From: Desulfoscipio geothermicus
GTDB taxonomy: Bacteria > Bacillota > Desulfotomaculia > Desulfotomaculales > Desulfallaceae
Reading direction: 5' to 3'
Assembly: GCA_016841905.1 (NCBI GenBank)
Contig: JAENYF010000033.1
Location: 1 to 34,678 of the forward strand
Length of the DNA stretch: 34,678 nucleotides
Below the pieces are notes generated by a model, which was given only the letters and a program-made list of their open reading frames with translations, was not told the origin of the DNA and searched no databases. The translations under genes were made by a program, and so were the position numbers. The first letter of the stretch is position 1. Each line of letters opens with the position of its first letter. This document shows, piece by piece, positions 1 through 34,678 of this stretch.

Positions 1-103
1 GCTTCTCGTTTTTAATATATGGCTGCACCTGCTCCATACTATTTGTACCCGATTTGCACCCAGCATTGCATTCCTTTAAGAGATTAATAGTATCTTCATT
101 CAT
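1..103 (-). CDS. Partial N-terminus of a small protein of unknown function
   Basis: An ATG (complement of 101-103) is preceded by an AGAAAGGAT-type ribosome binding site at 111-120. It opens a frame that stays open to the left edge of the window. The visible start reads MNEDTINLLKECNAGCKSG and continues for about 34 residues. It is cysteine-containing and probably helical, and it reminds me of small four-helix-bundle proteins of unknown function in Clostridia, but I cannot confirm that. The gene is incomplete here, so no function is given. Confidence 0.5.
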   Translation of the reverse strand, partial: MNEDTINLLKECNAGCKSGTNSMEQVQPYIKNEK

Positions 104-416
104 AGTTGTCATCCTTTCTAGTGTTTGGGGGTTAATATGAGGAGATGCCAACTTTTTTATTCAATAAATAAAGTTATAAGTATAATAAATTTGAGGCCCT
201 GCAGGTCCATGTTTGACAAGAACAACCAGATCCCACAACCTATGCCACTACTTCCTACGTACTTCCTTTCTATCCCCCTGTGTCTTGACAAAAGCATATT
301 ATTATCAAAATCCCTATGCAAAGTTTTCACTCCCCTCTGAAGAGGTATAGTAGTATGGTTATATACTTGTGCATATAACCATACTACTTCATTTAACCGA
401 GGAGGTGGAAAAATAA
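104..416. promoter_or_regulatory. Regulatory gap with a perfect 16-bp palindrome
   Basis: No credible gene is seen between the leftward partial gene and the rightward 45-codon ORF. The arm AGTAGTATGGTTATAT (349-364) is repeated perfectly inverted at 373-388 around an 8-base spacer. A possible -10 TATAGT (346-351) with a weak -35 TTTTCA (324-329, 16-base spacer) lies at its left edge, so a repressor bound to the palindrome would cover the initiation region. The arms contain GTATGG...CCATAC, reminiscent of operators of GntR/YtrA-type regulators that control ABC transporter operons; this is inference. There is no T-run after the hairpin, so I favour an operator over a terminator. Confidence 0.55.
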
Positions 417-554
417 ATGCAAAAGGTTGCTTTAGATATGTACATGGAACAGATGAAGTGGTCCATGTGGTTCATCGGCATTATCATGGCGGTCTATATT
501 GGCTTAGGCTTAAGTATTGTTGGGGGGTTCTATGGTATTGTTTATATTGCTTGA
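417..554 (+). pseudogene. 45-codon membrane ORF, probably the N-terminal remnant of a transporter
   Basis: The ATG at 417-419 has a strong GAGGAGGTGG ribosome binding site at about 399-408 and sits just downstream of the palindrome. The product has a short amphipathic start (MQKVALDMYMEQMKW) and then a single long hydrophobic segment, ending at a TGA at 552-554. That stop lies exactly where the 164-bp repeat begins (554). This suggests that the original membrane-protein gene was cut by the rearrangement that brought the repeat in, leaving a well-expressed stub. It could also be a genuine single-pass small protein; I consider the truncation more likely because the reading frame ends at the repeat junction. 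Confidence 0.5.
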
Positions 555-717
555 AGAAAGCATTCAAAGAACTGTTGACTTCAGTTATTCTAGTCTTAAC
601 TAAAATGCTAAATTAAAGTAGGCTACGGAAGCCATCAGCCTTGCACTGATTAAGTAGACTACGGGATATACACAGTTCGCATTCCCGCAGATAATAAAAG
701 CCACCGTTCCCGGAAAA
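554..717. repeat. 164-bp direct repeat, copy 1
   Basis: This stretch is nearly identical to 6392-6555: same length, and I count 4 differing bases. It begins AAGAAAGCATTC and ends CCGTTCCCGGAAAA. I see no terminal inverted repeats and no flanking target-site duplication. On the minus strand both copies encode the same hydrophobic C-terminal tail of about 38 residues (from FPGTVAF to the stop), and most differences preserve that frame. The repeat is therefore best explained as a duplicated 3' end of a membrane-protein gene rather than a small transposon. Confidence 0.85.
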
Positions 718-1232
718 ATACTTTTAAATTCGTTATATTTTTTCAGCAATACCGGAATTGCGTCTTCATCGGCAATAAATCCAAGCGTGATACAAGTAAG
801 TGATAGTGCGTATGGTGACCTTATTTCATCAAGCATTTTCAGCAGATCTTCTGAATAATCCTTACCGGTGTTAGCAAGTATTTTGACCGCATTTTCTATG
901 AACACAACATTTAGACTTGTTTTAAGCATGCCTAATATTCTTGGGATGATTACTTCCTCTTGCTCCAAAACTTTTTGAAAAACTATATGGTGATTTATAG
1001 GATCGCTCTTGCCTCGTAACATCTTAAGTAGTATATCAGGATCGCTTTCACGAAGCAGCCGTTCCCTTTCTTCATCTGCCCTTTTATCGTGGCTCCGTAC
1101 AATATCTGATGCAATTTGGGACAATTCAGGGGTTTCAATCTGAGCATAGACAAATTGTTGGACAGTCAGGTCCTTCACCGGATTGTCTTTGAAAAATTTT
1201 TTTGTCAATATATTCTTATACAAATCTATCAC
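600..1232 (-). CDS. HEAT-like protein with a recombined hydrophobic C-terminus
   Basis: This 210-aa frame starts at a GTG (1230-1232) and has only a weak ribosome binding site, so the N-terminus may itself be truncated. Residues 1-171 are helical repeat-like, with alternating amphipathic helices such as DPDILLKMLRGKSDP, resembling HEAT-repeat adaptor proteins. Residues from about 172 onward lie inside the 164-bp repeat and are abruptly hydrophobic, like the last transmembrane segment of a permease. The second copy of the repeat at 6392-6555 encodes the same tail without any HEAT part. The protein is thus a chimera created at position about 717, and its native C-terminus has been lost. Function is unknown; a scaffold role would be typical of HEAT proteins. 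Confidence 0.55.
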   Translation of the reverse strand: MIDLYKNILTKKFFKDNPVKDLTVQQFVYAQIETPELSQIASDIVRSHDKRADEERERLLRESDPDILLKMLRGKSDPINHHIVFQKVLEQEEVIIPRILGMLKTSLNVVFIENAVKILANTGKDYSEDLLKMLDEIRSPYALSLTCITLGFIADEDAIPVLLKKYNEFKSIFPGTVAFIICGNANCVYPVVYLISARLMASVAYFNLAF

Positions 1233-1308
1233 CTGCTTTATTCATGTCAAAATCCATTCCCTGCTGAAACGGAAAATGCGGTTAAGCTATGGTTATCATA
1301 CCCATTTA

Positions 1309-1512
1309 ATGGGATATAACATTAGTCAGCCCGAAAAGGCACTTATTACTTTAGATGAAGCAGCTGCATTTCTAAGCATATCGGCCGAAGAGATACAAGA
1401 AATAATAAGTGGTGAACAACAGCATATAGATAAATATCATTCGTTTACAGGTAAAATGTTTCCTTATATAAAACTAAATAACAATCTAATTTATAGGGTT
1501 ATAAAAGTATGA
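1309..1512 (+). CDS. Small HTH/excisionase-like protein or remnant
   Basis: A rightward frame, starting at the ATG at 1309 or an earlier one at 1276, encodes a segment with ALITLDEAAAFLSIS. This resembles the N-terminal helix-turn-helix of MerR/excisionase-type DNA-binding domains (the 'LTLDEAAEYLGIS' pattern), followed by a basic, aromatic C-terminus. No convincing ribosome binding site precedes either start. It is one of the very few plus-strand coding segments here. I read it as a possible small regulator or the remains of one. Confidence 0.35.
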   Translation: MGYNISQPEKALITLDEAAAFLSISAEEIQEIISGEQQHIDKYHSFTGKMFPYIKLNNNLIYRVIKV

Positions 1513-1522
1513 GTAGGGAAAA

Positions 1523-1756
1523 TTAATTAAACATCATTGCAAGGTTATAGCCCTTTACCATACAGGCCCCCATGGAAGAAGGTATTGGTACCGGTTCATT
1601 CCGTTGAGAAAAAACGTGAACCAGTGTTTCAAAATCACTCCTGTTGCTCACTTGAATAACCGAGGGTGAAAAAGTATAAGAAAAAATGGCAAAATGATAA
1701 CGGGTATAAAGATATTTCGGATATATTGTGAAAGTTGGAATTTGAAAAGTAGACAT
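1523..1756 (-). pseudogene. Fragment of a conserved protein of unknown function
   Basis: The 77-residue frame has a convincing central block, NEPVPIPSSMGACMVKGYN, of the kind seen in conserved domains. It is preceded by a probably frame-disturbed aromatic stretch and ends two turns after the block in a short unrelated tail. No ribosome binding site is evident. I recognise the block as conserved-looking but cannot name the family. It is most likely an internal piece of a larger decayed gene. Confidence 0.35.
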
Positions 1757-1802
1757 ATAAAATATTTTATGTATATCGATTTCCCATTATCAAATTAAAC
1801 CA

Positions 1803-2098
1803 AATGCAAATTATCCGGTTCCTCCAGTCCGGCCCCCGTTTTCTCCTGCATTCTAAAAATATCCATCCCTTTTCTGGTTGCCGCCCGGTAATTTGAATTT
1901 TTCTCCTTCCTTAACCGGAAAATTAAGCTGCACCAGCCTTTTTTTCAGCGCAGCCATAAAACCCCGCCGGGAAATATCATCTATATATTTCTCCCAATCT
2001 CGGAAAAAAGGTTCATCCGGTAACGGGATCTCCTGCCAGGACTTAACACGGGTATGATCAAAATAATTCTCCGTTAGAAATGACAATTGTTCTTGCAA
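1803..2098 (-). pseudogene. Small protein of unknown function, frameshifted near the C-terminus
   Basis: The ATG at 2096-2098 follows a GGAGGGTGGGGC ribosome binding site and opens a frame of 81 aa (MQEQLSFLTENYFDHT...), charged and apparently globular, with stop near 1853. Close to its end, at GGGCGGCAACC (about 1883), skipping one base restores a second frame. That frame continues as ATRKGMDIFRMQEKTGAGLE... and stops near 1803, and it reads more like a natural C-terminus. I infer a single-base insertion. The gene lies about 30 bases downstream of the substrate-binding protein gene and would be cotranscribed with it. Function unknown. Confidence 0.45.
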
Positions 2099-2128
2099 TG
2101 CCCCACCCTCCTTGAACTCACGTGAATT

Positions 2129-3304
2129 CTACCGGGAAGAATGCGGTATTTCCCGGTAAACTTCATCGGTAACCATAATTAATTCAAACGGTATTTTAAA
2201 TCCTATTCTCTCGGCAACACACACATTAAATATAATTTTGGGTGCAGATTGGAATTCTTGGGTTAACTCCCTAGGCTGAGCTCCTTTAAGACATTTTATT
2301 ATAGTGTCGGCTCCGAAACGCCCAACATTTAATTCATCCATTACAGAAACCGTCATCAGTGCCCCGTGCTCAACTTCTATATTTCCCAGTTGAGAAAAAA
2401 CAGGCACGTTATGTTCATAAAACGGAGCAAATAAACCCGGCAGCTTTTCACTTTCCAGCGAGGCTATGGTGACAAACATGGCGTCAACCTGCGTTGCTAG
2501 TTTATCATACGCTTGCCGTACTTCTTGGTAATACCGCTGATAATCTTCCGGACTCAATGGTTCATCAACATAATAACGTACTATTTCAAAACCTTTTTCT
2601 GCAGCCAGATTTTCAACTTCACTTACCGCTGAGTAAACCCTGGCTACATCGGAATCCTCATAAACCATACCCAATTTTTTGAATTGCACAATATCATAAA
2701 AGACATTTAGCTGGCAATCAAATCGATTTGGGTCCATATGCGCCCACACGTGATCCAAACCCGAATCTTCCACGGAATCAATAATTCCTGCCCGCACTGC
2801 ATTAGATGCGGCAAAAACCAAAACATCAGTATCGTGGATGTCGTCTCCTAAAACAACACCCGCCTCGGTCCCCATTGCCACTACAAGGTCCAAATCATTG
2901 TACTCATTTAAGCGATCAATAATATCTTGCCCGTTATCACCTGCTTTCAAGTTGTAAAAAGCATCATCCACAAACTCAATATATGGGCTTACATCCGTAG
3001 TCGCCAGCCACCGCCAGATCTCCCGGCTGTTATTACTGCTGCTGACAACATCAAATCCTTCTAAATTAGTAATCCAACCCCTTTCATGCAAACCATTAAC
3101 AATTCCTACCAGCGTTTTCGAGTAAGTAATAAATTCCTCGCTTTCACAATAGCCGAACTGCCACTTAATGCCGTCTTCTCTGACAGCAGGAGTAAAATCA
3201 CCGTTATCACCCGTGGCATAAGAAGGATTGTATTTAATTAAGCCGTTATAATTAATAGCCAATAGCCCCAGTAGAATAAAAGAAATAATTATAATTCTTT
3301 TCAA
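2129..3304 (-). CDS. ABC-transporter-type substrate-binding protein (membrane-anchored)
   Basis: I place the start at a TTG (3302-3304), with AAAGGG eight bases upstream, giving 391 aa. The frame remains open another 50 codons, but that extension lacks a better start and reads like non-native sequence. The protein opens with LKRIIIISFILLGLLAI, an N-terminal membrane anchor or signal. It continues as a two-lobed periplasmic-binding-protein fold resembling the 'ABC transporter substrate binding protein' family (PF04392, TrpX/YckB-like), including segments such as DLVVAMGTEAG and LGMVYEDSD. Such proteins bind small ligands outside the cell and deliver them to a permease or a receptor kinase. No permease or ATPase gene is adjacent, so it is an orphan here. 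Confidence 0.65.
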   Translation of the reverse strand: MKRIIIISFILLGLLAINYNGLIKYNPSYATGDNGDFTPAVREDGIKWQFGYCESEEFITYSKTLVGIVNGLHERGWITNLEGFDVVSSSNNSREIWRWLATTDVSPYIEFVDDAFYNLKAGDNGQDIIDRLNEYNDLDLVVAMGTEAGVVLGDDIHDTDVLVFAASNAVRAGIIDSVEDSGLDHVWAHMDPNRFDCQLNVFYDIVQFKKLGMVYEDSDVARVYSAVSEVENLAAEKGFEIVRYYVDEPLSPEDYQRYYQEVRQAYDKLATQVDAMFVTIASLESEKLPGLFAPFYEHNVPVFSQLGNIEVEHGALMTVSVMDELNVGRFGADTIIKCLKGAQPRELTQEFQSAPKIIFNVCVAERIGFKIPFELIMVTDEVYREIPHSSR

Positions 3305-3576
3305 TCCCGCGTCACCCTTTCTATAGCAAACAACAGCTCCTGCACGGTTCTTCTTTGTAATCCTAAAGATTTGCTTCCCAATATATGTATCAAAGAACCT
3401 GGGGACGGTTTCGAATGTCTCCTTAAGCTCGGCCAAGAGCAGAAGGAAAGCCATGAAACCATCCCCACATCAATCCTCAATACTCATCTTTGTTTATTCA
3501 GGCTATGAACTAGACAGCAGCTTGTGTTAAACTATACATTATTCATAGCTGTATAATTCAGAAAATTCACATCTAA

Positions 3577-3915
3577 CTAACGCTTTCCTACTACTGAGGT
3601 ACCGGTACCAGACACACATGTGTTAGACCTAATAAAAACAGAACTAGTTGGGATCTGCGCAGCAAGAGCATCACTAATATCAAATCCACCGGCTACTTTC
3701 TCCAGGTCTTCATCGGACAACTCGCCTTCCCCACCCTTTTCCAGGGCTTTAGCAATAAGCTCTTTTAATTGGTTGATTTCTTCCAGGCTGAAATCCAATC
3801 CCTCTTCCTTTAGTACTACCTGCACCTGTTCCGCAGTTTCCTGGCTGAATAACTTCTCAGCCAGAATGGCATCGGCCTCAATTTTCACCTGCAGTTGTTT
3901 GATCCTTTCTTCCAT
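3577..3915 (-). CDS. Nif11-like leader RiPP precursor peptide
   Basis: The ATG at 3913-3915 has an AAGGGAG ribosome binding site. The 112-aa product has a Nif11/nitrile-hydratase-like leader, residues 1-77. It is acidic and helical, with LKEEGLDFSLEEINQLKE and the closing LSDEDLEKVAGG, whose double glycine (76-77) is the expected protease cut site. The predicted core is residues 78-112. It is rich in Ser/Thr (TSS, SGTGTS), has a single Cys at about residue 100 and ends GKR. In this family (TIGR03798 type) leaders guide enzymes such as LanM-type or cyclodehydratase modifiers. No modifying enzyme, protease or exporter is encoded in this window, so the precursor is an orphan or is matured in trans. 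Confidence 0.8.
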   Translation of the reverse strand: MEERIKQLQVKIEADAILAEKLFSQETAEQVQVVLKEEGLDFSLEEINQLKELIAKALEKGGEGELSDEDLEKVAGGFDISDALAAQIPTSSVFIRSNTCVSGTGTSVVGKR

Positions 3916-4237
3916 TTAGCGTTACTCCCTTCATTTATATATATTTTTCTTGTTTATAGCCACCTGATCAGCTAACCTCTTAAAGAGCAAACACAGGGTA
4001 TTAAACATGTTAAACTTCATTTAATCGCTGGAAAGCACATTGTTTCTTCATTCAAGACTGTCAATGCTTGTAAGGGTTATTTGATATACAAATTAACCTT
4101 ACATTTCCATCTTCCCATTATAGACATTAGTGCAATTCAACTAACCTATACTTTATCTCTTTTTTGCCAAGATTGCGTTTGATAGATGCTCAACTGGCCG
4201 GTCATCCTTATGTTTACTTCAAGGAAATATTTTCGTT
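3916..4237. other. Intergenic gap upstream of the RiPP precursor
   Basis: I see no gene here. It is AT-rich and presumably carries the promoter of the Nif11-like gene, but I could not identify an unambiguous -35/-10 pair. A short CCATTATAGACATTA segment at about 4117 recurs at about 33899. This is part of the diverged similarity between this flank and the right edge of the window. Confidence 0.5.
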
Positions 4238-4270
4238 AAAAAAATAACCAGCATCACCAAGGATGCTGGT
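4238..4270 (-). terminator. Rho-independent terminator (minus strand)
   Basis: The arms ACCAGCATC (4247-4255) and GATGCTGGT (4262-4270) pair perfectly over 9 bp around a 6-base loop. On the minus strand they are followed by TATTTTTTT. It would terminate leftward transcription from the M15 remnant side and insulate the RiPP precursor. A degenerate relative lies at 34022-34054 next to another M15 copy. Confidence 0.8.
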
Positions 4271-4394
4271 ACAAGTTGCTAATATTATATGCGTATTTTC
4301 TAAAATACCGCATTATCCTGCATATGTTTACAAATAATTATTTTCATCAATACCTTTTCATTTCCCGCTCGCCATTCACCACCTCAAACCCTCA

Positions 4395-4619
4395 TCAACC
4401 AACCCAACGCACACGCTCACCAACCCGCACATCAACATGCGAAAAACCGTCATACCTCCCTACGCCGGGAAAACCTATTTTTTCCGCGACCGCCGCAACT
4501 TCACCCGGGACCACATCAGCCACCACTATATCCGTTGCATTACCGAACAGGTGCTGGACCTGCCGGACACCGCCCGCACGGTTGTGCACTGCACAGCGGT
4601 AGCCGGAGGTGATCACCAC
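4395..4619 (-). pseudogene. M15-family D,D-carboxypeptidase remnant (copy A)
   Basis: The frame encodes the C-terminal two thirds of a peptidase_M15_3-type zinc D-Ala-D-Ala carboxypeptidase domain. It has VITSGYRCAVHNRA, a QHLFGNATDI zinc-ligand block (His, Asp) and GFSHVDVRVG with the third His ligand. It matches the partial gene at 34386-34678 at roughly three residues in four. Similarity stops abruptly at 4620, so the N-terminal part is missing and replaced by unrelated sequence. Several otherwise fixed positions (for example VGGARQSQH) have drifted to GGVRQVQH, consistent with decay. Confidence 0.7.
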
Positions 4620-4799
4620 CGTCAGTATTAAAGTAAAGAAGACCTCCGCTTTGGCGGATACCTATTTTTTGTGCTTTCGCCAAAAAATCGAAAAGGTGAA
4701 ATTCGGTCCCTTCAGATGAACGATTCGTAGGACCCGGGGTGAAGAAGCGGGTGGAAGTGGTGACCAGATGTTGTGATACAGCATCAGTAACTCTATTAA

Positions 4800-5157
4800 T
4801 TAGTGAGCATGGTTTCTTAACCATTGTTCAATTTCAATAATATCGCATTTCCCTTGAGCTATTCTTAGCATAAATTGTACAATTTCTGTAATCATTTAGT
4901 TCCAATATTGTAACGGCAATTACAAAGGCAATTCTCTTATTACCATCAATAAAGGGGTGGTTATTAGTGATTTTGAATAATAATACCGCTGCTTTAGTGA
5001 AGATATCTAAATATAAATCTTCCCCTCCAAAAGTAGCCAATGGTGAATATAGTGCACTTTCCAGGAGCCCTTTGTCCCTAATACCATAGGTTCCACCGGT
5101 AGTTCGAATAAGCTTATCGTAAATATCCAATACGGTACCCAGCTCTAACCATTTCAC
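4800..5157 (-). pseudogene. doc: Doc/Fic-type toxin, frameshifted at the C-terminus
   Basis: This is a death-on-curing family protein (AMPylase/kinase-type Fic fold that inactivates translation factors), starting at a GTG at 5155-5157 that overlaps the antitoxin stop (GTGA). It has the Doc N-terminus, YGIRDKGLLESAL and an intact Fic motif HPFIDGNKR. After ELNDYR the annotated frame drifts into a nonsense tail ending at 4834. In the next frame the genuine C-terminus is readable as EIVQFMLRIAQGK... through EIEQWLRN to a TAA at 4800-4802. The expected ~125-130 aa gene has therefore suffered a small deletion plus frameshift. Because the Fic motif precedes the lesion, residual activity cannot be excluded, but the C-terminal helices are lost. 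Confidence 0.8.
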
Positions 5158-5321
5158 CGGGCCAGTTCCTTTAACGCCGGTTTGTATTTATCAATAATTT
5201 GTTCGGCAACTTTTAGCTGTTTGTTTTTTTCCAATCGTTTTTTTAGGTTTTCCAGAATATTTTCGAGTTCTGCAGGGGACAAGCTGGCCAGTTGTTCGAC
5301 TAGGTTATCATTTGTTGCCAA
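5154..5321 (-). CDS. Small antitoxin partner of Doc
   Basis: A 55-codon frame starts at TTG (5319-5321), eight bases after a GGGAGG ribosome binding site at 5330-5335. The product is about 55 aa, charged and helical (NLVEQLASLSPAELENILEN, then a Lys-rich helix). Its TGA overlaps the toxin GTG, the classic antitoxin-then-toxin coupling. It is too short for a full Phd, but position, size and overlap argue for an antitoxin. It appears intact although the toxin is frameshifted. Confidence 0.65.
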   Translation of the reverse strand: MATNDNLVEQLASLSPAELENILENLKKRLEKNKQLKVAEQIIDKYKPALKELAR

Positions 5322-5462
5322 AACTAATACCTCCCATTTTGCATGTTTTAATGCAATTTTATAATAAGTTTACCAAAAAACGAAGTGGTAATACTTTAAG
5401 TTTTCATAATGATTTATAAAAGGCACGGAACTTGTCGCCGGAGAAATAAAACAAATTCGCCA

Positions 5463-5812
5463 ATCGCGCCCAATCGCTGCTTGATTTCCTCCTCCAGCTG
5501 ATGCGATTTAGCAAAACAGCTCGGCCAGCTCAGCGATCAGCCTGGTCATCTTCTCATCAAACGGTTCCCCGTCATCCTCAGCTTCTTCAATCCCCACATA
5601 GCGCCCCGGGGTCAGGATATACTCGTGCCCTCGCACTTCTTCAATGATGTTCTTTCTAATCTCGGCTTCCGCTTTGGTGGAGGTGCTCATCGAGCCGTTG
5701 GCCAGGACAAAGCCGGCCACTCCGTTGGGGGATAGCTTGCTGATAATATGCTCAATCCAGGCGTAGTTGGCGTTATTGGCCGGGGGGATGCCGTACTTCC
5801 AGCGGGTTCTTT
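5463..5812 (-). pseudogene. hsdM fragment with internal deletion
   Basis: The fragment matches the full hsdM (25083-25702) at high identity, in the same orientation. It covers the segment from [16 protein letters not shown] onward and the C-terminus ([15 protein letters not shown] type). About 280 bases between IRKNIIE and EVRxHxYILTPGR are gone, and the joint lies on the shared octamer CTTCAATG present at both break points in the intact gene. One extra A in the stretch GCAAAACAG shifts the frame near the end, so FAKSHQ becomes FC-stop. It has lost the SAM-binding and NPPF motifs and is non-functional. Confidence 0.9.
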
Positions 5813-6015
5813 TTGAGTATAGCAATTTACAAGTAGAAGATTTCGGAATAATTAACGAGGCATTAATGGTCTACGCGGAGAGGAAACTGGATTTCGTAGA
5901 TACACTATTATATGCATATAATAAATTAGGAAAACATGAAGTTTATACATTTTCATTTGTTTTGAATGAAGATTTCATGGATTGGACCGTGCCAAAGGCT
6001 ACGGTTATAATATAA
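5809..6015 (+). pseudogene. PIN-domain (VapC-like) C-terminal fragment
   Basis: Immediately right of the hsdM fragment, and on the opposite strand, the sequence encodes FGIINEALMVYAERKLDFVD followed by TLLYAYNKLGKHEVYTFSF. This is the pattern of the C-terminal half of PIN-domain ribonuclease toxins, with the conserved acidic residue in LDFVD. The N-terminal catalytic part is missing, because the sequence begins at the junction with the inverted hsdM fragment at 5812. The tail after VYTF also departs from the usual SFD-type ending. No antitoxin is adjacent. It is a dead remnant. Confidence 0.55.
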
Positions 6016-6076
6016 AACCGCCTCAGCCAGTTTGCTGTCGACGATCAGGACATCGGCCAGGGTACGTTCACTGATA

Positions 6077-6373
6077 TCACTGTCGCATTCCCCGCAGTTC
6101 ATCTTCAAGTTCGGAAAAATACTCCGCTGCCAGCGCAATGCCTGCTTCAAGCCCAAACTTTATTTTGACACTGGATGAGGTTAACTGAGCGAAGCGCTCT
6201 TTATATTCTTGCAGGTCCACATGCCAGGCGTCGCCTCTGTAAAAGTGTATTTCCAAATGTTCAGTAAAACAGATCTCATTCAGGCCCAACACTTCGGCTT
6301 GTTTGATCTGCTGAAAAGGACTGGTTGAACTATCGGCTGAGATAGAAGAATGCAGATGATAATCGCAACGCAT
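6077..6373 (-). pseudogene. Histidinol-phosphatase-like PHP N-terminal fragment
   Basis: The ATG at 6371-6373 has a clear AAGGAGG site ten bases upstream. The 98 residues begin MRCDYHLHSSISADSS, with the HxH metal motif of PHP phosphoesterases, and continue with GLNEICFTEHLE. They match the N-terminus of HisJ-type histidinol phosphatases, which normally have about 260 aa. The sequence breaks off at about residue 90, near 6100, in unrelated sequence, so two of the metal-binding regions are absent. With a good start and ribosome site it may still be translated, but it cannot be an active enzyme. Confidence 0.7.
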
Positions 6374-6391
6374 TATTGGAATACCTCCTTA

Positions 6392-6555
6392 AAGAAAGCA
6401 TTCAAAGAACTGTTGACTTCAGTTATTCTAGTCTTAACTAAAATGCTAAATTAAAGTAGGCCACGGAAGCCATCAGCCTTGTACTGATTAAGTAGACTAC
6501 GGGATATACACAGTTCGTAATCCCGCAGATAATAAAAGCCACCGTTCCCGGAAAA
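6392..6555. repeat. 164-bp direct repeat, copy 2
   Basis: The second copy of the element at 554-717, same orientation, with four base differences. It sits between the truncated PHP gene and the dead end of jetC. Its minus-strand frame ends in the same hydrophobic tail as the HEAT chimera, but here without an upstream coding region. The flanks differ from copy 1 on both sides. Confidence 0.85.
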
Positions 6556-6621
6556 GTACCAACCGGGTATGGCAGGCTAGTAATTTGTCATATGCAAATA
6601 AGGGGACAGTTATCACCACCC

Positions 6622-8227
6622 CTATTCCTCCCCAAACAAGGTCAGCTGGCGGAATTCGCTTCTGAATACAGCCTTTTCCAGTCTCTCGTCCTCCTGGAAA
6701 TCACCGGAGTCTCGGATAATTTCTTCGAACTTGAGGTACTCTTTGTTGCCCATAGACGTCGTGCGGATTTTCAGCATGTAGATCAGGTTAAAACAATTCA
6801 TAATGGAATTTTGCTTAAGATCGGAAAGACAGATCAGCTGGGTACGGTGCTTTCTAGCAATCTCAAAAAGAGGATTCAGCAAATGCTCGGAAGAGATCGG
6901 TCCAAAGGGGTTATCCATAACCAAAACACTGCTGCTTTCTTTCTCCGCTACTCCGCCGAGGTTTGCCATGGCCCTGGTGCGAGCATAGCTCATCAAGGCG
7001 GAAAGGACGGAGAAGAACACCACGAACTTCTCACCACCGGAATTCTGGTGGGCGGCGTCTTCCCATAGTTTCAACCCGCTGTTCCGGGGATTAATGTCGA
7101 TTTTATAGACACTGACCGGAATATGGGAATTACCTAGATAGGTATTCAGCAGTTCCCGGCTGGACATGAGCTTAATCACGCTTCTGCGGATCTCCTCCGG
7201 GCGCTTATTCAATCGACTTTCCTGACGGACTTTTTCTATCCCTGCTTCAATATAGTGTTGCATCCGCTCTCTGGCCTTTTCACTGCTGTCCGAAACCAGA
7301 TCTATTTTCAGCATTTGCACCGGCCGGCTGCGCCCTTGCAGGCGAATCCGGGAATGCTCCGAGATCCATTGAATCTCTTCGCAAATTCTCAGCCCATGCA
7401 GAAACTTTGCTCTACCATATCCTTTTTGTTCCGCTCCAGGTTGGCCAATAGCAGTTCATAAACCTGCAGCAGGTCGGAAAGTTTCTCTTGATGAATACTC
7501 ATGCTTTCGAAAAGAAAGTAAAAACGATCAAAGGCAAGGAGCGCCCGCCCATCTTCATCTTCTTCCCCCTGAGCATCATCCCAAAGTTTATCCAGGGCCC
7601 GAATAATATTGTCGATATTGGGGTTCTTCTCGCGGTAATCCTCCCTAAGGCGGCTATAGCCGTTGCGCAGACTACGAACATCCTGGCGGTTCCGACGGTC
7701 CTGCTCCCGGTAACGCTGCTGCAGTTCCTTGGTCTGAGCTTCTAAGTCCTCTCCCGGTAATGATGGAGAACCTAACGCTTAACCGGGTGATTCCTTTTAT
7801 CGCCTAGCCTCATGCCAGGTAATTCCCGCCTGCTCCACCCGGTCGGCCAGGACCTGCATCTTTTGCCCGAAGACCTGTTGCAGGCGCTCCGCCTGGAATA
7901 ACAATGCGGGATCCTGCTCATAGCGGGTCAAAGCAGGCCAGGGTAAGTCCCGCCTCGGCTTGAACCACCGTCTAGTTTCCACTCCAGGAGGATGAAGGTG
8001 GGTTGCTTTTGTTTGCGAAAGAAACCGGCCATTTTGCGCCCCTGAATCCGCACCTCCGGTACAATCGGCTGGAGAAAAAGCTGAACCAGAACGCTTTTCC
8101 CGCCACCGTTGGCCAGGTTCAGGAGAGCACTTTCACCTCCATGAAAGTCGAAGCATTCATCCATAATGAGCCTGCTATCATTATTATAAGAGAAGTTAAT
8201 GATCCGAATGCGGTTCAGGAGCGGCAT
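6622..8227 (-). pseudogene. jetC: Wadjet SMC-like ATPase JetC, disrupted
   Basis: The start ATG (8225-8227) has GGAGGTG upstream and overlaps the end of jetB. The first ~90 residues carry the SMC-type head start LNRIRIINFSYNN and Walker A (NLANGGGKSVLVQ). Sequence then breaks near 7980. Remnants of coiled coil follow in shifting frames, for example YEQDPALLFQAERLQQVFGQ at about 7850-7920. A stop-containing junction lies near 7790, and a single-base deletion lies near 7400. The last ~260 residues hold the ABC signature NSGGEK, Walker B/D-loop SSVLVMDNPFGP and an intact end (QLTLFGEE). A normal JetC has well over 1,000 residues; this locus has room for only ~530, so most of the coiled coil and hinge is deleted. 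The ATPase that drives Wadjet is therefore not expressible. Confidence 0.85.
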
Positions 8228-8921
8228 GCTCTTCACCTCCTTGAAACAGGCCGACGATCTCTGTGACCCGGTTGTCATTTAAGTAATAATTCAGCATCAA
8301 ATCATCAAGCTTCCGGGTAGGCCGGATCTCCCGTTCATTATCCAGAATCCTAATCAGGCTTTCCCGTTCCAGAAGACGCCAGACATTAAGAACCGTTCCG
8401 GCTTTTGTTTTCCGGCTCTTCTCCTCAAAGCCTTGCTTGCTTTCCCACAGTTCGGCAATCCTGATAAAATTCAGGGAATACTTTTCTTCCAGAACCAATG
8501 CCTGTTCCACATCAGCGGTCAGGGATGCAAAACGCTGATCCAGTTCCTCCAGCAATTTGCTGAGACGTAAAAATTCCCGCTGTTTGGGGTTCTGTTTTTT
8601 GCCCCCGTAAAAGAGGAAAAGAGTATACATAGCAATATAAGTCAGCAAATAAGCGTCTGCCAAACGGGCATCGGACGAAATCCATTCCCTAAAATCTTTG
8701 TTGGTGAACCCCAAGAGGCTGTTGCCACCGGCAGGAACCAGATACAAGGTGCTGGAAGCCTCGACAATTTGAAAGTCAAGCTCTTCTTCCATTTCAGCTA
8801 GAGCCTGCCGCACCTCCGGGTTACGGAATTCCAGAAAAAGGTCGCTGTCCGTCTCCCTGTCCAGTTGGCCTTTGTCCAATAATTTTTTAAACATCTTGAG
8901 GGCTGTGTTCAGACTGCTCAT
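8196..8921 (-). CDS. jetB: Wadjet JetB (MukE-like winged-helix subunit)
   Basis: The 241-aa protein starts at an ATG that overlaps the jetA stop (ATGA). It has the size, helical character and position of the MukE-like accessory subunit of Wadjet (I associate it with the DUF6063-type family). In the complex it bridges kleisin JetA to the SMC heads. The C-terminal 10 codons overlap the jetC start by about 30 bases, implying translational coupling. The frame itself is undamaged, but it can have no normal partner because jetC is broken. Confidence 0.75.
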   Translation of the reverse strand: MSSLNTALKMFKKLLDKGQLDRETDSDLFLEFRNPEVRQALAEMEEELDFQIVEASSTLYLVPAGGNSLLGFTNKDFREWISSDARLADAYLLTYIAMYTLFLFYGGKKQNPKQREFLRLSKLLEELDQRFASLTADVEQALVLEEKYSLNFIRIAELWESKQGFEEKSRKTKAGTVLNVWRLLERESLIRILDNEREIRPTRKLDDLMLNYYLNDNRVTEIVGLFQGGEEHAAPEPHSDH

Positions 8922-10555
8922 TTTACCTCCACTACAAAAAAGAAATCACTGATTTGGACCGATTTGCTGAAGTGTTCCGCACCTTGACTAAGGAGAATTT
9001 CTTCCTTAACTATTGCCTCGTCCGGTTTGATCAGCTGCAGACTTTCCACTCCAAACAGATCCGGATCATCGTAGGCGATCCCCATCAGACAGAAATCCAA
9101 ATCCAATTCCCCGGTAGGGTTAGCCACGACTTCATGGGTTTCTTGTTTCCATTCCCGGATCTTAAGAGGGCCAAAATCGTAGAGCTTGAGCAGGGTATGG
9201 AAGAGCAAATCTCTTTCCGTCAACCGACAATAGAGCTCGGCCTGATTTTTAAGCTCGCCGATCAGATAACTGAGACGGAACCCCTCCCCATGCTGCGCCG
9301 AAAATTCCAGGATAAACCGGATGAATTCGCTATTCAAACGATTGATTTCTTCCACATTGAGACGCTCCCGGTCTTCGTTCAATTCCTCAATCTCGATCTC
9401 ATCCCCCTGCGCATCTTCCTGCCTTAAACGGCTTTGAACCTCAAATAAACTAAGAATATTTAAGGTCCGCTCAGGGTTGGACTTAAATAAAGGGTTGAAC
9501 AACCGCCAGAGCAAAGGAATGTCTTGCTCATCACACTGCTCCAGCCTCTGCAGGATTTCCTGCTCAAAGTTGAACTTTTTACTGCGGGCCAGCATAAAGG
9601 AATCCTCCAAGGTATCCTTATAGAGAGTAGACAGCTGGTGCCGGTCCACAATCAATCCTCTCTGTTCATTAATCGTGGTATGGATATTGCGGCGGATTAG
9701 GGCGATCTCCTGCCGGGCTTTTTTCATCTCTTCGTCCAGCTCCACTCTGGCCTGTTCCTCTTCCCTTAAGCGTTCTTCGGAAAGGGTGATCATGCCCAGA
9801 ATCTCCTTCATCATCCCATATTCTTCTTCCAGCAAAGCATAGGTGCTATAGGTTAATTTCTCGTACTCCCGGATATCCACATCATAGATATTTCCCCGGA
9901 TCTTCTCCATGAACTGCCGGAGATCATTCTTTTTCTGCCTCACCATCTGTATCAGGCTGCTGCTTTGAGAGATGGCCTTTTTATAATTTTTGCGTTTGAT
10001 TAATTCCCTGAGTTTCAGTTCTTCAATGGTAAAACTGATCTCCTGCTCCACCTCTTTGGTCCGGAAAAGTAAGTCATACCCTTGGTCTGTAAGCTGGTAG
10101 GTAATGATATAGCCCTTATCGCCTTCGTGGAGTTTATCTTCCACCAGACGAATTCTAGTCTCGCTCATCCCCCGGCCGTAGGTCATAATGGGGTAATAGC
10201 GCGCTTCCCCGCCATTCTGCAGGATATCTTTAATGATGTACTCCGTAACCTGACGAATCCCATCGCCGGGCAATTCCACCCCGTAAGCAGGCAGAATCAG
10301 GCGCACGAACACGGCGATACTATCCAGAGTGCACTCCTCATCTTCCGCCAGGGTCCGTTCCATAATAAAAACCAGCACGGAAAAGATCAGATTATCCAAC
10401 TGACCCGCGCTGAATAAACGCTCAATCTCCATCCTGCGGTTGGTGCGGTTGACGATGGAGTCCACTGCGGCAATGACCCGCATTCTTTTCTCAAAGCCTT
10501 CCAGGAAATCAAAATCTCCGTTCATTAAGTCCCAGTCCTCACTGTATAATCTCAC
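8918..10555 (-). CDS. jetA: Wadjet JetA (kleisin-like subunit)
   Basis: The 545-aa protein starts at a GTG (10553-10555); an ATG ten codons in has a GAGGA site and is an alternative. It has an N-terminal winged-helix-like region (SIVNRTNRRMEIERLFSAGQ), a central charged coiled coil at about residues 250-300 (EERLREEEQARVELDEEMKK) and a C-terminal globular region. This is the profile of the DUF5716-type JetA that serves as kleisin linking two JetC heads. Gene order jetD-A-B-C corresponds to one of the described Wadjet subtypes (I believe type II). The gene is uninterrupted. Confidence 0.8.
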   Translation of the reverse strand: MRLYSEDWDLMNGDFDFLEGFEKRMRVIAAVDSIVNRTNRRMEIERLFSAGQLDNLIFSVLVFIMERTLAEDEECTLDSIAVFVRLILPAYGVELPGDGIRQVTEYIIKDILQNGGEARYYPIMTYGRGMSETRIRLVEDKLHEGDKGYIITYQLTDQGYDLLFRTKEVEQEISFTIEELKLRELIKRKNYKKAISQSSSLIQMVRQKKNDLRQFMEKIRGNIYDVDIREYEKLTYSTYALLEEEYGMMKEILGMITLSEERLREEEQARVELDEEMKKARQEIALIRRNIHTTINEQRGLIVDRHQLSTLYKDTLEDSFMLARSKKFNFEQEILQRLEQCDEQDIPLLWRLFNPLFKSNPERTLNILSLFEVQSRLRQEDAQGDEIEIEELNEDRERLNVEEINRLNSEFIRFILEFSAQHGEGFRLSYLIGELKNQAELYCRLTERDLLFHTLLKLYDFGPLKIREWKQETHEVVANPTGELDLDFCLMGIAYDDPDLFGVESLQLIKPDEAIVKEEILLSQGAEHFSKSVQISDFFFVVEVK

Positions 10556-10582
10556 AGCCGCAATTTTCCGGCTCCTCTACCC

Positions 10583-11632
10583 TTACTCCAGCAATGCTGC
10601 CAACACCTGATAATTCAGGATTTCCTGGGGAATATACAGTCCCTGCTGCAAAAAGAACAGTCTGTCCTCATCCGGCTCCAGTCCCAGCAACCTCCCGAAC
10701 TCCTCAACTTTAACCTTAAGTTCCCGCCTATCAGGACTTGGCGGCAGATCTCGTGCTTCGGCCAGGTGCAGCATGTTTTTGTAAAGGGCCTGAAAGGGCC
10801 TGAGATTAAGAGCGGGGTTTGACTTTTGGGTACGGTAATATAGGCGGATTCCTTCATAATCAAGATCGCCGAAATAAAGGAAATTTCCCTTGCTCAGGAC
10901 TTCCCGGCCAAACATTTCCTGAGCGTAATTTTCCAGAGCTTTGGGTTTGGTTATCTTATTCCCTTCACCATAGATCAGAGCCTGGACAGAAGTGCCGGCC
11001 AGGCAATTTTTCCCGGTTTCCCGCAGGAGTTTCCGCAAAGTGAACCAGGTATCCTTATTCTCGATCACCAGCAAAGTCCCCGGTAGTGAGCGCTCATGAA
11101 CATACTCAAAAAAGGGTTCAGGAGTGTCGTAATAATTTAGAAGGTTTTCCGACAACCCATTAAATCGGAACACTTCCCGGAGCAATGCAAACTGCTCATC
11201 TATCAGCTTCTCTTTACCCCAGACAGAAAACGAACGTTCCTTGCGGGACATGGGCTGTTCGAGCAAATGGGCCCGGTACCAAAGATACCGACTTAAGCCC
11301 TCCAGGATTTCCCGATGGCGAACATAGACCTCCGGCTTTTGCAGATAAGCGGCAATATTCAGGGTTGGTTCCAGTCTCCGGATCGGTTCCAGACAATCCG
11401 TATAATCTTCCCGGGGTTTGATAATCCGGTATTTATTCGCCAGAGAAGGCACCCGTCCGTTTTGCCCCGAGGCCTTGACGGGAATCAGCTTGCCTTCGGT
11501 CAGCAGCTCTGCCACAAAACTATAAAAAGCAGGATAATTCGGTTCACCTAAAAGCTTCTGAAGTTCGAGCACTGTAATACCGCTCTTGACTTTAACCCAT
11601 TGCTTTAATTTTTCTGCAGGAGTTTCCGACAT
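10583..11632 (-). CDS. jetD: Wadjet JetD (Toprim nuclease subunit)
   Basis: The ATG at 11630-11632 follows a GAGG site. The 349-aa protein has an N-terminal DUF3322-like region and a C-terminal Toprim domain (DUF2220 type, topoisomerase VI A-like). The Toprim glutamate lies in LLVIENKDTW (Glu191) and the DxD in YFGDLDYEGI (Asp256, Asp258). In Wadjet this nuclease cleaves circular plasmid DNA after loop extrusion by JetABC. It is the first gene of the operon, 27 bases before jetA, and looks intact. Confidence 0.9.
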   Translation of the reverse strand: MSETPAEKLKQWVKVKSGITVLELQKLLGEPNYPAFYSFVAELLTEGKLIPVKASGQNGRVPSLANKYRIIKPREDYTDCLEPIRRLEPTLNIAAYLQKPEVYVRHREILEGLSRYLWYRAHLLEQPMSRKERSFSVWGKEKLIDEQFALLREVFRFNGLSENLLNYYDTPEPFFEYVHERSLPGTLLVIENKDTWFTLRKLLRETGKNCLAGTSVQALIYGEGNKITKPKALENYAQEMFGREVLSKGNFLYFGDLDYEGIRLYYRTQKSNPALNLRPFQALYKNMLHLAEARDLPPSPDRRELKVKVEEFGRLLGLEPDEDRLFFLQQGLYIPQEILNYQVLAALLE

Positions 11633-11664
11633 GATACAACCTCGCTAAACATGTTTTCGATATA

Positions 11665-11693
11665 ATTATGCCAATTATTACCCGTTCCTGCAA
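11665..11693 (-). promoter_or_regulatory. Likely sigma-A promoter of the jet operon
   Basis: Reading leftward, TTGCAG (complement of 11688-11693) and CATAAT (complement of 11665-11670) are separated by 17 bases and lie about 30-60 bases upstream of the jetD start. This is a good match to the vegetative consensus. No operator-like repeat is evident around it. Confidence 0.5.
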
Positions 11694-11736
11694 ATTTCTA
11701 AAGCAAGAATGCTTAGGATAATGTACTAAGTAGTTG

Positions 11737-11922
11737 TTAAATACCCCTTTTTTCCTCCCAAAGACGTGTGCGTTCTTCATAACTCACTTCTTTATGTATT
11801 TGATGCAGCATCCATAGATAGCCGAAAGCGTCGCTAAACATAGCGTTGGACACTCCGTAATCAGCCATTTCAGTCACCGGTTGCACTTCAGTACAACCTA
11901 CGCTGATCGCCTTGGCATAGGT
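11737..11922 (-). pseudogene. VOC/PhnB-like protein C-terminal fragment
   Basis: The minus strand encodes AISVGCTEVQPVTEMADYG followed by SDAFGYLWMLHQIHKE and ends at a TAA (11737-11739). This is the characteristic last beta-strand and 'DPFG..W' region of vicinal-oxygen-chelate (glyoxalase/PhnB-like) proteins. The N-terminal three quarters are missing. The frame begins at the junction with the AAA ATPase fragment near 11920. Confidence 0.65.
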
Positions 11923-12369
11923 TTCCTTGATGTGTCACCCTCATCAGCGTCACGGTAACATACCACCACACCAGGCACATCTTCGGCTTCCAGAGCATTT
12001 AAAACAGCCGGGTTATGGGTGGTAACAATTACGTCGATACCTTTTTTCTTGCCCAGTTCCCTTAAGGCGCTAATTAACTTTTTTGCCCTGCTGGGGTGCA
12101 GGCCGTTGTCAACTTCCTCAACCACTACAGTAGTCCCCGGCTTTTTGCCCACCAGCGCTGCTAGTGTTGACAAATACCGGAGTGTGCCGTCCGACATACC
12201 CCTGTTGTCAACGGGCTTAGTATAACGGCCAAATTGTTCTATAAAGCTCAGCATTACATCTCCTGTAGGCGTATCAAGGACTTTTATATCTACAATTTGT
12301 TGCTCGGGAAAATCCTGGAGATATTTGAGCAGCAACTGCTTATAGTTATTATCTGGGTGGTTTCAATGG
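11898..12369 (-). pseudogene. AAA ATPase (AAA_21/OLD-like) C-terminal fragment
   Basis: About 155 residues are readable. They include the signature-like RGMSDGTLRYLSTLAAL, Walker B VVVEEVDNGLHPSR and the switch histidine TTHNPAVLNAL, as in the ABC-like AAA_21 ATPases found in defence systems. The Walker A half is absent: upstream the frame runs into the hsdR fragment at about 12353-12369. Downstream it ends in the VOC fragment with a short nonsense tail. The identity of the original system cannot be recovered. Confidence 0.7.
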
Positions 12370-12783
12370 CCCAGTTCTAGTACTTCCGGATGGCAGCTTC
12401 CAGCAGTTCGGAGAATTTCCTGGACTGGACCAGGTTGCGCCTGGAGAATGTCTTGATGCTGCCTTTGAGCAGCCGGTTGAGCAGTTCCACCGCCAGGTTC
12501 TTCTGCTTCATGCCTTTGACTTCTTCCATGAACTCGTCCGATAGTAGATCGCTTTGGAGACCAACTGGTTCAAGGCGCTGTCCAGCTGGGAGGTGGTTTT
12601 CTTTTTGCTGTCGTCACCGAGCATTTTGACCAGGCCGGCTTTGACGGCTTTATGGAAGCCGACCTCTACGTTGAGGGCTGCCGCAGTAGCGGTGGTGGCG
12701 CACAGGGAATAAGCCCTGGCCATTTCGGTGACCAGCTTGAGATAGTCGTTTTTACGCTCCTCACGGAGCCCGATGATATAATC
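12353..12783 (-). pseudogene. hsdR C-terminal fragment
   Basis: This is a direct-orientation copy of the 3' part of hsdR (about 21047-21537). It has high identity but lacks about 60 bases after the codons for LSDEF (joint at about 12540), and it ends abruptly at ATATAATC near 12783. The encoded piece includes [20 protein letters not shown] and [19 protein letters not shown]. The nuclease and helicase motor are absent. Together with the full hsdR it forms direct repeats flanking the helicase trio. Confidence 0.9.
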
Positions 12784-12964
12784 GATGACTTTCCATCGGG
12801 ATATGATTTGGAATTGCCCTCCCAAACATACCGTGCAATGTTCCTTTTGCTGCTACCGGTAAATTATTATGAACGGGCGGGGGAGAAAAATACCGTCACT
12901 GCAAGGTCTTTAGTTAACCCAAGTAGCTGTACGGACATGAAGAGCAAGACAATCCCGAGCGCTA

Positions 12965-14647
12965 TTACCTGTGAAACACTGTATTATCGAATCCCTTGTC
13001 TATATAATCTTTAGGAGCAAAATCACGGATAAAAGGAGAAACCTGCATTTCCCTCGAAGTAGCCCATAATAATACAACCTTATTCTTAGCCCTTGTTATG
13101 GCCACATACAATATCTTTTTCTCATCGTTTAAGATAGCATCATAATCTTTATCATAACTTTCGGTATTTCTTTTATCGCTTCTTTGACTCAGTTCTTTAA
13201 TTCTGCTAAGGTTGGGGTAATGGAAACGGTCAAAGTGCAATATAAAAACGAAATCAAACTCCAACCCCTTCACGCTGTATGCATCTGTAAAGAAAACCGG
13301 TTTTTTGTCCGCGCTATGGTCGAACCGCCGGCCATATTGTTCAGTGGTAATCAGGAAGAAATGACGTTCTAACACCTTTTTTACCGGCGGATTAATCCCT
13401 CTTAGCAAATCTTCCTCATAACGGTGGATAACCGCAACAGTACTGCCGGGTTTTTGCTGCATTATTTCTTTTATGCTTTGTACCAGGTAGTTACATAAGG
13501 CATTATCGGTTTGATAATAGCGTATTTCCGGCTTATCACCTTCCCTGACAAAGTTACGCCCGTCCTCTCGTTCATTTTCCACGTCTTCAAATTTAAATGA
13601 GTTTGCCAGAGACATTATTTGTTTTGTTGACCGGAAGTTTTTGGTTAAGTTTCGAGTGCGGCGCCCCTGAATTTGCAAGCCAAGATTGGCGTAGGAATGC
13701 GGGCTTCTTTTATAAATCCGTTGTTTAGGGTCCCCCGACAAAATAATTGATTTTTTTGTTAATTTAACCAATACCTTAATTTGCATGGGCTGCAAATCCT
13801 GTACCTCATCCACAAATACATAGTCATAGTACATTTCAAAGGGCACCTGGTCCAGGTTCTGCAGCAGTAACAGGGCATAGTCTTCCATATCCAGGTCATC
13901 ATGATACTTGTCCCGCATAACTTGCTGATATAGTTCGAAGATGGTCAAAACCGTGTTCCTTTGAGCCTTGGTCAACCGGGGGTTGTTACTTCGTCCTGTG
14001 CGTTCCACTTCCAGGTATTCATTTTTACTGACCAGCCCGTTTGCTTTCATCCAGAATATTTCTTCCAGAAAAAAAGCAGCATTTTGAGTTTCAAAAAAAC
14101 GTTCTTGTTGGGGTAGCCACTGATATTCTGCCGAGCTTTTATACATTTCCAATATGCGCTCAATGCGGCTCCTAAGGGTATTTTCCTGCCTTTTAATATT
14201 GCGTAGAGAGGCATCAAAATATTTTACATCCAGAAAACCTATTTGTTTTAATAGGCGAAAGGCCATGTAATGAAAAGTATCCATATGTAGAATATGATTA
14301 TCTTTAAGGTCCATAAAAACCGGAGACAGCTCGGCGCGTTTTTTTGCATCATCCAGCAAGGTACGGTTAAAGGTAAGGTATAAAATCCGCTGTGGCCCGG
14401 TTTCCTTTTCCATCACCTTAAGCATCTTATATAGCAAAGTTATGCTTTTGCCGCTGCCGGCTGATCCATTGATGAGCATTTGCGCTTCACTTTGCCGTAC
14501 CACGGCCTCTTGTTCTTCGGATAATACTATCCCAGGCAACAGCCCACTGGTATCGAAATAATGATAATTCTGCCATGCTTTAGCTGAACGCAGGAAAAAA
14601 TCGGCTGCGTTTTCACTAGCTTCTGCCAGCGTTCCTGTCGATGACAT
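12965..14647 (-). CDS. UvrD-like SF1 DNA helicase (third gene of the trio)
   Basis: I choose the ATG at 14645-14647, which has GGAGGGAG just upstream, over a longer frame; this gives 560 aa. Superfamily 1A motifs are all present. They are Walker A GSAGSGKS (about residues 61-68), motif II DEVQD (280-284), motif III GDPKQRIYKR, motif IV NFRSTKQI, motif V SVKGLEFDFVFI and motif VI LYVAITRAKNKV. There is no nuclease or other appended domain. It overlaps the end of the AddB-like gene by 32 bases, so the trio is one translationally coupled operon. It is smaller than housekeeping UvrD/PcrA (about 720 aa). Confidence 0.85.
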   Translation of the reverse strand: MSSTGTLAEASENAADFFLRSAKAWQNYHYFDTSGLLPGIVLSEEQEAVVRQSEAQMLINGSAGSGKSITLLYKMLKVMEKETGPQRILYLTFNRTLLDDAKKRAELSPVFMDLKDNHILHMDTFHYMAFRLLKQIGFLDVKYFDASLRNIKRQENTLRSRIERILEMYKSSAEYQWLPQQERFFETQNAAFFLEEIFWMKANGLVSKNEYLEVERTGRSNNPRLTKAQRNTVLTIFELYQQVMRDKYHDDLDMEDYALLLLQNLDQVPFEMYYDYVFVDEVQDLQPMQIKVLVKLTKKSIILSGDPKQRIYKRSPHSYANLGLQIQGRRTRNLTKNFRSTKQIMSLANSFKFEDVENEREDGRNFVREGDKPEIRYYQTDNALCNYLVQSIKEIMQQKPGSTVAVIHRYEEDLLRGINPPVKKVLERHFFLITTEQYGRRFDHSADKKPVFFTDAYSVKGLEFDFVFILHFDRFHYPNLSRIKELSQRSDKRNTESYDKDYDAILNDEKKILYVAITRAKNKVVLLWATSREMQVSPFIRDFAPKDYIDKGFDNTVFHR

Positions 14648-17246
14648 ACTCTCCCTCCTTGCAGTGCAGCTGGTGCGGACACATTCCACAATGCTGCCCT
14701 GGTGATGGTTTGATATCGTCCCACAGAGCATTATCGTTGAATTCCTTCAGCCACTCCCGTTCTTTCGCAGCCCCCCGGTTATATGCATTTTTAATCTTGA
14801 AATTTACTCCCTGAGCATATCTACCGTATAATTTCTGAATAGCACTCATAGCTTTTGGGTAACTAACATTTTGAAATTGCATATAGTCTCTGATACCCCT
14901 GACCCGAGAAGTGCGGATCAGGTTTTCTTTAAGGGCTTCAGGCCACTGGGGAAACAGCGGAAACAAAAATTTTCTCACACCCTCCCAACCGTTGGCCTGT
15001 TGTACTAGTAGTGAACCGATTACTCCAAAGACAATCCGCTGGTGAAAATCAGATTCATAACATGGATGAGGTCTTAAAATATTGGAGTAAAAAAACTTGC
15101 GCGGGCAAAAATCTAGATCCAACCAGGCAAGTGCAGGGAAATTTGCTTGCAATGGTTTGTTTTCCTGCTTATCCTCCTGTGCAGTTGAGGCTGTTTCCGC
15201 AACCGATGCCAAAAACGACTCTATTTCAGCACTGATATTTTCACTTGAGTGACCATCCATTCGAAAACCGCTTTCCCGGTACAATGAACTCAATACATCA
15301 TAAAACACGCTAGCATCATCATTCTCACGCAAACCTTTGATCCAACTGATAATTAATTTCTTTCCCCTGAAAAAGCTAAGGGTATTAAACAAAGTAAACT
15401 TTAAAAATGATTCGTTGTGCTGTTGGCAAATATAGTCAACCCACAGGCAGTGACAATGTAATTTATATAAACCGGGCGGATCGCTTTGCTTAAAGGATTT
15501 TTTAAGCCAGCTATGAGTGAGATTCCCTGGCATATGATTATTGCGTTGATGATAAGCAATTAAACTGTTAATTGAAAGATCGGTAATATGCAGTTTCTCA
15601 GTTTCCAAGATTAACCCATCTAATTGTTCGATGTTATGAATCTGATGTTTTTCTACAGGCTCGAGATCAATTTCTTCTGGACGCAAACTAAATAGCACAG
15701 CCAGACAGTTTCTAATCTCCGGCGTCCTGACCTGCCAATCGTCAGGAGCTGGAAATGACAGCGCCCGTTCCAGCTTTGCGGCAACGCCGGCAGGAAAAGG
15801 ATTGTGGTCCTGTTCTTGTAATCCCCGCCACATCTGCAGCAACTTTTCCAGGTGCCCTTTCAAAGAGACAGCGTTACTTCCATCCGGCAGCACGGTGAGC
15901 AAAATTCGCTCCAATTCCAGAGTAAGCTCTTGGAGTTGCTTTACTGTCACCGGGTAACGCCTGGCCTGCAAATAAGAGAATGAACGGAAGGGGTTAGTCA
16001 AGTACTTTTTGGTGTGGTTGCGCTGCACCTCATCCCGGGCCAGATCATCGAAGGTCTTACCTGCTTCCGTCAATTTATCCAGTGAAACCAGCCTATCCTT
16101 TATTTCAGTTAAAGTGTCGACGCCTTCCATGTAAGGTTCAAGCACCCTGAGCAAAGAGATGGCCTGTTTGCCGTTCATTCCCTTGCTTATAATCCAGCCA
16201 GAGGTCAAACATTCCAGGTAAACCTCGTAATTTAGCTTAATTTCTGCCCCTTGTCTATTAAACTCATAGAGATAGAAAAAAAACTTGCAAAACGGGTAAT
16301 CAAACAAATTGATCTCGCTGGCGGCAGGGTTGATAATATCACGCATAGACTTGTTCAATAAGTCTGCATTCGGGGATGTGTACTGCATTTGACGTTGTGC
16401 AGGCCGGTTTACGGTTGCAGCCATATGTCGCCTAATATGTACCGGCGAATTAAAGGTCAGCAGTTCCAGCGACAAATCATCAGTTTGACCTTTGTCAATA
16501 TCCTTTCCCTCAACAAAGGCTATAAAGCGAGTACCTCTAGTAAGCTTTGTTTCTTCAGGCAAACTCCAGTCGGCACTGGTCCGCAACGTAATAGTTTGGT
16601 ACAGTTCTCTCCAACCCCGGGACAAATTGGGATACTGCTGGTAATACGGTATGCGGAACACTACCGGAAAACCCCAACTCCGGCAGCGGTGGAAGAATTC
16701 CATAATCGGAGCTGTCACCCGATACATTTGATAAACATACATGACCCTTAATGACGACACACCAAGCGCTTTGTATAAATGACCAATGTCCTTATTCTTG
16801 CGCTGCTCAAGCAAAAAACGAACTTGTTTATCCTGAATTAAACGTTCAAAAAGTTGTTGAAAAATCGTTTCTTCAATTAATTTATGACCAGGCGGCACCA
16901 ACTTTTCGACCCCGGCTTCCACGGCATAACAAAAGCTATAAACCAGTTCATCAATATTGTTTTCTAAAGTTCTGGCAGCGGCGCCAAAGTCCACCGCCAA
17001 CTCTTTCAGCTGTTGCCTAACCAAGGAGTCCAATCTGACCCGGGTTAGCGGCATGTTCCACTCAGGGTAAAGAATTTCTTGCAACCTTTGGTAGGTGAAA
17101 ATATTGGTTTTTGTTTTTTTAGCTACCGCCACATTTTTTAAAAATGTGCCCAGGGTGATGGCAGCAGTAATATGCAGTTCATCAGCTTGAAAATCTAAAC
17201 TGCCAAAATAGGCTCCGGGGTTCTGGTATGTTTCCACATTAAACAC
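14616..17246 (-). CDS. AddB-like iron-sulphur protein without obvious nuclease site
   Basis: An 876-aa protein starting at GTG (17244-17246) with AGGGGG nine bases upstream; its start overlaps the preceding stop. The N-terminal ~650 residues are a diverged, motif-less region that could correspond to the inactive helicase fold of AddB. At the C-terminus four cysteines are arranged as in AddB/Cas4 Fe-S 'staples': Cys714 in LDFCPRKFFYSNIL and Cys853, Cys856, Cys862 in CGMCPHQLHC. Between them a PD-(D/E)XK nuclease should show an H...D...ExK set, but I find none in the expected places (the region reads FGVIGSLLVQQANGWEGV). I infer a DNA-binding scaffold that has lost cleavage activity. It probably complexes with the adjacent AddA-like helicase. 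Confidence 0.65.
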   Translation of the reverse strand: MFNVETYQNPGAYFGSLDFQADELHITAAITLGTFLKNVAVAKKTKTNIFTYQRLQEILYPEWNMPLTRVRLDSLVRQQLKELAVDFGAAARTLENNIDELVYSFCYAVEAGVEKLVPPGHKLIEETIFQQLFERLIQDKQVRFLLEQRKNKDIGHLYKALGVSSLRVMYVYQMYRVTAPIMEFFHRCRSWGFPVVFRIPYYQQYPNLSRGWRELYQTITLRTSADWSLPEETKLTRGTRFIAFVEGKDIDKGQTDDLSLELLTFNSPVHIRRHMAATVNRPAQRQMQYTSPNADLLNKSMRDIINPAASEINLFDYPFCKFFFYLYEFNRQGAEIKLNYEVYLECLTSGWIISKGMNGKQAISLLRVLEPYMEGVDTLTEIKDRLVSLDKLTEAGKTFDDLARDEVQRNHTKKYLTNPFRSFSYLQARRYPVTVKQLQELTLELERILLTVLPDGSNAVSLKGHLEKLLQMWRGLQEQDHNPFPAGVAAKLERALSFPAPDDWQVRTPEIRNCLAVLFSLRPEEIDLEPVEKHQIHNIEQLDGLILETEKLHITDLSINSLIAYHQRNNHMPGNLTHSWLKKSFKQSDPPGLYKLHCHCLWVDYICQQHNESFLKFTLFNTLSFFRGKKLIISWIKGLRENDDASVFYDVLSSLYRESGFRMDGHSSENISAEIESFLASVAETASTAQEDKQENKPLQANFPALAWLDLDFCPRKFFYSNILRPHPCYESDFHQRIVFGVIGSLLVQQANGWEGVRKFLFPLFPQWPEALKENLIRTSRVRGIRDYMQFQNVSYPKAMSAIQKLYGRYAQGVNFKIKNAYNRGAAKEREWLKEFNDNALWDDIKPSPGQHCGMCPHQLHCKEGEYVIDRNAGRS

Positions 17247-19674
17247 CGTACTCTTCCCCCTTAATCAAATCACCCCATGAATTAATCACGTAAGCAGGCG
17301 CGAATGAGTCCTTTAACCGGATATATAAACCTTTTCTAGCCCGTGTCATGGCCACATATAACAGCCTGGTTTCTTCAGCCACAATTTCATCATTTTCCAA
17401 GCTGCTCAACTGTTCATAGTAATTGTTTCTATAAGAACTAGAATTTATATGTAAATGATAGCCCACCAGCAGCCGGTCTTGTACAGCTTGCAGTAAAACC
17501 TGGGAGCGAAATTTACTTAAAAAAAGATGTTTGGTTATGGGAATGACTACATGATCAAATTCTAAACCCTTGGCTTGGTGTACAGTCATACATTTAAAGC
17601 GGTGCCTCCTGTCTGCTTCGGATGCAGCCAAGGGGATTTCTTTGTCGTCGGTCTGAATATTTAAACGAAGGAATTTTTCCAGACGAGGTAGTGTAAGCAC
17701 GGTGTCGGAAAAGTTCTTTTGGATTAAATACATTAGATAATCCAGGTTAAGTTCATACTCAGTTTGGCACACGGCCGCTTCCCTAACTTGCAATGCCACA
17801 TCCTGATCGGGAGAGCTTTTTTGCAGGCGGCGCAATATACGTTCGGCATAAACCCGCGCCGGGTTACTCTCATCGATGATCCTGGCTAAAACTTGCAAAA
17901 CAGGAGCATGACCAGCCATTATTCTAAATTCCTGCCACCGGGACCAGTCCGGCTGCTCCCGATATAAATCCGTTAAGTATTCTCTTTCTGGAGTATAACG
18001 GCCAAAGATGGTATAGTTGGACAAAGTACTAGCGCCGTACGACGAGCGGTGCAAAGGAAAAAACTCACTATAAGTATCCGGAGCAATTAAAGCACGGACC
18101 ATTATGTAAAACTCACGTACGGGATCTGTACGGTAAAAATTCCCCTGGGTTGCCCCTTCACAAAAAAAATCCGTTTCCTTGCACCATTTAATTATGTCTT
18201 GTACATCCTGATTAGTGCGCACAAGCAAGGCTGTGTCGGTATTGACAAGGCTTTGTAAAACCTCTTTTAATTTAGCTTGGGTAGTAAAAAGCTCTATTCC
18301 GGCACAGTGCCCCTTATCCCTTAATGTCGGCATAAGAATGTCATTGGCGGTATATTGGAATTTGGCTACTGTTTTACCCCAGCGACGGAAAAGCGCGTTC
18401 ATGCGATTTAACAATTTATCCATGGTACGGTAGTTTTTCACCAGTAATTTATGCTGCACATCCAGGCCACGCTGCTGTAACCCCTGCTTTAATTGCCTGA
18501 AGGCGGTGTAATCTGCTCCCCTAAACCGGTAAATGCTTTGTTTCTCGTCCCCAACAACAAATAACCGGCAACCCAGTTGATCAAAAAGCCAGAGCAAAAA
18601 TTGCACTTGTATGATGTCGGTATCTTGGAATTCGTCAACCATCAGAAAGCGAATAGGTATTTTATCTATTATACCGGGTAAATCTGGCAACCGGTCAAGG
18701 AAGCGGATTAAGTCACTTATCTCCCATTGATACTGCTCGTCTTTTATCCTATCTAGTTCTTCACGCAGCCCACGTATCAGAAAATGCAAAAGATTCGACA
18801 TTTGTTGCTGGTCAGCACCGAAATCTAAATGATGAATAATTTTTTCGCTATTGATTGCTTTGTTTTCCAGCACCGAATTGACATCCAGCGCCATATTAAC
18901 AATAAGGTATTGGGGAATAAAGCTGATGGGATGATATTCTTTAGGGTACTGGATAGAATATTGATCAATTAGCTTTTCTATGATTTTTTGCTTGTTAAAG
19001 CGAAAACTCCTCAACGAAGGAGTAGAAGGAAGCCCCAACTCAGGCCCGGCAGTTTCTAAAAACCATTTAGCAAAGGAATGGATTGTGGAAATGCGCAGTT
19101 TTTGGGACTCTTCTATCCATTCCAGGTAGCGTTTTTGCCCGGTGATTTTAAAATAAACCATTAGCCGGTCAGTTAGTTTTCGGCGCATATGTACGGCAGC
19201 CTCATTGGTGAAAGTGATCAAGGCTATTTCAGAAAAGGAAAGGGCCGGATTGGCATGTTTTAAAAACAGCAGGCGTTGGATCATCACCGTAGTTTTACCG
19301 GTGCCTGCCCCGGCAGATACGATAATGTGAACATCCACATTTTCATGCTCGGCTTCGTATTGCTCACGGTTGAACTGAGAATTCCCGCAGATATACACAT
19401 ATAAAGCCGTGTCGGTCACGATCCCATCCAAAAAGGCTACTTCACTGGTAGGAAGTTGGCTGTTAAAATGGATTTCCTCCCAATAGAAAAGCCCGTATTT
19501 TTTGGCTTCAAGCCAGGCATGGTTATGCTCATAATTTTCAAGACTGTCCGTAGTAAAAAGAAAGACCTTAATCCCCCGGTGAATATCGCCAAGCAGGCGG
19601 GTTGAGAGAAAACCGTCAACAGTCTGGGTAAAGATAAAAATAGAATTTTTGGCAGCAGAGAAATCCATGCCCAC
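17239..19674 (-). CDS. AddA/RecB-like SF1 helicase with an unusual N-terminal domain
   Basis: A GTG at 19672-19674, seven bases after GGAGGG, is the best start (811 aa); an ATG two codons on and one nine codons upstream are alternatives. Helicase motifs: Walker A SAGAGTGKT (about residues 120-128), motif II VDEFQDTD, motif III GDEKQSIYRFRGAD, motif IV NYRT, motif V TVHQAKGLEFDHVVIP, motif VI LLYVAMTRARKG. It ends about 40 residues after motif VI, so the RecB-type nuclease domain present in AddA is missing. About 100 residues precede the Q-motif (FNREQY). They are alpha/beta and contain RGIKVFLFTTD and EVAFLDG, vaguely like a phospholipase-D-type domain without its HKD residues. This is low confidence. 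Confidence 0.85.
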   Translation of the reverse strand: MGMDFSAAKNSIFIFTQTVDGFLSTRLLGDIHRGIKVFLFTTDSLENYEHNHAWLEAKKYGLFYWEEIHFNSQLPTSEVAFLDGIVTDTALYVYICGNSQFNREQYEAEHENVDVHIIVSAGAGTGKTTVMIQRLLFLKHANPALSFSEIALITFTNEAAVHMRRKLTDRLMVYFKITGQKRYLEWIEESQKLRISTIHSFAKWFLETAGPELGLPSTPSLRSFRFNKQKIIEKLIDQYSIQYPKEYHPISFIPQYLIVNMALDVNSVLENKAINSEKIIHHLDFGADQQQMSNLLHFLIRGLREELDRIKDEQYQWEISDLIRFLDRLPDLPGIIDKIPIRFLMVDEFQDTDIIQVQFLLWLFDQLGCRLFVVGDEKQSIYRFRGADYTAFRQLKQGLQQRGLDVQHKLLVKNYRTMDKLLNRMNALFRRWGKTVAKFQYTANDILMPTLRDKGHCAGIELFTTQAKLKEVLQSLVNTDTALLVRTNQDVQDIIKWCKETDFFCEGATQGNFYRTDPVREFYIMVRALIAPDTYSEFFPLHRSSYGASTLSNYTIFGRYTPEREYLTDLYREQPDWSRWQEFRIMAGHAPVLQVLARIIDESNPARVYAERILRRLQKSSPDQDVALQVREAAVCQTEYELNLDYLMYLIQKNFSDTVLTLPRLEKFLRLNIQTDDKEIPLAASEADRRHRFKCMTVHQAKGLEFDHVVIPITKHLFLSKFRSQVLLQAVQDRLLVGYHLHINSSSYRNNYYEQLSSLENDEIVAEETRLLYVAMTRARKGLYIRLKDSFAPAYVINSWGDLIKGEEYGV

Positions 19675-19898
19675 AACTGGTCCCTCCAAGCAAAGTACCA
19701 TTTGTTTCTTGTATTATGCAAAATACAATAAAACCCTTCTTAATTTGACAAATAAGCATCAGATTGGTAATTTTTTTGTTGGCAGGGACTCTCTGGTAAA
19801 ACAGAAGAGAATCTTTAGCAATAACCATGTATTGTACTTGTTTAAGTAATAGTGAAACATATTTAGATCAACCATTCATCCCCAACATTAATTCTATT
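19675..19898 (-). promoter_or_regulatory. Gap with possible promoter and small palindrome for the trio
   Basis: No gene seen. Reading leftward, TTGTCA, 17 bases and then TTGTAT form a weak promoter-like pair ahead of the AddA-like gene. TTGTAT and ATACAA flank eight bases as a small inverted repeat in the -10 region (about 19710-19735). No terminator is visible after the 238-aa gene, so readthrough from the hsd operon into the trio is possible. Confidence 0.3.
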
Positions 19899-20615
19899 TT
19901 ATTCCTGATTCAACTCGGTATAATCGGCACGGAAGTATACTTTGTAATCCGATGGCTTAAAACCATAGGCTTTGATCATTTTTACAATCAAATTACGGAT
20001 ACTGTTGCCACTCATATTAGTTTCAATGAATACCCTATCCAGTATCGGTTGTGGTCTCCGCATACCGTCCGGTGAGGAGGAAATGTATTTAACCTTTTTA
20101 CCGTTCATGCCTGGAGCATGCTCAAAGGAGAGAAATTTTTCCGTATCTATAGCGAACAATAACTCAGCTGTTTTAAGCAGCATTTTTTGCCAGGTATTAA
20201 CTTCAATAATTTGTTGATCATTAATTTTAAAAGCAAAAGGTCTTTTATGTGTAAAATTCTCATAGAGTGTATGTTCGACATTATGATCAACCAAATAATC
20301 CGCATAGTTGGGAATTGTTTTTCTTTCAGCTTCCTCGTCTGCATCCTCATCATCAATAAACTCTACTGAATCCACATTAAGCTTATTAATAAATTGGTCA
20401 ATTAACTGTTCATAATCATAAACAAATAGAGCTAGCTCATCATATTGCCTGCGTGTTTGAAAATCTCTCTTGTGGAAAGAATCATTAGACTTATTATTGA
20501 TGGCGTTCATTGTGTCGCTAATAACTTCTTTAAGAAGTTCCAAGCTTTCGGCTAAATCCATAGCTTTATTGGGAAATTCATTTTTTATTGACTGCATAGC
20601 GCTATCAAGATCCAT
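19899..20615 (-). CDS. 238-aa conserved-looking protein linked to the R-M operon
   Basis: The ATG at 20613-20615 has a GAGGAGTGAG site. The first ~100 residues are helical and end in a very acidic stretch (EFIDDEDADEEAERK). Residues ~110-238 look like a compact alpha/beta domain with strongly patterned segments (ENFTHKRPFAFKINDQQ, NTWQKMLLKTAELLFAID, FIETNMSGNSIRNLI, YKVYFRADYTEL). I recall this C-terminal pattern only from uncharacterised proteins beside restriction or defence genes and cannot name a domain. It is 66 bases downstream of hsdR in the same direction, so it is probably cotranscribed with hsd. It could equally be the first gene of the helicase module. Confidence 0.7.
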   Translation of the reverse strand: MDLDSAMQSIKNEFPNKAMDLAESLELLKEVISDTMNAINNKSNDSFHKRDFQTRRQYDELALFVYDYEQLIDQFINKLNVDSVEFIDDEDADEEAERKTIPNYADYLVDHNVEHTLYENFTHKRPFAFKINDQQIIEVNTWQKMLLKTAELLFAIDTEKFLSFEHAPGMNGKKVKYISSSPDGMRRPQPILDRVFIETNMSGNSIRNLIVKMIKAYGFKPSDYKVYFRADYTELNQE

Positions 20616-20681
20616 TAACTACTCACTCCTCATTTCGTTTCTTATCAGAAGAACACCTTACCTGCATCCAGTATTTACCCC

Positions 20682-23600
20682 CTACCGCCCCAGCTGCCCG
20701 GCTTCATTCTCACACATCAGCTTGGTCTGCTCCATCACGATCTCCACCGCCTTCGCTGTCTTATCCGGTGGATACCCGTATTTCTTCAGCAGCCGTTTGA
20801 TGATCATTTTCATTTTGGCCTGCACGCTTTCACGAATGGCCCAGTCTACGCTGATGTTGTTCTTAATCGCAGTGGTTAAGTCTCTGGCGATCTGCACCAG
20901 GATCTCGTCACCCATGACTTCCCGGGCGGATTCGTTTTCGGCCAGCGCGTCGTAGAAGGCCAGTTCGTCTGGGGTGAGGCCGGTGGTTTCGCCGCGTTTT
21001 TCTGCCTCACTGATCTCTTTGGCCAGTTCAATCAGCTCCATGATCACCTGGGTGGTTTCAATGGCTCGGTTCTGGTACTTCCGGATGGCCGCTTCCAGCA
21101 GTTCGGAGAACTTTCGGGACTGCACGAGGTTGCGCCTGGAGAAGGTCTTAATGTTGCCTTTGAGCAGCCGGTTGAGCAGCTCCACCGCCAGGTTCTTCTG
21201 CTTCATGCCTTTGACTTCTTCCAGGAACTCGTCCGAGAGAATGGCGATATTCGGCTTGGCCAGGCCCACGGAGTCTAAGATATCGACCACTTCGTTGGAG
21301 GAGATCGCTTTGGAGACCAACTGGTTCAAGGCGCTGTCCAGCTGGGAGGTGGTTTTCTTTTTGCTGTCGTCACCGAGCATTTTGACCAGACCGGCTTTGA
21401 CGGCTTTATGGAAGCCGACCTCTACGTTGAGGGTTTCCGCAATCGCGGTGGTGGCGCACAGGGAATAAGCCCGAGCCATTTCGGTGACCAGCTTGATGAA
21501 GTCGTTCTTACGCTCTTCCCGGAGCCCGATGATATAATCCATCGTCTCCACGATGGCCTGCATTTTCTCGCTGGGCTTGCCATCGAAGAATTTGCTGTAG
21601 TCGTGACCATGCAGCAGTTCTTTAATGAGGTCGTGTTTTTCCAGGAGCACCTGAGCCGCTATTTCGGTATCCACACCGGTGGTCTGCTGATCGCTTTCGG
21701 TATACTGGGCCAGGGCTTGCTTCAAATTTTCCGCGATGCCGATGTAATCGACCACCAGGCCGCCCTGTTTATCCTTAAATACCCGGTTCACCCTGGCAAT
21801 AGCCTGCATCAAGTTATGGCCGCTCATCGGCTTGTCGATATACATGGTATGCAGGCTGGGCACGTCAAAGCCGGTGAGCCACATGTCCCGCACAATGACC
21901 AGCTTTAGCTCATCGCTGCGGTCCTTCATCCGTTTGGCCAGGGTTTCCCGGTTGGCCTTAGTGCCAATAAAGGGTTGCCAGTCTGCCGGGTCGGAGGAAC
22001 TGCCGGTCATGACCACCTTAATTTTGCCGGCCAGCAAATCATCACTGTGCCACTGGGGGCGCAGGGCTACAATAGCCCGATACAGATCAACGGCAATCCG
22101 CCGGCTCATGACCACGATCATGCCCTTGCCGCCCTCGTTTTCCTGTGCCTGGTCCCGCTGCTCGAAGTGCTCGACGATATCCCGAGCGATCTGCTGCACC
22201 CGTTCTTTGGCGCCGACAATAGCCTCCAACCTGGCCCATTTGGATTTAAGCTTTTCTTTCTGGCTGTACTCCTGGTACTCGGTGATCTCTTCATATTCGG
22301 CATCGACCTGCGGTTTCATTTCTTCCGGCAGCTCAAGCTTGGCGATGCGGCTTTCGTAAAAAATCTTGACGGTGGTGCCGTCTTCCACCGCCCTGGTCAT
22401 ATCGTAAACATCGATATAATCCCCAAAGACAGCCCTGGTATTTTTATCAGTTAGCTCAACCGGCGTGCCGGTAAAACCGATGTAAGAGGCATTGGGGAGG
22501 CTGTCCCGCAGGTACTTGGCATAGCCGTATTTGACCCCGGCCGCTGCCTTGCCCTTGACCACTGCTGCCCCGAAGCCATACTGACTGCGGTGGGCTTCGT
22601 CCGCGATGACAATGACGTTTTTCCGGTCGGTGAGGACCACGCCTGACCAATAGGGAGCCGTGCTTTCAGCCACCTGCTCCAAAGTTTCATAAGCGCTTGC
22701 GCCTTCTTTGAGCTGCTCGGGAAAAGGGGCAAACTTATGGATGGTGGTGAAAATAATCCCCCCGCTGGTGCGGTTGTTCAACAGTTCTCTCAAATGCGTC
22801 CGGTCTTCCGCCTGCACCGGCGTGCTGCGCAGCAGCTCCTTGCTTTTCAGAAAGGTGCTGTACAGCTGGTCATCTAGATCGTTGCGGTCGGTGATGACGA
22901 CAATGGTGGGGTTGGCCAGTTCTTCGCTGAGCACCAGTTTGCCGGCATAGAACACCATGGAGAGGCTTTTGCCGCTGCCCTGGGTGTGCCAGATCACGCC
23001 GATCCGGCGGTCGCCATTGGCCTGCGTGGCCCGTTCGGTGCTCTCCACGGCTTTATTGACCGCATGGTATTGGTGGTAACCGGCCAGAATTTTGATAGTT
23101 TCCTGGCCATCGCTTTGGAACAATATAAAGTGCTTGATTATATCCAGCAAACGGTCCTGCCGGAACATGCCCTTGATCAATACCTCCAGCTGGGGAATGG
23201 ACAGGGGGGCCACCTCGTCGCCGTCAATGGTACGCCAGGCCATAAAGCGGTCCTCATCGGCGGTCAGGGTGCCGGCCCTAGCGTTGATCCCGTCGCTGGC
23301 CACCATGAAGGAATTGTAGGTAAATAATGAAGGGATGGCGGTTTTATAGGTTTGCAGCTGGTTATAGGCATCGGTGATGTCCACGTTTTCGTCGCCGGCG
23401 CTTTTTAGCTCGATAACCACCAGGGGCAGCCCGTTGACAAAGACCACCACGTCCGGACGTTTTTCCACGCCGTGCTCCACGACCGTGAATTGGTTGGCGA
23501 CCATGAATTCGTTGTTCAACGGGTTAGCAAAGTCGAAGACATAAGCCTTCTCGGTGCGGTAACCGGCATCTGCTTGTTTGACCTGCACATCGATGCCGTC

Positions 23601-23888
23601 GGTGACCATCTTTTGAAAAGCCCGGTTGTTCATGAACAGGCTGGGGCTTTGGGGGATGCTGATCTGCCTGAAGGCCTCTTCGATGGCCGCACCGGGCAGC
23701 CGGGGGTTGATCCTGGCCAGGGCATCCTTTAACCGCTCCGCCAGAATAACCTCGCTGTAATCCTCACGTTCCGGGTACTCCCCGTCCGGGGCCAAATCCG
23801 GCGCAAAGACGATTTCGTAGCCCAGTTCCTCAAACCACTCCAGGGTGGCTGCTTCCAGGTGGGATTCGTAGAAATCATGACCGGCCAT
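20682..23888 (-). CDS. hsdR: Type I restriction enzyme R subunit
   Basis: A 1,068-aa protein, full length for the family; its ATG directly abuts the hsdS stop (TAAATG on the coding strand). The N-terminal PD-(D/E)XK nuclease is visible as KRPDVVVF...[11 protein letters not shown] (Asp146, Glu160, Lys162). The SF2 translocase follows, with Walker [12 protein letters not shown] (Lys307), [15 protein letters not shown] and the late motifs [12 protein letters not shown] helical C-terminus of ~300 residues docks on the HsdMS core. It translocates DNA and cuts unmodified DNA at a distance from the recognition site. No disruption is seen. Confidence 0.95.
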
Positions 23889-25079
23889 TTACTGCACCTC
23901 CTTGAGGGGGACTTGGATTTCTCCTGACATGAGTTTTGGGAGTAGAGTGTCGCGAATAATTTCTAGCTGTTGATTTTCTCTTAGATTATTCTCAATACAA
24001 TTGAATATTTCATTGAATTGTGTAGCTTCTATGACATCGTCGTTTGGAATAATTAGTGTTAACTTTGAAATAGTATCCTTGCTCAAGTTCTGTTGAGCAG
24101 CACCAACTGCTAAACTTTCAATATAAGATTGTTTGTTTAACAGATGTAAATATAAAAATATTGCCTTATTAGCACTGTTGCAAATCATCGCGCAACAAGC
24201 TTGATTTGTACAAGCTTCAAACTTTAATAATCCAATTTTACCTGCCGTAGCACCATACATAGCTATTAAAACTGAATTATATGGTAATATTTTTGTTGAA
24301 CTATTCTTAAGTCCTTCATTAGAAATATACTCTTCACTATTGATTATAAGTGAATTTTTAATCTCACCAGTTTTTATCCAAGGAACATCATTTGAACACC
24401 AATAGTTTTCTATTTTCCGACTAGGTGTGCCACCATTTTTCATATCCTTTACAAACTCACCTATTGTACCTACTCTCCACCCCTTAGGAATCCTGCCTAA
24501 CTCGCTGTCTTCAAACTCTCCGCCCTGAAAGGGCTCGAAGTCCACAAACCAGCTCTTGAAAATCGCCTGGGCCATTTCCTCAAGAGTTCTGTTGATCTGA
24601 TTGTTGAGTTCAATTTTATCATCAAAGCAGGATAGAGTATCAGCTATCACCTTTTGTTCGAGTAATGGAGGAAGCACAAACTTTATCGAGTTCAAGTTAG
24701 CTTGACTTAACTTTGGTTGAGCGGACCCAGTAATATAGCCTGAAATATCAGAGTTATTAAATACGTAACATAAATATCGAATGTCAGACAAATGATTACT
24801 AGTTACTACATGGGCATGGTTATTCACCCAAAACTGTCCGTGAGCAAGTTGCGCAATATTTCGTTTTTTTGATTTAAGATTTTCTCCATCTTCGGCAATA
24901 AGTAAATATACCCCATCAAATATGTAGCCATTAATATAGTCTATAATACCTTGCGCACCGTAGTAAGGATATATACCTTTCATCTTTTCTCTTTCTTTAG
25001 AGGAAAGAGGTTTTCTTCTTTTATCGTGATTTATAGTTACATCTTCAAAACTATAAATTTTCCACCCACTAGAACTCAT
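23889..25079 (-). CDS. hsdS: Type I restriction enzyme specificity subunit
   Basis: A 396-aa HsdS with two target recognition domains: TRD1 at about residues 1-150 ([20 protein letters not shown]) and TRD2 at about 200-380 ([20 protein letters not shown]). They are joined by the helical spacer [25 protein letters not shown] and followed by a second conserved helix ([19 protein letters not shown]). Its start overlaps the hsdM end by 11 bases. The two TRD segments are clearly AT-richer than the spacer region near 24470-24620 and than hsdM and hsdR, as expected when TRDs are exchanged between strains. It sets which bipartite sequence is methylated and cut. Confidence 0.93.
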
Positions 25080-26550
25080 ACCCGATCGCCCCCAATCGCT
25101 GCCTGATTTCCTCCTCCAGCTGATGCGATTTAGCGAACAGTTCGGCCAGCTCGGCGGTCAGTCTGGTCATCTTCTCGTCAAACGGTTCCCCGTCATCATC
25201 GGCTTCTTCAATACCCACATAGCGCCCCGGGGTCAGGATATAATCGTGACTGCGCACTTCTTCAATGCTTGCCGATTTACAGAATCCTTGCACATCCTGA
25301 TAGGCTTCCTTGCCGTCCCGCCAGTTATGGTAGGTGTCGCAGATCTGCGCAATTTCATCACCGGAAAGCTCCCGGTGCTTACGGGTGACCATCGTGCCCA
25401 TTTTCCGGACGTCGATAAACAGTATTTTATCCTTGCGATTGTCTCTTTTTTTAGCCAGGAACCACAAACATACCGGTATGGTCACATTGTAAAACAAATT
25501 TGGCGGCATGGTGACAATGCAGTCCACCAGCCTCGCTTCAATGATGTTCTTTCTAATCTCGGCTTCCGCTTTGGTGGAGGTGCTCATCGAGCCGTTGGCC
25601 AGAACAAAGCCGGCCACCCCGGCGGGGGATAGCTTGCTGATAATATGCTCAATCCAGGCGTAGTTGGCGTTGTTGGCCGGGGGGATGCCGTACTTCCAGC
25701 GGACGTCATCCGGTATCAAGGTATAATCACTTACGTTAAAGGGCGGGTTGGCCAGTATGTAATCGGCCCGGAGGTTTTTGTGCAGGTCGTTACCGAAGGT
25801 ATCGGCGTCCCGCTCGCCCAGGTTAGCGTCGATGCCGCGGATGGCCAGATTCATTTTGCACAGCTTCCAGGTAGCCGCGGTGAACTCCTGGCCAAATATA
25901 TGGATATCATCCTTGCGGCCCTGGTGTTCCTCCACAAAGCGTTTAGACTGGACAAACATGCCGCCGGACCCGCAGCAGGGGTCATAAACCCGGCCTTTAT
26001 AAGGCTCAATCATGCCCACCAGTAGCTTGACTATAGTGGGCGGCGTGTAAAACTCGCCTTCGCTGGAACCGAATTTACCCAAAAAGTATTCATAAACCCG
26101 GCCTAAAATATCCTGTGCCCGGGCTTCTTTATCTCCCAGGTTAAATGAGAACAAGTCGATTAACTCGCCCAGCTTGGTTTTGTCCAGTTCCGGCCGGGCG
26201 TAGTTTTTGGGGAGCACCCCTTTTAGGCTTTTATTCTCCCGCTCAATGGCAATCATCGCGTCATCGATAATTTGGCCGATGGTGGTTTGCTTGGCGTTCT
26301 TTTTGATATATTCCCACCTGGCAGCGGCGGGCACAAAGAAAATATTTTCGGCTATGTAGGCATCCCGGTCCTCTTCAAAGCCCTCCTCCTCATCCACCAG
26401 CTCCCGGTATTTTTCCTCAAAGCTGTCGGAGATGTATTTGAGGAAGATGAGCCCCAGGACCACATCCTTATAATCTGAGGGCTGGATGTTGCCCCGCAGT
26501 TTATCCGCCATTTCCCACAATTTATTTTCAAACTCTAAATTTACCGCCAT
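25069..26550 (-). CDS. hsdM: Type I DNA adenine methyltransferase subunit
   Basis: A 493-aa HsdM with the N-terminal helical HsdM_N domain ([20 protein letters not shown]), motif X region [19 protein letters not shown]-binding motif [12 protein letters not shown] (residues ~189-199) and catalytic motif IV ILANPPF (NPPF 268-271). All expected residues are present. It acts as (HsdM)2HsdS to N6-methylate adenine on both strands and with HsdR in restriction. A decayed partial copy of this gene lies at 5463-5812. Confidence 0.96.
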
Positions 26551-26562
26551 TGTCCCATCCTC

Positions 26563-28146
26563 CTACACCAATTCGTTATAGATACTGTCTTTTATTTGCG
26601 ACCACCGGTCTGCTGCCTGCCGGACAGCCTGCCGGTATATATCCTGCTCCGCCTGGTATTTAGCGACAATTTGCTGCTGCTTACTCGGCGGCAGCAGGGG
26701 GATTTCCATTTCCATGATATCGGCATAATTGATATTCATGATACTGGTGCCCCGCTGTAAGCTCTTGATGATGGCCAACCCGACGGGGCTTGACAAAAAT
26801 ATCTTGAGATACTCCCCGGTGACTTTTTCCCCGGGCCGGATGACAATTAAATTAGCCGAGGCAATGATGATTTTGTCCTGGGCTGCAAATACCGCGGTTT
26901 TGATGGCCGTGCCCCGGCAGGACAGCACCACATCGCCGGTGAGCAGCTCATAGCGTTTGATTTTCCGTTCCTCCTCAGCGATGGTGTCCATATGCTCATA
27001 GTTAATCTCGCCGTCTTCGATATTGGAGATATTCAGCACGGCTATGCTGCCCGGGGAAGTATCCTTTTTCAAGATGGACTTGCCTCTAAACACTTCGGCT
27101 ACCTCTTTAAGCTTTACCTTGGGTATAGCCGACTCTTTAAATCTGCTGATATTCTCATTATCATCAGCCAGGAGCAGCTCCAGGCGCCAGTCCTGGTGAG
27201 CTAAAAATTCCTCGGTGGCGATTAACTTTTGTTCAACGCAGTTGAATGCACCTTGATGCAGTTCTAAAGTACCCAGCGCTATATAAGGCCGGGGGGCGGC
27301 CGTGATGGTGCATAAGTAGGTTTTGACGGCAGTTACCGGCCTAAAGATGCCCTCCGGCAGGATGAAAATGCTTTGCACATGGTAGTTAGCGGTAATAAAG
27401 GCTCTGAGCTGCCGGTATTCCATGCCGGCGAAGGTTAGCCTGGCCGGCACGATAATATCCAGCGTACCCTGGTCGCTTAAATGCCCCAGCAGGTTTTCCA
27501 GGGCGATGCCGTCACTATCCCTGGTGATAAACCGGCGGCCTAATTCCTCAGGCTTAGAGCCGAAGCCGGGCAGCGCATAGATATAATCGAACTGCTCCCC
27601 CGGTAAGCACTCGGTGTAAATGGAGACAAAACGGATTTTAACCTGGGGGTGCTCACCAAAGGCCAGCTGCAACAACAGGTGCATCGGCTTTAGCTGGGTG
27701 GTTAAAGTGATCTCAGCTTGGGGAAACTGCCGGATAATTTCGGCCAGTCCGGCTAAATGCTTTTCCGCTTCGACAATAAGAATACGCTGCGGCTGCAATT
27801 CCCGCATTCTATCACATATATAGGAGATTAAATACCGGGGGGCGATGACCGTACCCAGGCGGTCATTTTTATAGATCTCCAGGGTAAAATCGATCAAATC
27901 GATATCCTTTAACGCGGCAAAAATGGCCAGCCAGTCATCCCGATCCGCTGGGAAGAAGCCTAACTTAGCTTCCGTGTTTTTTTTCATAAATTGAAACAGC
28001 TGCCCTTTGTCACCAGTACTGCCTGCAGCTTGCTCCAGCTTCTTTAAGGTCATTTTCACCCGCAGCATTTCGTTGAGTAACTGTTCCCTGGAAGATAGCT
28101 GCCTTTGGTATAAGACATTTAAAGCTCCATCTATATGCGAATTCAC
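26563..28146 (-). CDS. Pseudo-methyltransferase fused to a single HsdS-type recognition domain
   Basis: A 527-aa protein starting at GTG (28144-28146) with AGAGG upstream. Residues ~50-300 follow the layout of a type I N6-methyltransferase (RLGTVIAPRYLISYICDRM, then the SAM region, then the catalytic strand). However, motif I reads ILIVEAEKHLAGL with no glycine loop, and the NPPF position reads YALPGFGSK (~190-198). It should therefore neither bind SAM normally nor methylate. Residues ~335-525 form one HsdS-like half (PKVKLKEVAEVFRGKSI ... PLLPPSKQQQIVAKYQ). It is the first gene of the hsd operon, 12 bases before hsdM. Plausible roles are an alternative specificity module, a regulator of restriction or a DNA-bound scaffold; these are inferences. 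Confidence 0.75.
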   Translation of the reverse strand: MNSHIDGALNVLYQRQLSSREQLLNEMLRVKMTLKKLEQAAGSTGDKGQLFQFMKKNTEAKLGFFPADRDDWLAIFAALKDIDLIDFTLEIYKNDRLGTVIAPRYLISYICDRMRELQPQRILIVEAEKHLAGLAEIIRQFPQAEITLTTQLKPMHLLLQLAFGEHPQVKIRFVSIYTECLPGEQFDYIYALPGFGSKPEELGRRFITRDSDGIALENLLGHLSDQGTLDIIVPARLTFAGMEYRQLRAFITANYHVQSIFILPEGIFRPVTAVKTYLCTITAAPRPYIALGTLELHQGAFNCVEQKLIATEEFLAHQDWRLELLLADDNENISRFKESAIPKVKLKEVAEVFRGKSILKKDTSPGSIAVLNISNIEDGEINYEHMDTIAEEERKIKRYELLTGDVVLSCRGTAIKTAVFAAQDKIIIASANLIVIRPGEKVTGEYLKIFLSSPVGLAIIKSLQRGTSIMNINYADIMEMEIPLLPPSKQQQIVAKYQAEQDIYRQAVRQAADRWSQIKDSIYNELV

Positions 28147-28181
28147 TTATGTCATCCTCTCTGGAATGCTTGTTAAGATTC

Positions 28182-28218
28182 ATTATACTTTTTGCCAATT
28201 TAGTATGTCAATACTAAA
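28182..28218 (-). promoter_or_regulatory. Sigma-A promoter of the hsd operon with overlapping operator-like palindrome
   Basis: Reading leftward, the -35 is a perfect TTGACA (complement of 28206-28211) and the -10 a perfect TATAAT (complement of 28182-28187), 18 bases apart. The palindrome TTTAGTAT-N4-ATACTAAA (28199-28206 and 28211-28218) is centred on the -35 box, so a bound dimer would block RNA polymerase. The start codon is ~36 bases downstream of the -10. Confidence 0.8.
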
Positions 28219-28242
28219 TAAAGAGTACCCTGGATCGGAGCA

Positions 28243-28274
28243 TAAAAAAAGAGCACCACAAAGTAAAGTGCTCT
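28243..28274 (-). terminator. Rho-independent terminator after ietS
   Basis: AGAGCAC (28250-28256) pairs with GTGCTCT (28268-28274) around an 11-base loop. On the minus strand the stem is followed by seven T residues. It lies ~100 bases beyond the ietS stop and directly upstream of the hsd promoter, separating the two transcription units. Confidence 0.85.
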
Positions 28275-28375
28275 TGTTTAAGAAGGCGTACAATGGTTTT
28301 AATTTGTTACCTGCCGTTGAAATGCTTAAGCCACGGCTAACACACACTGGACATGGAATAAACGCATTTATTTTA

Positions 28376-30844
28376 TTATACTTCAATCTCCACAGCAGTT
28401 TTAATCCCAGCTTCAATCTGTGTGATAATTGGCGTATAAAGATTAACATCAACCTCCGGTGTTGAAATTGAAACAACTAGTGAATACCGAACCATACTAT
28501 TATAACGTCCAAGGTTTACCCGTTCCCTCCACCAGCCAATAATAGGATAAACGGCTACGTAATTGGCATCGCACAAGTCGGCAGCGTTTTGTTGGCGAAA
28601 ATCCGAATGAATTGACCCAACATCGCGATTATCAGCACCTAAATACCAATTCTCGCTTCCGCTGGTACCTTCTCCCGCATCTTTTTTGTCCTCACCGCGC
28701 ATTTTTATATTAATGCGTTTCATAAAGTCAGATTTAGTTTCATTTTGGTTAATTACCTCAAATCTTAATCCACATGAAGGATAACGGTATTTATCCTTCC
28801 AACCGATCTCTCCGGGTCCCGGCTCGATGAAGTATGACAGCGTTACTCGCATTATTGCCGGGACAGCCCCCAAATCTTGTAATATCTCTTTGGGCCACGG
28901 AATATGGTGCACATGCATTTCGTTCATTCCGTTTTTAACAAATGGCTGTAATTCACTTTCAATAACTAAATTCACACTATTATTCATGCATTGTATAGCT
29001 CTTTCCAAGCTTGGTATGCCATAGCCACATGAACGCAGCAAATTGCGCCTACCTGTTGTTTTCTTATCTGGTTTACAAAACTGGGATTTCATAGCATCAG
29101 TCCATCTTGCCGAATGTATCAGTAAGGCTCGAACTGTTTCCGGCCAAATTCCTGGATATTCAGCAATAATTTGTGCTGCCATCCATGCGGCTTGAGCGGT
29201 TGCTGAACTTGTACCCCAAATTGTGCTAAACAGTCTAGACAACGGTTTGTAATGAGTAGTTAATAACGATAAATCTGTGCACTCAGTATATTCATTACCA
29301 CAAGTCGCAATATTACCGCCATCACATAGTATTTCAGGTTTTATTGGCCATTTTTTATCCCACGTAACAGAAGTTGAACTATATGGAGATAACTCTCCGC
29401 AGTCCGCAACGGGCTGATAGCCACTCAACAACTCCTCTTCAATTCGAATAATCTGGCTATAGGCCCCAACAGTGATAGCATTCCAGGCTTGTCCCGGGCT
29501 TTCAACAGAATGATTAATATTTGCATCGGGGTATGCTATATCTGATAATTCGAATGGATAAACATTACCTGCGCTAACGGAGAACAAACGTTTTCCTTCT
29601 TCGCCGCTCGCACCGGAGGTAATACTGTCAACAGCTGCCGACCAGGACGTGGGACTCCCGTCATTAGTATTGTACTTTCCGGAAGTAACCGCCATGCACA
29701 ATATACGCTCAATTTCAGGGCGACTTATTTCTGCTAAATATACAGCCCTTTGTGTAATGGCTCCGTAGAGTTTAGGTTCATTTTCACCTCTCGGTGGCAG
29801 AATTTTTACCGATTCAAGATGATGAACAATTCTCTCACGATTAGGAGAAAGAAGCTTATTCTGTAAATTGTAGTATAGAGCTATCCCAGCCATTTCAGTT
29901 CCATGGCCTTCATGATCGTTGTTTCCCCAAGCTGCCTCGACTGCTTGGACTGTGTCATCATTAATTACATTGGCAAGCAAAGGATGCCCAATTGAAACTC
30001 CTGTATCAAGTATACAGATTGCAGCATTTGAAAAATCATAATCTAACCGCGATAGTAAATCATCTACCCATTCACGTTGTTCTTTAATGCTTAATTCTTC
30101 AAAAAAACTCGTGATTTCAGGAGCCCTGCGAATCTCAGCGATATATGCATAGCAACTAATTAGTTCACCAAGTTGAGCAGCGTTAGCATAAATCAACTTG
30201 ATCAAACGCTCAGGGAATTTGATTGACTTTTCGTCGCATATGATGCCGAGCTCTTCACATTGTTTCGATAAAGTAGATTCAACTCCATCAAATTGTTCAT
30301 CTTCAACTCTTAACCATATTTCACACCATGCTGCACCATTCGTAGGTATATCTTCCTTTTTACCAATCCAGAACGCATCAAGAAAAGCCAACCTCACGTC
30401 ATCTATACTGCTAATTAATTCATTGAATTGCGGCTTTCCAGTTTCTTCATATGAAGATAAATATTTTTCTACTTTGTTTATGAAGAATGATTCTTTACCA
30501 TCGGGGATATAAACAGTTGCGCGAATAGTGTTTGTTGCTTCATCAGTTTTAACATTCAATAAACGAATACCCGCTGAAAGATTCTCCAAACTCTTCACGG
30601 CCAAATCATGTTGCTGCTTGCTGAAAAATTCAAGATATGTACCTTCCCTTTCCCGAATTGCCGCAGCACGTTTCTGATTCTGTGCTTGAGCATATGCTTC
30701 CTCAAATTTGCGTTTTAACTTTTCCGCATGAGCATAAACGTCTCTTTCGGGAATTTTCTTTCTGGGACCGGGTTTGCTTCCTGAGGCATAAGGCAATGGC
30801 TCTATTGTATTAAAAAGAAAAATGTTCCTTTTTTCCACAGCCAT
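28376..30844 (-). CDS. ietS: IetS-like subtilisin (S8) serine protease
   Basis: An 822-aa protein starting two bases after the ietA stop. The catalytic triad of the subtilase family is complete: Asp280 in CILDTGVSIGHPL, His314 in HEGHGTEMAG, Ser546 in WGTSSATAQAAWMAA. The oxyanion Asn is in SVSAGN (427). The N-terminal ~265 residues are a family-specific domain starting with a basic stretch, and ~200 residues follow the protease. No signal peptide is visible, so it acts in the cytoplasm. With the upstream AAA+ ATPase this matches IetAS, first described as an Agrobacterium Ti-plasmid stability/incompatibility pair and later reported as anti-phage. The trigger and substrate are not evident from sequence. 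Confidence 0.88.
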   Translation of the reverse strand: MAVEKRNIFLFNTIEPLPYASGSKPGPRKKIPERDVYAHAEKLKRKFEEAYAQAQNQKRAAAIREREGTYLEFFSKQQHDLAVKSLENLSAGIRLLNVKTDEATNTIRATVYIPDGKESFFINKVEKYLSSYEETGKPQFNELISSIDDVRLAFLDAFWIGKKEDIPTNGAAWCEIWLRVEDEQFDGVESTLSKQCEELGIICDEKSIKFPERLIKLIYANAAQLGELISCYAYIAEIRRAPEITSFFEELSIKEQREWVDDLLSRLDYDFSNAAICILDTGVSIGHPLLANVINDDTVQAVEAAWGNNDHEGHGTEMAGIALYYNLQNKLLSPNRERIVHHLESVKILPPRGENEPKLYGAITQRAVYLAEISRPEIERILCMAVTSGKYNTNDGSPTSWSAAVDSITSGASGEEGKRLFSVSAGNVYPFELSDIAYPDANINHSVESPGQAWNAITVGAYSQIIRIEEELLSGYQPVADCGELSPYSSTSVTWDKKWPIKPEILCDGGNIATCGNEYTECTDLSLLTTHYKPLSRLFSTIWGTSSATAQAAWMAAQIIAEYPGIWPETVRALLIHSARWTDAMKSQFCKPDKKTTGRRNLLRSCGYGIPSLERAIQCMNNSVNLVIESELQPFVKNGMNEMHVHHIPWPKEILQDLGAVPAIMRVTLSYFIEPGPGEIGWKDKYRYPSCGLRFEVINQNETKSDFMKRINIKMRGEDKKDAGEGTSGSENWYLGADNRDVGSIHSDFRQQNAADLCDANYVAVYPIIGWWRERVNLGRYNSMVRYSLVVSISTPEVDVNLYTPIITQIEAGIKTAVEIEV

Positions 30845-30846
30845 TC

Positions 30847-31806
30847 TTATGCCTCCTTAATAGAATAGACCATAAGCCTTTCGTTTATGATACTCATTAA
30901 ATCTTCTTGTGTAAGTTTAACGTCATTCAAAATAGCATGCTTAATAGCATCATCACATACCCGCGCAATTTCTGCATGGCTCAAAGAAAGCGCTTTTTTT
31001 ACTAAATCTTCTGCTGGTACAAAATTAGAAGCAAATCCACCTAATTTTTTTTCAAATAATCTTCGCACATCATTGGACGATGGCAAAGTATAATGCAGGA
31101 CGTCATCAAAGCGTCGGAATAAAGCCTGATCCAGCATGCGCTGATTGTTAGTGGCTGCAATAATAATGCTTTCTGATGAATCCTGCTCTATAAATTGCAA
31201 GAAAGAATTTAAAATACGGCGCATTTCTCCAACTTCATTGTCTATGCTTCTATCAGCACCGATGGCATCAAATTCATCAAACAAATAAACCCCGGTTATG
31301 TTCTCTATTGAGTCAAAAATCTGGCGCAGTTTCACACTGGTCTCACCCATAAATTTGGTCACCAGTTTATCCATTTGTACGACAAACAAAGGAAGATGCA
31401 ATTCTGAAGCAATAACCGATGCAGTTAATGTTTTTCCTGTTCCCGGATCTCCTTCGAGTAATATTTTTCTTCTATTGACCAAGCCGTATTTTTTCAACTT
31501 ATCTCGTTTGGTAAACTCATTTAGGATACGAAGTATTCTATTGTGTACTTCTTCAGAAACAACTAAATCTAATAGCCTATCATCAGGATTAGACATCAAC
31601 AACATCTGATTTTGATTATTAATTTGTACAACCTTTGCTCTTGTGGAATGTACCTTTTCGAGAAGTGATTTTAGTTCACGAGCCAAATTTGTATGACCAT
31701 GTTTTGCTTCATACGCAGCAATTTGCAAAACTGTTGTCTTGAATTTTTCATCGTCACGATCAAGGTGAGTTCTAATTAGACTTTTAATTTGATCTGCCGT
31801 AGCCAC
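30847..31806 (-). CDS. ietA: IetA-like AAA+ ATPase
   Basis: I choose the GTG at 31804-31806, six bases after GGGAGG; a GTG three codons earlier falls inside that ribosome site. The 319-aa protein has an N-terminal helical region with a 'MLLMSNPDDRLLDLVV' strand. A classical AAA domain follows, with Walker A EGDPGTGKT (~119-127), Walker B YLFDEFDAIG (Asp177/Glu178), sensor 1 IIAATNNQ, and arginine-finger ALFRRFDD. This is the katanin/FtsH-like class. In IetAS the ATPase is thought to feed or gate the protease encoded just downstream. The two genes are 2 bases apart. Confidence 0.9.
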   Translation of the reverse strand: MATADQIKSLIRTHLDRDDEKFKTTVLQIAAYEAKHGHTNLARELKSLLEKVHSTRAKVVQINNQNQMLLMSNPDDRLLDLVVSEEVHNRILRILNEFTKRDKLKKYGLVNRRKILLEGDPGTGKTLTASVIASELHLPLFVVQMDKLVTKFMGETSVKLRQIFDSIENITGVYLFDEFDAIGADRSIDNEVGEMRRILNSFLQFIEQDSSESIIIAATNNQRMLDQALFRRFDDVLHYTLPSSNDVRRLFEKKLGGFASNFVPAEDLVKKALSLSHAEIARVCDDAIKHAILNDVKLTQEDLMSIINERLMVYSIKEA

Positions 31807-31902
31807 ACTAATCACCTCCCGATAGGTATATATTCTTATTATTTTACCAAATATTTATATATTATTCTACCATGATGCACTGAATGCCGATGTTTCACTT
31901 CA

Positions 31903-32010
31903 CCCCACCCAACGCACCTTCCCACCCAACTGTTCGCGCAGCAGCTCCAGCAATTGCACCAGGCGCGGGTTCACCCGCACCAGGCCGCAGCAGCTTTTAT
32001 TAGCATGGCC
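31903..32010 (-). pseudogene. M15 peptidase remnant with the core deleted (copy B)
   Basis: The minus strand encodes RVNPRLVQLLELLREQLGGK directly joined to VRWVG-stop. In the related copy at the right edge these two segments are ~70 residues apart (LGGKPVVITS ... IGGKARWVG). The whole zinc-binding core has been removed, with the joint at the repeated GGK codons. Only the domain edges survive. Confidence 0.75.
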
Positions 32011-32244
32011 GCACCTCCGTTTATGGGTAACGTTTCTGCTTGCCCAAATAAATAAAAGGGTGGTAAAATATTGAAGAACAAAGGGGGTTGTTGTATAGCT
32101 AAAAAAACAAATTGAGATAATTGTAAAGGATTATCTCAAAGCGCAACAGACCCAAAAAATTCGGGTCGAAAAAGCCATTTTTATGAAGTTATTACTCATC
32201 CGTTTTAGAATCTGAATAAGTTTATTGTGCAACCTTTTTCTATA
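32011..32244 (-). terminator. Terminator hairpin(s) downstream of the 508-aa gene
   Basis: GAGATAAT (32114-32121) pairs with ATTATCTC (32130-32137) around 8 bases. On the minus strand this is followed by AATTTGTTTTTTT, a plausible Rho-independent terminator. A second short hairpin (CCC...GGG around an A/T loop) lies near 32150-32166. No gene is seen in the gap. Confidence 0.6.
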
Positions 32245-33771
32245 TTATAATAATTTTTGGTTTTTAAGAGATTCGGATAGAATGTCAATTGCCGTAACTC
32301 TTACCTCAAACTCATTATGTATATCTTGTACCTCACCTAAGCATCGAATATGAGTGTCAACGAAAGTAAACCCAGGTGGCACCCGAAAACCGTACTTCTG
32401 GGCCTTTAAAAGCGCGCCCTCTGATGGCTTCCAGCCTGCCTGCAACCTTCTTACATGCCAGGAGACCCAATGTGCTGCTCTATCCCTTTTAGTTGATTCG
32501 GATGTATCATTGTTATTACTGCAACCCGTTCTTTTGATGTGCTTAGGGAAATACCTGATATGCCGATAAGTCTTGACCAGCTTATTTTTGGACTCTCTAA
32601 CTTTTGGAGGCCCAACTTCTGGCAAAAAACTTTCATTTGTTGCAGCAATTTCATTTTCTGTGTCATCCAAATAAGAATCTTTTATTACTACCAGGTCACG
32701 AAAGGCACAGGTAGCATATGCCATCAGGTAACTTTGCATAGCCCTCTCGTTTTCCATTACCCACGCCCCGGGTGGCGATAGATAGAAAGGCACGAATTTA
32801 CCATTAGTCATTAAAACCTTAACATATACAAGGCGCATTTCAATTTCCTGACCAGTAGCTTCATCAAGCCAAGTACAAGGTTCTTCTTTAATAAAAGTAA
32901 GTTTTTCTAAACCATATTTTTTAAGCTGCTCATCCTCTATTTTGATATACCATTTTCCTTTTGGTAATCCAGACTTTCTGTTTTCTTCAACATCTTTCCA
33001 TGCCCACTCGGTTATACTAGCAAGTAAATCAATATCTATATCTGCGTGAACTCCCTCGAATAAAGACCACCAGGAAACGCAGGCAGGCTGTTCAATAGTA
33101 GGCCAAACATCATTAATTACCGGCCAAAATAATGTCATTGCCCTAAGATATTCGTCACCATTCGGTAAAAAGGGCAGCAACTTGACTTCGTTATTATGAT
33201 AGCCAATCGTAATTTCTGGCGCTTCCTTTTCACTATAGCCATATTCCTGAGCTAGTTTCAAAGTTACATATGTTAGCGTATCCGATAAAGATTGCTGGTT
33301 AATAAAAGCACTACTTAATAGTTTTTGGATAAGAGTATCCGCAGGGGTTGATAAAAGGATACCCTCTAGAATAGGTGCAAACTGGCTCATAAATTCTGCC
33401 TTTACTTTTGCCTGTATATCTGTTGGACACATATCCTTCATCCAGCAGCAAATACTTGACCACATTTCCGGATATTTAATATAATCCAAAATCTTTTTCT
33501 GAAACTTTCTCTTTCTTACATTATTTTTGGAAGTAAAATAAAGTTTTAAAACCCTGAAGATTTCGGGGTCAACAGCAGTAAAAAGCTCAGAATTATTGCC
33601 TATAACAACATAATATTTTGGCTCTACTTTTCTATTCAGATTAAATTCAGTTATTAGTTGATTAACGTTCTCTTTCAACTCGCCATCTGGAAACTCAACT
33701 GTCAAAGAAAACCTATAAGAAGGATTTTCAAGATAATGTAACCGCATTTGTTCAAAATCTATAATATGCAC
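32245..33771 (-). CDS. 508-aa protein of unknown function
   Basis: The longest frame starts at GTG (33769-33771); an AAGGAAG sequence lies very close upstream, so the exact start is uncertain. The protein is soluble, rich in Trp/Tyr and without membrane segments. The most conserved-looking part is residues ~395-490. It has TYRHIRYFPKHIKRTGC, a linker, then AAHWVSWHVRRLQAGWKPSE and a final RVPPGFTFVDTHIRCLG. This looks like a nucleic-acid-associated module of mobile-element proteins, but I cannot assign a family. It is a single-gene unit bounded by its own terminator and lies next to the IetAS unit. Confidence 0.75.
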   Translation of the reverse strand: MHIIDFEQMRLHYLENPSYRFSLTVEFPDGELKENVNQLITEFNLNRKVEPKYYVVIGNNSELFTAVDPEIFRVLKLYFTSKNNVRKRKFQKKILDYIKYPEMWSSICCWMKDMCPTDIQAKVKAEFMSQFAPILEGILLSTPADTLIQKLLSSAFINQQSLSDTLTYVTLKLAQEYGYSEKEAPEITIGYHNNEVKLLPFLPNGDEYLRAMTLFWPVINDVWPTIEQPACVSWWSLFEGVHADIDIDLLASITEWAWKDVEENRKSGLPKGKWYIKIEDEQLKKYGLEKLTFIKEEPCTWLDEATGQEIEMRLVYVKVLMTNGKFVPFYLSPPGAWVMENERAMQSYLMAYATCAFRDLVVIKDSYLDDTENEIAATNESFLPEVGPPKVRESKNKLVKTYRHIRYFPKHIKRTGCSNNNDTSESTKRDRAAHWVSWHVRRLQAGWKPSEGALLKAQKYGFRVPPGFTFVDTHIRCLGEVQDIHNEFEVRVTAIDILSESLKNQKLL

Positions 33772-34240
33772 CTTCCTTGGACAATATTTATAGTATGTCT
33801 ATGTTAAACTTTAGCACTATTGAACACCAGTCTGCACAAAAAGCTTATAACTTTGATGCAATATTTGCAAAGAGATGAGCTTATGCAATCTAATGGAACC
33901 CATTATAGACATTAACCGCACCAAAACTTCACCAACACCAATTACTAATTATGGTCATTATAGCTCGTCTATATATATACCCTTAAGGCAGTTGTTATAG
34001 GAATCTCGTACTCCGCCACCCAAAAAAATAGCCCGCATTCACAAAGATGCTGGCATAGATTGCTAATATGTTAATAATTCGCTAGGTGGTCTTAATTTCC
34101 TTTTAAAAGATTGAAAATATTACTAAATATTACATACCGTCTACTGGACATGAGGAATCTCAGCTAGATATTCAGCCGGGCAGCTCAGTATCCACCAGGA
34201 GGACCACCTGAATGATCAAGGTTCTTAATTTCCTAAAGTA
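33772..34240. other. Intergenic region with a degenerate terminator-like hairpin
   Basis: No credible gene seen in ~470 bases of AT-rich sequence. At 34022-34054 an imperfect hairpin (GCCCGCAT with ATGCTGGC, one mismatch), followed on the minus strand by seven T residues, is a diverged relative of the terminator at 4238-4270. The following GATTGCTAATAT also resembles TTGCTAATAT after that terminator. The stretch near 33896-33925 shares CCATTATAGACATTA with ~4117. The promoter of the 508-aa gene should lie near 33780-33830, but no clear consensus is visible. Confidence 0.5.
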
Positions 34241-34267
34241 TAACAAAAACCAGGCATTCACCTGGTT
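34241..34267 (-). terminator. Rho-independent terminator of the right-edge M15 gene
   Basis: AACCAGG (34248-34254) pairs with CCTGGTT (34261-34267) around a 6-base loop; on the minus strand the stem is followed by TTTTTGTTA. It lies ~120 bases downstream of the M15 peptidase stop. Confidence 0.75.
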
Positions 34268-34385
34268 GTCACAAAAGCAGTTATTTCATTTAGGCTACAT
34301 TTGCAGCTCCCGTCGTGTTAATGAAGCTTTGCTTACACGGCACAATCAAAGTATGATATAACCATTTTTTTCTGTAGACTCTACC

Positions 34386-34678
34386 TCACCCCACCCAACG
34401 CGCCTTCCCCCCGATCCGCACATCCACATGTGTAAAACCGCTGTACCTCCCCACCCCGGCAAAGCCCAGCTTTTCCGCGGCTGCCGCTACTTGCTGCGGG
34501 GCTGTGCCGGTTACCGCGATATCCGCCGCATTGCCCGGCAGGTGCTGGCTTTGCCGGGCTCCGCCCACGGCACGGTTGTGCGCGGCGCAGCGGTAAGCGG
34601 AGGTAATCACCACCGGTTTACCGCCCAGCTGTTCCCGCAGCTGCTCCAGCAGGTGCACCAGGCGCGGGTTGACCCGCA
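34386..34678 (-). CDS. M15-family zinc D,D-carboxypeptidase, partial (copy C)
   Basis: The frame is open to the right edge, so the N-terminus is outside the window; 97 codons are visible, beginning RVNPRLVHLLEQLREQL. It matches the peptidase_M15_3 (VanY/endolysin-like) fold: VITSAYRCAAHN, VGGARQSQHLPGNAADI with two zinc ligands (His, Asp) and GFTHVDVRIGG with the third. It probably acts on peptidoglycan stem peptides, as in phage endolysins or spore-related hydrolases. It is the best preserved of the three copies and markedly GC-rich compared with its surroundings. Confidence 0.85.
   Translation of the reverse strand, partial: RVNPRLVHLLEQLREQLGGKPVVITSAYRCAAHNRAVGGARQSQHLPGNAADIAVTGTAPQQVAAAAEKLGFAGVGRYSGFTHVDVRIGGKARWVG

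Follow-up and report, generated by a model that had tools for sequence, protein, structure and literature searches.

A conserved trio of AddA-like, AddB-like and UvrD-like genes, often beside restriction systems: a putative defence module derived from AddAB

Desulfoscipio geothermicus carries three overlapping minus-strand genes at positions 12965-19701 of the window (the whole stretch of 34,678 nucleotides analysed here): one for an AddA-like SF1 helicase, one for an AddB-like protein and one for a distinct UvrD-like SF1 helicase. This arrangement raises the question of whether a relative of the AddAB recombination complex has become a dedicated machine against mobile elements, as a first-pass annotation had proposed, or serves ordinary recombination. 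Judged from sequence, the trio looks like an undescribed, putative defence module. The features of the locus and its surroundings are:

8196-11632: JetD, JetA and a DUF6063 protein
11898-12335: AAA fragment (best PADLOC match PDC-M07A, 1.2e-55; GajA model weak, 1.1e-10)
12508-12825: hsdR C-terminal fragment
12965..14647, minus strand: UvrD-like SF1A helicase, 560 residues from the likely ATG at 14647 (Pfam, tree clade)
14616..17246, minus strand: AddB-like protein, 876 residues, GTG start (Foldseek, cysteine staple, weak collinear hhalign match to AddB)
17239..19701, minus strand: AddA-like SF1A helicase, 820 residues (Pfam, hhalign, Foldseek, motifs)
19899..20615, minus strand: ORF of 238 residues separating hsdR from the trio, without a family match over cut-off
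20682..23888, minus strand: HsdR, type I restriction subunit (PADLOC REase_I, 1149.7 bits)
23889..25079, minus strand: HsdS, specificity subunit (PADLOC Specificity_I, 8.3e-115)
25069..26550, minus strand: HsdM, methylase (PADLOC MTase_I, 1e-231)
26563..28146, minus strand: 'X', a methylase/specificity fusion of 527 residues adjoining hsdM (Pfam N6_Mtase and Methylase_S)
28376-31815: IetAS, full-length ORFs

The trio had been described as lying among restriction, Wadjet and other defence remnants, and it does: a type I restriction-modification (RM) system at 20682-26550, Jet genes with JetC reduced to two terminal pieces, and the fragments listed above surround it. We take the DUF6063 protein to be JetB. 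The 238-residue ORF is probably not part of the trio; its sole match among the other trio loci compared is a C-terminal stretch after hsdR in genome G003. The AddA-like gene has a possible alternative start at 19668. Counted from its first ATG, the UvrD-like gene would span 12965-14731 (588 residues), and we consider the start at 14647 more likely because of the AAGGAGGGAGAGT stretch before that ATG and because homologues begin nearby.

Both predicted motors carry the full SF1 motifs first read from the sequence. The AddA-like protein matches Pfam UvrD-helicase (1.1e-40), with UvrD_C also present, and its top Foldseek matches are PcrA (1qhg) and AddA (4cej_A). Motifs II and VI are present in all 11 homologues and the Walker A pattern in 10 of them, the eleventh reading SGAGTGKT. 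Alignment to housekeeping AddA is strong (hhalign probability 100, E 2.9e-44) and stops at AddA column 931 of 1282, so that the C-terminal nuclease domain is absent; at the other end lies an extra alpha/beta domain (around residues 13-105) with few invariant residues. The protein scores 143.6 bits against the NCBIfam addA model, below its cut-off of 707.65, and branches apart from housekeeping AddA in a tree. The UvrD-like protein matches Pfam UvrD-helicase (5e-27) and UvrD_C (8.6e-20), retains motifs II and VI and the Walker A pattern in 12/12 homologues, and is of UvrD type, not RecD type, with 12.9 bits against the RecD2 model (cut-off 500). The UvrD-like proteins of the trios form a single clade (SH-aLRT 100).

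The AddB-like protein carries the cysteine staple that had been noticed in the second gene (C714/C853/C856/C862), and all 11 complete homologues share it. Its first two staple cysteines lie 139 residues apart (137-152 across the 11), against 316-335 in five of five canonical AddB proteins, a difference that indicates that the nuclease core is missing. Canonical AddB proteins (5/5) carry both nuclease motifs, GRIDRxD and DYK; neither was found in the last quarter of any of the 11 AddB-like proteins, and a search for catalytic motifs over the whole proteins gave a single loose match, far upstream of the staple. Two of two divergent AddB proteins, in which the staple pattern failed to match, have the first motif only. 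No ATPase motifs were found in the AddB-like protein. The initial impression that neither nuclease is recognisable is thus borne out and sharpened: by staple gap, motifs and the AddA alignment limit, the nuclease cores themselves are absent. Ancestry is harder to read from this protein. The NCBIfam AddB model gave no match to it, and the hhalign match to an AddB profile is collinear but weak (probability 10, E 0.003). Its four best Foldseek matches are AddB chains (TM-scores of about 0.33, from a model with mean pLDDT 62 and a C-terminus below 50); UvrD and AdnB chains also match (E of about 1e-6 to 1e-5), and RecC is among the matches. An Exiguobacterium relative is annotated in its plasmid record as a PD-(D/E)XK nuclease family protein. 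Taken together, an architecture of two SF1 motors plus a staple-bearing AddB-like protein, without ATPase motifs or nuclease core, is well supported as a prediction from sequence.

The trio is found in identical gene order in 12 genomes or plasmids, complete in 11 and ended by a contig edge in one. That the three genes recur in the same order in scattered Firmicutes, whose AddB-like proteins share as little as 21% identity with the window's, argues against a chance grouping. Its distribution is patchy: family members occur in 4/150, 2/398, 2/82 and 4/113 genomes, counts that include the window's genome and doubtful or distant matches. Further weak matches were seen in G024 (72 residues, one stop), G327 and G259. 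Seven of the 12 loci adjoin type I restriction genes, against roughly 0.7% expected by a rough estimate; these seven represent three or four lineages, and their gene orders differ. A binomial calculation for type I RM in four of eight or nine lineages gives P values of 1.6e-7 to 1.2e-6, figures that take a rough chance rate of 0.7-1%, count Shimazuella and Thermoflavimicrobium apart though they form one tree clade, and ignore the clustering of defence genes. One locus adjoins Zorya, and another lies on a plasmid whose annotation includes restriction and abortive-infection genes; besides that plasmid, family searches identified defence neighbours at eight of the 12 loci. No clear defence gene was found in the flanks read of the other three (G039, G426 and UBA4916).

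The trio has no obligate tie to the X-HsdMSR genes beside it: X adjoins hsdM in six trio loci and is also found in trio-free genomes, near full length in G042, G108 and G054 and partial in G105 and G119. Only G042 has a full X-M-S-R set without the trio; in G108 and G054 the hsdM that accompanies X is short or cut by the contig end. Nor does the trio appear to be carried by phages, since phage records held no match to the window's AddB-like protein and scans of viral_contigs confirmed nothing. The Geobacillus AddB-like protein matches one unverified faecal contig labelled 'Bacteriophage sp.', with AddA-like, AddB-like and regulator-like ORFs, which, judged by eye, we take to be bacterial. More distant AddA/AddB-like pairs have no UvrD-like third gene. 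One of these, in G052, stands in an operon with DpdE-like (386 bits, cut-off 500) and DpdF-like (548 bits, cut-off 550) helicases, and G521 looks to have the same gene set as this NERD/DpdE-/DpdF-like locus; one distant relative begins with a NERD domain.

The trio is not the housekeeping addAB of its host. A separate, full-length, ordinary addAB, whose AddB passes TIGR02773, lies on contig C10 of the window's genome, so the trio is not that organism's sole AddAB-type locus. A pseudogene cluster can likewise be rejected: all three genes are open, and their dN/dS (0.13-0.17 in the Desulfoscipio pair; 0.06-0.12 in a Shimazuella pair) shows that the proteins are under purifying selection. The three proteins also co-diverge, with Mantel r of 0.90-0.96 across nine divergent loci; none of 5000 permutations reached such values. 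For the trio, dS between the two Desulfoscipio genomes is 0.38-0.43, about half the 0.85-0.89 of housekeeping addAB, which fits a more recent horizontal transfer of the trio.

We propose, at what we judge to be roughly even odds, that the trio is a DNA-end motor complex derived from the AddAB/RecBCD family, stripped of its nucleases and used in defence. In this model, the three proteins would form one complex in which the AddB-like staple binds an iron-sulfur cluster and, by analogy with AddAB, grips a broken DNA end. The AddA-like and UvrD-like motors would unwind the DNA and pull it inward from the gripped end, and its destruction or inhibition would be left to partners such as the adjacent restriction enzyme and host nucleases. 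The likely targets would be phage and plasmid DNA in linear or cut form. We count against this explanation the three loci whose flanks show no clear defence gene, X-HsdMSR without the trio, and distant pairs without the UvrD-like gene. Also counted against it are the modest confidence of the AddB model and its low-scoring fold matches, the weak profile link, two PDDEXK_1 passes and the Exiguobacterium annotation.

An alternative to which we give about half that weight is that the trio is a second, element-borne repair or recombination helicase, acting as a backup to AddAB (for example under a phage inhibitor) or in the element's own recombination, and attacking nothing. Its AddAB ancestry, the location of one copy on a plasmid and the three loci without clear defence neighbours would suit such a role, as would three trio genomes (G039 and both Shimazuella) in which a search elsewhere yielded no AddB above the family cut-off, so that a repair role may apply there. 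AddAB nucleases are used for resection, however, and the trio is missing them; its patchy distribution and enrichment beside RM also count against this alternative. The idea of a dedicated anti-mobile-element machine thus stands in part: the conserved unit, the separate addAB and a location often beside defence genes agree with it; three loci have no clear defence gene in the flanks read, and a repair role may apply in the three genomes just named.

The same enrichment could mean that the trio is an accessory of restriction systems only, loading on the DNA ends that type I enzymes create and hastening the loss of cut DNA. In Shimazuella the trio lies just 39-42 bp downstream of hsdR, in keeping with this idea; yet type I RM is missing from the flanks read at five of the 12 loci (G039 and G499 have hsdR elsewhere in the genome), and islands gather unrelated genes. 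We regard an exclusive accessory role as improbable. Least probable, in our estimation, is a cryptic nuclease, in which DNA would be cut in an unrecognised way by what is left of the AddB C-terminal domain or by the N-terminal domain of the AddA-like protein. D733, H735 and K773 of the AddB-like C-terminal domain are invariant in a nine-row alignment, and the NERD-bearing relative could be read in the same direction. In the window's protein, Pfam gives only a sub-threshold PDDEXK_1 match over the cysteine end (10.7 bits, cut-off 22), and two of 11 AddB-like proteins scanned exceed the cut-off (24.0 and 22.7 bits). Both of these matches, however, cover the staple end only (profile positions 193 or 198 to 247 of 247), the Asp and Lys motifs were not found, as described above, and few residues of the AddA-like N-terminal domain are invariant.

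Returning to the nuclease-less motor complex, we raise more tentatively, as a possibility we lean against, that an AddAB-derived core that discarded its nuclease core and kept its end-gripping staple defines an undescribed class of defence machines. The modules that such a core combines with might be interchangeable: the UvrD-like motor in the trio, HerA/HNH-type neighbours, or NERD together with DpdE/DpdF-like helicases. In its simplest form, the trio, invading DNA would be kept out solely by motors acting on DNA ends. A search of titles and the starts of abstracts, a coverage outside which most subscription papers fall, found no description of the trio. The trio would add an AddB-type scaffold family without a name in the PADLOC copy searched. 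A mobile AddAB relative that keeps two motors and an end clamp, without a recognised nuclease, would separate unwinding from cutting naturally, and poses the question of what a helicase-only end-processing complex does to invading DNA.

Several known systems resemble the trio in part. For UvrD-Cas4 proteins we drew on Hudaiberdiev et al. 2017. That paper describes fusions or operons that join an SF1 helicase to a Cas4/AddB-type domain, frequently adjoin restriction genes and, unlike the trio, carry a Cas4-like nuclease; its section 8 does not describe an AddA/AddB/UvrD trio (PMC5704561). Gabija's GajB, the UvrD-like helicase of a defence system, is the best PADLOC name for the first and third genes, a match to the helicase superfamily at large. 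Among window proteins scanned with PADLOC, the GajA model was listed only for the AAA fragment at 11898-12335, weakly, and a GajA partner was not found. Dpd is approached by the distant AddA/AddB-like pair that sits with DpdE-/DpdF-like helicases, at loci without the UvrD-like gene; DpdE and DpdF are absent among the best matches listed for the window proteins scanned. As their partner genes were not found, we rejected both Gabija and Dpd as identities for the trio. AddAB and RecBCD, the textbook examples of machines acting on broken DNA, are targeted by phage inhibitors. With AddAB (RexAB) the trio shares an AddA-type SF1A motor, the cysteine staple and, putatively, an AddB-type helicase-like scaffold; it differs in lacking both nuclease domains, in having a third, separate helicase and in placing the AddA-like gene before the AddB-like gene. 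With RecBCD it shares three proteins, two motors and a dead scaffold, whereas its second motor is UvrD-like rather than RecD-like, the RecB nuclease is absent and the staple, which RecC is not known to have, is kept. In outline, the proposed complex would resemble a RecBCD whose second motor is of UvrD type and which has no nuclease.

The three genes overlap on the window's minus strand, as the first-pass annotation had described them, with SF1 helicases in the first and third positions:

17239-19701, minus strand: AddA-like protein, 820 aa
14616-17246, minus strand: AddB-like protein, 876 aa
12965-14731, minus strand: UvrD-like protein (extent by first ATG; more likely start 14647)

The window's AddA-like and UvrD-like proteins match UvrD-helicase and UvrD_C in Pfam, and their GajB and RTasHel matches in PADLOC are at superfamily level. 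The closest NCBIfam model to the AddA-like protein is that of AddA, where the score of 143.6 bits falls well short of the 707.65-bit cut-off. For the window's AddB-like protein, no Pfam model exceeds its cut-off, NCBIfam gives zero matches, and the sole PADLOC match (Cas11, E 0.046) is at chance level.

Judged by motif, the two motors of the trio are intact. Pattern searches find helicase motifs II and VI in 11/11 complete AddA-like and 12/12 UvrD-like proteins, and the Walker A pattern in all 12 UvrD-like and 10 of the 11 AddA-like proteins, the eleventh reading SGAGTGKT. In profile comparison the AddA-like family aligns with housekeeping AddA at a probability of 100 over AddA columns 10-931 of 1282; because the alignment stops at column 931, nothing in the family corresponds to the C-terminal nuclease domain.

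Sequence comparison connects the AddB-like family to known proteins only with difficulty. None of the Walker A, motif II and motif VI patterns occurs in any of 11 AddB-like proteins, the family profile finds no match among solved structures, and the comparison with housekeeping AddB reaches an hhalign probability of 10 (E 0.003), with collinear N-terminal parts aligned; a two-row alignment of divergent AddB gives a comparably weak match. The predicted structure has a mean pLDDT of 62 and a poor C-terminus; its best four Foldseek matches are AddB chains (3u44_B, E 1.2e-8, TM about 0.33), followed by AdnB, UvrD and RecC chains at about 1e-6 to 1e-5. All 11 complete AddB-like proteins carry the AddB/Cas4-type cysteine staple previously noted in the second gene, with 137-152 residues between its first and second cysteines, whereas this distance is 316-335 residues in 5/5 canonical AddB proteins. 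The GRIDRxD and DYK motifs, present in exact or near form in those five (the first motif only in two divergent AddB), were absent by pattern search from the last quarter of all 11 AddB-like proteins. In a Pfam scan of the window protein and ten more, one of them a fragment, two of 11 exceeded the 22-bit cut-off of PDDEXK_1, those of Shimazuella alba (24.0 bits, profile positions 193-247 of 247) and Thermoflavimicrobium (22.7 bits, 198-247), in both cases over the staple end. These matches support the view that the family is related to AddB/Cas4 nucleases and lacks the core. By these comparisons the AddB-like protein is scaffold-like, with a staple, and the trio has no recognised nuclease core, which agrees with the earlier remark that neither nuclease was recognisable.

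The AddB-like family was matched in 4/150 relatives (the own genome counted, as well as a doubtful match of 72 residues), 2/398 genomes of the phylum (own genome counted), 1/9 genomes of one order, 2/82 of that order's class (one a distant variant) and 4/113 of the window's class (own genome and one distant variant counted). A genome contig scan confirmed eight loci, one identical to the contig of G003, a Desulfoscipio geothermicus MAG, and a Geobacillus plasmid added one further. The 12 loci in total are those of the window, G003, genomes G039 and G426, Shimazuella alba, S. kribbensis, a Thermoactinomycetaceae MAG (L012), Bacillus dakarensis, a Clostridium MAG, UBA4916, Thermoflavimicrobium daqui and Geobacillus zalihae pJS1-2. 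Eleven hold the complete trio in identical order and strand; the contig of L012 starts within the AddB-like gene. Pairwise distances of the trio proteins correlate across 11 loci (r 0.95-0.97) and across the nine left after removing one of each close pair (r 0.90-0.96; 0/5000 permutations as high), and dN/dS is 0.13-0.17 in the Desulfoscipio pair and 0.06-0.12 in the Shimazuella pair. In a quick tree of 34 rows, some with long branches, ten UvrD-like rows form a single clade (SH-aLRT 100), and ten AddA-like rows form one with three distant relatives (SH-aLRT 100), separate from housekeeping AddA and PcrA. The Geobacillus AddA-like row groups with an Exiguobacterium relative (support 82), and the trio AddA-like proteins are therefore not one clean clade.

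Between window 12965-19701 and G003:C25, trio dS is 0.38-0.43, roughly half the value for housekeeping addAB (0.85-0.89); neighbouring hsdR (0.96) and hsdM (0.66) also lie above the trio. It looks as though the trio may have travelled separately and more recently.

Upstream of the window trio is an X-HsdM-HsdS-HsdR type I system, with IetAS nearby; the trio's other side holds broken remnants of Wadjet, hsdM and hsdR, and its placement amid restriction, Wadjet and other defence remnants holds for the window. X (26563-28146, 527 aa), which lies upstream of hsdMSR, fuses a specificity domain with an N6-methylase-like one; in distant Firmicutes it again accompanies the same type I system, whether or not the trio is there. 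An IetA/IetS pair (AAA ATPase and subtilase, 28376-31815) adjoins the type I system. Remnants of earlier defence systems occupy 4834-12825: JetD, JetA and DUF6063 (JetB-like) are open, JetC survives as N- and C-terminal pieces only, and there are hsdM, hsdR and AAA ATPase fragments, the last with a longer relative in G003 (426 aa) whose neighbour is PIN-like by eye. Elsewhere, X-HsdM-S-R genes also stand beside the trio, in two gene orders, in G003, both Shimazuella, Thermoflavimicrobium and the Thermoactinomycetaceae MAG, whose contig ends inside hsdS. The set at the Clostridium locus is R-M-S and distantly related, ZorA, ZorB and ZorC matches adjoin the Bacillus dakarensis trio, and on the Geobacillus plasmid genes annotated for AlwI restriction and abortive infection lie 5-7 kb from the trio. 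The G039 flank has a Helicase_C ORF and ORFs resembling a toxin-antitoxin pair by eye; inspection by eye saw no defence genes flanking the trio in G426 or UBA4916.

The trio is not the housekeeping enzyme. A separate genomic addAB, which the first-pass annotation had suggested looking for, is present in the window's genome (full addB-addA, contig C10), and G003 and G426 likewise carry full addB-addA away from the trio. A search with AddB exceeded the cut-off in two of seven further trio genomes (Bacillus, Clostridium); divergent genes of AddB and AddA type are present in Thermoflavimicrobium and the Thermoactinomycetaceae MAG, and in UBA4916 a contig-cut AddB match adjoins an AddA-type gene. 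A rival reading, that the trio is a back-up repair helicase, gains some support from the same search, which found no AddB over the cut-off in G039 (one weak match lay within another helicase frame) and no match in either Shimazuella genome. Another is that it is a restriction accessory. A rough estimate puts its adjacency to hsdR, seen in several lineages, far beyond what chance would give, because hsdR exceeds the cut-off 12 times, in 8/11 trio genomes (the Clostridium hsdR scores below it); defence genes cluster anyway. X-HsdMSR is present without the trio in genome G042. A third rival is a cryptic nuclease; a loose nuclease-motif pattern run over whole AddB-like proteins gave a single match, in the Thermoflavimicrobium protein at residue 527, a long way from the staple.

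We propose that the trio proteins would assemble into a complex of three parts, like RecBCD, that holds and unwinds DNA ends and acts on invading DNA through nucleases contributed by other partners; reasoning from sequence, we give this model about an even chance. Of the original proposal of a dedicated anti-mobile-element machine, the conserved three-gene unit stands; the defence role is plausible but remains putative.

Related AddA-like/AddB-like pairs occur in three further genomes:

L098:5117-17735: G052 operon of five genes, encoding a NERD-AddA-like protein, an AddB-like protein with staple, DpdE-like and DpdF-like helicases (386 bits against a cut-off of 500; 548 against 550) and a 263-aa protein
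L099:780-13422: G521 operon, the same ORF series by size and appearance, last protein about 260 aa
L114:2018-11960: G459 pair, AddA-like (trio HMM 2.4e-79) and an 818-aa AddB-like neighbour

In G521 the trio HMMs were run on the AddA-like and AddB-like proteins, and family scans covered G052 only; in the G052 operon, and by appearance in that of G521, an AddAB-like core is joined to Dpd-type helicases. The G459 neighbour was found by a distant-AddB profile, A10 (6.7e-23), and missed by the trio AddB HMM; a few ORFs upstream of the pair are two genes that by eye encode DNA methylases. An Exiguobacterium plasmid also carries the pair, and after it come an unknown protein, a HerA-type ATPase and a gene annotated as HNH; the AddB-like protein of this plasmid is recorded as a PD-(D/E)XK nuclease family protein, and Pfam finds nothing in it at E 0.01. 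HMM searches found no separate UvrD-like third gene at these four loci. Few as they are, they suggest a common AddA/AddB-like core with changing partners. MT836883.1 (8363 bases), a contig of faecal origin that was deposited under the name 'Bacteriophage sp.' and may be bacterial, carries a regulator-like ORF with AddA-like and AddB-like genes. We found no description of the trio in the literature searched, and it is a genuine and conserved variant of the AddAB/RecBCD type.
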